From: a virus
DNA: 64,000 nt
Virus record (IMG/VR): IMGVR_UViG_3300042691_033066
Coordinates: 1 to 64,000 of that record
Reading direction: 5' to 3' (one strand)
The notes under the pieces are model-generated. The model was not told where the DNA came from and did no database searches. It worked only from the letters and a program-made list of their open reading frames with translations. Both the position numbers and the translations under genes were made by a program. Within the stretch, counting starts at the first letter, position 1. Every line of letters begins with the position of its first letter. Positions 1 through 64,000 of this stretch are shown piece after piece.

Positions 1-50
1 GAAGACTGTGGTAATCAAGTAATTAAAACTTAAAAAAATGGAGGTCTAGT

Positions 51-107
51 ATGTGTGGATGTAATCATTGTAATTGCGTAGTTTCCACCATTAACGTAAC
101 TGACTAA
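51..107 (+). CDS. Cys-rich 18-aa microprotein (putative)
   Basis: An 18-codon frame beginning MCGCNHCNCVV and ending at TAA. A GGAGG Shine-Dalgarno lies at 40-44, six bases before the ATG, which is the main reason to believe it is translated. Four cysteines and a histidine in the first nine residues (C-x-C-x-H-C-x-C pattern) would suit metal or Fe-S binding, but no family is recognised. An upstream frame could end at 31-33 (TAA), so the microprotein may be the last gene of an operon whose start is outside the window. A stable hairpin follows at 167-202. Real expression is unproven. Confidence 0.4.
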   Translation: MCGCNHCNCVVSTINVTD

Positions 108-166
108 CAAGGGGGTGATCCTTAACAGTTACGTTCAACTAGTAACCCTTATTACTATGGAGAATC

Positions 167-202
167 AGCACGACTAGGGAGCACACGTTCTCTAGTCGTG
201 TT
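167..202 (+). terminator. Long hairpin, possible terminator before the membrane-protein gene
   Basis: Bases 167-182 pair with 187-202 around an ACAC loop. The perfect core is CACGACTAG (169-177) with CTAGTCGTG (192-200), extended by GU and AU pairs. The sequence after it is only moderately T-rich (TTTCGCTT). It could terminate the preceding operon or be a leader structure, since the next ATG is 16 bases downstream. Confidence 0.5.
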
Positions 203-217
203 TCGCTTGAGACAACT

Positions 218-1201
218 ATGAATACAAAAAAATCATTGATCACCATTACCTCGTTCACCGCAACATTTGTCGCACTCTGTGCCGCAGTGTTTTCAGTGAC
301 GGGTATTGCCAAACTGTTCGCAGGTGCTGCATTAAGTGCAGGTATCATGGCAGCAGCGCTGGAATTAGGAAAGATTGTGAGTATATCTTTCTTATATCAA
401 TACTGGAAAGAAATCCCAAAAACTCTTAAATACTATTTGTCGGTTGCTGCGATAATATTAATGGTTATTACGTCCGCGGGTATCTACGGGTACCTCTCAT
501 CTGCCTACGCTAAGGTCGCTAGCACCCCATTAGCGTTGAGTGCAGACATCCAAACAGTCCAAGGACGGGTGGGTAGTTTGGAACAAGACATCAAACGAAA
601 AGAGGACCGGCTTAATCAATTAATAACACTACGATCTCAGCAAGAAACTCGTTTGGATAATATGGTATCTAAATCCACCACAGGAAATAGTGCTACCATT
701 CGTTCGGCACAAAGTGCATTAACTGCGGCGGATAAAAATGTTACGGATCTACAAAAAGAAATAACCAACCTTTCAGCCCAGAGGGATAGTCTCAATGGAA
801 TCAGTATTAGCAAACGTGTGGAAATTGAAACAAACGGTGATATCGGAACTTTCGTCTATATTGCGAAAGTATTGGGCACTGACCTTGATACGGTGGTCAA
901 ATGGTTCACGTTCGTCATTGTATTAGTATTTGATCCACTTGCAGTAGCTCTCGTAGTTGCGGTCAATTTTCTTATAAAAAATAAAGATACCGTAGATCCA
1001 AGGGAAGAAAAAAAATATGAAATATATCCCGATGAACCGATGATATATCAAGAAGAACTTCCTACTGAATCGGAAATGATAGAAACTTCTACTATAGATA
1101 ATTTTACCGATGTAAACTTTGATTGGAATAATAAAGAGTTGTGGGAAAACAATCCCAATGCAGTTTTATATTATAATACTCGTGTAAATTCACGAATATG
1201 A
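218..1201 (+). CDS. Multi-pass membrane protein with coiled coil
   Basis: 327 aa. Hydrophobic segments are visible at about residues 9-35, 38-60, 70-95 and 228-253. Between the third and fourth lies a long charged coiled coil (about 110-205), and the C-terminal 65 residues are acidic. The motif ALELGKIVSISFLYQYW in the second segment resembles a conserved membrane/coiled-coil protein of T4-like marine phages whose function is not known. GAGA before the ATG is a modest ribosome site. It lies at the head of a block leading to uvsE. It could act at the inner membrane during infection, but no enzymatic motif is visible. The family resemblance is from memory; the topology is read from the sequence. 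Confidence 0.7.
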   Translation: MNTKKSLITITSFTATFVALCAAVFSVTGIAKLFAGAALSAGIMAAALELGKIVSISFLYQYWKEIPKTLKYYLSVAAIILMVITSAGIYGYLSSAYAKVASTPLALSADIQTVQGRVGSLEQDIKRKEDRLNQLITLRSQQETRLDNMVSKSTTGNSATIRSAQSALTAADKNVTDLQKEITNLSAQRDSLNGISISKRVEIETNGDIGTFVYIAKVLGTDLDTVVKWFTFVIVLVFDPLAVALVVAVNFLIKNKDTVDPREEKKYEIYPDEPMIYQEELPTESEMIETSTIDNFTDVNFDWNNKELWENNPNAVLYYNTRVNSRI

Positions 1202-1262
1202 TACTTGACAAGTATTGTACAATAAGTTATATTTAAGGTATCTCAACCAAAAGGTTACATAT

Positions 1263-2162
1263 ATGCCTCACAATGTCGGTTATTGTTGTATTAACATGAC
1301 GTTAAACAAGCAAAAAATTACTACGGGTCGTGGCATGATTCAACGCACCTTCAAAGAGAAGGGATTAAAGTATGCGTCCGAACTTGCCCTAGCTAATGCA
1401 CGTGATCTGGTCAAGATTCTCCAATGGAATGCGGACAACAACATCACCGTGTTCCGTATGGGATCGGGTATCTTCCCGTGGGGTACAGAATATGATCTGT
1501 ACGATCTTCCTAACATTAATGAAATTGCCGTTACGTTAGCAAATGCCGGCAGTTTGGCTGCACGTACCAATCAACGTGTGACTGCCCATCCCGATCACTT
1601 TGTAAAACTGGGATCGGAGAAGGAATCCGTTGTACTTAATTCTATCAAAGATCTAGAACTCCATTCCAAAGTATTTGACTTCATGGGATTGAGTAATACT
1701 CCATATAATGCTATCAACATCCACGTGGGTATGAACTTTTCCGAAGATGTTGCTAATCGGTGGATTACAAACTATCACAGACTTTCCAAGAATTGTCAAT
1801 CTCGTCTGGTAGTGGAAAACGACGACAAAGCAAACGCATTTTCTGTGCGGCAGTTGTACTATTCGTTACATACCGCACTTAATATTCCGATTACATTTGA
1901 TTATTTTCATCATGAATTCCACACAGACGGATGGACCTCCCAAGACGCAGCTCGTATCGCGGCGAAAACATGGCCGACAGGAATTAAGCCACTTTTTCAC
2001 TACAGCGAATCTAAAAATATTAATGAAGCTGTCTCTGGTAATCCTCGTGCTCACGCCGATTATGTGTTTACTCGCATTGATGATTATGGTTTGGATATTG
2101 ATGTGGATCTAGAAGCAAAAGCAAAAGAATTGGCACTCTTCAAATATCGGAGTTTAACATGA
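1263..2162 (+). CDS. uvsE: UV-damage endonuclease (UvdE/UvsE family)
   Basis: 299 aa, the usual length of bacterial UVDE. The family opening is present as VGYCCINMTL (5-14). Candidate metal ligands of the TIM barrel are in order: H109/H112 (TAHPDHF), H134, H154 (INIHVG), E185 (RLVVEND), D213 and H216/H217 (TFDYFHHEFH), and H246. The enzyme nicks DNA 5' to UV photoproducts and starts alternative excision repair. The start is set at 1263, after AAGG with proper spacing, because homology begins there; the upstream in-frame TTG at 1215 would add a meaningless tail. ATGA overlap with the next gene indicates coupling. A weak ATATTTAA element (1229-1236) may be its promoter. It plays the repair role of T4 denV but is an unrelated protein. 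Confidence 0.88.
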   Translation: MPHNVGYCCINMTLNKQKITTGRGMIQRTFKEKGLKYASELALANARDLVKILQWNADNNITVFRMGSGIFPWGTEYDLYDLPNINEIAVTLANAGSLAARTNQRVTAHPDHFVKLGSEKESVVLNSIKDLELHSKVFDFMGLSNTPYNAINIHVGMNFSEDVANRWITNYHRLSKNCQSRLVVENDDKANAFSVRQLYYSLHTALNIPITFDYFHHEFHTDGWTSQDAARIAAKTWPTGIKPLFHYSESKNINEAVSGNPRAHADYVFTRIDDYGLDIDVDLEAKAKELALFKYRSLT

Positions 2163-2785
2163 TTAGTTTCGCAATTACTACACACAATGAAGGACAGTAT
2201 ATCCAAGATCTTCTTGATCAACTGGTTCCTTTTTGTGAAAAGACAGGTGATGAAATTGTAGTAGTTGATGATAACTCCACCGATTCATTTACCGTAAATA
2301 TATTGGAAGGATATGAACGGTCTGGTGCAATCAAGTTATTTAATCATGCTCTCAACAATGACTTTGCCGGTCATAAGAATTTCCTAACAGAACAGTGTAT
2401 GGGAGATTATATTTTTCAAATTGATGCAGATGAAACATTTAATTCCAATCTATTGACATATCTCCATGATATTGTAGATAATAATACCAATATTGATTTG
2501 TTTGCTATTCCTCGTGTGAATGTCGTAAACGGACTCACGGACGAAGATATCAAGCGGTGGGGTTGGCAAGTGAATGAGCAAGGATGGGTCATGTTTCCCG
2601 ACTATCAAACGCGACTATATCGTAATCATGCAGACATTCGGTGGGAAGGAAAAGTCCACGAACGTATTGTAGGACATAAAACGATGGCACCACTTCCAGC
2701 CGAAGAAGATTGGGCACTCTATCACATCAAGGACATTGATCGGCAACGCAAACAAAACGATTACTACGCAACAATCCAGAGGTAA
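2159..2785 (+). CDS. Family 2 glycosyltransferase
   Basis: 208 aa, GT-A fold. The N terminus reads MISFAITTHNEGQYIQ, then EIVVVDDNSTD (nucleotide-sugar binding), and QIDADE around residues 80-85 is the DxD-type metal motif. A downstream W-rich segment with KVHERI is typical of GT2 enzymes that act on sugars or proteins. It transfers a sugar from an NDP-sugar donor; the acceptor cannot be told (phage DNA base, virion protein or host envelope). The ATG overlaps the uvsE stop and it precedes the IMPDH-like gene by two bases. It is rather short for the family, so it is probably a single catalytic domain without membrane anchor. Confidence 0.82.
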   Translation: MISFAITTHNEGQYIQDLLDQLVPFCEKTGDEIVVVDDNSTDSFTVNILEGYERSGAIKLFNHALNNDFAGHKNFLTEQCMGDYIFQIDADETFNSNLLTYLHDIVDNNTNIDLFAIPRVNVVNGLTDEDIKRWGWQVNEQGWVMFPDYQTRLYRNHADIRWEGKVHERIVGHKTMAPLPAEEDWALYHIKDIDRQRKQNDYYATIQR

Positions 2786-2787
2786 GT

Positions 2788-3801
2788 ATGAAAATTTATA
2801 CAGCACTCACGTATGATGATATTTCACTACTGCCACAATACAGTGAGATTGAAAGCCGTCAAAAAATTGACCTAACAACTCAATTGACTAATAATTATAA
2901 TATTAGGGTACCGTTGATTGCTTCCCCAATGGATACGGTGTGCGACGGGTTTATGGCAGTTGCTATGGCACAGTTGGGCGGTGTGGGATGCATCCATAGA
3001 TTTATGCCGATTGAGCCACAAGCTCATGAAGTTAAAATGGTTCGTCGTGAAATAACGGATACAACGATACCAGTTATGGCAGCTATTGGAGCAAACGGAG
3101 ATTATTTAGAACGAGCACAAGAGTTGACAAACGCAGGTGCTAATATTATCTTAATTGATGTCGCACATGGACATCACGTTTTTGTTCGTGATGCAATTGA
3201 TAATTTAAAGAAAAATCTACCGTCACACGTAGATATTATTGCTGGAAACGTTGCGACTGCACAAGGCGCAATGGATCTTGAAGATTGGGGAGCAGATGCA
3301 ATTCGGGTTGGTATTGGAGGTGGGTCACTCTGCACGACCAGAATGAAAACAGGTTTCGGGGTTCCTAACGTTACGTCATTAGAACAGTGTGCCAACGCCG
3401 TATCTGTTCCAGTTATCGCATGCGGTGGTATCCGAAACAGTGGAGACATTGCAAAAGCACTAGCAGTTGGAGCAAGTTCGGTTATTCTGGGGTCACTTCT
3501 TGCTGGAACGAAGGAAACGCCTGGTTCAATCATTGAAAAACTAGACGGGTTATACAAGAGATATCGTGGGGCGGCTTCCTTAGAAACGAAGACGGTTCAT
3601 GGTCAAGCAACCCGAAACGTGGAAGGAGAATCTACGGTCGTCCCGTTTAAGGGTAGTGTTAAATTCGTGGTGGAAGGGCTTTTAGATGGTCTTCGGTCTG
3701 CATTGTCTTATGCCGGAGCGGATTGTCTGTCAAAGTTTACTCCAAATTATGTACAAGTTACTAATGCTGGAATGAATGAGGCTCGTCCACACCTTTTGTG
3801 A
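2788..3801 (+). CDS. IMP dehydrogenase/GMP reductase family enzyme lacking CBS domains
   Basis: 337 aa TIM barrel. Seen: YDDISLLPQYSE (9-20), the ASPMDTV loop (45-51), the phosphate-binding GNVATAQGA segment, and the catalytic loop GIGGGSLCTTR with C182. A flap-like segment with YRGAASLETK follows. Standard IMPDH (about 490 aa) carries two CBS domains after residue ~90; here the barrel is continuous, as in GMP reductase (about 345 aa). The loop residues KTGFGVP after CTTR resemble GuaC, while the flap resembles GuaB, so NAD-dependent IMP oxidation versus NADPH-dependent GMP reduction cannot be settled by eye. Either would adjust guanine nucleotide pools; loss of CBS would remove purine-nucleotide allostery. 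GAGGTAAGT-ATG gives a strong start. Confidence 0.85.
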   Translation: MKIYTALTYDDISLLPQYSEIESRQKIDLTTQLTNNYNIRVPLIASPMDTVCDGFMAVAMAQLGGVGCIHRFMPIEPQAHEVKMVRREITDTTIPVMAAIGANGDYLERAQELTNAGANIILIDVAHGHHVFVRDAIDNLKKNLPSHVDIIAGNVATAQGAMDLEDWGADAIRVGIGGGSLCTTRMKTGFGVPNVTSLEQCANAVSVPVIACGGIRNSGDIAKALAVGASSVILGSLLAGTKETPGSIIEKLDGLYKRYRGAASLETKTVHGQATRNVEGESTVVPFKGSVKFVVEGLLDGLRSALSYAGADCLSKFTPNYVQVTNAGMNEARPHLL

Positions 3802-3808
3802 GGAAATT

Positions 3809-4333
3809 ATGAAAAAATTCATTATCGCACTTGTATTTCTAATTGGTTCTGTGTATATTGTTGATAGACTTCCAAACGTGACTTATAGTCCACTTCCGAA
3901 GTCTAAACCTACGCCGGTTGAACAGTTCATGGATAGAATTGCGTCAATTGAGACACCCGGTGGAACGCATAGAACAGTAAATCGGTTTGGTATGATGGGA
4001 CGTTACCAATTTAGTCCATCTACCGTCCGTGTATTAGGGTTTCGGGTAAGTCAGCGGGAGTTTTTGAACAATAAACACGTTCAAGACACCGTGATGCTAC
4101 GATATATGCGAGTAAATAGTCGTGAATTATCGTGGTATATTAAACGATATGATGGAAAAGTGGTAAATGGTGTCAAAATCACCCGTGCAGGTATTCTCGC
4201 GGGAGCCCACTTTGCCGGTAGTGAGGGAGTGAAGTCGTTTTTTAGAGACGGAAGTAACCGAACGGATGCCAACGGAACCACAGTAGCAAAATATATGTCA
4301 AAATTTAGTAATTTCAACCTACCAGAGATCTAA
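3809..4333 (+). CDS. Membrane-anchored lysozyme-like / lytic transglycosylase-like protein
   Basis: 174 aa. Residues 1-18 are a signal anchor (KKFIIALVFLIGSVYIV), followed by a proline-rich spacer. The catalytic-like domain begins IASIETPGG with E48, continues RFGMMGRYQFSPSTV and ends with AGAHFAGSEGVKSFF and DANGTTVAKYM. These elements recall lysozyme-fold muramidase/transglycosylase domains in which the early Glu is the acid catalyst. It may act in the periplasm as endolysin (signal-arrest type) or as a cell-wall enzyme at entry. The start at 3809 is chosen for the GAGGAAATT ribosome site; an in-frame ATG at 3776 lies inside the preceding gene. Its stop and the next start overlap (TAATG). 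Confidence 0.65.
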   Translation: MKKFIIALVFLIGSVYIVDRLPNVTYSPLPKSKPTPVEQFMDRIASIETPGGTHRTVNRFGMMGRYQFSPSTVRVLGFRVSQREFLNNKHVQDTVMLRYMRVNSRELSWYIKRYDGKVVNGVKITRAGILAGAHFAGSEGVKSFFRDGSNRTDANGTTVAKYMSKFSNFNLPEI

Positions 4334-4605
4334 TGACAATAGTTATTACAATTTTAAGTATAATAGTTGTTGCATTAGGATATGCAACATATAATCTTTT
4401 AAAGAAATTAGAAACTTATGAAAAAAGTATAGAGGAATTCTATACTTCATTGTCTTTTGTGCTTCACACAATGCAAGCCTTAGACGAACGAAAAATGTTT
4501 GAATCTGATGACGAAGTGGGAACGGTATTTCGGCAAATGTCTGATATATTGTTCACACTTCGTCCTATTATTTACGGAAAGGAGCAAGATGAAGAAGAAG
4601 ACTGA
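4333..4605 (+). CDS. Small single-pass membrane protein, unknown
   Basis: 90 aa. Residues 2-20 are a hydrophobic anchor, followed by a helical amphipathic region and a very acidic C-terminal tail (KEQDEEED). No motif of known function is visible. It is placed between the lysozyme-like protein and the late sigma factor, starts in TAATG overlap with the former and overlaps the start of the latter by 17 bases, so translation of all three is probably coupled. Small anchored proteins of this kind flank gp55 in related phages as far as I recall, without assigned function. Confidence 0.7.
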   Translation: MTIVITILSIIVVALGYATYNLLKKLETYEKSIEEFYTSLSFVLHTMQALDERKMFESDDEVGTVFRQMSDILFTLRPIIYGKEQDEEED

Positions 4606-5353
4606 TCTAGAAATCCGGCGTGCGAAGTTGGGAAAGATATATTTCACTGAAGACACGGAAAAGGCAATAGTACAATATAATAAATCAACTGATTTAGAAG
4701 AACGTGAGACGTTATTCAGAGAACGAATACATCCACCAATTGATAAATTAGCAGAAAACATTATTAATCGGTTCAAGTTTCCATATATTGACGGAAACTT
4801 TGAAGATATCAAAAACCAAGTCGTATCATTTCTTGTGTTAAATTTACACAAGTTCACAGAGGACAAGGGAAAAGCATTCTCATACTTCTCAGTGGTAGCC
4901 AAAAACTATCTCGTACTACATAATAATAACTCGTATCGCGACGAATTACGATCTACCTACATCGTAGACTCTTCCAGCGACGAGTCTTTTTTGTTAGAAG
5001 AAGTATTAACTACAAAGCCAGAAGTGGAATCCTCTCAAAAAGACACTAGTGATTTTGTGGAACTCCTCATTCAATATTGGGACTTCAATTTGGACCGAAT
5101 TTTTAAGAAAAAACGAGATCGGGATATTGCCAATGCAGTAGTTGAACTGATGAAACGGGCAAATACAATTGAAAACTTCAATAAGAAGGCGTTGTATGTA
5201 TTAATACGTGAAATGACTAATAATAAAACGGTTCATATCACTAAAGTTATCAATAAAATGAAACTTCATGTATTAGAACAAATGAAAGAGTATCGTCGGT
5301 CTGGATATTTGTCGGACCCCTCCATGCTTTTCGTCTATAATCAAGAAAAATAA
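4589..5353 (+). CDS. 55: Late-gene sigma factor, gp55-like
   Basis: 254 aa; T4 gp55 is 185 aa. The sigma region 2-like core is around residues 75-110, with LNLHKFTEDKGKAFSYF followed by a basic helix, resembling the core-binding and -10 recognition helices of gp55. The C-terminal part is rich in Lys/Arg and helices. gp55 redirects host RNA polymerase to late promoters together with the sliding clamp. The start at 4589 follows a perfect AAAGGAG; the longer frame from 4499 would run through the preceding gene. It sits directly before the first structural block, whose leader carries TATTTATA at 5355-5362. No separate gp33-like co-activator was recognised in the window. Confidence 0.7.
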   Translation: MKKKTDLEIRRAKLGKIYFTEDTEKAIVQYNKSTDLEERETLFRERIHPPIDKLAENIINRFKFPYIDGNFEDIKNQVVSFLVLNLHKFTEDKGKAFSYFSVVAKNYLVLHNNNSYRDELRSTYIVDSSSDESFLLEEVLTTKPEVESSQKDTSDFVELLIQYWDFNLDRIFKKKRDRDIANAVVELMKRANTIENFNKKALYVLIREMTNNKTVHITKVINKMKLHVLEQMKEYRRSGYLSDPSMLFVYNQEK

Positions 5354-5354
5354 C

Positions 5355-5362
5355 TATTTATA
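5355..5362 (+). promoter_or_regulatory. Candidate late promoter TATTTATA (baseplate block)
   Basis: TATTTATA, 28 bases before the ATG at 5391, in the first intergenic gap after the sigma gene. It has the same sequence and nearly the same spacing as motifs before 20812, 22773, 35966, 42490, 53457, 58721 and 59318. Confidence 0.6.
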
Positions 5363-5390
5363 GGATACACCTCTTAGTTGAAAGATTATT

Positions 5391-5777
5391 ATGGCATTTG
5401 ACACTGAAATTTTTGATGGAAAAACACTGGCTGATCTGTTCTCGGATATCTACAACAACACAGATAAAAAACGAGAACAGATTAATCAGTTTGTTGCTAG
5501 CTTTGTGAAATTGATCAAAACGCCAGAAGATGCGGCAGTTCTCGGACCTGTTATAAAAGATTTTCTGGACGTAAATGTCAAAAATGACGAACATTTGGTC
5601 AGACTTGCACAAATAGCACAACGTTTGGTGTCGGTTTCATCAAAAGGATCTTCCACTGGCGATATGTTAAGTGAAGAAGAGAAAATGCAACTGTTAAATA
5701 ATATAAAAACTGACTTTGAAACGGTTATTAGCGAACAAGACGAACTAGAAGAATCCATTCAACGACTGAAGAAATAG
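5391..5777 (+). CDS. Conserved-type hypothetical protein ahead of the baseplate spike
   Basis: 128 aa, helical and acidic. The N-terminal half is compact (IFDGKTLADLFSDIYNNT) and the last 40 residues look like a coiled coil (MLSEEEKMQLLNNIKTDF). There is no recognised family. It is the first gene of the baseplate block and is followed after one base by the spike/hub gene, so a structural or baseplate-assembly role is likely by position only. The start follows a leader with the TATTTATA element and an AAAGATTATT spacer; the Shine-Dalgarno is poor. Confidence 0.6.
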   Translation: MAFDTEIFDGKTLADLFSDIYNNTDKKREQINQFVASFVKLIKTPEDAAVLGPVIKDFLDVNVKNDEHLVRLAQIAQRLVSVSSKGSSTGDMLSEEEKMQLLNNIKTDFETVISEQDELEESIQRLKK

Positions 5778-5778
5778 T

Positions 5779-7329
5779 ATGGCATCAGGGGATAGATACG
5801 TATATCGTGAGGGTATTAGTGGTGTACTAGGATCTGCTGGAAAAACTGAGGCGCGATCCGTACCAAACCCTTTTTATGAAGCAATCGTGGTTGATGTTAT
5901 CCTTGACCACATACACCCTCAATATTCTAAGTCAGATGGATATAATGTAGGGGCAATAAAAGTACGAATATTTTCTACCAGTAATACTAGAGATGAAGAA
6001 CTTCTTGACTGGGCAGACCCATTGGATTCCACCATACAAGAAATGCCTTTGTTGGGAGAGATAGTAATATTACATAAAGTATTAGGTAACTTTTTCTACA
6101 CACGTAAAACTTTTCTTGCCCATCGTTTAAATGAAAATGCAATCTTAAATTTAAATAAAGCAATAAATAATAGATTTGAACAAACTAAGAACAAAAAAAT
6201 TTCCGGTAATGAAGAACTAACAAAAGAAAAACATAAATTTGGCGAATACTTTAAACCAGACAACAGAGTTCGTCAGCTAAAACATTTTGAAGGCGACATC
6301 CTATTTCAAGGAAGAATGGGACATTCTATACGATTTGGTTCAAGTCAAATGGATCCAAGTAGTAAAGGAATGGCTCCTAACATTATTCTACGAACGGGGC
6401 AAGGTAAAGGACTAGAAAAAGACAAAACTACAAATGAATCAATATACGGATTAATTTTAGAAGACGTAAACAAAGATGCGTCTTCTATATGGATGACTTC
6501 TGATCAAGTAGTTCCGTTTGAACCAATAACTGTAAACGCAGGAGCATTCTTTAGATCCATTTTAAATGCACCTCAAAAATTTGATAAAGCACAGATTATA
6601 CTAAACTCTGATAGAATACTTTTGAATGCAAAGAAAACTCATATCATGTTGTTTTCTAATGAAGAAATATACTTGAATAGCTTTAAAAGAACTTCAATAG
6701 ATTCTAACGAAAGTATTATACTAACTGCAAATTTAGACATACAACATAAAAGTAGTAGAAATATAGATAATGTAGCCGATGAAGATTTTACGGTGTTGGC
6801 TGCAAGTGACATATCTCTTCTTGCAGGAGAAAAAATAGCACTGACTGCCAAAAAAATACATTTGGGTGGAGTAGATAATGATACTGAACCCGTAGTTGGC
6901 GGAACGAGCTTGTCAATGTTTTTGGCAAGACTGATACAAGCAATTATGGGACTAGGAATAACACCACCACAAATACCAACCTATCAATCGGTAGGATCAC
7001 CTGTACCGACTACCATAGTCCCTCCGGTGGTAGTTCCTGGTCCGTCTGCTGCAATACACGTTATAACGCCAACTGGACCCGGTGTTCTTTCTCCCGCAGT
7101 TATAGCAGCACTAACCGCACTATATGTAGAATTAGTAGCACCGAATCCCGGTTCACAAAAACCCTTACCGTTTTCTGGTGCACCGTTTAACAGTAATGAT
7201 ACATTTATCGGAATGTCAAACCAAGATATTTCTCCTACAATAGTAAAAAACGAATTTGAAGAAGGTGAGCAAATTAAAACCGAAAATAACGAATGGTTGT
7301 TAACTGATTCTTATTATAAGGTAACATAA
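5779..7329 (+). CDS. Baseplate hub/spike protein, gp5-like (no lysozyme domain)
   Basis: 516 aa. The N-terminal ~120 residues look like the OB-fold domain of gp5/VgrG-type spikes (PNPFYEAIVVDVI, EMPLLGEIVILHKV). After a charged linker (140-175) come GRMGHSIRFGSS and many short beta repeats with hydroxyl residues (about 250-375: AQIILNSDRILLNAKKTH, EIYLNSFKRTSI, DISLLAGEKIALTAKKIHLGG), the pattern of a triple-stranded beta-helix needle. A proline-rich stretch (395-440) and an acidic tail follow. There is no T4-lysozyme-like insert. In the virion it would form the trimeric puncturing tip. The ATG follows the previous stop by a single base. Confidence 0.72.
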   Translation: MASGDRYVYREGISGVLGSAGKTEARSVPNPFYEAIVVDVILDHIHPQYSKSDGYNVGAIKVRIFSTSNTRDEELLDWADPLDSTIQEMPLLGEIVILHKVLGNFFYTRKTFLAHRLNENAILNLNKAINNRFEQTKNKKISGNEELTKEKHKFGEYFKPDNRVRQLKHFEGDILFQGRMGHSIRFGSSQMDPSSKGMAPNIILRTGQGKGLEKDKTTNESIYGLILEDVNKDASSIWMTSDQVVPFEPITVNAGAFFRSILNAPQKFDKAQIILNSDRILLNAKKTHIMLFSNEEIYLNSFKRTSIDSNESIILTANLDIQHKSSRNIDNVADEDFTVLAASDISLLAGEKIALTAKKIHLGGVDNDTEPVVGGTSLSMFLARLIQAIMGLGITPPQIPTYQSVGSPVPTTIVPPVVVPGPSAAIHVITPTGPGVLSPAVIAALTALYVELVAPNPGSQKPLPFSGAPFNSNDTFIGMSNQDISPTIVKNEFEEGEQIKTENNEWLLTDSYYKVT

Positions 7330-7331
7330 TT

Positions 7332-8204
7332 ATGCCATATAACCCGCTATCAGAAGCAGCTGCTAAAAAACAACTAGAAGAATCACGTACAAAGGGACTG
7401 GAAATATTAAAAAAACGTGATGCATATCCCAAAGGTTCTACTGAATGGAAGCAATATAACGAAGAAGCTCTTCCGGAATATCGTAAATTCCAGAGAGCTA
7501 AGCTTGATTTGGAGATACACAAAGGACGAGCCGAAATAGAAAAACTAGAAGCTAAACGGGATGGGATAAGAGCAAAGTTACCAACAACAAAAGATGCTGC
7601 GTTACTTAAAAAACAAAAAGAAGCAGAAATACAAACCAAAAAAACTGAAGCAGAACAAAAGGCGCTGGAACTAAAGGATAAAGCAGTAGAAGATGGTAAA
7701 AGTAAATTAAAAAGTTTTGCTTTAAGTTTAATACCATTTCCTCCAAAACTTCCGTTAATAAATCCAAAAATATTACAAGCGGTTGCTATAGCAAAACAAG
7801 CAAAGGCTCTTATAGAAGAACGGAAAAAAAAGAGTAAAGAAAATATGAAAAAAAATAAAGAAGTATATGAATATCCGTTAAAACCAACAACACCAACTGA
7901 TGCGTCTGCTACCAAGAAAGAGGTTCCGTCAATACCAACCACAACAACTCCAAAACCACCTCCCCCGGTATACAAACCTCCAAAAACAAATTATTACGTA
8001 GAAATACGAGAACAAAAAAACGCTTGGCAAGCAGTTGTGTATTTAGCAAACCCACGTTCTTTTCAAGATACTAAGTTTTATTCAAAATCAACATACAAAA
8101 CAAAACAAGATGCTATTAATGGCATTACCACAGATGCTAAATCGTCTGGGTTGGTTGGATTACCACCGGAACCAGGCTTCACCTTTCCCGGCACTCAAAC
8201 ATAA
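7332..8204 (+). CDS. Lys-rich coiled-coil baseplate-region protein
   Basis: 290 aa, unknown. Residues 1-185 are highly charged helix with Lys/Glu/Ala (RAEIEKLEAKRDGIRAKL and similar), broken once by LSLIPFPPKLPLINPK (about 132-148). Residues 190-220 are Thr/Pro-rich (PTTTTPKPPPPVYKPP). A small C-terminal domain (TNYYVEIREQKNAWQAVVYL) ends the protein. The layout, a long helix joined by a Pro linker to a small beta domain, would suit a baseplate or tail-tip connector. It begins two bases after the spike stop. A long antisense reading frame over it is a by-product of its Lys codons. Confidence 0.6.
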   Translation: MPYNPLSEAAAKKQLEESRTKGLEILKKRDAYPKGSTEWKQYNEEALPEYRKFQRAKLDLEIHKGRAEIEKLEAKRDGIRAKLPTTKDAALLKKQKEAEIQTKKTEAEQKALELKDKAVEDGKSKLKSFALSLIPFPPKLPLINPKILQAVAIAKQAKALIEERKKKSKENMKKNKEVYEYPLKPTTPTDASATKKEVPSIPTTTTPKPPPPVYKPPKTNYYVEIREQKNAWQAVVYLANPRSFQDTKFYSKSTYKTKQDAINGITTDAKSSGLVGLPPEPGFTFPGTQT

Positions 8205-8225
8205 TAGTTTTAGGAGAAATATTAT

Positions 8226-8558
8226 ATGGACAAGCAATTATTAAAAGCATACATTAAAGTCATGGTAGAAGAGGAAGTAAAACGAATTCTTCCTGAAATG
8301 TTAGCTGAAGCAGTTGCTGAAGTTAAACAATTGTCTGAAACCCGACAACCTACTGCGCAACCAAAGAAACCGGCGGTTGATCGTGGTCGTTTGGCAGAAT
8401 TGATGGGAATTACGTATGATGGAGAAACGCTAAGAGCTACTACGAACAATATGGCAATCCCACTACCAGAAAATGCTCCACGAGACGCAGATCCCGAAGT
8501 GATAAAGGCAGTTACAAAGGACTATTCTGCGTTAATGAAAAAAATGGGACTTTCTTGA
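8226..8558 (+). CDS. Small conserved-type virion protein upstream of gp25
   Basis: 110 aa. A helical acidic N terminus (AYIKVMVEEEVKRILPEM), a short Gln/Pro linker and a C-terminal segment with GRLAELMGITYDGETL and DYSALMKKMGLS. No function is recognised; small proteins of this shape commonly precede gene 25 in marine T4-like phages. TAGGAGAAATATTAT before the ATG provides a good ribosome site. Eight bases separate it from gp25. Confidence 0.6.
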   Translation: MDKQLLKAYIKVMVEEEVKRILPEMLAEAVAEVKQLSETRQPTAQPKKPAVDRGRLAELMGITYDGETLRATTNNMAIPLPENAPRDADPEVIKAVTKDYSALMKKMGLS

Positions 8559-8566
8559 GATAAACT

Positions 8567-8947
8567 ATGGCACAGGCAATTGGTATTACACTCCCCATCC
8601 AGATAGGCAACACGGGTTATTTTGAACAATCGTTTGATACCTTGACACAAGTTAAGTCAAACTTTATAAACTTGATACTTACTAGAAAGGGGGAACGTGT
8701 ACATCAACCTGAATTTGGGTGTGGTATCCACGATTATCTCTTTGAACAACTAACCCCAGAGAATATTGAAGGGGCTAGATTATCAGTTGTAGATGCAGTT
8801 GAACGATGGATGCCATATTTGGAGTTAGTTGCGTTTGAATTAGGGGCAGATCCAGAAGATTTGGACAACAATAGACTACAATTATATGTTGGATATAGAC
8901 TTAGAAAAAACCCAAATATCAGAGACTCTATCATTCTGGCGTTTTAG
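8567..8947 (+). CDS. 25: Baseplate wedge protein gp25
   Basis: 126 aa (T4 gp25 132 aa). The family hallmarks are present: SFDTLTQVKSNFINLILT, then RKGERVHQPEFGCGIHDYLFE with the conserved Arg-Gly-Glu-Arg loop, and a C-terminal YRLRKNPNIRDSI strand. gp25 is the conserved baseplate wedge core (GPW_gp25 family, also in type VI secretion) and with gp6 forms the inner ring that binds the tube/sheath start. It is followed by gp6 after ten bases, as in many T4-like phages. Confidence 0.93.
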   Translation: MAQAIGITLPIQIGNTGYFEQSFDTLTQVKSNFINLILTRKGERVHQPEFGCGIHDYLFEQLTPENIEGARLSVVDAVERWMPYLELVAFELGADPEDLDNNRLQLYVGYRLRKNPNIRDSIILAF

Positions 8948-8957
8948 GAGATAAATA

Positions 8958-10943
8958 ATGGCAGTAAACCAGTCAATTACAAAAAAATTCACTCCAAATT
9001 ATAAAGACGTTAAGTACTTATCAAAGAATTTTGCCGAATATAGACAAAATTTGATTGAGTTTGCTAGAACATACTATCCAAATACGTACACGGATTTTAA
9101 CGAAACATCTCCTGGTATGATGTTTATTGAAATGGCTGCATATGTCGGCGATGTACTGTCATTTTATATTGATAACCAATTTAAAGAAAATTTACTACTG
9201 TTTGCAAAAGAAAGAAGAAATATAATATCAATTTCTCAAGCATTTGGTTACAAACCCAGACTCACTTCTCCAGCAACTGTTGACGCTAAAATTTATCAAA
9301 TGGTGCCTGCGTTGGGAGCAAGTTTTAACTATGAACCAGACAAAAGATTCTTTCTAAAAGTAACGACCAACTCTAAGTTTTCATCGGACACAACTCCTCC
9401 AAAGACGTTTACTTCTATAGACGATGTGGATTTCTCTGATCCAGCAGGAAGAGAATTAAGAATTCTGTCTCGTGATGCCAATAATGCACCAACAATGTAT
9501 GTTGCTTCTAAAAAGATAAAATTAGTTGCTGCTAACACAAAAACAATAACATTTGGATTTGGTGCTCCACAAAAGTTTACAAAAGTAGAAATCCCTGACA
9601 GTGATTTTATTTCAATAGTAGATGTTGAAGATTCTGATGGTAACAGATGGTACGAAGTAGATTATCTAGGACAAGATTTAGTTATAGAAGAACGTAATGT
9701 AGTAACACGAAATTCTGATGGATTCTTTTCAGAAGAGGCTCTTGTAACTGGATCTTTATCACCATCAAAACTTGCTATATTTAGAAAAAAACCGAGACGA
9801 TTTGTTACACGATTGAATGAAGATCTTAAAGCTGAAATCTGGTTTGGTTCTGGAGTTGGAGATGTGGATGAATCAATCGTCACATTAAATTCGACACAAA
9901 TAGCAAATTCTAAATATGACCAACGAGTTGCAAATAAAGCAATAGATCCAACGGATTTCATAAATTCTGATACATTTGGTTTAGCTCCATCAAACACAAC
10001 GCTCACCGTTACGTATCTTGTTGGCGGTGGTGTTGAATCAAATGTTCCATCCAACACAATAACAAAAGTTGATTTGATAAATGTCGCCAACAGACCAACC
10101 GACTACGCACCAGCAGAACAGAATTTATATGCACAAGTCTTATCAAGTATAACAATATTAAATGAAGAACCTGCTCGTGGCGGCGGTGGCATACAGACAA
10201 TTGAAGAAATACGTCAGAACGCACTGGCATTCTTTAACGCTCAAAATCGTGTGGTTACCGATAAAGATTATATTGTACGTTCGTTGGCAATGCCGGCACA
10301 ATTTGGACAAGTTGCAAAGGTATTTGTTGTCCGAGACGAACAGATTAATTCAATAGGACTGCAAGGAACCGGGTCGTTGGTTTTGAACAATGATGCAAAT
10401 CCATTCAACGATAGATCATATGTAATTGATCCCGTGGCACCAAATTCTATAAATTTATATGTACTAGGATATGATGATCAAAAACGGTTAAGTCCGTTGA
10501 ACATGTCAGTGAAGAAAAATTTAGCAAAATACTTAGAACAATTTAGAATATTAACCGACGATGTTAATATTTTGGATGCATTTGTTGTTAACGTCGGCGT
10601 AGAGTTTCATGTAGTTGTATATAGAAACTATAACATGAACGATGTCGTTGCTCGTTGTATTGATGCAATAAAAGATTTTTTTGATATTGACAAATGGCAA
10701 ATTAACCAACCAATCATTTTGAATGATCTACGACTGACCATAGGTTCGGTGGAAGGCGTACAAACTGTTACGCATGTCACAATAACAAATAAGTATAGAT
10801 TTAAAGATGGTCGTGACTATTATGAATATAGATATCCAATTGATGAAGCAACTGCTGACGATATAATTTATCCTTCGCTTGATCCATGTATATTTGAAAT
10901 TAGATATCCTGAAACTGATATCGTTGGATTTGCTCGTCAATAA
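8958..10943 (+). CDS. 6: Baseplate wedge protein gp6
   Basis: 661 aa, essentially T4 gp6 length. The N terminus has the family opening with NFAEYRQNLIEFARTYYP, DFNETSPGMMFIEMAAYVG and YIDNQFKENLL. The conserved core follows around 410-450 (IEEIRQNALAFFNAQNRVVTD, DYIVRSLAMP), typical of baseplate_J-like gp6 proteins. Two copies of gp6 with gp7 make the wedge core heterotrimer and the inner baseplate ring. It starts after TAGGAGATAAATA. Arg and Lys codons are AGA/AAA-rich, in contrast with the capsid and sheath genes. Confidence 0.92.
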   Translation: MAVNQSITKKFTPNYKDVKYLSKNFAEYRQNLIEFARTYYPNTYTDFNETSPGMMFIEMAAYVGDVLSFYIDNQFKENLLLFAKERRNIISISQAFGYKPRLTSPATVDAKIYQMVPALGASFNYEPDKRFFLKVTTNSKFSSDTTPPKTFTSIDDVDFSDPAGRELRILSRDANNAPTMYVASKKIKLVAANTKTITFGFGAPQKFTKVEIPDSDFISIVDVEDSDGNRWYEVDYLGQDLVIEERNVVTRNSDGFFSEEALVTGSLSPSKLAIFRKKPRRFVTRLNEDLKAEIWFGSGVGDVDESIVTLNSTQIANSKYDQRVANKAIDPTDFINSDTFGLAPSNTTLTVTYLVGGGVESNVPSNTITKVDLINVANRPTDYAPAEQNLYAQVLSSITILNEEPARGGGGIQTIEEIRQNALAFFNAQNRVVTDKDYIVRSLAMPAQFGQVAKVFVVRDEQINSIGLQGTGSLVLNNDANPFNDRSYVIDPVAPNSINLYVLGYDDQKRLSPLNMSVKKNLAKYLEQFRILTDDVNILDAFVVNVGVEFHVVVYRNYNMNDVVARCIDAIKDFFDIDKWQINQPIILNDLRLTIGSVEGVQTVTHVTITNKYRFKDGRDYYEYRYPIDEATADDIIYPSLDPCIFEIRYPETDIVGFARQ

Positions 10944-10956
10944 ATGAGATGATACT

Positions 10957-11997
10957 ATGAGAACTTTTATAAAACCCACGCAAGACGCAACTCTATACGA
11001 ACGATACCCTAGTCTTAATTCTGGACTTGATGAAATTATTGAAATAGGTAAGGTTATAAAGACAGGTGATGGTTCAGCTATGTACGCAACGGCATCTACC
11101 AGAATCGTACTAGATTTCGACATCCCGTCCAGTCAACAATATCATCCAAGTGCTTCTTACTATCTAAATTTACGTATAGCAAACGCAAATAACGTAAACA
11201 GGTATCAGAAGTTAGAAGTATATCCAGTATCACGGAGTTGGACAGAGGGAAGTGGATATAGTTATCAAGATGTTATAAATAATCAAGATGGTGTTTCTTG
11301 GGAGTCCGCAAGTAATGCCACTCCTTGGGTAGAATTGGGAGGTGACATCGTAACATCCATATCGGCTTCATATACATTTACAAAAGTTCCGCTTGACGAT
11401 GTAAAGATAGATGTTACTAGTTTAATAAGACCTGTGGTAAATAATACAAATTGGTATGAATGGAATGGACTCCTAATAAAATTACCAGATCTTGATGAAA
11501 TTGATGCTAATAACGTTGGAAATGTAAAATTTTTTTCTGTAAATACTTCAACAATATTTAGTCCAACACTTGAAATTGTATGGAACAACCAAACGTTTGT
11601 AACGGGTTCATTGAAAAGAATTACAAACGGTAATGTTTCAATCATCCCAAAAAATTTAAAAGAATCGTATACCACGGGCGAAATTGATAAAGTATATTTG
11701 GTAGTAAGAGATCCATTTCCCGACAAACGATTTGACGCAGTTCAACGTTATAGAACAGTGTATTATCTACCATCGGAATCATATTTTAGAATACGAGATG
11801 CAGTTTCAAATGTGACCATACACGACTTTGATCAATACTCTAGTATAAATTGTGATTCATCTGGTTCATATTTTATTTTAGATACTACGGGATTGGAAAT
11901 TAATCGCTACTACTCCTTAGATTTAAAAGTTAAGTCAGACAGTCTGGTATTTTATCCAGAATTTAATTATACGTTCAAGGTAGATACTGATGTCTAA
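10957..11997 (+). CDS. DNRLRE-like beta-sandwich baseplate/tail protein
   Basis: 346 aa. Residues 1-215 resemble the DNRLRE/CBM-like beta-sandwich: ATLYERYPSLNSG, STRIVLDFDIPSS, SYYLNLRIANANN, LEVYPVSRSWTEG, GVSWESASNATPW and a terminal SPTLEIVW. Residues 216-346 form a second, probably Ig-like domain (FVTGSLKRITNGNVS onwards). DNRLRE domains are found in secreted and surface bacterial proteins and often bind polysaccharide or act as structural sandwiches. The position directly after gp6 is that of the wedge genes gp7/gp8, but I see no similarity to those. It could be a peripheral baseplate protein that contacts the host surface. It overlaps the next gene by eight bases. Confidence 0.62.
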   Translation: MRTFIKPTQDATLYERYPSLNSGLDEIIEIGKVIKTGDGSAMYATASTRIVLDFDIPSSQQYHPSASYYLNLRIANANNVNRYQKLEVYPVSRSWTEGSGYSYQDVINNQDGVSWESASNATPWVELGGDIVTSISASYTFTKVPLDDVKIDVTSLIRPVVNNTNWYEWNGLLIKLPDLDEIDANNVGNVKFFSVNTSTIFSPTLEIVWNNQTFVTGSLKRITNGNVSIIPKNLKESYTTGEIDKVYLVVRDPFPDKRFDAVQRYRTVYYLPSESYFRIRDAVSNVTIHDFDQYSSINCDSSGSYFILDTTGLEINRYYSLDLKVKSDSLVFYPEFNYTFKVDTDV

Positions 11998-12406
11998 TAT
12001 ATTAAATTCATACATTTCAAAATTTTTAGTAAATCTAAAAAAGGAAAACGATGATGTTGTTAAGGTAACAACAAAATATTTTTCTCCTCAAGGAGATGTG
12101 TATGAATTAGATAAACGAACTATTTCTCCCAATTTAATTCAAACTACACAATCTCTTCAAGAGTTAAATCCCGAAATTTCTGATGTATATCCATTCAAAA
12201 CAGTAACGCCATTGGACTACGACGGATCTACGTTGGTATTCGTACCCGCTACGGACACGATACCAACTGCATCACAGGGATACTACGCACCTATTTATTT
12301 TGAGAGATATAATTCAGAAATTATTGCAAACATAGATACTCAATTTCTTGAGTTAGAACCCGCTACGTTAAGTGCTACAGAAATAACGACCGTGAATTTT
12401 AGTTAA
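11990..12406 (+). CDS. Baseplate-region structural protein, unknown
   Basis: 138 aa. It starts inside the end of the preceding gene, so translation is coupled. The N-terminal helix (LNSYISKFLVNLKKEND) is followed by beta-rich sequence with no cysteine. No family is recognised. The small size and place between DNRLRE-like and wedge-like genes suggest a baseplate adaptor. It is a real gene judging by dense packing, flush boundaries and consistent codon use. Confidence 0.6.
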   Translation: MSNILNSYISKFLVNLKKENDDVVKVTTKYFSPQGDVYELDKRTISPNLIQTTQSLQELNPEISDVYPFKTVTPLDYDGSTLVFVPATDTIPTASQGYYAPIYFERYNSEIIANIDTQFLELEPATLSATEITTVNFS

Positions 12407-12409
12407 TAT

Positions 12410-13270
12410 ATGCCAAATCAAAATAATTTTAGAAGTAACGTAACAACAACTGAAGACATACGATATACCGCATCTAGAATAGTACAAATTCCAGAAGAAT
12501 CAATTTTTTTGGAAGAAATTGCTTCTAGTTTTGGATACGACGGTGAGGATAACGTAGAAATACATTTCTATACAATTCCCGGTAATCAAATAATATTGAG
12601 TACCGTGGTAAAAATAAACGAGGATATTCTAAAAGCTCACATAGTCAGTTATTCTGATGACACTTACAAAAATTATTTACGGGTAGACCTAACTAAGTTA
12701 TTCGTAGATAAAAATCTAGTATTGATTCCTGGTCAGTACAAAATGGTGATGAATTTCTTCTCAGACGAAATTGGTGGCTATACAGATCGTCGTTTGACTA
12801 TTGAAACCATATCTCCTTCACGAACAGAAGTGGAACTAGTGTTTAATAACACGGTTGATGACATAGTTAGGAATGAAAATGAGTATTTTTTGAAAGAATT
12901 TGTAGATCCTTCGGTTACCAAGACTGATGCGGTTGGTGTGGCGGAGAAAATATTTTTTTCTGGCGTAGCGTTAGACAACGCAGACGAAGGAATGACGGCA
13001 AATGTAGTCGTTGGTAATATAGAAGTAAATGATATTCAAGTAACCGATGATACGATTGGTCGGGTGGACAGATTGAACCTACGTAATGTTTTTGATGCAC
13101 AACTTGATGATTTCTTACAAGATTTGTTCAAATTTATACGTGAAGAAATAGTTATTAATGGTGACGATAGAATTCAACAACAGCAATATCAAGATATTAT
13201 ACGAAAGGTTGTTGAAGAAAAAATCGTTAACATGCGGCAAACGATGGATTCCCGTATAAAGATAAGTTAA
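12410..13270 (+). CDS. Baseplate-region structural protein with Ig-like start and helical C terminus
   Basis: 286 aa. Residues 25-130 read as a beta-sandwich (VEIHFYTIPGNQIILST, NYLRVDLTKLF, LVLIPGQYKMVMNFFSDE). Residues 140-230 are mixed, and the last 50 are a helical coil (EEIVINGDDRIQQQQYQDII). This resembles wedge/periphery proteins of marine T4-like phages that carry a beta head and a helical anchor, but no named family can be given. It begins three bases after the previous stop. Confidence 0.6.
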   Translation: MPNQNNFRSNVTTTEDIRYTASRIVQIPEESIFLEEIASSFGYDGEDNVEIHFYTIPGNQIILSTVVKINEDILKAHIVSYSDDTYKNYLRVDLTKLFVDKNLVLIPGQYKMVMNFFSDEIGGYTDRRLTIETISPSRTEVELVFNNTVDDIVRNENEYFLKEFVDPSVTKTDAVGVAEKIFFSGVALDNADEGMTANVVVGNIEVNDIQVTDDTIGRVDRLNLRNVFDAQLDDFLQDLFKFIREEIVINGDDRIQQQQYQDIIRKVVEEKIVNMRQTMDSRIKIS

Positions 13271-13290
13271 ATTATAATGGATTTTAATAT

Positions 13291-15558
13291 ATGACATCTC
13301 CTTTTAGGTTTGGTGACGAATTTGGTGACGAATTTACGCAGTTCATACCGGATGATGGTAATTCTGGTGTAGATTCGGGCAACACTGGTCAAGCAGGCGG
13401 CGGAACAATTACAAATACTGGCGGTAATACCACGACAGGTGGTGGTATAACCACTACCACTGATGGCGGCGGTAATAATAACTGTGGTAACCAAGACGAC
13501 TTTTTGGGATGTGTTGATAATAACGGAACTGCCAGATATTCAACGGGAACTGCTAATAATTTTGGAGAATGTGGTACTTACCAAGCCTACGATTTACAAT
13601 GTTTAACAACACCGCCACCGTCCACACCAACAAGCAATTGTCCAGAATATGGATCATTTTTACAATGTAGTAGTGTTAATGGATTGGGGATATACGCAGG
13701 TGGAGATGCGGGACCTGGAAAACCCTGCTACACGTTTACTGCTCCTGCAGATGAATGTAAAACACAAATAGAGTGTCCTCCTGTTGGAGAATTCATCCGT
13801 TGCACGGGTCAGCAAACGTCAATTGGAGGAATTGCAGAGTTTTCTAACGGTATACAAAATGGACAGTGCTCAAGTTTCACTAGAGTTGATGAGCAATGTG
13901 GACCAACGGATCCGCCCCCGCCGCCATCATCCCCTCCACCCCCACCACCGTCAGCAGAAGCATGTCCGCCATATCAAGAATTTTTGGGGTGTAATGGATC
14001 TACGGGTACTTTTGCATTTGGTTCAAGAAATCAATTTGGTGAATGTGAAACGTATTCCATACCATATGCAGTTCAGTGCTACAATCCACCTGTATCGCCT
14101 GAGGCATGTCCTCCAGCGGGACAGTTTATACAATGTAATGGTACCACTGGAGTTTATCACGCAGGAAGTAGAGACGCCACCGGACAATGTGGTACGTATA
14201 CGACACCATATGATATAATTGGCGGTTGTGCAGGGGGAGATCCACCAAGCTGTCCAGCAGAAGGTACATTTAAACGGTGCGTAGGTACTACCGGTTATTA
14301 TGAATCTGGTGTAAGCAATGCACAAGGTCAATGTACAGAATACTCACAAGCATATGATGCACAGTGCTATGATCCGCCTCCACCTGATCCAAGTCCATCA
14401 CGAACACCTGCGCCAAGTAGTCCTGCATGTAGTCCATACGGAACATTTATAACATGTACTGCAAATGGAACGGGTATCTATTCAGAAGGTGTTAAAGATG
14501 CATCTGGGGAATGTAAAACATACCAAGTGTCATTTGACGCTCAATGTACAACGTGTCCACAGAACGGTACATTTATACAGTGTGAACAAAGTACGGGTAT
14601 ATACTATACTGGCGTAAAAAATTCGGACGGAACGTGTGCAACAAGACCAAATCCAAACGACAGTAATTGCGTTGTACAATGTCCACCAGCAAATGAATTT
14701 ATTCAATGTGTTGGCAGTGATGCTGTGTATCATACCGGGACATATAATTATAATTTACAACGTTGTGATACAAGAACAGTACCAAACGATTCACAGTGTT
14801 ATAATCCACCGTCGCCATCAAGCACTCCTGCACCAACACCACCACCATCACCACCACCACAGGAAGATTACTGTCCTCCGTATGGAACATTTGATGGGTG
14901 CGCAGGTGACATTGGAATTTATTACCAAGGAACACGTGTTGGTGGTATATGTGAAAAATATCAAATATTTAATGATGAACGGTGCTATCAACCACCGCCG
15001 TCGCCTTCAAACACACCGGTTCCAATATTCCCAACCCCGTCAAACACACCGGTTCCGATACCCCCAACCCCGTCAAACACACCGGCGCCACCGCCATCAA
15101 ATACTCCTCGACCAACCCCATCTAATACACCATTCCCAACTCCTTCGCCATCGCCTGTCCGATGGAGAGATTGCGTTGATGGAATTTTAAAGGACGGAAA
15201 TGCTCCTGCGGCATATAGAGAAGTTAATTATTCTGGTGCAGGCGGGGGAATGTGTTGGGAACCAACGGGAAATGTTGGATTTTCTCCAAGTTTAAGTGAA
15301 GTATTGATGTTCACGTATCAACGAGGATCCAGTGAATTACCACAAGCAAAGAAAATAACGGCAACCAATCCTTCATACGGAAGATCATATTCTGTAACGA
15401 TAACAACTAATTCTGACATAATTATTACGCCAAGTGCATTTACTATAGCACCACGAAAAAGTGTAGAATTTTCTGTAAAAGTTACTCCGCAATTATTAGA
15501 ACAATTAGGTGATGGTAGTTCTACGTTACAAATGTCATTTGATATCATGGAATTGTAA
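13291..15558 (+). CDS. Cysteine-rich ten-repeat tail protein with proline linkers
   Basis: 755 aa. After a Gly/Thr-rich opening, residues ~64-565 hold ten copies of a ~42-residue unit, each with four cysteines: C-P-P-x-G-x-F-x-x-C, then G-x-Y-x-x-G, G-x-C-x-T-Y and D-x-Q-C. That is about forty cysteines, probably two disulfides per unit. Several units are joined by polyproline/Pro-Ser-Thr linkers, the longest (565-625) made of SNTPVPIPPTP repeats. Residues ~628-755 form a beta-sandwich-like C-terminal domain (VGFSPSLSEVLMFTYQ, SAFTIAPRKSVEFSVKV). Disulfides would form only outside the reducing cytoplasm, suggesting an exposed extended tail or baseplate appendage, perhaps glycan- or receptor-binding. 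I recall related Cys repeats in other large marine phage proteins. Frame-shifted readings over this gene are repeat artefacts. Confidence 0.75.
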   Translation: MTSPFRFGDEFGDEFTQFIPDDGNSGVDSGNTGQAGGGTITNTGGNTTTGGGITTTTDGGGNNNCGNQDDFLGCVDNNGTARYSTGTANNFGECGTYQAYDLQCLTTPPPSTPTSNCPEYGSFLQCSSVNGLGIYAGGDAGPGKPCYTFTAPADECKTQIECPPVGEFIRCTGQQTSIGGIAEFSNGIQNGQCSSFTRVDEQCGPTDPPPPPSSPPPPPPSAEACPPYQEFLGCNGSTGTFAFGSRNQFGECETYSIPYAVQCYNPPVSPEACPPAGQFIQCNGTTGVYHAGSRDATGQCGTYTTPYDIIGGCAGGDPPSCPAEGTFKRCVGTTGYYESGVSNAQGQCTEYSQAYDAQCYDPPPPDPSPSRTPAPSSPACSPYGTFITCTANGTGIYSEGVKDASGECKTYQVSFDAQCTTCPQNGTFIQCEQSTGIYYTGVKNSDGTCATRPNPNDSNCVVQCPPANEFIQCVGSDAVYHTGTYNYNLQRCDTRTVPNDSQCYNPPSPSSTPAPTPPPSPPPQEDYCPPYGTFDGCAGDIGIYYQGTRVGGICEKYQIFNDERCYQPPPSPSNTPVPIFPTPSNTPVPIPPTPSNTPAPPPSNTPRPTPSNTPFPTPSPSPVRWRDCVDGILKDGNAPAAYREVNYSGAGGGMCWEPTGNVGFSPSLSEVLMFTYQRGSSELPQAKKITATNPSYGRSYSVTITTNSDIIITPSAFTIAPRKSVEFSVKVTPQLLEQLGDGSSTLQMSFDIMEL
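13480..14990 (+). repeat. Ten coding repeats of a four-cysteine module
   Basis: Units begin near the cysteine codons at about 13483, 13640, 13775, 13963, 14107, 14254, 14428, 14554, 14683 and 14872. The copies are divergent at DNA level but keep the Cys, Phe, Gly and Tyr positions. Linkers vary from none (units 8 and 9) to over ten prolines. Confidence 0.75.
15007..15088 (+). repeat. 33-bp tandem repeat in the proline linker
   Basis: The phrase TCAAACACACCGG recurs at 15007, 15040 and 15073, exactly 33 bases apart, encoding the 11-residue unit SNTPVP(I)xPTP. In-frame slippage here would lengthen or shorten the linker without disrupting the gene. Confidence 0.8.
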
Positions 15559-15560
15559 TT

Positions 15561-16055
15561 ATGGGAATCATAAATTACACAAAAGGAAATGTTCCTTACT
15601 TAATTAGTTATGAGCCATATACGTTAGACAGTACAAACGTGGCATGTGATCTTATCACTGATATGATATCATTTGATTTGCGCACACGACCAGTCCCAAC
15701 TACTGTAAATTATTTTGTTGGGGCCAGATCTTCATATGTTACGACATTGGCAATAAAAAATATTACGTTAAACGCAAAGTTGAATGTAATTGTTGAATTT
15801 GACAACCAAATTTTTATTTTGGATAAAGAACAATCTACAAACAAACTCACTGTAGATCTTTCGCCAGGACAGACAAAAGAATATGGGATAGAACTAAACA
15901 AATCTAGATTAGATTCACGAGTTGATCCTGTTGGATTTTTAAATAATATAACATTGACGATAAAAAATTATGCAAATGGTTCCATGATAATAAAATCAGT
16001 TACCACAAATCTTCTGGCAGAAAAGTTTTTACCAGACACAATAAACGTAGAATAA
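15561..16055 (+). CDS. Small beta-sandwich structural protein, unknown
   Basis: 164 aa. Beta-rich throughout (VPTTVNYFVGARSSYVTTLA, LNVIVEFDNQIFIL, LTVDLSPGQTKEYGIEL), a pattern seen in Ig/fibronectin-like phage structural domains. It resembles in style the C-terminal domain of the preceding Cys-rich protein. It begins two bases after that gene and ends one base before the 1,565-aa gene, so it probably belongs to the same peripheral tail assembly. No family name can be given. Confidence 0.58.
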   Translation: MGIINYTKGNVPYLISYEPYTLDSTNVACDLITDMISFDLRTRPVPTTVNYFVGARSSYVTTLAIKNITLNAKLNVIVEFDNQIFILDKEQSTNKLTVDLSPGQTKEYGIELNKSRLDSRVDPVGFLNNITLTIKNYANGSMIIKSVTTNLLAEKFLPDTINVE

Positions 16056-16056
16056 A

Positions 16057-19000
16057 ATGTATAAATTTTCAGTTCCAGTCATTGTACAAATTATACCCAA
16101 AAGAGAACCTGCCAGATTAACTTCAACTGTGCGGGTAAATATCTTTCCTGCTGCAACAACTGAGCAAACTGTTAAAATAAATTATCCATTCAATATAACT
16201 CCAAAGCCTGTTGAGATAATTTTATCTGAACCGATAATAGCAACAGCATATCAATATTTACAAAATATATTTAATACTTACGTAGATGAAGATAGAACGT
16301 TAAAAACGTTATTAAACTACGGTGAGGACAGACAATCCGTTATATTAGCAAAACGATATGGTAATATGGATATTAATGGGTTGGGTAGAATCCAATTAAA
16401 ACTTCTACAACCAGTACCCGACGACATTAGTACAACCTCTACGGTATTCTTGAGTAGAGAAGTAGCAAAAACACTAATTGACACCGTAAGAATTAGATTT
16501 GCGCCTCAACTGGATAAAACCCCGTACCTCAGACCAAAAAATACTAAAGTAGACACAGGACTATCTACGGGTAAGTATTTACCAAATGTCACGTTACAAA
16601 GATTGCAATTGAGTTCTGGTTCAACTGGTTTGGTGGACGAGTTTAAAAATAAAACGTTTGAAGATGAAATTTTTAGAAAGTGGTATTCATACGATTTCAA
16701 TTCCACTGAACTCAATTTAGATTTTTCTGATTACGACAACTTCGTGTTTTATGGCTCTGCTACCATGAGACTGGAAGCATTTAAAGAAAAAATATCAAGA
16801 ATAAATCGCATAGAACAAAATAGAATTCAATTTTTGTCCTCATCAACCTACACAGTAACTACGAGTTCTGCGGGAGCAGTATTTGTACAGGAAAAAAGTG
16901 CGCAGTATGCAAAAGAAAAAGAAGAGGTAATTAGAGGATTTGACCGATACGAACAATATTTGTATTTTACACCATCTGGTTCGGACAGTCCTTACTCGGC
17001 GTCGGCATATTACGCTGATACTGGAACCGAGTATAATTCTATTGGATACTGGCCTAAAAATGAATCGGGGAGTTTATACTTAATAACCAACCCTATTACA
17101 GAAGAATGGTTTACTACGCAACTTGAAATAGCACAACGGTTTGATGAGTTTAATGAAAATAACCTAGTAAATACCGTCCCAACTCACGTAAGAGAAGACG
17201 ATAACAACGCAGCGTATATTACGTTTGTGTCAATGATTGGGCATTTCTTTGATAACATCAGACCATACATTGATCAATTTACTCAAATTTATAGTAGAAA
17301 TTTAAATCCAAATGAACAACTTTCAAAGGATTTAATCAATGAAATTGCCGAATCAATCGGGTTTAGATTACCAACACTAAATTCAATCTATAATTTAACA
17401 GATAATATATTGGGTACGGTGGATGTCGAACCAAGACGGGATCTGACCGCAGAAATTTATAAACGTTTGTTACATAACGTACCATTTTATGCAAAAGCTA
17501 AGGGTACTAAAACTGCATTAGACGCATTCATTAGAACGTTTGGAATCACACCACAACTGATTTCTGTACGAGAAACGGGAACTCCTACTAAAAATTCCTA
17601 TTATACATTTGATGAATATTCCACTGGATTGGATTTTGATGAAACAAAAAATTCATATGTGAGATTGCCAATATCAACATCGTTGCGTAACCCCACTACG
17701 TTACAATTTAACATGTCTGCGGCAAAAAATAAGACAATGACAGTGTTAACTGGAGACGATAAGTGGGCATTGAACGTTGTTGTACATCCATCATCATCTG
17801 ATTTGGGAAGATTTGAAATTACCTCTGGTAGTAGTAATACACGAATATTGTCTAGTAGTTATTATGAAATTTACAACGATGAATTAATAAACGTTGCAAT
17901 TCAAAATTATACTACGGGTACGTCTTCTCTATATGTTACGCAGACAGAAGGTGAAGATATTATATTTACAGATGCCGCAACGGAAACTACATATTTTAAC
18001 GATATGTGGAAGGACACGCAATATGTCTATGTCGGTGGAGCAGGTCCACGAGTGGTGTCTGGTTATGAAGGCACGGTGGACGATTTACGTTTGTGGAAAA
18101 CAATTCTTTCCGAAGAAACGTTATTGAATTCCGCATTTGATCCTGGTTCAAATGCAGGTGACACATACGATGCCGCCTCAGACGAGTTGTTGGTAGTCTT
18201 AAACTTTAACAAAATAAATACTGGTTCCGTAGAAGCGTCTTCTTCTATAACAAACCAAAGTCCATACAAAAATATATCGGTATCTCCGTCTCTTGAGGAA
18301 CTGTTCATATTTAATGTGAGCGGATCTGATTTTAACAGATATACAAAGGCAATTCGCCAAGAAATGGCAATCGTTGGATCCACTGGGAAAGTTTCAAATA
18401 AAATTAAAATTGCTGCCGAACCAACGTTTATTAAACAATCGACGGGTGATAAACGACTATACAGAACGCAAAGTATCGTATCCCCAGAAACTAAGAGATT
18501 GCAACGTGGTAGAAACAAAGTCATCGTTGGTGTATCTCCAACAGAAATCATCAATCAAAATATAATACGTAATTTTGGTTATGAAAATATAAATGCAATT
18601 CTTGGATCACCAACTACTCTATATACTACATTTGAAAAATCACTGGCAACACTAAAGAAACATTACCAGCAGTATTATTATGTTGATGTGAACACCAATA
18701 GATTTGTCCGAATTATGTCGGAACTGTCTTCAGTATTGGATCAAGTGGTTGATTATTTTATTCCGTCAAAAGCTACTTTGTTGAAGGGCATTTTGATAGA
18801 ACCAAATATCTTGGAACAAGTAAAAATTCCGCCGGTTAAAAACATACGATTCTACGGAAAAGACACCAGAAAGACATTAAATGCTCCTGGATCACTAACC
18901 AGCAGTAATTCCGATTATGGGGCAACCTTTAATGTTACAAAAACTATTGATGTCAAACCAACCATACCAATTGCAGAGTATCCGACGTATAAACAAATTA

Positions 19001-20754
19001 ATAGAACTTATCTATCAAGTTCGTTTATTGCAAAAACTTCTACATACAACACTAAATTAGAATCAGTTCCAACGTTGAGTGGAAGTGAACATAAACTATT
19101 GGCCACTATAATCCCGGAAGTCATCGTCGGGGCGCAGATAGATCAATACGAGGTAGTCTCTCAGTATAAGGCATACTTAACCCAGAGTATATATCCCACA
19201 CCCACGGGAAACTATTCATACTATACGTCATCTCTAAACTTACAAGAACAAACGCCACCTCCATTAAACGCAGTAGTGGAATCAATTAATTCGGAACTTT
19301 TGAATCAAATTTCCACAAATGCAACGTATATGACGTATACTGCAAGTATGAGTATGCGCAACGAGATACTCACGGCGTCATATAACTTATATAATATACA
19401 ACATGAAACTACAAATTATACTGGATCACGAAAAACACAACGTATCAACGTTGGTTTGGATAACTTAAATAAAATACCTTATAACGATACTTCATATGGA
19501 TCTCATGGCGCAGAACCATACAATAGATTATACAGTAGAAAACTATTCGGTACGGAAATAAACGCACCCAGAATTGGTGGAGAAACTAGTATTTACACTC
19601 CGGCACTGTATGACATACCGCCATCGGCAGATTTCAGAGAGTTTGGGGTTTATACATATTTCAATAATGAAAATGGTATATATTACTTTCCAGAAGTAAT
19701 TAAATCACCTGCATATTCACGGCCACTAACTCAACAGTGGAATTTTACGGAACAGGCATTTGACAGTATAACAACATGGTCATACGGAAGTTCCTATAAT
19801 ATTTATGATGTGGTATATCAGAATGTCACTCGTGATGATTTGACTACTTTAGGAAGCATTTCCTTCAAAGATGTAAACGCTGGTAACAATAGATACTATG
19901 TATTTAAGAACAGACCGGCCTATAGACCAACGGAGGACGGAACAGCATTTTATTCTGGAAGTGTCCCAGCCTATCTTCCACCATCATTAGATAGAAATAA
20001 TTGGGAATTGTTAAGATTTACTCCTGTACAAAAACGTGTACCAAAACGTGTGGTGTTTGATACGTTTACCGTAACAACGCCAGAATTGAATAATTTTAAA
20101 ACTACGACAATTTCAATAAATAGAATTATTGACCTTGTAGATCGGTATGTAGATCCTGTGGTAATACCACCAATATCACCGAATTCTTATGTAACAGGTG
20201 AAATATCACTTCAAAACATGGCAGCTTTATTTGCTGTCCAAGCTAACACCAGTGACGTTAGAATAAGATTGTACAGAACTATTGGTGCCAGAGATGCCGA
20301 TATTAATCGTAGTATTGAAGTTAGACCGGAAGATTCACACGGTGTGCTGTTGGATATGTCCGTTATTAATAGTAATATTTTACAAATAACAAATCCAATA
20401 CCTACACTAGTTGCAGGAGGATCACCACCAGCAGGTAAAATATATTATACAATAAATAATAATACCTCTCTTTCTAAGTTGGGAATAACTTTACATTTAT
20501 TCTACTTTGCACTTCAAATTGAACCAAGGGTACCAAGAGGATACCTCAGAAAGCATTACAGATTTTTCAGAGACAATTCTACGGGTACCAAACGTAGAAA
20601 CTATCTGGGTTGTAAAAATACGCAGGATACTACGATTGACGGTCTACCTGCAATCCAAGTATTCCTCAGTGAAGGAACAGATATTGTTATTTCCCCAACC
20701 ACTACAAACCAAGAAATTATTACGGGTGGCGGCGGACAGTTGAACGTAACGTAA
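16057..20754 (+). CDS. Giant baseplate/tail protein with LamG-like domain (gp7-like candidate)
   Basis: 1,565 aa. The N-terminal ~350 residues are beta-rich. Around 416-500 is a helical module, NEQLSKDLINEIAESIGF then KRLLHNVPFYAKAKGTKTAL and IRTFGITPQLI, which resembles the phage tail protein I/baseplate wedge element where 'KAKGT' precedes a helix. Residues ~515-705 form a LamG/concanavalin-like sandwich (GLDFDETKNSYVRLPIS, YVYVGGAGPRVVSGYEG, GTVDDLRLWKTILSEETL). The rest is Tyr/Ser/Thr-rich with many short beta strands and ends GGGGQLNVT. Its size and place after the wedge genes make it a candidate for the gp7/gp10-type outer wedge or fibre-attachment protein; the LamG domain could bind glycans. 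The ATG is immediately next to the preceding stop. The gp7 equivalence is inference. Confidence 0.68.
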   Translation: MYKFSVPVIVQIIPKREPARLTSTVRVNIFPAATTEQTVKINYPFNITPKPVEIILSEPIIATAYQYLQNIFNTYVDEDRTLKTLLNYGEDRQSVILAKRYGNMDINGLGRIQLKLLQPVPDDISTTSTVFLSREVAKTLIDTVRIRFAPQLDKTPYLRPKNTKVDTGLSTGKYLPNVTLQRLQLSSGSTGLVDEFKNKTFEDEIFRKWYSYDFNSTELNLDFSDYDNFVFYGSATMRLEAFKEKISRINRIEQNRIQFLSSSTYTVTTSSAGAVFVQEKSAQYAKEKEEVIRGFDRYEQYLYFTPSGSDSPYSASAYYADTGTEYNSIGYWPKNESGSLYLITNPITEEWFTTQLEIAQRFDEFNENNLVNTVPTHVREDDNNAAYITFVSMIGHFFDNIRPYIDQFTQIYSRNLNPNEQLSKDLINEIAESIGFRLPTLNSIYNLTDNILGTVDVEPRRDLTAEIYKRLLHNVPFYAKAKGTKTALDAFIRTFGITPQLISVRETGTPTKNSYYTFDEYSTGLDFDETKNSYVRLPISTSLRNPTTLQFNMSAAKNKTMTVLTGDDKWALNVVVHPSSSDLGRFEITSGSSNTRILSSSYYEIYNDELINVAIQNYTTGTSSLYVTQTEGEDIIFTDAATETTYFNDMWKDTQYVYVGGAGPRVVSGYEGTVDDLRLWKTILSEETLLNSAFDPGSNAGDTYDAASDELLVVLNFNKINTGSVEASSSITNQSPYKNISVSPSLEELFIFNVSGSDFNRYTKAIRQEMAIVGSTGKVSNKIKIAAEPTFIKQSTGDKRLYRTQSIVSPETKRLQRGRNKVIVGVSPTEIINQNIIRNFGYENINAILGSPTTLYTTFEKSLATLKKHYQQYYYVDVNTNRFVRIMSELSSVLDQVVDYFIPSKATLLKGILIEPNILEQVKIPPVKNIRFYGKDTRKTLNAPGSLTSSNSDYGATFNVTKTIDVKPTIPIAEYPTYKQINRTYLSSSFIAKTSTYNTKLESVPTLSGSEHKLLATIIPEVIVGAQIDQYEVVSQYKAYLTQSIYPTPTGNYSYYTSSLNLQEQTPPPLNAVVESINSELLNQISTNATYMTYTASMSMRNEILTASYNLYNIQHETTNYTGSRKTQRINVGLDNLNKIPYNDTSYGSHGAEPYNRLYSRKLFGTEINAPRIGGETSIYTPALYDIPPSADFREFGVYTYFNNENGIYYFPEVIKSPAYSRPLTQQWNFTEQAFDSITTWSYGSSYNIYDVVYQNVTRDDLTTLGSISFKDVNAGNNRYYVFKNRPAYRPTEDGTAFYSGSVPAYLPPSLDRNNWELLRFTPVQKRVPKRVVFDTFTVTTPELNNFKTTTISINRIIDLVDRYVDPVVIPPISPNSYVTGEISLQNMAALFAVQANTSDVRIRLYRTIGARDADINRSIEVRPEDSHGVLLDMSVINSNILQITNPIPTLVAGGSPPAGKIYYTINNNTSLSKLGITLHLFYFALQIEPRVPRGYLRKHYRFFRDNSTGTKRRNYLGCKNTQDTTIDGLPAIQVFLSEGTDIVISPTTTNQEIITGGGGQLNVT

Positions 20755-20773
20755 TAAATCAGTACAAACTATA

Positions 20774-20781
20774 TATTTATA
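20774..20781 (+). promoter_or_regulatory. Candidate late promoter TATTTATA
   Basis: TATTTATA in the 57-base gap after the giant tail gene, 30 bases before the ATG at 20812. Confidence 0.58.
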
Positions 20782-20811
20782 TCAGACCTCTTATATGTGG
20801 AGTTAAAAATT

Positions 20812-21450
20812 ATGGGATATTTAAACAAAGCAACGGTGACCGTTGACGCTATTCTGACAAAGAAAGGCAGAGAATTATTGGCTCGCGGCCGCTCTGCTTT
20901 TAATATCACTCAGTTTGCGGTAGCTGACGATGAAGTTGATTACGGTCTGTACGATGTGGCACATCCATTGGGAACGGAATTTTATGGATCGGCTATTGAA
21001 AACATGCCAATTGTTGAAGCAGTACCAGACGAAACACAAAATTTACGGTATAAGTTAGTTACTCTCTCACGAGGAACAAACCTCATCCCGACAATTCAAA
21101 CGGGTATTTCTTCAGTTCAATTAACATACAGTAACACGCAAAATCCAGTAACCACAATTACTCCAACGACAAGTCAAGGATTTAATGCACTTCCGTTTGG
21201 ATATACGGCAATTCTATATGATCGTGAAGCAGCAGTCCTAACAAGTAATGGACTTCCTGGGTCACCAACCGTTCCCGTGTTTATCGGAGATTCAGTTTCG
21301 CAAAATGCAATTGTTGTATCTGGAACGGTATTTACGATTTCTCCAAAAGATGTGACCACCGCCACAGAAACACAACTTGTACTTATTGGAAATCAAACGG
21401 GTGCAACCATAACGATTCCAGTAACAATCAATCCAGCCACAGTCATTTAA
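20812..21450 (+). CDS. Conserved virion structural protein
   Basis: 212 aa. The N terminus is strongly patterned: GYLNKATVTVDAILTKKGRE, NITQFAVADDEVDYGLYD, HPLGTEFYGSAIENMPI and PDETQNLRYKLVTL. I recognise this as a widely conserved structural protein of T4-like marine phages; its exact position in the virion is unknown to me. The C-terminal 130 residues are beta-rich and variable in style. The start is at the ATG 20812 rather than the in-frame GTG at 20797, because GGAG at 20799-20802 is the ribosome site. It leads a two-gene unit that ends at the terminator at 22.7 kb. Confidence 0.7.
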   Translation: MGYLNKATVTVDAILTKKGRELLARGRSAFNITQFAVADDEVDYGLYDVAHPLGTEFYGSAIENMPIVEAVPDETQNLRYKLVTLSRGTNLIPTIQTGISSVQLTYSNTQNPVTTITPTTSQGFNALPFGYTAILYDREAAVLTSNGLPGSPTVPVFIGDSVSQNAIVVSGTVFTISPKDVTTATETQLVLIGNQTGATITIPVTINPATVI

Positions 21451-21468
21451 CAATAGGACGTATATCAT

Positions 21469-22662
21469 ATGAGTATTTATTCTAGATTTAGTGTGGATGA
21501 TATAGTAGAAGCAAATCCAACAATAGTAACAACTGGATTGTGGTCTAATGACAGTGGATCATTGGAATCTACTCTACATCTTAACCAAGCAGAAGGTCAA
21601 CAGGTCGGTGTTAGCGGTGAATATTATTTAGACGTATACGACTCTGACCCAGAAGCCACAGAACTTGCAGAAGTACAATTTGCTGTAGCATATGGACACA
21701 TTGACGGCGGTGGCGCTCCATCGTTAAATGAAAATGAACTAGCAACGTTGCCTACCAAGGCAATATACAGTCAATACAGAAACTTGTTACTAGATCCATC
21801 AGATACAAAGTTTTCGTTTGAAGGCGTTGATTCTGATCACATCTATGTAATTAATTTCCAACGTGCACGAATTCGTGAACAACTGGACCCAGGTAACTGG
21901 GAACTTCCATTCTCTGGTGCAAGAGGATTAGTTACACTTATTGACGATAGTGGTCAAACTCTCGGTGCATTGACTGCAAATAGTAAAGCCGGACGAGTAT
22001 TTTCAGTAATTTCTGGTTCAATATCAACTACCTCCGGATCAATTTCTTCCTCATCAAATCCGAGAACGTTTAACGGACATGGATATGGGTTGGTGTATCC
22101 TGACTTGGGTGTTATCGTATTAAATCCAAATGCATTAGTACCGGCGTTGGGATTCTTCATATCAAGTAGTATAACTGCATCAATAATTGCGGGTGGAGCG
22201 GCTAGCAGTTCGGTGGGATCCGCACTATACGATAACGTGGATGATCTAGATACGGAAAATATATCCTATGCGCCAGTTACACATTCATTGACAGAAGATG
22301 GTTGGTCAAATGCAAAATCTGCATACAATCATAATGCAATATATGTAGCAATTAATAAAGCAACTTCCAGTGATGTTTATGATAAAGGATTCAGAGCACG
22401 TTCGGCCGAAACAATTTCTTCAACTCACTATTTCGTACGGTTGAGAAACAAAGAATTTAACTATTCAAATAACCCAACGTTCTATAATCCAGATAACGGA
22501 TCATTGTCACGCCCAGAATTTAGAAATGATCCAAAAGTATATATTACTACGGTTGGATTGTTTAATGACCAAAATGAATTACTCGCGGTTGCTAAATTGA
22601 GTAAGCCAGTACGTAAGAGTTTTGACGAAGAAGTTTTGCTCCGAGTTCGTCTTGACTTTTAG
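21469..22662 (+). CDS. Conserved structural protein (shares C-terminal domain with the 22773 gene)
   Basis: 397 aa. The N-terminal half includes SIYSRFSVDDIVEANPTIVT and LHLNQAEGQQVGVSGEYYLD, followed by AEVQFAVAYGHIDGGGAP and AIYSQYRNLLL, typical of a conserved virion protein of T4-like phages. A Ser/Ala/Gly-rich centre (185-245) is followed by a C-terminal segment VYITTVGLFNDQNELLAVAK and SFDEEVLLRVRLDF. Almost the same ending occurs in the gene at 22773-23699, so the two are paralogous at the C terminus. It is followed by a strong terminator. The role is probably in the baseplate or tail periphery. Confidence 0.68.
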   Translation: MSIYSRFSVDDIVEANPTIVTTGLWSNDSGSLESTLHLNQAEGQQVGVSGEYYLDVYDSDPEATELAEVQFAVAYGHIDGGGAPSLNENELATLPTKAIYSQYRNLLLDPSDTKFSFEGVDSDHIYVINFQRARIREQLDPGNWELPFSGARGLVTLIDDSGQTLGALTANSKAGRVFSVISGSISTTSGSISSSSNPRTFNGHGYGLVYPDLGVIVLNPNALVPALGFFISSSITASIIAGGAASSSVGSALYDNVDDLDTENISYAPVTHSLTEDGWSNAKSAYNHNAIYVAINKATSSDVYDKGFRARSAETISSTHYFVRLRNKEFNYSNNPTFYNPDNGSLSRPEFRNDPKVYITTVGLFNDQNELLAVAKLSKPVRKSFDEEVLLRVRLDF

Positions 22663-22693
22663 TAAATAATAGTTAAATAATAGTTTGAATTAG

Positions 22694-22726
22694 AACGACC
22701 CCCTGTTAAATGGGGGTCGTTTTATT
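22694..22726 (+). terminator. Rho-independent terminator
   Basis: AACGACCCCC (22694-22703) pairs perfectly with GGGGGTCGTT (22712-22721) around an eight-base loop, followed by TTTATTC. Confidence 0.92.
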
Positions 22727-22736
22727 CACTCATCAA

Positions 22737-22744
22737 TATTTATT
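22737..22744 (+). promoter_or_regulatory. Candidate late promoter TATTTATT
   Basis: TATTTATT right after the terminator, 28 bases before the ATG at 22773. The terminator-promoter order supports a new transcription unit. Confidence 0.55.
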
Positions 22745-22772
22745 AATAGTCACTATAGAGGATATTTGATAC

Positions 22773-23699
22773 ATGCAAACTTTCGGTAAAGTAGACAGCG
22801 GAGATTATACAATAAATACCATGTACGTGTCTGCTCCAATGTCATGGGAATTGCAATCGGGTTCTAACGGACTACAGATAACATCTCCAGACGATTTGGA
22901 AGGGGCAATTACGTTACAACTTGCCACCAATGACACAGAAGATTTTTTCCAATACGACAACGAACCCAAAATAAACAAGGAAACTGGCGTATACGAGTAT
23001 TTGTTATATAGATCAATAAAACACTTGTTCTATAACAACGGATATTTTTACAGTGGCTCTACCATAGCTACATCCAGTATAACTCCTTTATCGGATTCAT
23101 TTTATGTATTAAGTATTGGTCAAAATTTTTATGGTGATAGAATTGGTCCTGGTTCGTTTGAGCTTTCCACCGACATCGTTGGTAAATATATTTATGACGA
23201 CGACTACGGCAATTTGTATGTAAGTGAATCGGGTCAAATTAATTATATTGGTAATGTGTTTTACAACAATGGAATTGCGGTAATTAAGCACGACACTGGC
23301 TCGGTAGTTACTTCTATTAGTAGTGCGGGACTAAAGATTGTAGAGGATACGGTGTTGTATTTGGATTATACAAGTGAGGTTAAGTTTGAACGACACGAAG
23401 CAAATGTTATTATTCAACCAAACGAGTTCAATTTTTCGCCGTTCAATCCATCAATATTCTCTACATTTGAATCCACGGGCAGCGTTACACAGTCGTTACT
23501 TGATCAAAACCTCAAACCAGCAAGTGGGAGTGCTTGGAACTTATATAATTTGATGGGAGCGGACGTTATTAAACCATACATAACAACTATTGGGTTATAT
23601 AACGATAAATATGAGTTACTTGCAGTAGCCAAAACAAGTGAACCAATACAACGCACTTTCGACGTTAACCAGATATTTATAGTTAGATTTGATGTCTAA
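22773..23699 (+). CDS. Structural protein, C-terminal paralogue of the 21469 protein
   Basis: 308 aa. The N-terminal two thirds are beta-rich and acidic (WELQSGSNGLQITSPDDLEG, GPGSFELSTDIVGKYIYDDD). The end reads PYITTIGLYNDKYELLAVAK, TSEPIQRTF and FIVRFDV, matching the end of the 21469 gene product almost position by position. The common element 'ITT(I/V)GL(Y/F)ND...ELLAVAK' is therefore a module placed on two different bodies, perhaps a common docking site. There is no enzymatic motif. Confidence 0.66.
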   Translation: MQTFGKVDSGDYTINTMYVSAPMSWELQSGSNGLQITSPDDLEGAITLQLATNDTEDFFQYDNEPKINKETGVYEYLLYRSIKHLFYNNGYFYSGSTIATSSITPLSDSFYVLSIGQNFYGDRIGPGSFELSTDIVGKYIYDDDYGNLYVSESGQINYIGNVFYNNGIAVIKHDTGSVVTSISSAGLKIVEDTVLYLDYTSEVKFERHEANVIIQPNEFNFSPFNPSIFSTFESTGSVTQSLLDQNLKPASGSAWNLYNLMGADVIKPYITTIGLYNDKYELLAVAKTSEPIQRTFDVNQIFIVRFDV

Positions 23700-23713
23700 C
23701 CTTGGAGAAACAT

Positions 23714-24169
23714 ATGACATTAGAAGAAAGATATAACGCAGCCGGAGCCGACACATATGTGGGTAAGGTTCGTTCTAAGCAAGCAGCCGATGCCGGGGCA
23801 ATTGATGGCTCAAATTTTATGAACGGTGAAGGATTTGTTGGAACACCACCAGCACCAGACCAAGTACAGACGGAATTCAAACGAAATGCGGCCGGTGATT
23901 TTAGATACGGTGGTGGTAGTAAAATACCTGCAGCCACTAACAATAAATCATATCCATTAAGTCGTTGGTTGGCAAAGGGCGTGGATAAAGCAGACTCATA
24001 TTTAGTAGACAAGTTTAAACAACTTAATGATGTACGTAACGGAAATAAGGCAATTCATCAATATGACTGGAGAACAGCAGGTAATTCATTTGCTGGTAAG
24101 TCTGCAACTGCAAAAAGTAGAATAGACGGATCACCCGCAGGTCGTGCACCGGGTGGTATCAACGGATAA
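23714..24169 (+). CDS. Small Gly/Ala-rich structural protein
   Basis: 151 aa. Polar and Gly/Ala-rich with few hydrophobic stretches (YGGGSKIPAATNNKSY, GKSATAKSRIDGSPAGRAPG), and one helix around 75-105. No family is recognised. The start is set at the ATG 23714 preceded by GGAG (23704-23707); the in-frame TTG at 23702 is less likely. It closes the first structural block before the nuclease gene. It may be a disordered tail or baseplate protein. Confidence 0.55.
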   Translation: MTLEERYNAAGADTYVGKVRSKQAADAGAIDGSNFMNGEGFVGTPPAPDQVQTEFKRNAAGDFRYGGGSKIPAATNNKSYPLSRWLAKGVDKADSYLVDKFKQLNDVRNGNKAIHQYDWRTAGNSFAGKSATAKSRIDGSPAGRAPGGING

Positions 24170-24190
24170 TAACATTTACCAAAAGGTTAT

Positions 24191-24556
24191 ATGAAAACTC
24201 GGTCAGCAAAAAATAAAGGAAAGCGATTACAAAACGCTCTCCGTGATTTGATACTGGAACACTTTCCGCAATTAGAACCCGACGATGTAGTATCTACGTT
24301 AATGGGTGACTCGGGGACGGACATAAAATTAAGTCCCGCGGCGCGGAAAGTGTTTCCGTATTCTCCCGAATGTAAGAACCAAGAAAAATTGAATGTCTGG
24401 GCTTCACTAGAACAAGCAGAAAAAAATACAAAGGAAGGAACTTATCCAGTATTATTTTTTAAACGCAACAGAAGTAAAATGTATGTTGCAATGGACGTAG
24501 AACATTTTTTTAATCTTATAAGAAATACACCATCCGTTGACAAAGGTGAGGTATGA
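24191..24556 (+). CDS. PD-(D/E)XK nuclease / resolvase-like protein
   Basis: 121 aa. Pattern: KGKRLQNALRDLILEHFPQL, DDVVSTLMGDSGTDIKLSP with D44, then FPYSPECKNQEKLNVW with E60 and K62. D44...E60-x-K62 fits a PD-(D/E)XK active site, and the sequence matches my memory of a common phage family annotated as a resolvase or endonuclease. It may cut Holliday junctions or flap DNA, standing in for T4 gp49, as the neighbours are primase and the recombination nuclease. A good AAAGG site lies before the ATG. Specific substrate is inferred. Confidence 0.72.
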   Translation: MKTRSAKNKGKRLQNALRDLILEHFPQLEPDDVVSTLMGDSGTDIKLSPAARKVFPYSPECKNQEKLNVWASLEQAEKNTKEGTYPVLFFKRNRSKMYVAMDVEHFFNLIRNTPSVDKGEV

Positions 24557-24571
24557 TGTTAGATTGTAAGT

Positions 24572-25477
24572 ATGATTATACTTACACTTCTTCAAGAAAT
24601 ATTAGGTAATTACACTCAACAAAAGGACGAGTATTTATTTGCTTGTCCTTTCTGTCATACGCACAAGAAGAAATTATCTGTTAATATAATCAGTAACAAG
24701 TGGAAATGTTGGATATGTGGGGCAAAGGGTGGTCACATTATTTGGTTGTTAAAAAAACTTAACGTATCTAAAGATCTATTAAAAAAGTTTAGAGACGAAT
24801 TCGGGGACGCAGATCTTAATAAGTTTAAAACAACCACTGCTGAAGTGGTACTCAGACTTCCCCATGAATATAAACCACTATGGAAGGTAGAAAAAAGTTA
24901 CCAGTATTATCATGCAATTAGTTATCTCAAACAACGAGGAATTACCGCAAATGACATCTTACGATATAGGATGGGGTTTTGTACAGAAGGTCCGTATGCT
25001 AATAGAATTATTCTTCCTTCATACGATAGAAACAATCACCTCAATTACTTCACCGCCAGGCTCTTTTACGAAGAAGGAATGAAGTATAAGAATCCACCCG
25101 TGTCCAAAAATATTATTTGTTTTGAGAACATGGTGGATTGGAGTGAACCTATAATTTTATGCGAGGGTATGTTTGATGCTATCACACTTCGTCGTAATGC
25201 TATACCGTTACTTGGTAAAACGTTACCAAACGAGTTGGAGAAAAAAATTCTACAAGAAAAGGTATCCAACATAATTATTTTTCTTGACGAAGATGCACGA
25301 AAGGAAGCATTGAAACTTGAACAACACTTGCGTCAATATGATATAGATGTCCGCGTTGTATTGACGAGTGGAAAAGACGCAAGTGAGATGGGGTTTGACA
25401 CTGCGTGGAAAGAAATTGATACCGCACGCCAAACCAATTTTAAGGAACTAATTGAACAACGGTTATTGACTATATGA
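24572..25477 (+). CDS. DNA primase, DnaG/gp61-like (zinc finger plus Toprim)
   Basis: 301 aa (T4 gp61 342 aa). A CHC2-type zinc finger is formed by C25, C28, C46 and C49 (CPFCHTHKKK ... KWKCWICGAKG). The RNA-polymerase basic domain covers about 95-180 (YLKQRGITANDILRYRMGF). The Toprim domain has E198 (IILCEGMFDA) and D239/D241 (IIFLDEDAR). It makes RNA primers for lagging-strand synthesis with the gp41-type helicase, which is not in this window. The start has only a weak TAAG ribosome site; translation is probably coupled to the upstream gene. Its stop overlaps the next ATG (ATGA). Confidence 0.88.
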   Translation: MIILTLLQEILGNYTQQKDEYLFACPFCHTHKKKLSVNIISNKWKCWICGAKGGHIIWLLKKLNVSKDLLKKFRDEFGDADLNKFKTTTAEVVLRLPHEYKPLWKVEKSYQYYHAISYLKQRGITANDILRYRMGFCTEGPYANRIILPSYDRNNHLNYFTARLFYEEGMKYKNPPVSKNIICFENMVDWSEPIILCEGMFDAITLRRNAIPLLGKTLPNELEKKILQEKVSNIIIFLDEDARKEALKLEQHLRQYDIDVRVVLTSGKDASEMGFDTAWKEIDTARQTNFKELIEQRLLTI

Positions 25478-28400
25478 AAATAAATGTTCCCTTTACAAAG
25501 TTACAACATGTCGTACATCTAGCCGATATTCATATTCGGTTGTTTCGTCGTCATGACGAATATGAACAAGCATTTGAACGGTTATACTCTGATATACGTT
25601 CAAAGCAATTAGAAGATTTTGTTATCGTATTGGCGGGTGACATTGTTCATGCCAAGACGGACATGTCGCCAGAAATGGTGCAAGTCACTTCTCGTTTTCT
25701 AAAGAATATTTCTGACATTGCTCCAACCATTTTAATTGCGGGAAACCACGATTGTAATCTCGCTAATACCAATCGCATGGATGCATTGACTCCGATTGTT
25801 AACAATCTACAACATCCCAATCTCTATTATGTACGAGACAGTGCCGTGGTGTATATTGCTGATACCGCATTTGCGGTCTGTTCTATTTTTGACGAACAAG
25901 ACAAATGGCCTACGCCCGACGAGATTGAGGATGTAGATACCAAGATTGCTCTCTATCATGGACCTGTGCATGGGTCTACGACGGATGCCAACTTTACGAT
26001 TACCAATCGCCACGTACACGTTGATACGTTTACGGGTTACGATATTGTGATGTTGGGTGACATTCATAAGCATCAAGTACTGAAAGAAGCCGATCCTATT
26101 ATCGTCTACGCATCTAGTCTCATCCAGCAAAATCACGGCGAAACACTGGAGAATCATGGCTGGTGTTTGTGGGACATTCCGCATCGTACATTTGATTTTG
26201 TTACTCTTGAAAACGAGTATGGGTATGTAACACTTGAAGTACATAATACACATATTACATACCCGTCAAATATGCCCAAGAACGTCCGTATGCGTTTGTT
26301 TACGGAAGATCTGGACAACACAGAAGTCAAGAAGATTATTACGACACTTCGGAATAATCATAATATTATTGAACTGTCGGTAAACAAAAATCGTTTTAAT
26401 AAAAATACCCCACGGATCGCAAATACTAGTCACGATACATTAGATCTGACCCAAGTTAATGTTCAAAATAATCTCATCACACAGTGGTTGAATCGTAATT
26501 ACGTTACGTTAGATCCAGAAGTTTTGACGGCAATTGAAACGATTAATAAAGATCTTAACAACAAGATTATTAATGAGGATCAGTCTCGTAACATTCATTG
26601 GCGTCCACTGAAGTTTACGTTTTCCAATATGTTTTCGTATGGAGAAAATAACGAGATAGACTTTACGGACATGAAAGGTGTATATGGAATTTTTGCCGCA
26701 AACGCATCGGGCAAGAGTTCTATTATGGACTCGTTAATGTTCTGCCTTTACGATAAGACCCCACGTGCGTTCAAGGGTGACCACATCATTAATAATCGGA
26801 AAGATAACTTTGTTTGTGAACTCACGTTTGAAATTAATAACGAAACATTTGGGATTAAACGCGTTGGTACTCGTAAAAAGAATGGTGATGTGAAGGTGGA
26901 TGCGTCATTCTGGAAGATCTTGGATAACGGCGATATTCTTAATCTAAATGGCGAAGATCGTCGGGATACCAACGCAAATATTCGGAGTCATGTTGGAACT
27001 TATGAAGATTTTATTATGACTGCAATGAGTAGTCAGAATAGTAATGCGTTGTTTATTGACAAGTCCCACTCCGAACGGAAAGACCTACTCATTCAGTTTA
27101 TGGGATTGAATATCTTTGATAAGTTGTTTGATGCAGCACACGACGAAGCAAAGGAAATTACGGGTATTCTCAAACGTTTCAAGAAATCGGATGTGACCGA
27201 CCAGATTGCAGAAACCCACACGAAGCTACAGTCGGTGGAACAAAGTATTCACAGTTATGACTTACAAAAGGATAACCATGAAGGCAACCTTGAAGATTTG
27301 GAAGAAGAATATCGTACATGCCAGTCCACCAAACGTCCGGTACCAGAAGTATCAGGCAGTTTAGAGGAGTTGGAAGTTACGTTCAAGAAAACGCAACAAC
27401 TCTTGAAGAAAGCACAGGAAAACCATGACTACACCAAAGTCAATTACGAAAAGACCAAGGAAGAATATGCGCAGTTAACTAGCGACTTTGAAGCCTATGA
27501 TATGGGGAAGTTGCAGGAATCTGTTGCTAACTACAATAAATTTAACGACCTATTAGTTAAGGGGAATGCCGCGCTTCGGGTGGTAAATACCAAGATTGAA
27601 GAAAAGGTGAAGTTTAAGAATAAGTTGTCGGGTTACAAGTATAATCCTGACTGCGATGTCTGTGTGACAAACAACAAGTCGGTGGTGGATGATTTGGCAA
27701 CGGTCAACGTTGAACTGGATGAACTCAATGCGAAGCGACTCATCCAAGAGGACTCTATTACCAAGATTATTGAAGAGTTAGAACCATTGAAGTTAGAAAA
27801 AGAAGTGTATGATGAGGCAATTGAAGCACAATCGCTGATCCAGAAAACCCACCAGACCCAACAACGGTTGAAGGTGGAACTGGAATCTGCGTTTATGACA
27901 ATGGAAAAGAATGAAAATAAACTTGGATGGATTCAACTAGATATTGATGCGTATAAGCTGAACGAGGAAAACATTCTCCACAATCAGAAAATAGAGACGG
28001 AGCTTCAAGACATTCAACTGCGTATCAACAATACCAAGAAGCAAATTCAAACCGTTGACAGAGAACTTCGCATTCTCCATGGCGATAGTTCGGTGTTGGC
28101 AGCAAAGAAGAAAGAATTAACGAATAAATTAAAGGAAGCCGAAGAACTGGAAACTACCTACGAAGCATACAATCATTATATGCTCGCAGTCGGTCGTGAT
28201 GGAGTACCGTATGAGTTGATGAGTAAAGCTATTCCGAATATGGAAGCAGAAATCAATAGTATGTTATCACAAATCGTGGATTTTACGGTTTCTTTGGAAG
28301 TGGATGGAAAGAATATTAATGGTAAGTTAAACTATGATTTTGATAGAATCTGGCCTTTAGAAAACTCTTCTGGCATGGAACGGTTCGTCAGTAGTTTGGC

Positions 28401-28638
28401 AATCCGTGTGGCACTTTTGAACGCCAGTAACCTACCTAAATCTAATATGTTAATTATTGATGAAGGATTTGGTGTATTGGATGCGGAACACATGCATTCC
28501 ATGCAAACCTTGTTTAATTTACTTAAAACCCATTTTGACTTTATACTTATAGTAAGTCACTTGGACACTGCCCGAGACATGGTGGATAATCTGATAGAAA
28601 TCCGAAAGGAGGACGGTTACTCACAAATATCGGTATAA
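25474..28638 (+). CDS. Fused Mre11-Rad50 (SbcD-SbcC; gp47-gp46) recombination nuclease
   Basis: 1,054 aa. Residues 1-~345 are a calcineurin-like phosphoesterase: D18/H20 (LADIHIR), LAGDIVHAK, IAGNHD, LYHGPVHG and MLGDIHKHQ. After a linker, residues ~375-1054 are the Rad50/SbcC ATPase: FSNMFSYGENNEIDF, Walker A ANASGKSS (K414), long coiled coils either side of a zinc hook CDVC (727-730), signature SSGMERF (965-971; the usual SGG is SGM) and Walker B LIIDEGFG (993-1000). T4 and bacteria encode these as two proteins; here one open frame covers both. The complex resects DNA ends for recombination-dependent replication and degrades host DNA. It follows the primase with ATGA overlap. Confidence 0.93.
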   Translation: MKINVPFTKLQHVVHLADIHIRLFRRHDEYEQAFERLYSDIRSKQLEDFVIVLAGDIVHAKTDMSPEMVQVTSRFLKNISDIAPTILIAGNHDCNLANTNRMDALTPIVNNLQHPNLYYVRDSAVVYIADTAFAVCSIFDEQDKWPTPDEIEDVDTKIALYHGPVHGSTTDANFTITNRHVHVDTFTGYDIVMLGDIHKHQVLKEADPIIVYASSLIQQNHGETLENHGWCLWDIPHRTFDFVTLENEYGYVTLEVHNTHITYPSNMPKNVRMRLFTEDLDNTEVKKIITTLRNNHNIIELSVNKNRFNKNTPRIANTSHDTLDLTQVNVQNNLITQWLNRNYVTLDPEVLTAIETINKDLNNKIINEDQSRNIHWRPLKFTFSNMFSYGENNEIDFTDMKGVYGIFAANASGKSSIMDSLMFCLYDKTPRAFKGDHIINNRKDNFVCELTFEINNETFGIKRVGTRKKNGDVKVDASFWKILDNGDILNLNGEDRRDTNANIRSHVGTYEDFIMTAMSSQNSNALFIDKSHSERKDLLIQFMGLNIFDKLFDAAHDEAKEITGILKRFKKSDVTDQIAETHTKLQSVEQSIHSYDLQKDNHEGNLEDLEEEYRTCQSTKRPVPEVSGSLEELEVTFKKTQQLLKKAQENHDYTKVNYEKTKEEYAQLTSDFEAYDMGKLQESVANYNKFNDLLVKGNAALRVVNTKIEEKVKFKNKLSGYKYNPDCDVCVTNNKSVVDDLATVNVELDELNAKRLIQEDSITKIIEELEPLKLEKEVYDEAIEAQSLIQKTHQTQQRLKVELESAFMTMEKNENKLGWIQLDIDAYKLNEENILHNQKIETELQDIQLRINNTKKQIQTVDRELRILHGDSSVLAAKKKELTNKLKEAEELETTYEAYNHYMLAVGRDGVPYELMSKAIPNMEAEINSMLSQIVDFTVSLEVDGKNINGKLNYDFDRIWPLENSSGMERFVSSLAIRVALLNASNLPKSNMLIIDEGFGVLDAEHMHSMQTLFNLLKTHFDFILIVSHLDTARDMVDNLIEIRKEDGYSQISV

Positions 28639-28650
28639 TAGAGAGAATGG

Positions 28651-31600
28651 ATGGCAAGAACTAGAAAATCTATACAGCCGTTAAATTTATACAAATATGA
28701 CGTATTAATTGAAGACCAAGGTACACGTTCCGACTACTTTAAAATTAGCCAATTTGACGGCTATTTTTATGGTGGTCGTAACGCATTTCTGGTGGCGGGA
28801 GCTGGTTCGTTAAAGCCCAATTCTAAGATATTAGTAGAAATTTTAAACGTAGACGGAACAACGGTATACAGTGCACCAGTTACTCAATTCGTAGAAGGTA
28901 ATTCTCGACTCATTCAAGTCGAAATATATAACGATACCCCCATCGGAGCTGGTAAAATTGTTATATTGGGATCCACCGATACATATTTGGACGGATCTCC
29001 AGTGCCTCCTGAATGGAAGGACAAATATAATGTTCGTTGGATAACTGACGTTATTATTTCCCCGTTGATAGAAAATAAGACGCCAATTCGTTTTGCGACA
29101 ACTCCATCGGTGGTGGTAGAAGAAAAATTTTACCGAATACCAAGTTCTTCTATATTCACAGAAAAGGTACTGGTACCAATAAGTGTACAACTAACACCAA
29201 AATACTATAGTGTATTTCAAAACGGTTATCAACTTAAAATATCAGGATCACAAGACTCGCAATTTTTATCCGAATATCAAGATGGCATAATCACTGGATC
29301 TGTTGCAGTAAAAGACGGAGAAACTGCTTCTTTATCGTTACCTATAACACGAATATTTAACAGTACATTAGCAGAATCACAAGGTTCACTAATTTACACA
29401 AACACAAATAAGTTAATTACCGAGGGGTTTATAAGTGGCGGCGGTGGATTTTATACGTCTTCGCTTTCTCCACTTGGAACCGTAATACTTACAAGTAGTC
29501 TAAATTTACAATATAGTAAATTGGAAACATTCAACACGGGTTCTGCAGTTTCATATGCAAACCTACGTGTAGTTGATGCAAAAACATTATCTGGTGAAAT
29601 TCACAAAGTACGTGTTTCGTATAAGAACGCAACAGACCCAGGTGAATACGTTACATTATCTGATGTTAACGTTGCCGTACAAGAACTACTGGCAGTTGAT
29701 AGTGCAAGTAAAATAGTCGAGACGGGTAAGTTTAATACGATCTTGGCAAATGATTATTGGTATACTGCTACCATGTCGTTGCAAAAAAATGAAAATACGC
29801 CAACAATACCTCTGTACTACAAATCATCGTCATTAATTTCTAACAGTATTCCTTTAACACAAAGTAATGCAGATTTATTAGATTCTATTAATGTAACACC
29901 AACAATTGTAAATAATGCTTATATCAACGATGTATCTTACTTCATAGGAACAAGAACAGGAAATTCTGTACAAGTCTTTCCTCGCAGTGAATATACACTT
30001 GCATTTGATGCAGTGGTTTCCAAAAAGTCGGGATCGGTTGAACTAAATCAAGCAGATTACTCGTTGGAAGTATATTTGGTTGCACACGAAAATTCTACCA
30101 CAAAATTATTAGAGACTAATTTACGTGGACAATTGCTCGGAACATTAACTCCATCAAGTACATTTACTAAACAAAATTTTGAAGGTACAGAGTTTAATTT
30201 CACTCCAAAGATTATTGATTCTGGAGATTTTGGATTACGATTTATTGCTTATGGCGGTAACTGGAATATTGCAAACATATCACTAAAACCGGCAGAAGAA
30301 CCGTTCTTCAGTCCAGATGAAATTGATATTTTGGTTCCAAATGTAAATTACACAGACAAAATTCTTTCGTTTAAACTGCAATATTTGGACGTAAATAATA
30401 ATTCTGTTGCCACTTCAACACTTTCCATACCAACATATTTTACGGGGTCTGAAGAGTTAGTAATTACCACTGTAACAAATAGCGTTACATCGTCCTATGC
30501 AGAAACGGCATCATTTGTCACACATCAAAATCCCGGCGACAATCGTGTCATTACATCGTTGGGATCGGGTAGTTTAACTGGAGAATCTAATTTACGGTTT
30601 GATGGATCTACGTTAAGTGTTACCGGATCAATGGTGGTGTCGGGTTCTTCTACATTACGAAACATTGGACCTGCACAATTTACGGGATCGGTAAATATTT
30701 CCGGTAGTGCAACGGTCACGGGCAATCTAACGGTTTCGGGATTGTTATCGGCAAATTCACAGTCCATAACATATGTAAGTTCTTCTCAGTTAAATGTGGG
30801 AACAAATATCATCACGGTCAATGTACAGAATCCCATCCCACGATTCGGCGGAATAGCAGTTATTGATTCGGGTTCTTCGCCACAACGTAGTGGATCGTTA
30901 CTATTTGATTCACAAAATGATCAATGGATCTTTGTCCACCAGAATCAAACCAATCCAACATCCTCTGTATTATTGATGGGTCCACAAACATACAATAATA
31001 TTGGGAATGAAACTGCTCTAACTAACAATTATCTGTTGAAATCGGTGAACGCAGAACATGTGGGTGACTCGCAGGTTTATGATAATGGGACAAATGTGGG
31101 GATTGGTACTGCAAGTCCAACCGAAAAGCTAGAAGTCAGTGGAAGTTTGAAAGGAATTGGAGTAGAAACTAGTTTATACAATTTTAAAAATATTTACGGA
31201 CGTTTAAGTGATTCATTATTACACGTTGCCGGTGGAAGTGGTCTTAATGGACTACTTTACTTAAATTACAATGGCGGAACCGTATCAATTGGACAATCAA
31301 CTGCTGCGGTGTTTAGTGTCAACGCAGGAAACGGATTGTATGTAACGACAGGTAATAACGTTGGAATCGGTACTACAAGTCCATCTGGTCCATTACAAGT
31401 CGGTCCATCCAGCGGAACGCCAATGGGATGGGTATATTTTAATAATAATGTTGGGCCATCAAACTCAACTCCTGCGGCAATAACTAGTTTAGCAATGGGA
31501 TGGAATCCATCCAATGGTGGTGGAGAAGCAATTATTGCTTACGGATCAGGGTCAAGCGGTGGTGCGGGAGGTGGTTCTGCTCGGAGATTATCACTTGCAG

Positions 31601-34600
31601 AATGGAATGGCACTACACTAACTGAAGTATTAACTCTACAAAATGCTAAAGTTGGTATTGGTACCACGAGTCCCGCAAATAAATTACAAATTGGATCGGT
31701 TGGTTCGTCCGGCTATGGCGGAAATGATTTAGCAATTGGTAATGGTACACAAGTGATGGCATTTTATCAATATTCCGGTGGTCCGTCTGCATGGTTTACA
31801 AACACAAATTTTTCATTAATGCCATCGGGGGTAGGAAGTACTGGAAACGTTGGTATTGGTACCACGAGTCCGACACAAAAATTAGATGTTAACGGTAGTA
31901 TTGCCTCGCGTGGTGTAGAAATCATAACATCAGACGGTACTGCAAATTATTTAAAAACCGGAGCAGCTCTATATCTTCAATACGGATCAACCAATCTTGG
32001 TATATTAACTGCTGATGGTAAACTTGGTATCGGCACCTTATCACCAACCTCATTACTACACTTATCATCATCTACTGCTCAAATAACAATAGACAGTTCT
32101 AATGATGCAGCCTCGTGGACAAGTGGAATAATACTAAAAACGAAGTTTTATAGAGGATCTGGCATACGATACGATAGTAAAGACGGTAACGAAAAGTGGT
32201 ATGCGGGTGTTCCGTATGCAAGTAGTTATCTGGGTTATCAAATTGGATATGATGGATCTTCCGCAGGTACTCCTGAATATTTAGCAAGTGCGTCATTATA
32301 CATTAATAGTTCACGAAATGTCGGTATTGGTACCACGAGTCCTGGATCAAAACTACAAGTTGCTGGTGATATTCGGTTTGGTACGAACGGAACATACACA
32401 GATCTTCGTATGTACACAGACACTGCATTAAGTGGATATAATCAAACAAATATTATCACACCTACAACGATACCTGGTGGTGGAACAGCACTAACGGCAT
32501 TATATTTGAAAAATGCAGTCAGTGTAGGAACCAACAGAATGGATTTAATTGTGGATGGTAACGTCGGCATTGGTACGACAAGTCCAACGGCTAAACTTGT
32601 CGTTAATGGAAGTAATAACGGAGGTCTTTCTTTAGCAGTTAATGGATCTGACACGGAAGGAACGGTTGCCAAGTTTGCAAGGGGTGGAAGTGAAAAGAAT
32701 TTTTATGTTAATAATACGAATAACCAATATGTTAATTTAAGTACGGAAGGTGATTTTAGATTTAAAGTAGGAGTTACTACAGATCAACCGTATTCAACCG
32801 GCGTTTCAGCTATGGTTATTAGTAGTAGTGGTAATGTCGGTATCGGTACCACAAGTCCCGCAACTCCATTGGATGTTAGTGGCGGTACCGCTGGAACTGG
32901 TGGTTGGAACAGAACGGCAACATTAACTGCGACATATCCTATATTACTTTTTAATAGTAACGGTACAAAGTGGGCGGGTATAGGATACGATTATAGTACA
33001 GCAATGCGTATTTGGGTAAACTCAAATAATAACAATGTTTCCGCAAATACATCAATAGTAACGATTGCAAATACTGGTAGAGTTGGAATTGGAGCAGAAA
33101 CTCCTGATTCATTATTACACATACAATCGGCATCTAATGCAATAGTTCGTATTGATTCAACTAACGCGGTGAATAATGCAGAATTAAAATTATCATACAA
33201 TACGTCTGATTCGCATGGAATGACACTGCGATACAACGGAAATAATGCGTTAGCGTATATTGATAACACGTATCCGACGGCAAGTGGTCAAGTATACGGG
33301 GATATTTACTTCCGTCAAAATATCAACGGAACCATGACCTCCCGAATGATGATTCAAGCGCAAACGGGTAATGTCGGTATCGGTACGACGAGTCCCGGAC
33401 AAAAACTTGATATAGTTGGAAGATTACGATTCCGTTCCGATGGATCCGTTAGTGCAGGAGCTTGGCACACTGATAGTAGTGGAACTCAAGATGTGTTTGT
33501 TGGACAAGTAGGAACTGCTTATACGGATGATTGGGGTGTTTATACAAATGGTAATTGGCGGTTTCAAATTAGAAGAGGTGATGGATTAATATATTTAAAC
33601 GGAAAAACTGCATTTGAGTCAGCAGATAGTTGGTTGCGAGTTAACCAAAGTGCTGCATTTAGTTCTGGCGTATGGTTCGGTAGTACTCCAAATATAGGTC
33701 TTGGTGGAACTGATTCCTATTTGAGTCTAGGTAGTAATGGCGGCACCACAAACTCTCGTATATATTTCCGAGCAGGAACGTATAACGGCACCAACGTCAT
33801 GAATTTTGATGGAACTACTGGAAATGCGTATTATGCAGGAAATATTGGTATTGGTGTATCACCAACGAGTAATAGATTAGACATTCAAGGTGGACATACC
33901 ACTACAACCGCGAGATTATACTCAATAGGCGATGGTGCCACGTTAAATGCATCATTAGATATGTGGGCATCGGAACCAGGCGTAACATACGATGGATCCG
34001 GCATCGGTAATAATGTGAATGGTCATCCGTATTACGGAAGACGAAACACTAGTCTGGCTCAATCTTATATTAGATTTTTTAATGGAAACATATTTTTTGA
34101 TGCAGATTCAACGGACGCGTTGGGGGATACACGACTGTTTATTAGTTCTAGTGGAAACGTCGGTATCGGTACGACGAGTCCACTATATAAGTTACACAAC
34201 GCGGGTACAACTTATGTTGGGGACACGGTTTCATTTGGTGCGGGTGGTAATTCATTAATTAGTTGGACAACTGGATTTAGTGACGGTACAACTTTATTAT
34301 TATATGGTCCAGACGCAGGTTCTATATATATTAGACCAAATGCAGCAAACTCAGGCATATTTCTTAAGAGTAATGGCAACGTCGGTATCGGTACCACAAA
34401 CCCAACGGCAAAGTTGTGTGTAGAAGGTGGCTCGGCAAACTGGAACGAAACAACTCCTGGCACATCAAACGGCACAATTCATTTGGACCCAGGTGTAGCC
34501 ACGGATAATTTTGGTAATGCAATTACTTTTGGCGCAAGTGATTCTTCAAATGGTGAAAATGCACAAGCTGGTATCTACGTCAGAACCGATGGAAGTTATG

Positions 34601-35265
34601 GTTCTAAAATGTATTTTGCAACATCTAATAATTACGGAGCCGGCGCAACTACCAGAATGTATGTTGCCCATGACGGAAAAGTAGGTATCAATACAACATC
34701 CCCATCTAGAACACTACATGTAGTAGGTGATATTTTAGGAGAAGGTACCAACGGATATGGATTAAATGCATCATCTGGGAGATATTATTTCTTTGACAAT
34801 TTCACAGGGAATAATTATATAGGATTAGGTAGCTCAAACTCCGTTGCTCTAGCGGCAGGTGGTAGTGTTACATTAACGGTTACATCTGGAATTCTTGATG
34901 TAACTGGTCAAGTACGTGCCACCAACGAAATTACTGCATATTATTCTGACGCTAGACTCAAGAATTTCCACGGAACGATTAAAGAATCATTAATTAAAAT
35001 AACCAAATTAAATGGATATTATTTTACGGAAAATGAAACTGCCAAATCGTTGGGATATAAGAATGATAAGATGCAAATTGGAGTAAGTGCGCAAGAAGTA
35101 CAAGCGGTACTTCCTGAAGCGGTAGTCCCCGCACCCATTGACGATATGTATTTAACAGTCAAGTATGAAAAACTCGTCCCGTTATTGATAGAAGCAATCA
35201 AGGAACAACAAGTATTAATTGAACAACTTCAAGAGCGGGTAAACATGCTAGGTGAGACACGATAA
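28651..35265 (+). CDS. Large tail fibre with NVGIGTTSP repeats and S74 intramolecular chaperone
   Basis: 2,204 aa. The N-terminal ~600 residues form beta-rich attachment domains (YDVLIEDQGTRSDYFKISQF). Residues ~640-800 contain ITGS/SGS-type beta repeats and a module with YVSSSQLNVG and FGGIAVIDSGSS that also occurs in the 61695 fibre. Residues ~815-2020 hold fourteen copies of NVGIGTTSP followed by KLxVxG, each opening a block of about 60-150 residues. The C-terminal 106 residues are a peptidase S74 chaperone: cleavage-site YSDARLKN with S2099, GVSAQEVQAVLPEAV and a coiled-coil end. The S74 domain trimerises the fibre and then cuts itself off. It probably carries the receptor-binding region just before residue 2099. 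It begins 12 bases after the SbcCD stop. Confidence 0.88.
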   Translation: MARTRKSIQPLNLYKYDVLIEDQGTRSDYFKISQFDGYFYGGRNAFLVAGAGSLKPNSKILVEILNVDGTTVYSAPVTQFVEGNSRLIQVEIYNDTPIGAGKIVILGSTDTYLDGSPVPPEWKDKYNVRWITDVIISPLIENKTPIRFATTPSVVVEEKFYRIPSSSIFTEKVLVPISVQLTPKYYSVFQNGYQLKISGSQDSQFLSEYQDGIITGSVAVKDGETASLSLPITRIFNSTLAESQGSLIYTNTNKLITEGFISGGGGFYTSSLSPLGTVILTSSLNLQYSKLETFNTGSAVSYANLRVVDAKTLSGEIHKVRVSYKNATDPGEYVTLSDVNVAVQELLAVDSASKIVETGKFNTILANDYWYTATMSLQKNENTPTIPLYYKSSSLISNSIPLTQSNADLLDSINVTPTIVNNAYINDVSYFIGTRTGNSVQVFPRSEYTLAFDAVVSKKSGSVELNQADYSLEVYLVAHENSTTKLLETNLRGQLLGTLTPSSTFTKQNFEGTEFNFTPKIIDSGDFGLRFIAYGGNWNIANISLKPAEEPFFSPDEIDILVPNVNYTDKILSFKLQYLDVNNNSVATSTLSIPTYFTGSEELVITTVTNSVTSSYAETASFVTHQNPGDNRVITSLGSGSLTGESNLRFDGSTLSVTGSMVVSGSSTLRNIGPAQFTGSVNISGSATVTGNLTVSGLLSANSQSITYVSSSQLNVGTNIITVNVQNPIPRFGGIAVIDSGSSPQRSGSLLFDSQNDQWIFVHQNQTNPTSSVLLMGPQTYNNIGNETALTNNYLLKSVNAEHVGDSQVYDNGTNVGIGTASPTEKLEVSGSLKGIGVETSLYNFKNIYGRLSDSLLHVAGGSGLNGLLYLNYNGGTVSIGQSTAAVFSVNAGNGLYVTTGNNVGIGTTSPSGPLQVGPSSGTPMGWVYFNNNVGPSNSTPAAITSLAMGWNPSNGGGEAIIAYGSGSSGGAGGGSARRLSLAEWNGTTLTEVLTLQNAKVGIGTTSPANKLQIGSVGSSGYGGNDLAIGNGTQVMAFYQYSGGPSAWFTNTNFSLMPSGVGSTGNVGIGTTSPTQKLDVNGSIASRGVEIITSDGTANYLKTGAALYLQYGSTNLGILTADGKLGIGTLSPTSLLHLSSSTAQITIDSSNDAASWTSGIILKTKFYRGSGIRYDSKDGNEKWYAGVPYASSYLGYQIGYDGSSAGTPEYLASASLYINSSRNVGIGTTSPGSKLQVAGDIRFGTNGTYTDLRMYTDTALSGYNQTNIITPTTIPGGGTALTALYLKNAVSVGTNRMDLIVDGNVGIGTTSPTAKLVVNGSNNGGLSLAVNGSDTEGTVAKFARGGSEKNFYVNNTNNQYVNLSTEGDFRFKVGVTTDQPYSTGVSAMVISSSGNVGIGTTSPATPLDVSGGTAGTGGWNRTATLTATYPILLFNSNGTKWAGIGYDYSTAMRIWVNSNNNNVSANTSIVTIANTGRVGIGAETPDSLLHIQSASNAIVRIDSTNAVNNAELKLSYNTSDSHGMTLRYNGNNALAYIDNTYPTASGQVYGDIYFRQNINGTMTSRMMIQAQTGNVGIGTTSPGQKLDIVGRLRFRSDGSVSAGAWHTDSSGTQDVFVGQVGTAYTDDWGVYTNGNWRFQIRRGDGLIYLNGKTAFESADSWLRVNQSAAFSSGVWFGSTPNIGLGGTDSYLSLGSNGGTTNSRIYFRAGTYNGTNVMNFDGTTGNAYYAGNIGIGVSPTSNRLDIQGGHTTTTARLYSIGDGATLNASLDMWASEPGVTYDGSGIGNNVNGHPYYGRRNTSLAQSYIRFFNGNIFFDADSTDALGDTRLFISSSGNVGIGTTSPLYKLHNAGTTYVGDTVSFGAGGNSLISWTTGFSDGTTLLLYGPDAGSIYIRPNAANSGIFLKSNGNVGIGTTNPTAKLCVEGGSANWNETTPGTSNGTIHLDPGVATDNFGNAITFGASDSSNGENAQAGIYVRTDGSYGSKMYFATSNNYGAGATTRMYVAHDGKVGINTTSPSRTLHVVGDILGEGTNGYGLNASSGRYYFFDNFTGNNYIGLGSSNSVALAAGGSVTLTVTSGILDVTGQVRATNEITAYYSDARLKNFHGTIKESLIKITKLNGYYFTENETAKSLGYKNDKMQIGVSAQEVQAVLPEAVVPAPIDDMYLTVKYEKLVPLLIEAIKEQQVLIEQLQERVNMLGETR
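31092..34710 (+). repeat. Fourteen dispersed coding repeats (NVGIGTTSP)
   Basis: Copies lie near 31092, 31358, 31651, 31849, 32023, 32320, 32563, 32833, 33080, 33370, 33841, 34156, 34378 and 34681. Many keep GGTATTGGTACCACGAGTCC or a close form over 20 bases, enough identity for recombination between copies. Confidence 0.85.
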
Positions 35266-35447
35266 TGGGATTAATACCAGCCACAGGATCGGCGATACAG
35301 TTGAGTCGCGTTGCAGGTGCGTATGGATTAGCTACGACGAATGCAAAGGTTAATGCTACCGCCGTATCTGCTGGATTAAAAACTGCTAATGCGCAAACGC
35401 CATTATCGTCTACATTTGGTGGACGTACCACACCAAATACCTATTGA
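35265..35447 (+). CDS. Small fibre-adjacent protein
   Basis: 60 aa. It starts inside the fibre stop (TAATG). MGLIPATGSAIQLSRVAGAY recalls the short tail-fibre-associated proteins of phages that begin with a 'TGSISLS'-type motif, often a virion component or fibre accessory. Alanine- and Thr-rich; no cysteine. It ends just before the next promoter-like element. Small size limits certainty, but the overlap and the patterned N terminus argue that it is real. Confidence 0.55.
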   Translation: MGLIPATGSAIQLSRVAGAYGLATTNAKVNATAVSAGLKTANAQTPLSSTFGGRTTPNTY

Positions 35448-35468
35448 CATATAACGGTTGTGTAATTA

Positions 35469-35476
35469 TATTTAAC
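35469..35476 (+). promoter_or_regulatory. Weak late-promoter-like element TATTTAAC
   Basis: It matches the window's TATTTATA motif at six of eight bases and lies 24 bases before the ATG at 35501, within the expected spacing. Confidence 0.35.
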
Positions 35477-35500
35477 GATTAACCAATTATTGGGGGTTTT

Positions 35501-35905
35501 ATGAAGTTACGAAACGAACAGATATTAAATGTATTTGCTGGACTGAATTCACTGGGAAATGAAAAGTTTTCCGCAAAGTTGGCATGGAAAATTTCTACTG
35601 CTCGCGGCGCTCTTACTCCGTTCGTGGAATCCTTGGAAAAGGCAATGAGTGAACTGCGACTAAAGTATGCAATCCGCGACGAAGAAGGGAATCCAGTACC
35701 TGCGGTGGATGAAAACGGAAAGTCAGTGGAAGGTACTATACAAGTATCTCGGGAAAACGTCCCGGTATTAAATAAAGAGTTGACAGATTTGTTAAGTGTA
35801 GAAACGGATGTAGAAAACGTTAGTCTCTCCGTCAATGATTTCCCCGATACATTGGAAATCTCACCAAATGCGTTGGCAGCATTACAACCAATTCTTCATG
35901 ATTAA
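35501..35905 (+). CDS. Small acidic protein, unknown (DUF1617-like style)
   Basis: 134 aa. LRNEQILNVFAGLNSLGNEK, then KISTARGALTPFVESLEKAM, and an acidic C terminus with LSVNDFPDTLEISPNALAAL. It reminds me of the phage family of unknown function DUF1617, but this is a weak resemblance by eye. It forms its own short unit between two promoter-like elements. GGGGG before ATG is an odd but usable ribosome site. Confidence 0.55.
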   Translation: MKLRNEQILNVFAGLNSLGNEKFSAKLAWKISTARGALTPFVESLEKAMSELRLKYAIRDEEGNPVPAVDENGKSVEGTIQVSRENVPVLNKELTDLLSVETDVENVSLSVNDFPDTLEISPNALAALQPILHD

Positions 35906-35927
35906 ACATATTTGATTATTGGGTAGA

Positions 35928-35935
35928 TATTTATA
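35928..35935 (+). promoter_or_regulatory. Candidate late promoter TATTTATA
   Basis: GATATTTATAAG, with the core 30 bases before the ATG at 35966. A second partial copy (AATATTTACC, 35946-35955) follows. Confidence 0.6.
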
Positions 35936-35965
35936 AGAAGGTTAAATATTTACCCAATATGACTT

Positions 35966-38900
35966 ATGAATGAAGAAAATAATCCATACGACTCACCAGA
36001 TTACGCACTCAATGGATTCACGGGAACGTTTAAAAAAGTTCCCCCTCCAGAAGATAAAGAGACGTTAACTCGTCGATTTGCCGATTTAGATCCAGTGGAC
36101 GAGGAAACGTCCAGTACAGAACGAGTTCGTAGGTATTATAAGAGACATCCCGAAAAAGTCCGTAAATATTTAAAGGATACCGTGAAAGATCGTGTAGCCC
36201 GTAATCGTGATCGGGCAAAAGCCGTTAAAAAACACGGGAAAGAAAAGATGAAAAACCATGACGTGCATCATCCAAATGGACCGCAGAACGGTGGTGCACG
36301 GCTGGCTAAAAAAGATCATGGTCGGGATAAAGTCAATGAAATTTTTGAGTTGGTAGTGGAAAACACTAACTTACAAAATATTTATCAATTCGTAGAATAT
36401 GCCGTCCGACGACTAAACATCAAAAATACTCCAAAAATTGTCGTATTGGAACCGAAACCTGATATGACTTCGTTGGGATCGTATGACGTACTAACCAATA
36501 CGATTAGTGTTGTTGCTCGTGGACGGATGTTAGCGGACATTCTTCGGACGATTGCGCACGAGATGGCGCACCAACGGCAAAATGAAATGGGAATCATCAC
36601 CAATCCGGCAGTTGATGGAGCAACGGGGTCACCCATAGAAAATCAAGCAAATAGTGTCGCAGGTATCTTATTACGAGATTACGGACGACAAAATAAAAAC
36701 ATCTATCTATCAGAACACTTATTGGTGGAAGGTGGTGCTCATGGTCATTTAGCACATCCATTTGAAGATACCGATTTATCGTTTAATGATTTTGATGAAA
36801 TGATCAATCGGTCATTAGTGGGCAATTTGGAAAAAGAAGGGCCTGTCGTAGAAAAAATGGACGGACAAAATATTGCCTTTACCATTCGTGATGGTAAGGT
36901 GGTCTTTGCACGTAATAAAGGACATCTAAAGAATCGTGCAGAAAAGGCATTGTCTGCCGAAGAATTGACTACAATGTTTGCTGGTCGTGGAGAGATCTCC
37001 GATGCGTTTGCTAAAGCAGCCGAAGACATTGAAGCTGCTATGAGTAAATTATCGCCAGATGAAATTGAACAAGTGTTTGGAAATGGAAAACGGGTGATGA
37101 GTACGGAAATTATTTATCCTGGTACTCGTAATGTTATTCCTTATGATAAGACGGTATTAGTATTTCATGGTACATTAGAACATGACGATGCTGGAGAAAA
37201 GGTCGGTGTTCAAAATACTGAAAATGGAAAAGTCATTGCTAATGCAGTTACTAAAGCAAATGCAGATAAACAACGTACATTCGGTATATCTGGTCCACGA
37301 ACGGTTGCTATTTCTGATCAAGTCACAGAAGAAATGCAACAAGTATATTCTCGTTTATCACAAAAATTAGAAGATCTTCGTGCGCAGTATAATTTAAAAC
37401 CAACTGCCACATTACATGATTATTTGGAAGAGTGGTGGGGAGAACGTTTGACTGAAATAGAAAGTCAACAAGGATTTAAGTTTACTAATCAAGAACGTAG
37501 TGGACTTACTGCTCGTTGGATTGATAACGATAAAACATTTGGTGTAAAAAATATATCTGACGAGAAAAAAGAGTGGTTTAGAGAATTTGAAAAGAATGAT
37601 TTGAAACCAATGCTTAAGCAATCCGTCAAACCAGTTGAACAAGTATTTTTATCGGCAGGTGTGTACTCATTAAAACGGGTAGTTGAATTTTTGTCGGCAA
37701 ATAATCCCGCAATGACTGATGAATTGAAAAAAGAATTTGCGGACAGTGTGCATGGTATACAACAAGCGGGTGGCCCTGAAAAATTACAAAAGTTAGAGTA
37801 TGAACTGGCTAGATTAAAAGAACTTGGTATTGATAACGTGGTACCAAGTGAAGGTTTAATATTCACGTATAATGGAAATCCGTACAAATTAACGGGTGCA
37901 TTTGCTCCAGTAAATCAAATTATTGGAACGATGAAATACGATAGAGCTCCTGAAAAGACAGAGACTCCAGCAACAGAACCTCAAAAAACCGAACCTGCGC
38001 CAGAAAAAGTAGCAGATGAACCCGTGCAACCAAAAACTCCAGCACAACCGCCCAAACCCATTGCAATTTATCCAGGACGGTTTCAACCATATCATGCGGG
38101 ACATCATGTTACGTATGAAGCATTGGTTGAAAAGTTTGGAAAAGAAAATGTGTATGTGGTGAGTTCAGACAAACAAGATAGTATTACGTCACCATTTGGT
38201 TTTAGTGACAAACAGGAAATCATGACAAGTATGTTTGATATCCCAGAAGATCGTATTATCCAAGTAAAAAATCCATACAATCCAATAGAGTTAACAAAGC
38301 AATTACCAGAAGGAACTCCTGTAGTATTTGCGGTCGGTGAAAAAGACGCTCAACGATTGGGTGGTAAATACTTCCAAAAATATGATCCAAATGAAAAAAT
38401 GGTAGGATACAAGCAAGCTGGATATGTGTGGATTGGACCACCACCAAATCTGGAAGTTAATGGAAAAGAAATCAGTGGAACGCAACTTCGGGCAGTTATG
38501 GGCGATCCGGCAATTACTGATAGAGCAAAGCAAGAAATTTTTACCAAAATATATGGTAAATTTGATAAGAAAATTTTTGATAAAGTGGTCAAAAAAACGT
38601 CTGATGCAGAAGAAGCTAAAAAGATAACCGCACAACACGGTGAAGAACCAGTTGTCGCAGAACCTGGTGCGAAAAAACCAACGAAAGGAAAAGGTAAAAA
38701 ACCAGACGAAAAAGCATTGGGCCGTGCTAAATCCGTATTGGGTCAAAAAGTTCGTAATCCAAAAACTGATCGTGACATTCTAGTTGCAACTGCCTTGAAA
38801 TACCCAACAGACGAACCCGTACGAAAAGCAGCAGAACGAATGGTACAACAAGCAATGTCACAAAAAGAAGGAGTGCTTACCGAAAATACAAAGTCTGATA

Positions 38901-39592
38901 AATTGAAAGTCTATGTATCTATACGAGAATACACGGACGAAGATTTGGAAAATGAAGCAGACGAGTATTTTAAAAACGAACGGACGTTAAAGACATTCCC
39001 AGATATTTTTGATAGTTCCGCAGAACTTAAGAAAGCTATTATGAATGCTCCCAGTGAAGTCTTAACTGTTGATGAGTTAAATAATTTAGAAAACAGTGAT
39101 GTACCCGATGTCTTAGGTGGAAAGAATAAGATGCAGGTATTAAAGAAATTATTGGGTCGTAAACAGGATGTCACGGGATTATTAAAAGATATTAAAGCAA
39201 GAAAACCCGTTGCCATGCCGATTGTGATCAAACACACCAATGGATATTATTTGTTGGGAGGAAACACGAGATTGTCGGTATTGGCAGCAATTGGACATAC
39301 GATGCCGGTCAAAGTATTGGGACATGGTAGTCCATATCCATCACCATACGTACATGCAACATCCGGTGATGCATCCAAAGGTAAACAGAAAAAAACTGGT
39401 AACAAGGATTTATTTAAAAAATTGATGCAAATGAGAATCACTAACCCAGAAACCGGCAACCAAGTAAAAGTTGATACGGCAATGGATTATGATCGTTTAC
39501 ATCCCGCTCATAAGGCAGCTATGGCGTTTATTCGTCAAAACATGAAGGGACTATCCAACAGAGCAGGAATACCAAAAAACAGAACCGACTAA
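35966..39592 (+). CDS. Polyvalent multi-enzyme protein: metallopeptidase, ligase-type NTase, NMNAT-like and ParB-like domains
   Basis: 1,208 aa. Seen in order: a basic, degenerate HNH-like stretch (HDVHHPNG, 98-121); HExxH (H198-E199-x-x-H202, with E225 as possible third ligand); and a covalent nucleotidyltransferase/ligase domain with motif I KMDG (K297), motif III TEIIYPGTR (E381), motif IV EGLIF (E629) and motif V K641. Next are an HxGH nucleotidyltransferase (GRFQPYHAGH, H710/H713; ISGTQLR, 836-842) and a ParB-like segment with GGNTRL (1098-1103). A 36-residue motif is repeated at 929-964 and 1158-1193. LxE sites occur at 255/256 and 973/974. Such mixtures define 'polyvalent' proteins thought to be injected with the genome. 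RNA repair, NAD-related chemistry and host DNA interference are possible roles, none proven. It follows its own promoter-like element. Confidence 0.75.
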   Translation: MNEENNPYDSPDYALNGFTGTFKKVPPPEDKETLTRRFADLDPVDEETSSTERVRRYYKRHPEKVRKYLKDTVKDRVARNRDRAKAVKKHGKEKMKNHDVHHPNGPQNGGARLAKKDHGRDKVNEIFELVVENTNLQNIYQFVEYAVRRLNIKNTPKIVVLEPKPDMTSLGSYDVLTNTISVVARGRMLADILRTIAHEMAHQRQNEMGIITNPAVDGATGSPIENQANSVAGILLRDYGRQNKNIYLSEHLLVEGGAHGHLAHPFEDTDLSFNDFDEMINRSLVGNLEKEGPVVEKMDGQNIAFTIRDGKVVFARNKGHLKNRAEKALSAEELTTMFAGRGEISDAFAKAAEDIEAAMSKLSPDEIEQVFGNGKRVMSTEIIYPGTRNVIPYDKTVLVFHGTLEHDDAGEKVGVQNTENGKVIANAVTKANADKQRTFGISGPRTVAISDQVTEEMQQVYSRLSQKLEDLRAQYNLKPTATLHDYLEEWWGERLTEIESQQGFKFTNQERSGLTARWIDNDKTFGVKNISDEKKEWFREFEKNDLKPMLKQSVKPVEQVFLSAGVYSLKRVVEFLSANNPAMTDELKKEFADSVHGIQQAGGPEKLQKLEYELARLKELGIDNVVPSEGLIFTYNGNPYKLTGAFAPVNQIIGTMKYDRAPEKTETPATEPQKTEPAPEKVADEPVQPKTPAQPPKPIAIYPGRFQPYHAGHHVTYEALVEKFGKENVYVVSSDKQDSITSPFGFSDKQEIMTSMFDIPEDRIIQVKNPYNPIELTKQLPEGTPVVFAVGEKDAQRLGGKYFQKYDPNEKMVGYKQAGYVWIGPPPNLEVNGKEISGTQLRAVMGDPAITDRAKQEIFTKIYGKFDKKIFDKVVKKTSDAEEAKKITAQHGEEPVVAEPGAKKPTKGKGKKPDEKALGRAKSVLGQKVRNPKTDRDILVATALKYPTDEPVRKAAERMVQQAMSQKEGVLTENTKSDKLKVYVSIREYTDEDLENEADEYFKNERTLKTFPDIFDSSAELKKAIMNAPSEVLTVDELNNLENSDVPDVLGGKNKMQVLKKLLGRKQDVTGLLKDIKARKPVAMPIVIKHTNGYYLLGGNTRLSVLAAIGHTMPVKVLGHGSPYPSPYVHATSGDASKGKQKKTGNKDLFKKLMQMRITNPETGNQVKVDTAMDYDRLHPAHKAAMAFIRQNMKGLSNRAGIPKNRTD

Positions 39593-39601
39593 GGGGTTAT
39601 T

Positions 39602-40195
39602 ATGGCAGATCATCAAGCAATTAACAATGTTCGACGTAAAATTAATGAAGTAATGAAAAAGACCGACGAACGTATTGTCGTGGGATGGCGTCCAGAATTA
39701 AATGAAAAAAGAAACGAAGGTGATGTGTGGGAAGGACTAGATGGAAAACAATGGACGATTAAAAATGGTATCAAACAAAACGTTACTAAACTGGATCTAG
39801 CAAAGACACCGTGGTTTTGCCCAGAGTGTCAAAAATCTATGAGTCATAGATTGGACGATAAATTTTGGAATATTCGTGGCAAATGTTTTGATTGTATCAT
39901 TAAAGAAGAAATGGAAATTCGTCGTCAAGGAAAGTGGAAAGAATATGAAAAGAAAAAACTTCAACAAAATTATGTGGCATCGTTGAGAGATCATATTAAT
40001 CAATTACAAGATTACCATGACACAGTAACGTCTCCGTCATTTGTTCATGCCGACCAAGAACGTATTTTGATGATTGAACAATGGAATGTTGATATAGAAA
40101 AAATTAAGACAGATTTACGAAAAGATATTGAAGAACTCACAGCACACCTTACTGAGTGTGAAGCGGAGATGACCAACAATGGAACGAGTGATTGA
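39602..40195 (+). CDS. Zinc-ribbon/coiled-coil protein upstream of terminase
   Basis: 197 aa. A four-cysteine zinc ribbon is visible (CPEC near residue 73, then KCFDC near 97). Before it is a WxGLDGKQW segment, after it a long charged coiled coil to the C terminus. Function is unknown. Its place two genes before the large terminase would suit a DNA-binding packaging accessory, possibly doing the job of the small terminase, which I could not otherwise identify; that is inference. AAGGGG precedes the ATG. It overlaps the next gene by 17 bases. Confidence 0.6.
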   Translation: MADHQAINNVRRKINEVMKKTDERIVVGWRPELNEKRNEGDVWEGLDGKQWTIKNGIKQNVTKLDLAKTPWFCPECQKSMSHRLDDKFWNIRGKCFDCIIKEEMEIRRQGKWKEYEKKKLQQNYVASLRDHINQLQDYHDTVTSPSFVHADQERILMIEQWNVDIEKIKTDLRKDIEELTAHLTECEAEMTNNGTSD

Positions 40196-40838
40196 AGCTC
40201 TTAGAAAATTAATAAAAGATTTTAGTAAAATGCCACAAGTGACGCAACTCGTTGTGGCAGGTGTACTAGTACTAGTTGCATTTAATATGGGACAGTGCGA
40301 TAGTGATTCTCAACTGAATAAGTTTAGAGCAGAATTTTCTGTTTTACAAAAAGAAGCAACGGATACGAAACACTTTGCGGATTCCGTGCAATCAAATGTA
40401 ATTCGTCTAGCTGATGAGTCCAAGAAAAAAGATTCGGTCATTACCAGACTATCATTCACGATTGACTTTACCAACAAACAACGTACGCAGTTGAAAGGAA
40501 ATCTTGTCAAGTTGGAAGATAGTTTGCGGGTAGTAAAAGATACCGCAGAATTAATTGCTATACAAGAAGGTATAATTTATAATTTAAAAGATCAAGTCGC
40601 CAACGCCGAGTCTGTCATAGAAAACCAAAAACAAGTAATAACAACACAACAGTTTAAAATAACCAAGTTGGACAGTGCGGTAGCATTAGCAACACAACGA
40701 GGTGATAGTTTACAAACTGTTGTGACTAAATTAATTAATATGCCGAAACCACCCCGCCAATGGATTAGTAAAAAGACCGCCGGTATGATTGCGTTTGCAA
40801 CTGGTGTTATTGTCGGAGATCAGTTGGCAAGGAGATGA
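40179..40838 (+). CDS. Membrane-anchored coiled-coil protein
   Basis: 219 aa. A hydrophobic segment at about 22-36 (QLVVAGVLVLVAFNM), then a long coiled coil (45-175) and a second weaker hydrophobic stretch near the C terminus (AGMIAFATGVIVGDQ) before LARR. One TM plus a periplasmic coiled coil is the shape of an inner-membrane spanin, but the C-terminal hydrophobic part and the position beside terminase do not fit well. It may instead tether packaging or head assembly to the membrane. No partner outer-membrane spanin lipoprotein was seen. Confidence 0.6.
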   Translation: MERVIEALRKLIKDFSKMPQVTQLVVAGVLVLVAFNMGQCDSDSQLNKFRAEFSVLQKEATDTKHFADSVQSNVIRLADESKKKDSVITRLSFTIDFTNKQRTQLKGNLVKLEDSLRVVKDTAELIAIQEGIIYNLKDQVANAESVIENQKQVITTQQFKITKLDSAVALATQRGDSLQTVVTKLINMPKPPRQWISKKTAGMIAFATGVIVGDQLARR

Positions 40839-40839
40839 G

Positions 40840-42420
40840 ATGGCTCAAGATTTAAAAGAAATTATTAAACAAGAGTACAAAAAGTGTGCAGCTAACCCTG
40901 CATATTTTTTGTCTAAATACTCGTATATTCAACATCCGACGCGAGGTCGGATGTTGTTTGATTTGTACCATTACCAGAAAGACGCATTAAAAGATTTTGA
41001 CGGACACGATTATAATATTGTCCTCAAAGGTCGTCAGATCGGTATTTCTACGTTGGTTGCCGGATATTCTTTGTGGTTATTATTATTCCACCGAGATAAA
41101 AATATTCTCGTTATTGCTACCAAACAAGAAACTGCAAAGAACTTAGTAACGAAAGTCCGATTCATGCATCAAAATCTTCCTGTGTGGTTACGAGGAAGTG
41201 TTATTACTGATAACAAACTTTCCTTACAATTTGCCAACGGATCGCAGATTAAAGCAGTGGCAAGTAGTAAAGACGCCGGTCGTTCTGAAGCATTGTCACT
41301 ATTGATTCTTGACGAGGCGGCATTCATTGATGATGCTGAAATTATTTGGACAGCCGCATCTAGTACGTTGTCAACGGGTGGTAAAGCAATTCTTTTGTCT
41401 ACACCAAACGGCATTGGTAACTTCTTCCATAAGATGTGGCAACAAGCAGAAAATAAAGCCAATAGTTTCAATCCGATTCTACTGGACTGGCGAGTACACC
41501 CAGAACGAGATCAAGCATGGCGTGACCGTCAGACGGAATTGATGGGTGAAATGGAAGCATCGCAGGAACATGATGCATCGTTTATCTTTTCGGGTAATAC
41601 AGTTATTCCACCCGATCTTATTGAGTTTTATAAAAAGACCTATGTCCAAGAACCCATCTCCAAACAAGGATTTGATGGAAACCTCTGGGTGTGGGAATAT
41701 CCATTGGCCGGAAAATCGTATGTAGTATGTGCTGACGTTGCTCGTGGAGATGGTGAAGATTATTCCACGTTCCATGTGATTGACGTAGAAAAGTCGGTTC
41801 AAGTAGCAGAATATAAAGGGAAGGTAGAAACAAAACAGTTTGGTAATATGTTGGTATCTATCGCCACAGAATATAACGATGCATTATTAATACCCGATAA
41901 TAGTTCTATTGGATGGAACTGTATTCAACAAATTATTGACAGGGGATATCGGAATCTCTTCTATATGTCCAGAGATTTACAATATGTGGATGTAGAACAT
42001 CAAGTAACTAATAGACATTATCGTGACGAACGAAATATGGTGCCGGGATTCATGATTTCACAACGTACTCGTCCACTGATTATTGCACGTTTAAAAGAAT
42101 ATATGTTGGATAATTCGTTTACTATTCGGTCGGGTCGAATGATGGCGGAGTTGGAAACATTCATCTGGAAAAACGGTCGTCCAGAGGCTCTGCAGGGGTA
42201 TAATGACGACTTGGTATTGGCGTTGTGTATTGGACTGTGGGTCCGTGATACTGCGCTTAGATTGCGTCAGGAAGGGATAGAGCTGACCAAAATGGCATTG
42301 GATAAGACCTCCTATAACACCGTTCCGTTTGCTATAAAGCAAGGTGGATTGGATCATAATCCGTACGAAATGAAAATCGGTGATAATCAGACGGAAGATC
42401 TTAGGTGGTTGATAGGATAA
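40840..42420 (+). CDS. 17: Terminase large subunit, gp17-like
   Basis: 526 aa (T4 gp17 610 aa). ATPase part: a deviant Walker A VLKGRQIGIST (61-71) without the usual lysine before Ser/Thr, Walker B LLILDEAAF (154-162; D158, E159) and coupling motif LLSTPNG. Nuclease part: VVCADVARGDGEDYSTFHV, an RNase H-like first acidic motif, then PDNSSIGW and late acidic residues near NDDLVLAL. It packages DNA into proheads through the portal and cuts concatemers. The start at 40840 is chosen for AAGGAGATGAG; an in-frame start at 40789 lies inside the previous gene. The protein lacks the extra N-terminal region of T4 gp17. Confidence 0.93.
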   Translation: MAQDLKEIIKQEYKKCAANPAYFLSKYSYIQHPTRGRMLFDLYHYQKDALKDFDGHDYNIVLKGRQIGISTLVAGYSLWLLLFHRDKNILVIATKQETAKNLVTKVRFMHQNLPVWLRGSVITDNKLSLQFANGSQIKAVASSKDAGRSEALSLLILDEAAFIDDAEIIWTAASSTLSTGGKAILLSTPNGIGNFFHKMWQQAENKANSFNPILLDWRVHPERDQAWRDRQTELMGEMEASQEHDASFIFSGNTVIPPDLIEFYKKTYVQEPISKQGFDGNLWVWEYPLAGKSYVVCADVARGDGEDYSTFHVIDVEKSVQVAEYKGKVETKQFGNMLVSIATEYNDALLIPDNSSIGWNCIQQIIDRGYRNLFYMSRDLQYVDVEHQVTNRHYRDERNMVPGFMISQRTRPLIIARLKEYMLDNSFTIRSGRMMAELETFIWKNGRPEALQGYNDDLVLALCIGLWVRDTALRLRQEGIELTKMALDKTSYNTVPFAIKQGGLDHNPYEMKIGDNQTEDLRWLIG

Positions 42421-42446
42421 TTTGGTTGTATTAAGAATGAGAGTTA

Positions 42447-42454
42447 TATTTATA
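42447..42454 (+). promoter_or_regulatory. Candidate late promoter TATTTATA
   Basis: TTATATTTATATA, with the core 35 bases before the ATG at 42490, in the gap after the terminase. Confidence 0.55.
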
Positions 42455-42489
42455 TATTGATATACTTTATCTACTCTGCGGAGATTTGT

Positions 42490-42783
42490 ATGAAGCGTAG
42501 TGAATTAGAAGAAATTATTATGGAAGAAATTTATAAGACGTTACATGAAGAACGTCTGATGAATGAACAACCCCTTGATGAAAAATCCGTTCCACAACCA
42601 TACGATAGAAAAAATCGTCGTCGGATGAACGGATCGCAAATTGCCCGTAGAGATAAGATTGGAAAGGCAATGAAGAAAAATAAAAAAATTGTTGCGAAGT
42701 TCAAAAAGCAACATGGTAGTGAGTGGGAAGATTATTTATGGGCAACTGCAACAAGTAAAGCCATCACTGGCGGAGAAAAATAA
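42490..42783 (+). CDS. Small basic head-region protein with amphipathic N terminus
   Basis: 97 aa. The N-terminal 25 residues ([18 protein letters not shown]) form an acidic amphipathic helix, like the leader peptides of other small genes nearby. The rest is strongly basic ([20 protein letters not shown] and [15 protein letters not shown]). This split, an acidic leader and a basic body, resembles T4 internal head proteins. The start at 42490 follows GCGGAG. The TAATG overlap with the next gene indicates coupling. No family is recognised. Confidence 0.6.
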
Positions 42784-43352
42784 TGATTAGAATGATAGGA
42801 TTAGTAGACCTACGTCCAGTTAAGACGTTTAACAGTTCTGCAGATATTGACGAAGCATTGGATCCGGTGGGAAAAGAAGACAATGACGTTGATAATGATG
42901 GTGATGCTGATAAGACCGATAAATATTTAAAAACTCGTCGTGATGCAATCTCAAAGAAGATTAACGAAGACGACAATCCAGTTCCATCCAATGACCATGA
43001 AGTATCAATGGCAAATAATTCATTGGATGCAATTATTAATCATGCTAATGAGTTAAAAACAAAACTTGGTGAAACAGAAAAAGATATTCCTGCGTGGATC
43101 CAAGATCATATCACAAATGCGGCAAATTATATACAACAAGCTGCTAGTAACTATCACGAACAAAATATCCCAGACGGACCACAACCAGATAAACCAGAAC
43201 AACCACAGCAAGAGCCCATGAACGAAAAAGCTCCAGAAGGTTGGGAAGGCACGGTGAAGGCAATGAAGAAGCACTCAGATAAAATTGACAATCCGTGGGC
43301 AATGGCACATTATATGAAGTCTAAGGGATATACATCACATAAAGGAAAATAA
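42783..43352 (+). CDS. Probable internal/minor head protein with EF-hand-like loop
   Basis: 189 aa. IDEA (22-25) matches the prohead-protease pattern (I/L)xE|A. Residues 35-46 ([12 protein letters not shown]) have oxygen ligands at all positions 1, 3, 5, 7, 9 and 12 of a calcium-binding loop. A helical middle, a Pro/Gln linker and a C-terminal motif [17 protein letters not shown] with [17 protein letters not shown] follow; I recall both modules in head-cluster proteins of marine T4-like phages. No enzymatic function is seen. It lies within a run of small genes between terminase and portal. Confidence 0.66.
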
Positions 43353-43353
43353 C

Positions 43354-43716
43354 ATGGAACAGTTAGGAAAGTTTCTTGGAACCTTGATGTCCAGTAGAAC
43401 ACAGACCCACATCTTCCATTTACAAACTCCATCATTTGCCGCACATAAGGCATTAGATGATTATTATAGTGGAATTATTGATCTTATTGATTCATATGCA
43501 GAAATGGCGCAAGGTCGTTATGGTATCATTCGTGGGTACCAAATGACCAGTCAAATCATGGAAGATGATTCCTCGTTAAAGTATTTTATGGGATTGCAAA
43601 AGTTTGTTGACGGCATTCGTGGTCAACTTCCACAAGACGGTGAATTGAACAATACGGTTGATGAAATTTCTGGATTGATTAGTTCAACTATTTATAAACT
43701 TAAATTTTTAAAGTAG
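43354..43716 (+). CDS. DUF5856-like helical protein
   Basis: 120 aa, almost all helix. The conserved opening THIFHLQTPSFAAHKALDDY and the following DLIDSYAEMAQGRYG match what I remember of DUF5856, a phage family with a ferritin/Dps-like helical pattern. The His and Glu residues are suggestive of metal binding, but no full ferroxidase set can be confirmed. AAAGGA lies ahead of the ATG. A role as packaged protein or head accessory is inferred from position. Confidence 0.68.
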   Translation: MEQLGKFLGTLMSSRTQTHIFHLQTPSFAAHKALDDYYSGIIDLIDSYAEMAQGRYGIIRGYQMTSQIMEDDSSLKYFMGLQKFVDGIRGQLPQDGELNNTVDEISGLISSTIYKLKFLK

Positions 43717-43725
43717 AGAAATGCC

Positions 43726-44235
43726 ATGCCTACAGGTGATACATTTAATGCACCGCAACCTGACTTTGATACGTACAATGAATATGATCAACAGTGTGAA
43801 GGGGAAGGTTGCCTAGAAGAAAAAAAGGGACCATGTTGGAAGGGATATGAAATGATCGGAATGAAACAGAAAGACGGTCGTGAAGTTCCCAACTGTGTTC
43901 CCATTGACGAAAGTTGCATATACGACGGTCAATTCTGTCCCGCATGTCTTGCCAAATATATTTTAGAAAACAAAAAAGCAGGATACTTGGAAGAAGCAGA
44001 ATACCAAGGACGTACGGTATCGCTTGGAAAACCTATGCGTGGTGATGTGAAAAAATTCAAAGTATTCGTAAAAGATCCGTCGTCTGGAAATGTCAAGAAA
44101 GTCAATTTCGGTGATCCGAACATGCGAATTAAAAAGTCCAATCCTGCTCGTCGTAAATCATTTAGAGCACGACATAACTGCTCCAACCCAGGTCCAAGAA
44201 CCAAAGCTCGGTATTGGAGTTGTCGTAAGTGGTAA
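43726..44235 (+). CDS. Conserved Cys-containing head-cluster protein
   Basis: 169 aa. The first half has cysteine pairs (CEGEGC; GPCWKGYEMIGMKQKDGR; CPACLAKYI) that could form a small zinc or disulfide-bound fold. The second half, from AEYQGRTVSLGKPMRGDVKK through VNFGDPNMRIKKSNPARRKS to RARHNCSNPGPRTKARYWSC, is basic and extremely conserved among T4-like marine phages in my memory. YLEE|A at 90/91 fits the LxE|A prohead-protease rule and lies exactly between the halves. I infer a processed internal or capsid-associated protein; function is unknown. The ATG at 43726 is used; another at 43721 is out of frame. Confidence 0.7.
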   Translation: MPTGDTFNAPQPDFDTYNEYDQQCEGEGCLEEKKGPCWKGYEMIGMKQKDGREVPNCVPIDESCIYDGQFCPACLAKYILENKKAGYLEEAEYQGRTVSLGKPMRGDVKKFKVFVKDPSSGNVKKVNFGDPNMRIKKSNPARRKSFRARHNCSNPGPRTKARYWSCRKW

Positions 44236-44645
44236 TTCGTCTTCGTGATTTATTGACCGAAGCAGACACTAAAAAAGACACTCCATATGTGAGTGGGGAT
44301 ACTTATATTAGTAAGGAAGAAGCAAAGCACATCTATGATAATATGGGATACGACTTTGACTTCAATCAATTTGTTTTGGGTATGAATGTAGAACTGGAAC
44401 ATCAAGATGTGACAGACGGGAGTTTGGTGAAAACTGCTATGATTGCCGCAGCACATTTGAAAGAAGTTCCTGACTATTATACAAAATTAAAACAACACGT
44501 TGAACCCAAAAAAGTTACAAAAGAAGATGGTGCACCAACGGGAGGAATTGGATTAAGTCTTCCCGGCGGATATATCAACGGAGCACCAAATCCTAAAGAT
44601 GTAAAAAAGACACGATTGCGTCTCAATAAGGAGAAAACACAATGA
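44229..44645 (+). CDS. DUF5661-like protein with capsid-targeting-like leader
   Basis: 138 aa with a GTG start at 44229, ten bases after GGAG and overlapping the previous stop. The leader MVIRLRDLLTEA ends in LTE|A, the consensus of prohead protease cleavage, and resembles T4 capsid-targeting peptides. The body shows NQFVLGMNVELEHQDVTDG and AAAHLKEVPDYYTKL, the signature of DUF5661, whose His/Glu residues suggest metal binding. A Gly-rich C terminus ends with basic residues. It is probably packaged into the head with its leader removed. Confidence 0.66.
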   Translation: MVIRLRDLLTEADTKKDTPYVSGDTYISKEEAKHIYDNMGYDFDFNQFVLGMNVELEHQDVTDGSLVKTAMIAAAHLKEVPDYYTKLKQHVEPKKVTKEDGAPTGGIGLSLPGGYINGAPNPKDVKKTRLRLNKEKTQ

Positions 44646-44977
44646 TTCGTCTCACCGATTTACTAAAAGAAAATGCAGAACGCCGGGTAAACTTGATGAA
44701 AATTCAAGCTATCATGGAAAAGCTCTATCCAGAATTAACGGATAGTCAATCAAAAAAATTAATGGAATTATGCACAGAAGTTCATATGATGGCTTCCCAA
44801 ATGAATACTATCCCTTATATTAGAACAGAGAGTAGTATGATGCAATGGGCAATTTTGGAAGCAACTTTCAAGGCAAAAGTCGGTGAGCTAAAAGAAGAAG
44901 TTGTCAAGGTATGTGAAGATAAAAAAATTGATTCGGCAACTGTAGTTAAAGCACTTGACGAAGTATTAACATATTAA
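44642..44977 (+). CDS. Small helical head-region protein with capsid-targeting-like leader
   Basis: 111 aa. MIRLTDLLKEN resembles the leader of the preceding gene (MVIRLRDLLTEA); LKE|N would be its cleavage site and matches the LQE|N proposed for the major capsid. The remainder is helical with VNLMKIQAIMEKLYPELTD and no recognised domain. The ATG overlaps the previous stop, and the portal gene starts ten bases after it. Confidence 0.6.
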   Translation: MIRLTDLLKENAERRVNLMKIQAIMEKLYPELTDSQSKKLMELCTEVHMMASQMNTIPYIRTESSMMQWAILEATFKAKVGELKEEVVKVCEDKKIDSATVVKALDEVLTY

Positions 44978-44987
44978 GTGAGGTTTT

Positions 44988-46847
44988 ATGGCAGACACTA
45001 GCGTTTTCGGTAGACTTAAAAAACTTTTTTCGACCAACACGATTGTACGAAACGTTGGAGGAAAAAAATTAAGAATTGCCGATACTGATCAAATTCAATC
45101 ATTTGTCAATCGTCGTGGCGTAGATCGTTACCACCGGGTATATCAATCAGGTACGGGTGGTTATGGGTCACATCACGGTAGGTATGAAGCGGCAGCAGCT
45201 TTCCAAGGCGCTCGTCTTCAATTGTTCCGTGATTATGACATGATGGATAATGATCCTATTGTTGCCTCTATCTTAGACATTTACGCTGACGAAAGTACGG
45301 TAAAAGACGAATTTAATCGTATTTTGACAATTAAAACTGACGACAGCCAAATTCAAGAAATCCTTCATAATTTATTTTATGATATCCTCAACGTCGAGTT
45401 CAATCTCTGGCCGTGGATTCGTAACATGGCAAAATATGGGGATTTCTTTTTATATTTGGATATTGATCCTGAATACGGAATCGTTAACGCTATTCCGTTG
45501 TCTGTCTACGAAACCATTCGTGTAGAAGGCGAGGAACCGGGCAACCCATTCTCCGTTCGTTTCAGTATTCAAAATGACTTCTTAGCACTTGGAAAAACGG
45601 AATTTGATAACTATGAAATTGCCCACTTTCGTTTATTAGCCGATACTAATTTCCTTCCATATGGTAAGGCAATGATTGAAGGTGGTCGTCGTGTGTGGAA
45701 GCAACTCCAACTCATGGAAGATGCAATGTTAATTCATCGTATCATGAGAGCGCCCGACAAACGGAAGTTTAAGATTGATATTGGTAATATTCCACCGGCA
45801 GAAGTGGAAACGTATATGCAACGGATTATTGACAGAATGAAAAAAATTCCGTTGGTAGATCCAAAGACGGGTGATTACAATCTCCGATATAACATGCAGA
45901 ACATCACCGAAGATTTCTATCTTCCCGTGCGTGGAAAAGATTCTGGTACGGACATTGAAACCATGCAAGGATTACAATTCAATGCAATTGAAGACATTGA
46001 ATACCTTCGTAAGAAATTACTTGCAGCATTCAAGGTACCGAAATCATTCATTGGATATGAAGAAGACATTAACGGAAAAGCAACGTTGGCAGCACAAGAC
46101 GTTCGTTTCGCTCGTACCATTGAACGTATCCAACGTATCATGATTTCAGAACTCACCAAGATTGCTATTATTCATTTATATGTCCAAGGATTTACGGACG
46201 AAAAACTTATCAATTTTGAACTCTCGTTGACGAACCCGTCCACGTTGTACGAACAAGAAAAGATTAATATCTGGAAGGAAAAGTTCGCATTAGCAAAGGA
46301 TATGACGGGTGGTCAAGCAATTCTTCTCTCACAAGATTGGGTGTATAATAATATTCTTGAAATGTCCGACGAAGAAATTAAAGATCAACGAGACAAAATC
46401 ACAGAAGATTTGAAACGTCAACAAGAACAACTTGCCGCACAACAGCCACCGATGCCTGGTGCGGAAGGTGGGGCACCACCCGAACAAGCAGCCCCAGAAG
46501 AACAACCACCCGAGGGCGGTGAATCGGAAGGTGATGGTGAACAACAGATTGATGATGTGGATCAAATTCTCTCTAGTTTAGAAGATATGGAAGAAGATGA
46601 ATCTGAATTAGAAGAAATTTTGGTGAAGAATAAGGGTGGTAGACCACGAGAGGGATTAAAGTTTGGAACAGATAAACATCCGCTCGGTCGTGATCCGCTG
46701 GGACACAAAGAAAATAAAAAGTCCACAAAAAGAACACTTTCTAATGAAACAAAGACCTTTCTAGATGCATTACAAAAGAACGGAGTCAGTAAATACCGAC
46801 AAATTATAACAGAAACCTCTCTAAGTGATGAAAAACTAGAAGGTTAA
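44988..46847 (+). CDS. 20: Portal protein, gp20
   Basis: 619 aa (T4 gp20 524 aa). The conserved core is seen: YEAAAAFQGARLQLFRDYDM, DNDPIVASILDIYADESTVK, the WPWIRNMAKYGDFFLYLDID block, AHFRLLADTNFLPYGKAMIE, the MRAPDKRKFKIDIGN helix-turn and KKLLAAFKVPKSFIGYEED. The C-terminal ~100 residues are a Pro/Gln/Glu-rich extension (QQEQLAAQQPPMPGAEG) ending in an ITET/SDEKLEG tail, longer than in T4. The dodecameric portal nucleates prohead assembly, binds the terminase and later the neck. GAGG precedes the ATG. Confidence 0.95.
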   Translation: MADTSVFGRLKKLFSTNTIVRNVGGKKLRIADTDQIQSFVNRRGVDRYHRVYQSGTGGYGSHHGRYEAAAAFQGARLQLFRDYDMMDNDPIVASILDIYADESTVKDEFNRILTIKTDDSQIQEILHNLFYDILNVEFNLWPWIRNMAKYGDFFLYLDIDPEYGIVNAIPLSVYETIRVEGEEPGNPFSVRFSIQNDFLALGKTEFDNYEIAHFRLLADTNFLPYGKAMIEGGRRVWKQLQLMEDAMLIHRIMRAPDKRKFKIDIGNIPPAEVETYMQRIIDRMKKIPLVDPKTGDYNLRYNMQNITEDFYLPVRGKDSGTDIETMQGLQFNAIEDIEYLRKKLLAAFKVPKSFIGYEEDINGKATLAAQDVRFARTIERIQRIMISELTKIAIIHLYVQGFTDEKLINFELSLTNPSTLYEQEKINIWKEKFALAKDMTGGQAILLSQDWVYNNILEMSDEEIKDQRDKITEDLKRQQEQLAAQQPPMPGAEGGAPPEQAAPEEQPPEGGESEGDGEQQIDDVDQILSSLEDMEEDESELEEILVKNKGGRPREGLKFGTDKHPLGRDPLGHKENKKSTKRTLSNETKTFLDALQKNGVSKYRQIITETSLSDEKLEG

Positions 46848-46861
46848 TGATGTTTCAAGAT

Positions 46862-46869
46862 ATTTACTT
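46862..46869 (+). promoter_or_regulatory. Late-promoter-like element TATTTACT
   Basis: A six-of-eight match to TATTTATA, 39 bases before the ATG at 46909, in the only gap between portal and protease genes. Confidence 0.35.
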
Positions 46870-46908
46870 ATATATGGTGGTTGTTTACTCGTCTAATACG
46901 GATAACAT

Positions 46909-47787
46909 ATGAACATCAAACACAATAAAATTAAAAATACCGGCATTCTATTTGAATTACTCGTCAGAAAAGTGGCATCAGACGTTCTGGACGGTAAATC
47001 AGATAGCTTTGCGGTCAGACTGATGCGAGAACACTTTCATTCCAAGTCAGAATTGGGGAAAGAACTCCAACTGTATCGTTCATTTTTTAACACTACAAAA
47101 TTATCCGAAACGAAATCATTGGATATGTTAAATTTGGTCTTGGTGAAGCGTAAGACATTAAATGAAAAACTGTTAGACGCACAAAAATTTCTTTTAATTA
47201 AAGAGATTAAACAACACTGTGATCTAAAACAATTTATGGCAGGACGAGTTCCGTCATATAAAGTGTATGCGTCCGTATACAAATTATTTGAAACCACAAA
47301 CCGTTCAGACACCGATCCAGCAATGTTTACACAAATTGATGAGATGGTCAATGCACGGTTTGTTGTTGTGGAACATCTCAAGGGTGAACTCAAAGAAGAA
47401 AAGATCATCAAAGAAAGCAATTATTCGGAAGTATTGAAAGAACAACCCGAAGAAATTCGCTATTTGTCATATAAGTTCTTACTAGAACGATTCAACGAAA
47501 AGTACAGTAATTTCAGTGACAAGCAAAAAACCTTATTGCGGGAATATATCAATAACGGAACTGATATTGAAAAATTCGGAAAATATATTTCTGATGAAGC
47601 AAAACAGTTAACTCAACGAATCAAGAAAAATTCTCATAAAATTAAAAATGACGTTACCAGAATTAAAATAAACGAAGTGACTTCTCAATTACAACACATT
47701 CAATCTAAAACAACGATAAAAGACAATTATATTACTGCTTTATTAATTGCTTACGAAATTTCACATGAACTTGACTCGTTGAGTTAA
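46909..47787 (+). CDS. Conserved prohead-cluster protein, unknown
   Basis: 292 aa, helical and basic. KNTGILFELLVRKVASDVLD near the N terminus and SELGKELQLYRSFF are features I recall from a protein regularly found between portal and prohead protease genes of marine T4-like phages. It has a coiled C-terminal half (KNSHKIKNDVTRIKINEVTS). Its location suggests a prohead core or assembly role comparable to T4 gp67/gp68, but the sequence is unlike those. No ribosome site stronger than GGATAA is visible. Confidence 0.62.
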   Translation: MNIKHNKIKNTGILFELLVRKVASDVLDGKSDSFAVRLMREHFHSKSELGKELQLYRSFFNTTKLSETKSLDMLNLVLVKRKTLNEKLLDAQKFLLIKEIKQHCDLKQFMAGRVPSYKVYASVYKLFETTNRSDTDPAMFTQIDEMVNARFVVVEHLKGELKEEKIIKESNYSEVLKEQPEEIRYLSYKFLLERFNEKYSNFSDKQKTLLREYINNGTDIEKFGKYISDEAKQLTQRIKKNSHKIKNDVTRIKINEVTSQLQHIQSKTTIKDNYITALLIAYEISHELDSLS

Positions 47788-47790
47788 TAT

Positions 47791-48255
47791 ATGAATACAG
47801 AAGAAAAACTCCGTGAAATGATTCGGGAACTTATTGAAAATGAATTAAATGAAATCAGTACTACTGCCGGTGTTGCCGGATACTTGACACCTAAAGCGTT
47901 TGTTGGTGATAAACAGGGTAACACAGATCACATAAAACAAATGGCAAAACGCATTGGGTATACGTTAACCAAGCGTGGCGCAGAAGCAACGGGCAAAGGT
48001 GATAAGTTGAATGAAAACTATTACGCATATCGTAACGATGCATCCAAACTTCCCCACCAAAAAATCGGAGAAGCTATTTCTCAAATTAACAAACAATTGA
48101 AATTGATGGAGAAGGCGTTACATTACAATAATCGTTTAAAAAATGAATATGGCGTCAGTAATGAATCGTTGTGGAAACGAACACAAAATCAAATGACTAA
48201 ATTAGAAGCACGACTCATGGAAATGGCTCGTCGCCTTCGTGAGATGAGAGGATAA
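47791..48255 (+). CDS. Conserved prohead-cluster protein with LNE leader
   Basis: 154 aa. The N-terminal amphipathic leader MNTEEKLREMIRELIENELNE (LNE at 19-21) is followed by TTAGVAGYLTPKAF. The middle part, NENYYAYRNDASKLPHQKIG, and the helical QINKQLKLMEKALHY are conserved in cyanophage-type head clusters in my memory. The leader again looks like a capsid-targeting peptide with a possible cut after LNE, although the next residue (Ile) is not the preferred one. It directly precedes the protease gene by one base. Confidence 0.62.
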   Translation: MNTEEKLREMIRELIENELNEISTTAGVAGYLTPKAFVGDKQGNTDHIKQMAKRIGYTLTKRGAEATGKGDKLNENYYAYRNDASKLPHQKIGEAISQINKQLKLMEKALHYNNRLKNEYGVSNESLWKRTQNQMTKLEARLMEMARRLREMRG

Positions 48256-48256
48256 T

Positions 48257-48841
48257 ATGGCACTTCTTTGTGAATATACTGAACTTCAATATGACAGAAA
48301 TATATTATTAGAATCTATTGATGGTAACAAACCACTAATTCTAAAAAATGTCGTATTGCAACGAGCAAATGCAAAGAATCAAAACGGTCGTGTGTATCCA
48401 AAAGAAATTCTCATGCGTGAAGCATCGGTTTACAAACAAAACTTTGTCAATCAACGCCGAGCACTTGGAGAACTTGATCATCCCGAAAGTCCCGTCGTCA
48501 ATTTAAAAAATGTGTGTTGCAACGTGGTTGGGTTGTGGCCAGACGGCGATGATGTTCGTGGTGATATAGAAATTCTTACCACACCAACTGGTAATATTGT
48601 TCGGGAACTTATTAAGAATAATATCCGGTTAGGAGTATCATCCAGAGGCATGGGATCGGTACGACAGATGGGAGAAAATACCGTAGAAGTCCAAGAAGAT
48701 TTCAGTTTAATTTGTTTTGATATTGTGTCAAATCCTTCCACATTTGGGGCTTTCATTAACGAAAGTGTGGATTCAAAGATTGTCACCCCATACGATACGA
48801 TTGATAAGTTGGTTCACGATTTCTTAAGCGAAGTTAAATAA
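48257..48841 (+). CDS. 21: Prohead core protease, gp21
   Basis: 194 aa (T4 gp21 212 aa). VVLQRANAKNQNGRVYPKEI, then GELDHPESPVVNLKNV with the catalytic His in LDH, and IRLGVSSRGMGSV with the nucleophile Ser. FDIVSNPSTFGAFINES closes the fold. It is a serine protease of the phage prohead family (herpesvirus assemblin-like fold) which cuts scaffold, capsid and internal proteins at (I/L)xE sites, then itself. It lies in the canonical order before scaffold and major capsid. Two possible serines (SSR) are adjacent, so the exact nucleophile is not certain. Confidence 0.92.
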   Translation: MALLCEYTELQYDRNILLESIDGNKPLILKNVVLQRANAKNQNGRVYPKEILMREASVYKQNFVNQRRALGELDHPESPVVNLKNVCCNVVGLWPDGDDVRGDIEILTTPTGNIVRELIKNNIRLGVSSRGMGSVRQMGENTVEVQEDFSLICFDIVSNPSTFGAFINESVDSKIVTPYDTIDKLVHDFLSEVK

Positions 48842-48852
48842 AGGAGAGTAAT

Positions 48853-49128
48853 ATGTTATTATTAATCAGTGTTATCGTTGTTGCTGGTACTATTGCATGG
48901 TTTGTCATTAAAGATATGAACAAACCCCTTGCCGAAAAACTTTCTACACATGTCAAAAAAGTTGAAGATAAGGTTGAATCTGTCGCCGATCTCAATAAGG
49001 ATGGTGTGGTTAATGTTGCTGATGCAAAGGTAGCAGTTGAAAAGACAAAAAAGGCAACGGCTAAGGCAACGGCTAAAGTTGTTGATAAGGTTAAAAAGTC
49101 ACGTGGACGTAAAAAGAAAACGGACTAA
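48853..49128 (+). CDS. Membrane-anchored Lys-rich protein with dockerin-like calcium loop
   Basis: 91 aa. Residues 2-19 form a TM anchor (LLLISVIVVAGTIAWFVI). Residues 46-57 (DLNKDGVVNVAD) match a dockerin/EF-hand loop with D46, N48, D50, N54 and D57. The remainder is Ala/Lys/Val-rich and ends KKSRGRKKKTD, a nucleic-acid-like basic tail. In the prohead cluster this could tether the assembling prohead to the membrane (T4 proheads assemble on the inner membrane), which is inference. AAGGAG precedes the ATG. Confidence 0.62.
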   Translation: MLLLISVIVVAGTIAWFVIKDMNKPLAEKLSTHVKKVEDKVESVADLNKDGVVNVADAKVAVEKTKKATAKATAKVVDKVKKSRGRKKKTD

Positions 49129-49131
49129 TAC

Positions 49132-49524
49132 ATGCCAGCAGTTAGTAAGCAACAGCAAAAATTATTTGGACTAGTACACGCGTATCAGCAGGGCAAAGTT
49201 CCTGCTGATAAGGTCAGTTCAAAGATTAAAAAGATTGCCAATAGTATTTCTCCGGAAGACGCAAAAAAATATGCGTCTACGTCTCATGCGGACATTAACG
49301 GATTGAAAGAGGTGTTCAACTCCCCATCTTACATTCGGCAAACGTTGGAAGAAATTATACAGACTAATACGCCAGATTATGTCAAGGGACAACTAATTGA
49401 CGTATATACAGCGCAGATGCTTACAACTGTCATGAAAAAATTAAACGAAGAAAATAAAAATGTTTTATTACAAAAGTCATTGAACGAAATAGTGGCTATT
49501 TCGTATAAAATATTAACCTACTGA
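49132..49524 (+). CDS. DUF3008-like protein
   Basis: 130 aa. The N terminus PAVSKQQQKLFGLVHAYQQG, then VSSKIKKIANSISPEDAKKY and ASTSHADINGLKE, match DUF3008 as I recall it, a small family found in phages and bacteria, of unknown function. The C-terminal half is an extra helical region (PDYVKGQLIDVYTAQMLTTV). It is packed between the anchored protein and the HAD phosphatase with three-base gaps. Confidence 0.68.
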   Translation: MPAVSKQQQKLFGLVHAYQQGKVPADKVSSKIKKIANSISPEDAKKYASTSHADINGLKEVFNSPSYIRQTLEEIIQTNTPDYVKGQLIDVYTAQMLTTVMKKLNEENKNVLLQKSLNEIVAISYKILTY

Positions 49525-49527
49525 GAT

Positions 49528-50214
49528 ATGGGGAAAACATTATTTGTCAGCGATTTTGATGATACCTTGGCACGTACAGATGCCAAGGTAATTCTTGTTC
49601 GGAATGGTGAACGGACGGAAATGGATCCAGCAGCATTTGCCATATATGAACCAGAAAAAGGCGACACATTTGATTTTTCGCAATTTGATAAACTCATCAA
49701 TCCTCGTCCCATCCAACGATTTGTTAAATTATTAAAACAAGCAATTGGACGAGCAGATAAAATTGCCATATTAACTGCCCGAGGTCATACTCGTCCCGTC
49801 GCGCAATTTTTAAAAATGCACGGAATTGACGCCGGAGTGTCTATCGCAGCAATAGGTAGCGCAGACCCAGAAAAGAAAGCAAGTTATATCCGTAAACATA
49901 TTCAAGCTGGATTTGATAGAGTTGCATTTATTGACGACTCTCCGAAAAATATTGCAGCAGTTGAACGACTACGAACAGAATTTCCTAAAGCAAAGATTTT
50001 AGCACATCAAGCAAAAGAAGAAGAGGAACATCCAACTGATGAACCCAAATCGGCCAACAAGCCTACATTAGATTCACCAGAAATGAGTGCTATTGCTCAA
50101 CAAGCAAAGCAAATGGGATTGACTGATTTTAGGTTTGGTCGGTATGGAAAAGATGGAAAGGTTACACATATTATTAAAAACGGACGATTGGTTCCGAAAC
50201 CCAAGGGGGCATAA
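49528..50214 (+). CDS. HAD-family phosphatase
   Basis: 228 aa. Motif I LFVSDFDDTLA with nucleophile D9 and D11; motif II ILTARGHTRP around residue 87; a conserved Lys in the EKKASYIRKH helix; motif IV FIDDSPKNIAAV. These are the four HAD motifs, in an arrangement like the acid-phosphatase/polynucleotide 3'-phosphatase group. The substrate is unknown: a nucleotide, a 3'-phosphate end or a phosphoprotein are possible. A Glu/Pro-rich linker and a small C-terminal domain (DFRFGRYGKDGKVTHIIKNG) follow. Finding it inside the prohead operon is unusual. Its stop overlaps the next start. Confidence 0.85.
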   Translation: MGKTLFVSDFDDTLARTDAKVILVRNGERTEMDPAAFAIYEPEKGDTFDFSQFDKLINPRPIQRFVKLLKQAIGRADKIAILTARGHTRPVAQFLKMHGIDAGVSIAAIGSADPEKKASYIRKHIQAGFDRVAFIDDSPKNIAAVERLRTEFPKAKILAHQAKEEEEHPTDEPKSANKPTLDSPEMSAIAQQAKQMGLTDFRFGRYGKDGKVTHIIKNGRLVPKPKGA

Positions 50215-50429
50215 TGCACGTAAAGGTTAATGAAGGAAAAGATGATTTGAACAAAGCATTGAAGCAGTTTACAAAAATGGTTAAGAAGTCGGAGATCATG
50301 CAGGAACTACGTAACCGAGAGCACTTTTTAAAGCCATCAAAGAAACGTATTTTCAAACGTCAAGAAGCACTTCGTCGTAGAAAACGTGAAGAACGAAGAG
50401 CAGCAAGACAAAAACATTACGATAATTGA
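50214..50429 (+). CDS. rpsU: Ribosomal protein bS21 homologue
   Basis: 71 aa. VKVNEGKDDLNKALKQFTKM, then KSEIMQELRNREHFLKPS and a basic tail (KRQEALRRRKREERRAAR) reproduce the bS21 pattern: N-terminal strand, NEG...ALK helix, R-x-x-R-E-x-x-x-K-P-S turn and long arginine-rich helix. bS21 sits at the 30S platform next to the anti-Shine-Dalgarno and helps select mRNA leaders. Phage bS21 copies are known from large marine and huge phages, where they may replace the host protein and favour phage messages. The ATG overlaps the phosphatase stop. It is the last gene before the gp22-gp23 leader. Confidence 0.85.
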   Translation: MHVKVNEGKDDLNKALKQFTKMVKKSEIMQELRNREHFLKPSKKRIFKRQEALRRRKREERRAARQKHYDN

Positions 50430-50450
50430 TATTTTAGAAATTTAGTAATA

Positions 50451-50458
50451 TATTTATT
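50451..50458 (+). promoter_or_regulatory. Late-promoter-like element TATTTATT upstream of gp22-gp23
   Basis: TATATTTATTAA, 97 bases before the gp22 ATG; a second T-rich copy TTTTTATA lies at 50494-50501. The 126-base gap is one of the longest in the window and holds no gene. Confidence 0.5.
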
Positions 50459-50509
50459 AAAGTGAAAACACTAATGTTTAATATTGGTGGGAATTTTTAT
50501 ATCTACTAT

Positions 50510-50531
50510 AACAGATTATAATATCTGTTTT
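50510..50531 (+). other. Hairpin in the gp22 leader
   Basis: AACAGAT (50510-50516) pairs with ATCTGTT (50523-50529) around a six-base AT loop, followed by TTC. It is AT-rich and weak. It could be a leaky terminator after the bS21 gene or a structure stabilising the capsid message. Confidence 0.4.
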
Positions 50532-50555
50532 CATTCCTCATAGGAGTATTACAAT

Positions 50556-51719
50556 ATGGCAAAGATTACAAATAATCTTCTAAAACAAGCCATTGCTGAT
50601 GCAGAAGCAGTTCGTGAAACTGCCGTTGCTAACGCAAAGTTGGTATTAGAAGAAGCAATTACCCCACAAATTCGTGATATGATTGCCCGTCGCCTTCGTG
50701 TTGAATCAGAAATGGCAGATACGGAAGAAAAGGAAGAAGTTAAGGAAGAATCAGTAAAAGAACTCCCATTCCAAGACGCTGAGGCAGAAGGAGGTGCAGA
50801 ATTCCCAGCCGATACATCAACCGTTGGTTCCGGTGAAAACAAGGAACCATCAGATGATGCATTTGATACGTCCGCAATTGGCGATGGCGGTGAAAATGTA
50901 GACGATAGTCACACGGACTGGTATGATGATTGGTCTGAGAGTGATTTTGACCTTGAAGAAGTAATCAAGGAATTAGAAGAAGATATTGCTCGTCTTGCGG
51001 AAGCAGAACATGAAGGCGAAGGCGAAGGCGAAGCAGAAGAAAAGGAAGAAGCACCTGAAGCAGAAAAGAAAGAAAACCCATTTGCAGAAAAGAATGGTGA
51101 AGAAATGAAGAAAGAAGGATGGAAGCAGAATGAATTGACACACAAGGCACCTGCAGCAGATCCATCAATCGACGCAAAAGCACCTGTTCATGAAAAAGAT
51201 ATGGAAATGGGTGCTGAAGAAGGTGAAGAAGAACTAGATCTTGAAGCAATTCTTGCAGAACTTGAAGCCGATGAAGAAGATCCAACTGGTGCACCTGCAC
51301 ATGGTGGAATGGATAAGACAAAAGCAATGGCTGCTCATCTTGCGGGACTCAAGAAAGAATTGGCACAACATCGTGCGGTCATCAATACCCTACGTGAACG
51401 CCTACAAGAAGTTAACTTATTAAACTCAAAGTTGCTCTTCACAAACAAGATCTTCCGTAAGGAAGGTTTAACAAACGAACAAAAAGTTCGTATCGTTGAA
51501 TCATTTGATCGTGCAACAAACGTTCGTGAAGTGAAACTCGTTTATGCGGCACTTGTTGAAAATCTTTCAACAGCAGCTAAGACTTTCAATGCATCCCGCA
51601 AGAAAGTCGTTACCGAAGGATTAGCTTCCAAGGTAACACCAAGTACGGCTCCAAAGAAGGAAGTTATCGTTGAAAATACGGTAGCCCGTCGTTTACAAGA
51701 ACTCGCAGGAATTATCTAA
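50556..51719 (+). CDS. 22: Prohead scaffold/core protein, gp22-like
   Basis: 387 aa (longer than T4 gp22 at about 270). Highly acidic: Glu/Asp/Ala stretches throughout residues 45-260 (DFDLEEVIKELEED, EGEGEGEAEEKEEAPEAEKK). The C-terminal part has the scaffold helix (LAGLKKELAQHRAVINTL, LLFTNKIFRKEGLTNEQKVR, IVESFDRATNVREVKLVYAA) and ends VARRLQELAGII, as in other gp22 proteins. It forms the temporary inner core of the prohead and is digested by gp21; VVTE|G and VIVE|N near the end are candidate sites. Strong TAGGAG before the ATG and CGT/AAG-biased codons indicate high expression. Confidence 0.85.
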   Translation: MAKITNNLLKQAIADAEAVRETAVANAKLVLEEAITPQIRDMIARRLRVESEMADTEEKEEVKEESVKELPFQDAEAEGGAEFPADTSTVGSGENKEPSDDAFDTSAIGDGGENVDDSHTDWYDDWSESDFDLEEVIKELEEDIARLAEAEHEGEGEGEAEEKEEAPEAEKKENPFAEKNGEEMKKEGWKQNELTHKAPAADPSIDAKAPVHEKDMEMGAEEGEEELDLEAILAELEADEEDPTGAPAHGGMDKTKAMAAHLAGLKKELAQHRAVINTLRERLQEVNLLNSKLLFTNKIFRKEGLTNEQKVRIVESFDRATNVREVKLVYAALVENLSTAAKTFNASRKKVVTEGLASKVTPSTAPKKEVIVENTVARRLQELAGII

Positions 51720-51739
51720 TATTATAGGAGATTTACCAT

Positions 51740-53347
51740 ATGTCAGATGTACAAGATTTTATCAACGAAGCGGGGACGGCACATAAGCACGTCATTGATC
51801 AAACCCGCAAATTAGCAGGTAAGTGGGAACGTTCAGGTCTTCTAGAAGGCTTGAAGGGATATGAAAAGCAAGGCATGGCAGTCATGCTCGAAAACCAAGC
51901 AACACAACTTCTCCAAGAAAACACCAAGACCAACCAAGCTGGTGCAACTGGTGAACAATGGGCAGGTGTTGCTCTTCCATTAGTCCGTAAGGTCTTCGGA
52001 AGTATTGCAGCAAAGAACTTCGTTTCAGTTCAACCAATGAATCTTCCAGCAGGACTTGTGTTCTACATGGACTTCAAGTATGGTACCACACGTAACGGTC
52101 AAACAGCAAACCAATCACTTTATGGTGCCGCAGCTGCTTCTACATGGGGCGGATTCGGTAACACGAACACGGGTGGTCTATATGGTGCAGGTCGTTTTGG
52201 TTACACCATCAACGTCACAAGTTCAGGAACAACGTTAGGTGACACAACTGCATCAGTATCATTCTCAGACGTTAATTTTAATGACGTATATGTAGCAACT
52301 GGAAGTCTCCGTAAGTTCGTCGTAGATAAGGCCGACCTTCCTGGATTTGATCCATTAGCAGTACGCGCATTCGTCCCATCTGGTTCAGGTGCAGATTTTG
52401 CAGCACTCGTACTTCCTGAATTTACGAAGTATGATGGCACAAACGTCACGTTCATTGTCAATACATCAGCAAATGCAGTATTGAACAAAGTTGAATATGT
52501 GAAGCAACCAACGGATACAACTCGTGGTGATTTTGAAGATCGTGATCCAATTCGTGGCTCAGGAAACGGCACAGGACTTGATGACGGTACAGATCTCAAC
52601 ATTCCAGAAATTGATTTGGAACTCAAGAGTGAAACCATCGTTGCCAAGACACGTAAGTTGAAGGCAGTATGGTCACCAGAACTTGCACAAGACTTGAACG
52701 CATACCACTCAGTTGATGCAGAAGCAGAATTGACAAGTATGTTGTCAGACTATGTTGCAATGGAAATTGATCTTGAAATCCTTGACATGTTAATCAACGC
52801 AGCACCAACGGTTGATTACTGGTCAGCAGAAATTGGTTCAACCTGGAACGGATCAGCATTTGCTGCTTCATCTTTCACGGGAACAGCATGGACAAACATG
52901 ACTTGGTACCAAACACTTGGTCAGAAGATGCAAAAGGTCAGTAACCGTATCCACCAACTCACAATGCGTGGCGGTGCTAACTTCGCAGTTGTCTCACCAA
53001 CAGTTGCAACAATTCTTGAAACCATCCCTGGCTTCGCAGCCGGAACAGACGGTGACAAGGCAGAATTTGCAGCAGGTATCACCAAGATTGGTTCATTCAC
53101 CAACCGCTTTACCATCTACAAGAACCCATACATGACAGAAAACGTGATGTTAATGGGCTTCCGTGGAAATCAGTTCTTGGAAACTGGTGCAGTTTACGCT
53201 CCATACATTCCATTGATCATGACACCACTCGTGTACGATCCAGCAAACTTCACACCACGCCGTGGCGTGATGACACGTTACGCCAAGAAGATTGTCCGTC
53301 CGGAATTCTTCGGAAAGATCTACATCGACAAGCTCGCACTTGTATAA
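51740..53347 (+). CDS. 23: Major capsid protein, gp23
   Basis: 535 aa (T4 gp23 521 aa). The N-terminal propeptide probably ends at LLQE|N (60/61), where T4 is cut after LTE at 65. Then come EQWAGVALPLVRKVFGSIAA, FVSVQPMNLPAGLVFYMDFK, the insertion region, IPEIDLELKSETIVAKTRKL, AVWSPELAQDLNAYHSVDAE and LINAAPTVDYWSAE; the C terminus has ETGAVYAPYIPLIMTPLVYD, FTPRRGVMTRYAKKIVRPEF. It forms the hexamers of the head. TAGGAG precedes the ATG; codons are strongly biased to CGT, AAG and AAC as expected for the most abundant virion protein. A strong terminator follows. Confidence 0.96.
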   Translation: MSDVQDFINEAGTAHKHVIDQTRKLAGKWERSGLLEGLKGYEKQGMAVMLENQATQLLQENTKTNQAGATGEQWAGVALPLVRKVFGSIAAKNFVSVQPMNLPAGLVFYMDFKYGTTRNGQTANQSLYGAAAASTWGGFGNTNTGGLYGAGRFGYTINVTSSGTTLGDTTASVSFSDVNFNDVYVATGSLRKFVVDKADLPGFDPLAVRAFVPSGSGADFAALVLPEFTKYDGTNVTFIVNTSANAVLNKVEYVKQPTDTTRGDFEDRDPIRGSGNGTGLDDGTDLNIPEIDLELKSETIVAKTRKLKAVWSPELAQDLNAYHSVDAEAELTSMLSDYVAMEIDLEILDMLINAAPTVDYWSAEIGSTWNGSAFAASSFTGTAWTNMTWYQTLGQKMQKVSNRIHQLTMRGGANFAVVSPTVATILETIPGFAAGTDGDKAEFAAGITKIGSFTNRFTIYKNPYMTENVMLMGFRGNQFLETGAVYAPYIPLIMTPLVYDPANFTPRRGVMTRYAKKIVRPEFFGKIYIDKLALV

Positions 53348-53378
53348 TACGATTCTTTCGTAACGTAGTGAATAAATT

Positions 53379-53409
53379 GGGTGACCTTCGGGTCACCCTT
53401 TTTATTTTT
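53379..53409 (+). terminator. Strong rho-independent terminator after the capsid gene
   Basis: GGGTGACC (53379-53386), UUCG tetraloop, GGTCACCC (53391-53398), then TTTTTATTTTT. Confidence 0.97.
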
Positions 53410-53425
53410 ACATCAATTAATTTGA

Positions 53426-53433
53426 TATTTATA
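53426..53433 (+). promoter_or_regulatory. Candidate late promoter TATTTATA (neck genes)
   Basis: TTTGATATTTATATATG, with the core 23 bases before the ATG at 53457 and immediately after the capsid terminator. Confidence 0.62.
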
Positions 53434-53456
53434 TATGACTCTAAGTGAGGGCGTGT

Positions 53457-54623
53457 ATGCAGAATCGTGAACCCATCATATTTGAAGAAATATCTATGAA
53501 TCCACGGGGATTAACTCCGTTTGGATTTTATGATACAGACGTTCAATTTCAACAAGAAGCACCCGATGTTGCGACATTCGTTGCTCGTCGATTAGGATTT
53601 CCTGTTGTTGATGTTGAACTTACTCATAAACAAATCTATGCGTGTCTAGAAGAAGCAATCACCACGTATAGTAATCAAGTCAATCAGTTTAATGCACGAG
53701 AACACATGCTGTCGGTACAGGGCATGAGTACTTCAACAAATATTACACAACGAAATATTGTATCAACGCCGTTGCCGCAACTAGTAAAACTTTCTGCACA
53801 CTATGGAACGGAAGCAGAGAGTGGCGGAAATGTGACAGTTAAAAAGGGATATATTACCGCATCTGCATATCAACAAACATATGATCTGAAATCATTATGG
53901 GCCGATGTTAGCGAGAGTGGAAAGGTAATAGAAATTCGTCGGGTGTATCACCATATGCCACCGGCTATTGCTCGTTACTATGATCCATTTGCAACCACAG
54001 GACTTGGTTTAACCAACTTGATGAGTGAATTTGGATTTGACGGATATTCGCCACCAGTCACATTCGTCATGATGCCAGCATACGAAGATCTTCTCCGTAT
54101 TCAAGCAATTGAAGTCAACGACATGATTCGTAAGAGTCAATACAGTTTTCAAATATCCAATAATGTTGTACGATTTACACCAATCTTTACAAAAGAAACT
54201 ACAATTTGGTTTGATTATATGGTTGTGGATGATAAAACGTCGGGAATTGCTTTATTACAATCGGGATCAGAAAATAGTTCAGTATCCGATTTTTCTAATA
54301 TTCCGTATAATAATATTCAATATAAGAATATTAATCAAATGGGAAGATTGTGGATTTACCGATATACTCTTGCATTAGCAAAGGAATTATTAGGACTGAT
54401 TCGTTCCAAATATGAAAATATCCCTATACCGGACGCACAGATTCGTTTGGACGGTGAAACTCTTCGTCGTGAAGCAGAACAAGAAAAGGATGCACTGATA
54501 AAAGAAATTCGGGAAACATTGGAACAGACAGGATATCAATCGCAAATAAAAAAACAAATGGAAAATGCTGAAGCGATGAACACCATTTTCAAATATGTAC
54601 CAGTTCCAATATACATTTTTTAA
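53457..54623 (+). CDS. Neck/head-completion protein, gp13-like
   Basis: 388 aa. PDVATFVARRLGFPVVDVEL, YACLEEAITTYSNQVNQFNA, RRVYHHMPPAIARYYDPFAT, PPVTFVMMPAYEDLLRIQAI and the C-terminal LALAKELLGLIRSKYENIPI helix characterise a virion protein regularly encoded after the major capsid gene in T4-like phages. By place and size it corresponds to neck protein gp13, which closes the filled head at the portal. T4 gp13 is shorter (about 309 aa). The start at 53457 follows GAGG (53447-53450) with six-base spacing; the in-frame GTG at 53445 precedes that site and is rejected. The gp13 identity is inference from context. Confidence 0.68.
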   Translation: MQNREPIIFEEISMNPRGLTPFGFYDTDVQFQQEAPDVATFVARRLGFPVVDVELTHKQIYACLEEAITTYSNQVNQFNAREHMLSVQGMSTSTNITQRNIVSTPLPQLVKLSAHYGTEAESGGNVTVKKGYITASAYQQTYDLKSLWADVSESGKVIEIRRVYHHMPPAIARYYDPFATTGLGLTNLMSEFGFDGYSPPVTFVMMPAYEDLLRIQAIEVNDMIRKSQYSFQISNNVVRFTPIFTKETTIWFDYMVVDDKTSGIALLQSGSENSSVSDFSNIPYNNIQYKNINQMGRLWIYRYTLALAKELLGLIRSKYENIPIPDAQIRLDGETLRREAEQEKDALIKEIRETLEQTGYQSQIKKQMENAEAMNTIFKYVPVPIYIF

Positions 54624-54633
54624 GAGATAGTTC

Positions 54634-55095
54634 ATGCCACGGTTCGTTACTCAACGAGATTTTGAATTTTTCCAACATATCAACAGAGAAATTGTAGTTG
54701 ATGTTGTTGATATTGAAGTTATTATATATAAAATAATAAGTGATATTACAAAAGTAAATATTTACGGTGAAGCGGTAGAAAAACCAATGTACCGTGGTAT
54801 TAGTTTAAATGCACTTATTAAGTATCCAAAAAAGGTGGCAGAAACAGAAGATGGATTTGGATATGATGTTGCACAAACTGCGGTAGAGTTCAGGTTTGTA
54901 AGAAAAACATTACAAGATGTAAACGTCTACCCAGAAGTCGGAGATGTTATTAAGTATAATGAAAATTTTTATAGTATTAATAATATAAACGAAGCACAGT
55001 TAGTTGCAGGTAGACCCGAATACAATCAAACCATTTTGTGTGAATGTCACTTGACACGTAGAAGTACCTTTAATATTGAGGAAACTCACGTATGA
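54634..55095 (+). CDS. Neck/connector protein, unknown
   Basis: 153 aa. DFEFFQHINREIVVDVVDIE, NIYGEAVEKPMYRGISLNAL, QTAVEFRFVRKTLQDVNVYP and EVGDVIKYNENFYSINNINE give a compact beta-rich protein. The last segment recalls a portion of connector proteins (gp14 family) of marine T4-like phages, but the length is far shorter than gp14. It may be a head-tail connector ring component. Its stop overlaps the next start (ATGA). Confidence 0.62.
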   Translation: MPRFVTQRDFEFFQHINREIVVDVVDIEVIIYKIISDITKVNIYGEAVEKPMYRGISLNALIKYPKKVAETEDGFGYDVAQTAVEFRFVRKTLQDVNVYPEVGDVIKYNENFYSINNINEAQLVAGRPEYNQTILCECHLTRRSTFNIEETHV

Positions 55096-55883
55096 GTATA
55101 CCAACGTTTAATAGAAATCAAATCGTAACGCCCAAATTACAGAACAGAGCATACGATACAAAATCGTCTGAGGGAATGGGTTCACCTGTCTCAATCGGGT
55201 TACAGACGATTGATACGGCAATATTAAAATACTTACAAACAAAAATAAAACCCGTAGTGACTCAACATGGGAAGCAGATACAAGTTCCTGTGCTATACGG
55301 TAACCCAGAACGATGGAAAAGTGCGCAAGTTGATGGAGCAATTCGTGATAAAAATGGTATGATTCAACTTCCAATCATGATGATTCGTCGTACAGGCATG
55401 AAAGAAAACGCCATCAATAATCCGACTAACAAATATCAAAATTATTTGTTCAAAACTGGCTGGAATTCTCGTAATATCTATGATCGGTTTGCGGCGGTAA
55501 ACGGGGTAACGCCAACGCAACGATACCAACAAACGCTTATACCAGATTATTATGATATTACATATGAAGGTATGATTTGGACCGAATTCATGGAACAAAT
55601 GAATAAAATCATTGAAGGTCTTTCATTTGAAAGTAACGAGTATTGGGGCGAAGACAATAATTACAAGTTTAAAGCAAAGATTGATCAATTTGAACAAATC
55701 ACAGACCTTCCTGCCAATGATGCACGTTTGGTTAGAAGTAAATTTAATATTGATGTAAAGGCATACATTTTACCACAAAGTGCATTGGACAAGAATGGAA
55801 ACAGAACTCAAACTACCAGACTACAATATTCTACTAAAAAAGTGGTATTTGAGTCGGAAGTGGTAACTAGTTTGGATAGATAA
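55092..55883 (+). CDS. Tail terminator/neck protein, gp15-like
   Basis: 263 aa (T4 gp15 272 aa). HGKQIQVPVLYGNPERWKSA followed by QLPIMMIRRTGMKENAI, then IPDYYDITYEGMIWTEFMEQ, MNKIIEGLSFESNEYWGE and VRSKFNIDVKAYILPQSALD. The 'V-P-(I/V)-x-Y...R-W' block, the 'YEL/ITYE...IW' block and the C-terminal 'DV-AYI-P' resemble gp15, the hexameric ring that ends tail tube and sheath assembly and joins the neck. This assignment rests on pattern recollection and position before the sheath gene. Confidence 0.7.
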   Translation: MSIPTFNRNQIVTPKLQNRAYDTKSSEGMGSPVSIGLQTIDTAILKYLQTKIKPVVTQHGKQIQVPVLYGNPERWKSAQVDGAIRDKNGMIQLPIMMIRRTGMKENAINNPTNKYQNYLFKTGWNSRNIYDRFAAVNGVTPTQRYQQTLIPDYYDITYEGMIWTEFMEQMNKIIEGLSFESNEYWGEDNNYKFKAKIDQFEQITDLPANDARLVRSKFNIDVKAYILPQSALDKNGNRTQTTRLQYSTKKVVFESEVVTSLDR

Positions 55884-55903
55884 ATTTTGAAGAATTAATT
55901 TGA

Positions 55904-55953
55904 TATTTATTATTAAAATAGTGAAAGTTTGAATAAAAAGTCACATATTTATG
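55904..55953 (+). promoter_or_regulatory. Two late-promoter-like elements before the sheath unit
   Basis: TATTTATT at 55904-55911 (in TTTGATATTTATT) and TATTTATG at 55946-55953, 37 bases before the ATG at 55991. The 107-base gap holds no gene. Confidence 0.5.
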
Positions 55954-55990
55954 ATATGTATATCTATTTCAAAAACAAGAGGTTTTACTC

Positions 55991-56251
55991 ATGAAAAAAG
56001 TTACAGACGTAGAATTAGTTGAAATTCAAAAACTTCGTGAAACATTAGTAGAAATAATAACTTCTATAGGTGAGTTAACTCTTAATAAATTCGTATTAGA
56101 GAATCAACTAAGCACCTTAACGGACGATATAAAAACACAACAAGCACGATTTTTGGAATTCCAAGAACAAGAAAGGGTTTTATTTAGTAAGTTACAGCAA
56201 ACATATGGAACCGGTGATATTAATTTAGAAACCGGAGAGATAGCAGAATAA
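55991..56251 (+). CDS. Small coiled-coil protein upstream of the sheath
   Basis: 86 aa. It is nearly all heptad-like helix (ELVEIQKLRETLVEIITSI to LEFQEQERVLFSKLQ), ending with GTGDINLETGEIAE. I recall the same C-terminal phrase in small proteins of other T4-like phages, where it is of unknown function. It could be an assembly chaperone for sheath or a prefoldin-like helper. AAGAGG precedes the ATG. Confidence 0.62.
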   Translation: MKKVTDVELVEIQKLRETLVEIITSIGELTLNKFVLENQLSTLTDDIKTQQARFLEFQEQERVLFSKLQQTYGTGDINLETGEIAE

Positions 56252-56274
56252 TATAACCCATTTGGAGGATTCGT

Positions 56275-58632
56275 ATGGCAAATGAAAGAATTGTTTCTCC
56301 TGGTGTATTCACTAGAGAACGTGACTTGAGTTTCTTGACTCAGGGTATCAGTGAAATCGGGGGTGCATTTATCGGACCAACGCCAAAAGGTCCAGCGTTC
56401 ATCCCGACAATTGTAAGAAGTCAACAAGAATATGTTACCCGTTTTGGTGAAGCCGACGCGAATCACTACACAGGGTTAACCGTAAAAAATTATCTACGTG
56501 AATCAGGCGTAGCAACCATCGTTCGTGTTCTTGGAACCGAAGGATATGATAATGACACCACAATACCAGGATTAATTTTCGTTTCTGGTTCAAGTGGTAA
56601 GAAATTATTTGCAGTGGTACATCCAAGTAGTGTAGGAAATACGATTGATTCAATTGCCGTTTCTGGAACAGGAAATAGTTTTTCTGTTAACATCGTGGCT
56701 GATGGCGGTTCACCTGTCAGTCAAAGTGGGTTGACCGTAGATGAATCATCAACTGCATATTTTGGTGATTTACTCGGAATAAGTCCAGTCACCACAAAGA
56801 ATTCATTTGTATACGCAATCTTCCCAGAAGCAGTTACGGCAGCAACATCTTCTGGTTTGGCATCACAAGTTACCATGTTTGCAGAAACGTCAAGTGCAGC
56901 AGTAAACTTCACGGACATTGGATTCTCCAATGCTCATACGCCATGGATTCAATCACAAACTATTGCAGGTTCAAACATTGACTTGTTTAAGTTCCACACA
57001 TTAAGTGACGGCAACTTCGCAAATACAGAAATTAAAGTATCAATTTTGAACATGAAGTCAAGTGATGATGTAGATTATCCTTGGGGAACATTCTCCATGT
57101 TAATTCGTCGTTATGATGACACGGATGCGCGCATTGAAGTCTTGGAACAATATGATAACCTCACGTTAGATCCAGACAGTCCACAATTCGTAGCACGCGT
57201 CATTGGTGATAGTGCTCCATATGATGATCCAAACACAGGCGAACGTTATTATCAAGGTGATTTCCCAAATCGTTCACAATACATTTATGTACAAATGAGT
57301 GATTCGGTCATCCCTGCATCAGCACTTCCGTTTGGATTTGGTCAACTTGAATCCACTGTGAAGTTAACGGCAAACCAATTAATTAATCCATTATATGTCA
57401 CATCACGTTGGAGAACGGGTGATGTAGAAGGATATACCACGGAATCCGTTGATAAGAAATATTATTATGGATGGGATTTCTCAGATAACGAAGGAACAAA
57501 TCCTTCATATCTCGGCCCAATCTCCGATCCAGAAAATTCAGTATCAATCGGTACTGCATTTAACCTAGAAGATTTAAATGAAGTTCCAAGTGGTTCGTTA
57601 CTTCAATTCTCCGCATCCATCTCACTTGATGATACGGCAAGTCTTGCATATCGTAAGTTCTCCGTACCATTCCAAGGTGGATTTGATGGTATGAATCCTG
57701 CACGTGATATCAAGATGGGCGGTGATATCGTAGCAACAAACTCACAAGGATTTAATCTTGCAACCGCAGCATCGCCTGGTTCAAAGGCATATAAGAAAGC
57801 ACTTGACTCAATTGCCAACCAAGATCAATGGGATTTCAATCTTCTTGTTCTTCCTGGCGTTATCTATGATTTCCATTCATATGTGGCAAATACTGCACTA
57901 AGTCTTTGCGAAGACCGTGGTGACGCATTCTACATCATGGATACGGTTGGACTCAACTCAACGATTGCCAGTGCAACGGCAAAGGCGGGTGAAATTGATA
58001 GTAACTACGCAGCAACGTATTATCCTTGGTTGAGAGTCATTGATACCAACACGAATAAGTTGATCTGGGTACCACCTTCAGTTATCCTCCCAGAAATCTA
58101 TGCATATAATGACAACGTTGCCGCAGAATGGTTTGCACCAGCAGGTTTGAACCGTGGCGGTATTGCAAGTGCAGTGGGTGTGAAGGTTCGTCTCCCACAA
58201 GCAAGTCGTGATACACTCTATGAAGGTAAGGTCAACCCAATTGCACAGTTCCCTGGACAAGGTATCTGTGTGTGGGGTCAGAAGACACTTCAACGTCGTC
58301 CATCAGCACTTGATCGTGTAAATGTCCGTCGTTTGTTAATTGCTGTGAAGAAATATATTGCAAGTGTTTCACGTTATCTTGTCTTTGAACAAAACGTGGA
58401 AGCAACTCGTAATCGTTTCTTAAACATTGTCAATCCATATTTGGCAGGTGTTCAAGAACGTTCTGGTTTGTACGCATTCCGTGTGGTGATGGATGAATCC
58501 AATAATACACCGGATATCATTGATAGAAATATCCTTTATGGACAACTCTATCTCCAACCCACAAGAACCGCTGAATTCATCATCCTTGATTTCAATGTGC
58601 TTCCAACGGGTGCAACCTTCCCAACGGCATAA
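56275..58632 (+). CDS. 18: Tail sheath protein, gp18
   Basis: 785 aa (T4 gp18 659 aa). Family marks: IVSPGVFTRERDLSFLTQ at the N terminus, IGGAFIGPTPKGPAFIPTIV, YVTRFGEADANHYTG with VKNYLRESGVATIVRVLG, and the C-terminal core AAEWFAPAGLNRGGIASAVG, YEGKVNPIAQFPGQGICVWG, DRVNVRRLLIAVKKYIASVS and LYLQPTRTAEFIILDFNVLP. The C-terminal strands interlock into the helical sheath; the extra length lies in the middle protrusion domain. GGAGG precedes the ATG. Codon bias is like that of the capsid. A hairpin terminator separates it from the tube gene, so the two are separately controlled. Confidence 0.95.
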   Translation: MANERIVSPGVFTRERDLSFLTQGISEIGGAFIGPTPKGPAFIPTIVRSQQEYVTRFGEADANHYTGLTVKNYLRESGVATIVRVLGTEGYDNDTTIPGLIFVSGSSGKKLFAVVHPSSVGNTIDSIAVSGTGNSFSVNIVADGGSPVSQSGLTVDESSTAYFGDLLGISPVTTKNSFVYAIFPEAVTAATSSGLASQVTMFAETSSAAVNFTDIGFSNAHTPWIQSQTIAGSNIDLFKFHTLSDGNFANTEIKVSILNMKSSDDVDYPWGTFSMLIRRYDDTDARIEVLEQYDNLTLDPDSPQFVARVIGDSAPYDDPNTGERYYQGDFPNRSQYIYVQMSDSVIPASALPFGFGQLESTVKLTANQLINPLYVTSRWRTGDVEGYTTESVDKKYYYGWDFSDNEGTNPSYLGPISDPENSVSIGTAFNLEDLNEVPSGSLLQFSASISLDDTASLAYRKFSVPFQGGFDGMNPARDIKMGGDIVATNSQGFNLATAASPGSKAYKKALDSIANQDQWDFNLLVLPGVIYDFHSYVANTALSLCEDRGDAFYIMDTVGLNSTIASATAKAGEIDSNYAATYYPWLRVIDTNTNKLIWVPPSVILPEIYAYNDNVAAEWFAPAGLNRGGIASAVGVKVRLPQASRDTLYEGKVNPIAQFPGQGICVWGQKTLQRRPSALDRVNVRRLLIAVKKYIASVSRYLVFEQNVEATRNRFLNIVNPYLAGVQERSGLYAFRVVMDESNNTPDIIDRNILYGQLYLQPTRTAEFIILDFNVLPTGATFPTA

Positions 58633-58642
58633 GTTGATAATA

Positions 58643-58675
58643 TGGGGGGAGTGAAATACCTCCCTCCACATTTTC
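58643..58675 (+). terminator. Terminator between sheath and tube genes
   Basis: TGGGGGGAG (58643-58651) pairs with CTCCCTCCA (58660-58668), with one GU pair and an eight-base loop, followed by CATTTTC. The T tract is short, so read-through is likely. Confidence 0.75.
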
Positions 58676-58686
58676 AATTAACCACA

Positions 58687-58694
58687 TATTTATA
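58687..58694 (+). promoter_or_regulatory. Candidate late promoter TATTTATA (tail tube)
   Basis: CATATTTATAATT, with the core 26 bases before the gp19 ATG and just after the sheath terminator. Confidence 0.6.
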
Positions 58695-58720
58695 ATTAAA
58701 TATCCTTTCGGAGATTATAC

Positions 58721-59209
58721 ATGGCAAACCTAGTAACTGAACAAGAGCTGTTCTTCACGGCATTTGAACCAAAGATGAAGAATCGTTTCATCCTATACAT
58801 GGATGGCGTTCCTTCATACATTGTCAAAAAGGTTGCACGACCAACGTTAACACAAGAAGCAAAGGCCCTTGACCACATCAACGTACAACGTTTCGTGAAA
58901 GGTAAGAGTAAGTGGGGTCAAATGCAACTTGAATTATACGATCCAATTGTACCTTCTGGTGCACAAGCAGTAATGGAATGGGTCCGTCTTCACCACGAAT
59001 CAGTAACGGGTCGTGACGGTTACCTTGAATTCTATAAGAAGGACTTGACCCTCAACGTTCTTGGACCAGTAGGTGACAAGGTTGAAGAATGGATCATCAA
59101 GGGCGCACAAATTCAAGAAGTAAACTTCGGTGATCTTGATTGGGCAACGGATGACGCTGTGACATTCACACTTACTATCCAACCTGATTATTGCGTACTT
59201 AACTACTAA
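58721..59209 (+). CDS. 19: Tail tube protein, gp19
   Basis: 162 aa (T4 gp19 163 aa). KNRFILYMDGVPSYIVKKVA, QEAKALDHINVQRFVKGKSK, LELYDPIVPSGAQAVMEWVR, FYKKDLTLNVLGPVGDKVEE and the last strands EVNFGDLDWATDDAVTFTL are typical of gp19/T4-like tube proteins. It stacks as hexameric rings to form the DNA conduit inside the sheath. It is monocistronic: promoter-like element upstream, strong terminator downstream. Codons are highly biased to CGT and AAG. Confidence 0.95.
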   Translation: MANLVTEQELFFTAFEPKMKNRFILYMDGVPSYIVKKVARPTLTQEAKALDHINVQRFVKGKSKWGQMQLELYDPIVPSGAQAVMEWVRLHHESVTGRDGYLEFYKKDLTLNVLGPVGDKVEEWIIKGAQIQEVNFGDLDWATDDAVTFTLTIQPDYCVLNY

Positions 59210-59229
59210 TTTAGTAGCGAGGTTAATAA

Positions 59230-59261
59230 AAACTCCCGCATTAACCTGCGGGAGTTTTTTT
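59230..59261 (+). terminator. Strong rho-independent terminator after the tube gene
   Basis: AAACTCCCGCA (59230-59240) pairs perfectly with TGCGGGAGTTT (59247-59257), followed by a run of T to 59261. Confidence 0.96.
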
Positions 59262-59283
59262 ATATTATTAAGACAACTTTTGA

Positions 59284-59291
59284 TATTTATA
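59284..59291 (+). promoter_or_regulatory. Candidate late promoter TATTTATA (second fibre cluster)
   Basis: TTTGATATTTATACTAG, with the core 26 bases before the ATG at 59318, after the tube terminator. Confidence 0.62.
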
Positions 59292-59317
59292 CTAGAGTCC
59301 TTTGTAATGAGATATAT

Positions 59318-59668
59318 ATGCCAGATATTACCGATTTCCAAGTTGGTCAAGGGGAAACGTTTAAATTACTAATTCAATTAAAAAATCGTAGTAATAACGA
59401 TGTCCCATTAGATATTACCGATTATTCATTTACTGGACAAGTTCGTGAAAATTATACGACGGAAGAAGCTGCTGCACAATTTTCATTTGAAAAAATACAA
59501 CCATATACATCGGGAAGTATCTATATCAGACTGACAGCAGATCAGACACTTGCTCTTACACAACGACGGTATGTGTACGATATCAATATTACCAGTGGAT
59601 CGTTTGAACCAATCGTTCGTCGTATTTTAGAGGGTGGCATTGCGGTACGTCCAACAGTCACGAGATAA
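59318..59668 (+). CDS. Small Ig-like structural protein (BppU-N-like)
   Basis: 116 aa. FQVGQGETFKLLIQLKNRSN, VPLDITDYSFTGQVRENYT and QRRYVYDINITSG describe one beta-sandwich of the kind at the N terminus of phage upper-baseplate or fibre proteins ('QGD/ETFxLxxxxKN...PxDLTxYxFxxxxR'). It starts the fibre cluster and is probably the attachment adaptor for the following fibre genes. The next gene starts three bases after its stop. Confidence 0.66.
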   Translation: MPDITDFQVGQGETFKLLIQLKNRSNNDVPLDITDYSFTGQVRENYTTEEAAAQFSFEKIQPYTSGSIYIRLTADQTLALTQRRYVYDINITSGSFEPIVRRILEGGIAVRPTVTR

Positions 59669-59671
59669 TGA

Positions 59672-61030
59672 ATGAGTGACCCAAAAATTGATATACCCGA
59701 TATCACAGTTGTTATTACCCCAGGCCATGAATATACAACCGAGATAACACCAAGCGAGGTGTATCAGGTAGATGTTAATGTTGGAGATATTTATAGCGTA
59801 AATCTACAACAGCCAGATATTATCGTAACTGATGGTACGAGTTCAGTCTATGAAATGGCTCAACTTGCTGGTTATGCTTTTTATGCTGGTACGTCAAGTT
59901 TAGCAATAAGTGCATCATACGCATCAAATGTAATTCTTGGATTAAATCAGTTAAGTGGTAGTGTATTTTCCGAAAATAATTTTACATTCCCCCAAGACTT
60001 AACTGTTGGTGGATCATTATTTGCAAATAAAATATTTGTTTCATCATCCGTTATCTATGAATCTGGATCCACAAAGTTTGGTGACAGTACGGATGATACA
60101 CATCAATTTACTGGATCGGTTTTAGTTAGAGGACCAGTATCAGCTTCGTCTGTTACAGGTTCGTTTAAAGGTGATGGATCGCAACTTACGGGATTGGTAA
60201 CAGATTTACGTATCAGTGGTTCAACTGGTAGTGATACGGTATCATTGTTAACGGACACGTTATCTGTTATTGGCGGAAATAATTTAACGACTACAGTTAC
60301 CAATAATCAAATTACAATTAGTCCAGTAGGACTTGCAACAACTGCATCCAATACATTTGTTGGAAACCAAACGATAACTGGATCGGTGGATGTTACTGGG
60401 GATATTTGGGTTACGCCCGGTGTTGTAAATCAACTAACATCATCGTATGCAATTAAAGCAGAAAATATTGGTGTCATTGATGCGGGACTTTATCAAACAG
60501 GATCCGATCAGCCAATTGCTCCATTATTAGGAATTACCCGCGTCACAAGTGCAAGTTACGCACTTACCGCTTCATATGCATTAAATGGTGGCAGTGGCGG
60601 TGGTGGCGGTCTTACAAGTTCGTTATTATCCATTGATCAATATTATTTTATTGGTGATGGAGTGACATCAAACTTTACGGTAGCAAAACCCTACAACGAT
60701 CAGTCATTGATAGTATCGGTGGGCGGTGTAACTTTTATAAGTCCAAATGATTACACGGTTACAGGAAATACGATTTCATTTTATGAAGCTCCGTATTCAG
60801 CATCTAACATTTTTGTTCGTGGGTTTGTTAATGTCACTGATAATGTAACGGGATCGTTTTCAGGTTCATTGACTGGTCTTGCCACAAACGCAGTAACTGC
60901 AAGTTATGTGTCAGATATTGTTCTGGCAAATACTGCTCCGCTTGTTCCGAAAAATGGATCGGTGTATTTTTCTGGATCGTATTTATATGTGTATGATGGT
61001 CTACAATATAGAAGTGCAAGTTTAAATTAA
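59672..61030 (+). CDS. Tail fibre/appendage protein
   Basis: 452 aa. Acidic beta N terminus (IDIPDITVVITPGHEYTTEI), then many Ser/Ala-rich strand repeats of the type SASYA, ITGSVxVTG and KGDGSQLTGLV, a Gly-rich hinge (GGSGGGGGLT, ~310), and a C-terminal domain with YYFIGDGVTSNFTVAKPYND and a final VPKNGSVYFSGSYLYVYDG. The repeated 'GSFxGDGSQLTG' element also occurs in the 61695 and 63656 proteins. It is probably a trimeric fibrous protein. No chaperone domain is present. Confidence 0.7.
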   Translation: MSDPKIDIPDITVVITPGHEYTTEITPSEVYQVDVNVGDIYSVNLQQPDIIVTDGTSSVYEMAQLAGYAFYAGTSSLAISASYASNVILGLNQLSGSVFSENNFTFPQDLTVGGSLFANKIFVSSSVIYESGSTKFGDSTDDTHQFTGSVLVRGPVSASSVTGSFKGDGSQLTGLVTDLRISGSTGSDTVSLLTDTLSVIGGNNLTTTVTNNQITISPVGLATTASNTFVGNQTITGSVDVTGDIWVTPGVVNQLTSSYAIKAENIGVIDAGLYQTGSDQPIAPLLGITRVTSASYALTASYALNGGSGGGGGLTSSLLSIDQYYFIGDGVTSNFTVAKPYNDQSLIVSVGGVTFISPNDYTVTGNTISFYEAPYSASNIFVRGFVNVTDNVTGSFSGSLTGLATNAVTASYVSDIVLANTAPLVPKNGSVYFSGSYLYVYDGLQYRSASLN

Positions 61031-61038
61031 GGGAATAT

Positions 61039-61662
61039 ATGACACAGAATAGATTTATACCACTCCATAGTTTAGTAGCCGGAGCAGTTCCTACCGCCAG
61101 TGGACTATATCAAGGTGAATTGGCACTTAATCTTGCCGATGGAAAAATTTATACACGAAGCGGATCCAGTATCCTTGTATTAAATGAGACAGATGGATTC
61201 TTTTCTAGTAGTCAGCAAATAGACATACAAGAAATACCTGGTATTGAAGATTATGCAACCGTATTCTCTAATTCATTTGAAGGTACACAGCAGATTACGG
61301 GATCTGTTATTTTTGATGGAGCCAGTGTAGAAATCAGTAGTTCACTAAAAGGTGGAATTTTCAATGCAACTGAGTTAATTGATCCACTCATTCCAGTAGC
61401 AAAATATTCTGGAGTTTCTATAGAATATACCGCACAGCGAGCAACTGCAATTCGCTCGGGTATCATACTTGCATCTTGGAGTGGGAGTACCATCACCCAC
61501 ACGGACGTATCAAACACAGAAATTGGTGATGATACAAATGACTTAAGTTTTAATTTTGTCCGTATTGGGGACGACATAAGGTTTCGTGCATATAGTCAAG
61601 GATTAGGTACGGGAGAATGGACCGTACAATTCCTATTTAAGATGTTTCCTAACCTTATGTAA
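61039..61662 (+). CDS. Tail fibre-associated protein with shared C-terminal beta domain
   Basis: 207 aa. It opens with RFIPLHSLVAGAVPTASGLY and QGELALNLADGKIYTRSGSS, the 'GELALNxxDGKIY' motif of phage fibre/neck appendage proteins. The C-terminal ~90 residues (TAQRATAIRSGIILASWSGS, THTDVSNTEIGDDTNDLSFN, WTVQFLFKMF) parallel the end of the 61695 protein (NYRTGTVMTVWNSTT, TDASTADIGNTGQAVLSV, WTAKTAIRML). A short linker joins the two parts. It is likely the tip or cap of a fibre. Confidence 0.68.
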   Translation: MTQNRFIPLHSLVAGAVPTASGLYQGELALNLADGKIYTRSGSSILVLNETDGFFSSSQQIDIQEIPGIEDYATVFSNSFEGTQQITGSVIFDGASVEISSSLKGGIFNATELIDPLIPVAKYSGVSIEYTAQRATAIRSGIILASWSGSTITHTDVSNTEIGDDTNDLSFNFVRIGDDIRFRAYSQGLGTGEWTVQFLFKMFPNLM

Positions 61663-61670
61663 TATTTATG
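61663..61670 (+). promoter_or_regulatory. Candidate late promoter TATTTATG
   Basis: AATATTTATGTATATA right after the previous stop, with the core 24 bases before the ATG at 61695. Confidence 0.5.
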
Positions 61671-61694
61671 TATATACCATTTCGGAGATAGTAA

Positions 61695-63611
61695 ATGGCA
61701 AATGAATTTATAGCCCGTAAGGGCCTAGTAGTACTAGAAAGCGGTGTTAGAGTTACCGGTTCATCCAATTTTGTGGGTGACGTAACTGCCTCTGGTAATA
61801 TACGAGCAGCCAATTTTTACGGAAACGGGCAACTTACAGGATCCTTCACTGGTTCGTTTATTGGCGATGGAAGTCAGATCAGTGGAATTGCAACAACATT
61901 GGCATTCAGTGGATCTACTGGAAATGATGTTGTTAACTTAAAAACAGAAGCTCTTACTATTGACGGAAGTAACGGCATTACAACAACCGTTACGAATAAT
62001 AAAGTTACAGTCAATGCACCGTCTGGAACCGTAACTGCATCAAGTCAAATTGATCATAATCTTACTACAAATTATGACGCCAACCGACACATTGATCATA
62101 CTGCGGTATCTATCACTGCGGGGTCTGGTTTAAGTGGCGGTGGTACCATTGCCGCAACACGTACATTAGCACTCGATACCTCTTCGGTACATTTCTTAGA
62201 CGGTGTTAAAAAAGAATTAAACACAGAAGGTGTAGTTAGTAGTTCTACACAAGTTAGTTATACGCAATTACAAAACATTCCTTCGGGGATAGTTAGTAGT
62301 TCTGGTCAAGTTGATGTACGCAATACTACTGGTATTGCCACAATTGCCACAACAGGATCCAACACGTTTACTGGTATTCAAACAATCAGTAATACCACAA
62401 ACAGTACAACCTTTAGTGATGGTGCATTAATTGTTCAAGGCGGCGTGGGTATTGCTAAAGATGTAAATATTTCTGGAAGTCTTCGTGTAACTGGAGTACT
62501 AACAGTTGCCTCCATGTCTACGCAGTACGTCACCTCATCACAAGTAAATGTAGGAGCAAGTAAAATTGTTCTTAATGATGATGACAATATACGGTTTGCC
62601 GGTATTTCCATATTTGATTCTGGGTCGTCAAATGCCACCGCATCTATTTTCTGGGATAGTTTAAATCACCATTTCATCTACCAAAATGAAGGAATTGATT
62701 CGTATACCGGCGGTATGTTTATTGCTGGTCCACGAAATACGGGAGCACTTGGATCCGAAGAAGGTTTAACAAACGGAAGAATTCCAGTAGCAGCAGGTGG
62801 TGACCACATTGATACCCGACTGGTATCTAGCTCCATGCGGGTGGATTTCCCATCACGACTCACGCACGTTGAAGCAGGATTATATATTACTGGCTCCGTA
62901 TCGTCGTCTGTGGGATTTTGGGGTGACGGTAGTAATCTTACGGGAGTTGTTAGTACATTAAGTGTCACGGGTTCACAAGGTGGTCAAGGAGCCGTCAATC
63001 TTAAGACACAAGGACTCACGGTCACGGGTACCAACGGTATTACTGCAACCGTCAGTGGACAAACACTTACGATTAGTGGCAGTAACGCAACAACGTCGGC
63101 AAAGGGTGTTGCGTCCTTCAATAGTACGAACTTCACAGTTACCAATGGTGAAGTAACGTCAAATAATATTACAATTAACGGCACCACAGTTACACTTGGC
63201 GGAACACGTAATATCACACTACAAGATATTACTACACAAGGATCAACGTCAAGTAATCAACTGACATTAAACGGTGGAGCAATTATCCACGGGGTACTGT
63301 TTACTTCAGCAAGTGCCACCAGTGTAGCGGGTCCAGTAACAAATCAAGTTATTGCCACGGTAGCAACAGGAAGTTACGACAGTGCGCAATTTGATTATGT
63401 ACTGAAGGACGGAACGAATTATCGTACGGGTACTGTAATGACGGTGTGGAACAGTACGACGGGAATTGAATTTACTGATGCGTCAACTGCTGATATTGGA
63501 AACACGGGACAAGCAGTCTTGTCAGTAGATACCAGTGGTGGAAATGTACGATTAAAATTGACCCTAACGTCAGGTACGTGGACAGCAAAGACTGCAATAC
63601 GAATGTTGTAA
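61695..63611 (+). CDS. Tail fibre protein (MANEFIARKGL family)
   Basis: 638 aa. N-terminal MANEFIARKGLVVLESG is almost repeated by the next gene. Beta repeats include SNFVGDVTASGNIRAANFYG and GDGSQISGIATTLAFSGSTG, and later a near duplicate (GDGSNLTGVVSTLSVTGSQG). A module at ~275-330 (YVTSSQVNVGASKIVL, RFAGISIFDSGSSN) matches one in the 2,204-aa fibre. The C-terminal domain has NYRTGTVMTVWNSTTGIEF and ADIGNTGQAVLSV. It is a fibrous virion protein, probably trimeric, without S74 domain. CGGAG precedes the ATG. Confidence 0.78.
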   Translation: MANEFIARKGLVVLESGVRVTGSSNFVGDVTASGNIRAANFYGNGQLTGSFTGSFIGDGSQISGIATTLAFSGSTGNDVVNLKTEALTIDGSNGITTTVTNNKVTVNAPSGTVTASSQIDHNLTTNYDANRHIDHTAVSITAGSGLSGGGTIAATRTLALDTSSVHFLDGVKKELNTEGVVSSSTQVSYTQLQNIPSGIVSSSGQVDVRNTTGIATIATTGSNTFTGIQTISNTTNSTTFSDGALIVQGGVGIAKDVNISGSLRVTGVLTVASMSTQYVTSSQVNVGASKIVLNDDDNIRFAGISIFDSGSSNATASIFWDSLNHHFIYQNEGIDSYTGGMFIAGPRNTGALGSEEGLTNGRIPVAAGGDHIDTRLVSSSMRVDFPSRLTHVEAGLYITGSVSSSVGFWGDGSNLTGVVSTLSVTGSQGGQGAVNLKTQGLTVTGTNGITATVSGQTLTISGSNATTSAKGVASFNSTNFTVTNGEVTSNNITINGTTVTLGGTRNITLQDITTQGSTSSNQLTLNGGAIIHGVLFTSASATSVAGPVTNQVIATVATGSYDSAQFDYVLKDGTNYRTGTVMTVWNSTTGIEFTDASTADIGNTGQAVLSVDTSGGNVRLKLTLTSGTWTAKTAIRML

Positions 63612-63655
63612 AATAAAAAAATAACACCCTTTGGATAATGAAAAAGGAGTAGCGG

Positions 63656-64000
63656 ATGGCAAATGAATTTATCGCCAGAAAGGGACTAATCGTTTCTGGT
63701 TCCACGGTAGTTACGAACGCAGTAACAGCGTCATTTTTTTCTGGTAACGGTAGTGCTCTAACAAACGTTACTGCCACATCCGCCTCCTTTGCATCAACTG
63801 CTTCGTTTGCAAATAATGCAGATTTACTTGATGGATTAAATTCTACTGTATTTGCAACCACCGGATCTAATACACTTTTAGGATCACAAACTGTGTCAGG
63901 CTCACTAAATGTAAGAGCTTCTACTAACGACCAAGATCCAATATTACAAATTAGTGAATTTCGTGGCGGATTACTTACAAAATTTTATGAGTCACAAGAT
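63656..64000 (+). CDS. Tail fibre protein, paralogue of the 61695 gene (partial, runs off the window)
   Basis: 115 codons to the window end with no stop. It begins MANEFIARKGLIVSGSTVV, nearly identical to the start of the preceding fibre, then SFFSGNGSALTNVTATSASF and ILQISEFRGGLLTKF. AAAAGGAG at 63642-63649 is the ribosome site. No promoter-like element is visible in the 44-base gap, so it is probably cotranscribed with the 61695 gene. Its C terminus, and whether it ends in a chaperone or receptor-binding domain, cannot be seen. Confidence 0.78.
   Translation, partial: MANEFIARKGLIVSGSTVVTNAVTASFFSGNGSALTNVTATSASFASTASFANNADLLDGLNSTVFATTGSNTLLGSQTVSGSLNVRASTNDQDPILQISEFRGGLLTKFYESQD

What the first reader, a model, noticed from the sequence alone, without database searches (positions are those of the whole stretch)
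35966..39592. A 1,208-aa 'polyvalent' protein combining at least four catalytic or DNA-binding domains
One frame carries a degenerate HNH-like stretch, HExxH (H198/H202), ligase motifs (K297, E381, E629, K641), an HxGH nucleotidyltransferase (H710/H713, ISGTQLR) and a ParB-like GGNTRL segment. Multi-domain proteins with metallopeptidase, ParB and nucleotide-modifying domains have been described as 'polyvalent' proteins of phages and conjugative elements, proposed to enter the host with the DNA. This exact combination, sitting at the entry to the packaging cluster, is new to me. It may be a pre-packaged set of early host-takeover or anti-defence enzymes.
Basis: partly seen in the sequence, partly recalled or inferred. 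Interest (0 to 1): 0.88.

Follow-up and report, generated by a model that had tools for sequence, protein, structure and literature searches.

The report
Phage polyprotein cut inside the head
Next to the DNA-packaging genes of a T4-like environmental phage lies a 1,208-residue protein that strings together a metallopeptidase, an RNA-ligase-like enzyme and an NMN-adenylyltransferase-like enzyme; conserved cut sites of the type used by the phage's own head protease suggest it is a polyprotein, packed into the virus head and trimmed there into separate enzymes that could be injected into the next host.

Summary
The ORF and most of its motifs are real. It holds an HExxH...E metallopeptidase (C), a virus-restricted covalent nucleotidyltransferase (D; every ligase motif invariant, best folds RNA ligases), and an HxGH NMNAT-like domain (E). 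ParB is weak and HNH unverified.

Comparison changes the picture. D occurs in more than 580 viral stretches, usually in 400-2,100-aa mosaic ORFs just upstream of the terminase; module order is shuffled between phages. Directly before D sits (L/I)-x-E|GG in 84 of 94 distinct copies. In nine others that point carries an in-frame Met preceded by a Shine-Dalgarno-like sequence. (L/I)xE also precedes C (42/52, 20.7 expected) and the ParB-like module (7/8). This is T4 prohead protease's cleavage rule, and the window encodes that protease. Free-standing C proteins and cyanophage E homologues begin like T4's capsid-targeting sequence (MKKFSAFLNE|A versus MKTYQEFIAE|A), and E homologues have been found by mass spectrometry in purified cyanophage virions.

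Best reading: a capsid-packaged polyprotein, trimmed in the prohead, delivering a metallopeptidase plus a nucleic-acid-repair/NAD enzyme kit. Cleavage, packaging and function of P0001 itself are inferred. P0001 lacks an N-terminal targeting sequence, and other module junctions show no site enrichment.

The parts
35966..39592 (+). Polyprotein ORF, 1,208 aa, 135 kDa (P0001)
   Evidence: Open frame; relatives L002-L012
36095..36331 (+). Module B (residues 44-122): conserved basic helical segment ending in DVHHPNG...KKDHGRDK, HNH-like by eye only
   Evidence: Alignment of 17; no Pfam or PDB HNH match
36341..36361 (+). B/C junction, residues 126-132: IFE|LVVE|N, candidate prohead-protease sites
   Evidence: (L/I)xE before C cores in 42/52 non-redundant modules
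36362..36700 (+). Module C (133-245): zincin-type metallopeptidase, HEMAH 198-202 plus E225
   Evidence: Invariant in 29 modules; weak DUF6782/M78 similarity; fold neighbours IrrE/PprI, jannalysin, SprT type
36707..36730 (+). C/D junction: LSE250|H and LVE255|GG, candidate cleavage sites
   Evidence: (L/I)xE|GG in 84/94 D modules; low-confidence (pLDDT<50) linker in the model
36731..37960 (+). Module D (256-665): KxDG covalent nucleotidyltransferase, RNA-ligase-like; motif I K297, III E381, IV E629, V K641
   Evidence: Motifs invariant in 48; model pLDDT 90.9; RNA ligases lead the PDB hits
37961..38053 (+). Pro/Thr/Glu-rich linker D-E with no (L/I)xE site
   Evidence: Sequence
38054..38620 (+). 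Module E (697-885): HxGH nucleotidyltransferase, NMNAT-like (GRFQPYHAGH, ISGTQLR)
   Evidence: PF01467 above cut-off; NMN/NaMN adenylyltransferase folds; weak NMNAT models
38741..38860 (+). Module F, first copy (926-965): VRNPKTxRDILVxTALxY repeat
   Evidence: Repeated module, also at other positions in relatives
38876..38884 (+). F/G junction: LTE973|NTK, candidate cleavage site
   Evidence: (L/I)xE|(N,G,A,T,S,E) in 7 of 8 aligned relatives; low-confidence linker (pLDDT<50) in the model
38885..39385 (+). Module G (974-1140): ParB-like segment, GGNTRL 1098-1103
   Evidence: Conserved in 8; no Pfam ParB match
39425..39547 (+). Module F, second copy (1154-1194)
39602..40195 (+). Small conserved gene downstream of the polyprotein
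   Evidence: Homologue near 131 of 135 D-module loci, some loci overlapping
40789..42420 (+). Terminase large subunit
   Evidence: phrog_2, 1.9e-48; downstream of the polyprotein in 121/135 loci
48257..48841 (+). Prohead (head maturation) protease, T4 gp21 homologue, the proposed cleaving enzyme
   Evidence: phrog_207, 4e-49; aligned with T4 gp21
51740..53347 (+). Major capsid protein, probable maturation site LLQE60|NTKT
   Evidence: phrog_138; aligned with T4 gp23, which carries FLTE|A

Best explanation
P0001 is a capsid-packaged polyprotein. (1) It is made with the late head proteins and enters the prohead (inferred). (2) The phage's T4 gp21-type protease cuts after E128/E132, E250/E255 and E973 (inferred from conserved motifs). 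This would release module B, a ~13 kDa metallopeptidase C, an ~80 kDa ligase-NMNAT piece D-E-F beginning GGAHGH, and a ~26 kDa ParB-like piece G-F. (3) The pieces are ejected with the DNA (inferred). (4) D seals RNA or other nucleic-acid ends and E makes a dinucleotide such as NAD, so the kit would repair RNA and cofactor damage inflicted by host defence, or reprogramme the host, before phage genes are expressed; C may clip a host protein (inferred). Shown: domains, catalytic residues, shuffled architecture, the site pattern, synteny with the terminase, and the presence of the protease. Reported by others: virion-associated E homologues.
For: (L/I)xE|GG precedes D in 84/94 distinct modules with free P2, and (L/I) at P3 in 93/94. 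The pattern persists in 57 of 68 D ORFs with no C module. Nine exceptions have Met in place of Glu, with an AAGGAG-like sequence 9 nt upstream built from codons that are mostly rare in those ORFs, so the same N-terminus could be made by initiation. (L/I)xE precedes C in 42/52 versus 20.7 expected, 0/500 shuffles; control motifs are flat. T4's rule is L/I-x-E (PMC9026906). T4 IPII/IPIII begin MKTYQEFIAE|A. Free-standing C proteins begin MLTFKQYIAE, MKKFKQFLNE, MKRFTQYLTE. S-SM1 and Syn9 E homologues begin MKKFSAFLNE|A and MKKFSAFLSE|A. Such cytidylyltransferases were detected in S-SM1 and S-CREM2 virions (PMC3037559, PMC10665884). Repair link: relatives fuse D to a homologue of the window's HAD phosphatase, to P-loop kinases and to a CCA-adding enzyme. 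D's fold neighbours are RNA ligases.
Against: P0001's own N-terminus (MNEENNPYDS) has no capsid-targeting sequence. Total (L/I)xE count in P0001 is not above shuffles (11 versus 11.2); seven lie inside predicted domains. At module breakpoints away from C and D starts there is no enrichment. L097 lacks sites before both C and G. S-CREM2's authors caution that co-purification is possible. The virion-detected cyanophage protein carries E, not D, and profile comparison of D with the neighbouring cyanophage ligase-like gene was not significant. PDB fold hits for D are weak (best E 4e-3).
Confidence: 0.6

Rival explanations
1. A classical polyvalent protein: one multidomain protein injected whole, or split by its own zincin, as proposed by Iyer et al.
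For: It has an embedded HExxH domain, a ParB-like segment and a late-gene context. Published precedents are N4 vRNAP, packaged whole, and P1 DdrB, processed (PMC5512222).
Against: 57 D ORFs without any C module keep (L/I)xE|GG, so self-cleavage by C does not explain the site. The motif is the one known for gp21, whose gene is present.
Confidence: 0.2
2. A non-packaged late or scaffold-associated enzyme fusion that works in the producing cell; (L/I)xE before D is part of D's fold.
For: Conservation continues into GG..GHxxHP, so the motif could be structural. Non-C/D junctions lack enrichment.
Against: The linker is predicted disordered. The P1-to-core distance before C varies from 4 to 28 residues. 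One clade replaces the Glu by a start codon with a Shine-Dalgarno-like sequence. Homologues of E are in virions.
Confidence: 0.15
3. D is not an RNA ligase but another covalent nucleotidyltransferase (DNA ligase, capping-type or protein AMPylase-like) working on E's product. This concerns the enzyme's role and can hold together with the packaging model.
For: The core motifs are shared by the whole superfamily; a ~150-aa helical insertion lies between motifs III and IV; D and E co-occur very often.
Against: The leading PDB matches are mostly RNA ligases; fusions to kinase, HAD phosphatase and CCA-adding modules fit end repair.
Confidence: 0.35

Closest known systems
Polyvalent proteins (Iyer et al. 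2017, PMC5512222)
   Same: Large phage proteins mixing a zincin, ParB-like and nucleotide enzymes, next to late genes, proposed to enter the host with DNA
   Different: Here the modules are separated by prohead-protease-type sites. The RNA-ligase-like D module and the HxGH NMNAT-like module did not turn up in the passages retrieved from that paper.
T4 internal head proteins IPI-III and Alt, processed by gp21
   Same: (L/I)xE cleavage rule; gp21 homologue present; free-standing C and E homologues carry a T4-like targeting sequence
   Different: Several enzymes in one chain with internal sites; P0001 has no N-terminal targeting sequence
Cyanophage core 'cytidylyltransferase' T4-GC190 (S-SM1, Syn9, S-PM2)
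   Same: E-module homologue (2.7e-7), targeting-like N-terminus in S-SM1 and Syn9, detected in virions, next to a KWDGAP ligase-like gene (GC71) in S-SM1 and S-PM2
   Different: Separate genes in another part of the genome; GC71 is too diverged to align with D by sequence profile
T4 RNA ligase 1 / RM378 RNA ligase
   Same: Motifs I, III, IV, V and nucleotidyltransferase-type fold
   Different: Helical insertion, conserved N-terminal HxxHP motif, no match above Pfam RNA_ligase cut-off, head-cluster location

Membership tests
Polyvalent proteins | Several disparate domains in one polypeptide | tested here: met
   C, D and E by conservation, Pfam and fold
Polyvalent proteins | Late-gene or packaging context | tested here: met
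   Upstream of the terminase in 121/135 loci
Polyvalent proteins | Zincin MPTase with HExxH and downstream Glu | tested here: met
   29/29 aligned modules
Polyvalent proteins | Delivery into the host | not testable with these tools
   Virion reports exist only for E homologues
T4-type internal head proteins | N-terminal capsid-targeting sequence ending (L/I)xE| | tested here: not met
   P0001 starts MNEENNPYDS; relatives L003 and L006 start MNIESLLYE|A and MDNINLLQE|A
T4-type internal head proteins | Prohead-protease cleavage motif | tested here: met
   cleavage itself not shown
T4-type internal head proteins | gp21-type protease in the genome | tested here: met
   48257-48841, phrog_207, 4e-49
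Covalent nucleotidyltransferases (RNA ligase) | Motifs I KxDG, III, IV EG, V K | tested here: met
   48/48
Covalent nucleotidyltransferases (RNA ligase) | Pfam RNA_ligase above cut-off | tested here: not met
   Only sub-threshold hits in relatives, E 0.06-0.14
Covalent nucleotidyltransferases (RNA ligase) | Fold | tested here: inconclusive
   RNA ligases lead but E is at best 4e-3 in PDB; 4.5e-5 to RM378 RNA ligase in BFVD
HxGH nucleotidyltransferases | PF01467 above cut-off and HxGH/ISGT motifs | tested here: met
   23.9 versus 21 bits
NMN adenylyltransferase | NCBIfam equivalog cut-off | tested here: not met
   26.5 of 181 bits; NMNAT/NaMNAT lead the fold hits
ParB | ParB family match | tested here: not met
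   None for P0001 module G; weak ParB_N for L012 N-terminus, 0.0011
HNH nucleases | HNH family match | tested here: not met

The most novel reading that the evidence does not exclude
Aquatic T4-like phages use a polyprotein strategy: one head-cluster gene encodes a concatenated cargo that the prohead protease cuts inside the capsid, delivering an RNA-repair and NAD-making enzyme kit with the genome. One clade swaps the cleavage site for an internal ribosome-binding site to make the same ligase N-terminus.
Probability: 0.45. Interest if true: 0.88.

Novelty: new variant of a known kind. Interest (0 to 1): 0.75.

Why it matters
It would make two things directly testable: whether phages package repair enzymes that act before any phage gene is expressed, and whether the prohead protease is used to release enzymes from a polyprotein rather than only to trim head proteins. 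It gives a functional hypothesis to a Pfam-less virus-restricted family (D) with more than 580 hits in IMG/VR, to cyanophage 'cytidylyltransferases' already seen in virions, and a sequence rule for predicting injected cargo.

Tried and rejected
Overall excess of (L/I)xE in P0001: none. Enrichment at all module borders: none once C and D starts are removed, so I claim it only for C, D and (small sample) G. Self-cleavage by C as the reason for the E|GG motif: rejected, since ORFs without C keep it. ParB and HNH identities by Pfam/PDB profiles: no support; the A8 hit to a HigA antitoxin and the A10 hits to Toxin B look like chance. Homology of D to cyanophage GC71 by hhalign: not significant, so only the fold-level hit to an S-PM2 protein is cited; I did not prove that this 591-aa protein equals the S-PM2p138 plus p139 genes. 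Anti-phage defence families: no PADLOC match. Module F alone and module B alone found nothing in reference phages. Searches of the open library for a phage polyprotein cut by the prohead protease found nothing closer than polyvalent proteins; subscription papers are not held.

Full report
OBSERVATION. The frame 35966-39592 (+) encodes 1,208 aa. The window is part of a 74,076-base IMG/VR record of a T4-like myovirus: terminase large subunit 40789-42420, portal 44988-46847, prohead protease 48257-48841, major capsid protein 51740-53347, tail sheath 56275-58632.

MODULES. From relatives I define B (44-122, HNH-like by eye), C (133-245, HExxH...E metallopeptidase), D (256-665, KxDG nucleotidyltransferase), E (697-885, HxGH nucleotidyltransferase), F (a ~40-aa repeat, twice) and G (974-1140, ParB-like). 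AlphaFold models are confident for C-D (pLDDT 90.9) and fair for E-F-G-F (82.9). D's leading PDB neighbours are RNA ligases, with weak E-values; in the viral library it meets an S-PM2 'cytidyltransferase-like' protein and RNA ligases. E's neighbours are NMN/NaMN and phosphopantetheine adenylyltransferases. C resembles IrrE/PprI, jannalysin and SprT-type zincins. D has no Pfam family above threshold in P0001 and is essentially viral: more than 580 stretches in IMG/VR (capped) against 6 MAG contigs in the collection of 84,980 species genomes.

ARCHITECTURE. Module order is not fixed: B-C-D-E-F-G-F in the window clade; E-F-A-B-D-F in L009, L036, L040; E-D in L011; E-C-D in L098-L114; ORFs reach 2,108 aa (L117). 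Some relatives add a CCA-adding enzyme with an HD domain (L117), P-loop kinases (L049, L052, L080, L088), or a homologue (48% identity) of the HAD phosphatase that the window encodes separately at 49528-50214 (L044, L053). A homologue of gene 39602-40195 follows in 131 of 135 loci and the terminase in 121 (some loci overlap, so these are not independent counts).

CUT SITES. Immediately before D's GGAxGH lies (L/I)-x-E in 84 of 94 distinct modules; P3 is L or I in 93, P2 is free. T4 gp21 cleaves after L/I-x-E (PMC9026906); T4 substrates fetched here agree (gp24 MAKINELLRE, gp23 FLTE|AEIGG). The remaining nine have Met in place of Glu with AAGGAG, AGGGAG or similar 9 nt upstream, built from codons that are mostly rare in those ORFs: an internal start at exactly the cleavage point. 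Because D was where I first saw the pattern, C served as a separate test: (L/I)xE lies within 30 residues upstream of 42 of 52 non-redundant C cores against 20.7 by shuffling, none of 500 shuffles reached it, and (L/I)xD, (L/I)xK, (L/I)xQ and (V/F/M/Y)xE show nothing. The distance to the core varies from 4 to 28 residues, so the motif is not a fixed part of the fold. Seven of eight G modules have it too. In P0001 the sites before D and G fall in linkers with pLDDT below 50. Limits: the total number of such motifs in P0001 is at expectation, other borders are not enriched, and L097 lacks sites.

PACKAGING. Free-standing C proteins begin like T4 internal proteins: MLTFKQYIAE, MLKFKQYLKE, MKKFKQFLNE, MKRFTQYLTE, MNYKQFLRE against T4 IPII/IPIII MKTYQEFIAE|A. 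Cyanophage E homologues do as well: S-SM1 GC190 MKKFSAFLNE|A, S-ShM2 MKKFSTFISE|A, P-SSM5 MKSFSQFLTE|T, ACG-2014f MRSFLTFLTE|A, Syn9 MKKFSAFLSE|A and Melnitz-1 MKKFSEIIE|A. GC190 was detected in purified S-SM1 virions together with gp21 (PMC3037559), and a cytidylyltransferase in S-CREM2 virions, where the authors suggest entry into the host but caution about co-purification (PMC10665884). In S-SM1 the gene before GC190 is GC71 (KWDGAP...EGFV...KLVDR), ligase-like by motif, which echoes the D-E pairing, although sequence-profile homology to D was not significant.

MECHANISM. Late synthesis, entry into the prohead, cleavage by the gp21 homologue into B, C, D-E-F and G-F, and ejection with DNA. 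D plus kinase, phosphatase and CCA-adding relatives point to RNA end repair; E points to NAD or a related dinucleotide. These steps are inference; P0001 itself has no N-terminal targeting sequence, so how it enters the prohead is open (the longer relatives L003 and L006 do start MNIESLLYE|A and MDNINLLQE|A).

VERDICT. The new element is the prohead-protease punctuation and the wide, shuffled family it belongs to. I rate it a new variant of a known kind.

Noticed in passing
L055, L056, L068, L078, L085, L089, L090, L092, L093 at the start of module D: An in-frame ATG with a Shine-Dalgarno-like sequence replaces the Glu of the cleavage site (KELLLM|GG): apparent switch from proteolysis to internal translation start.
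   Followed up: partly
49528-50214 (+): HAD/PNKP-like phosphatase between the head protease and scaffold genes; its homologue is fused upstream of D in L044 and L053, hinting at a repair partnership.
   Followed up: partly
43726-44235 (+): CWKGYxxxGxKxxxGxxVPNCVP cassette and a C-terminal domain that reappear in Methylophilales phage Melnitz-1 gp17, a protein starting with a targeting-like sequence plus an E module.
   Followed up: partly
42783-43352 (+): EF-hand/dockerin-like DNDGDxDxxDxYLxxRR motif found in several PHROGs, one of them (phrog_764) named cytidyltransferase.
   Followed up: no
44229-44645 and 44642-44977 (+): Small proteins starting VVIRLRDLLTE|A and MIRLTDLLKE|N: possible prohead core or internal proteins with targeting-like N-termini.
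   Followed up: no
28651-35265 (+): 2,204-aa protein with many VGIGTTSP repeats, tail-fibre-like, just upstream of the polyprotein.
   Followed up: no
L097 503-3457: Relative without D whose C and G modules are preceded by Lys/Pro-rich linkers without (L/I)xE: an exception to the cut-site rule.
   Followed up: no
residues 926-965 and 1154-1194 of P0001; F modules of L009, L035-L041: Short repeat xRNPxTxxxIxVxTALxYxxxHPA that tends to sit near the C-terminal end of predicted cleavage products; function unknown.
   Followed up: partly
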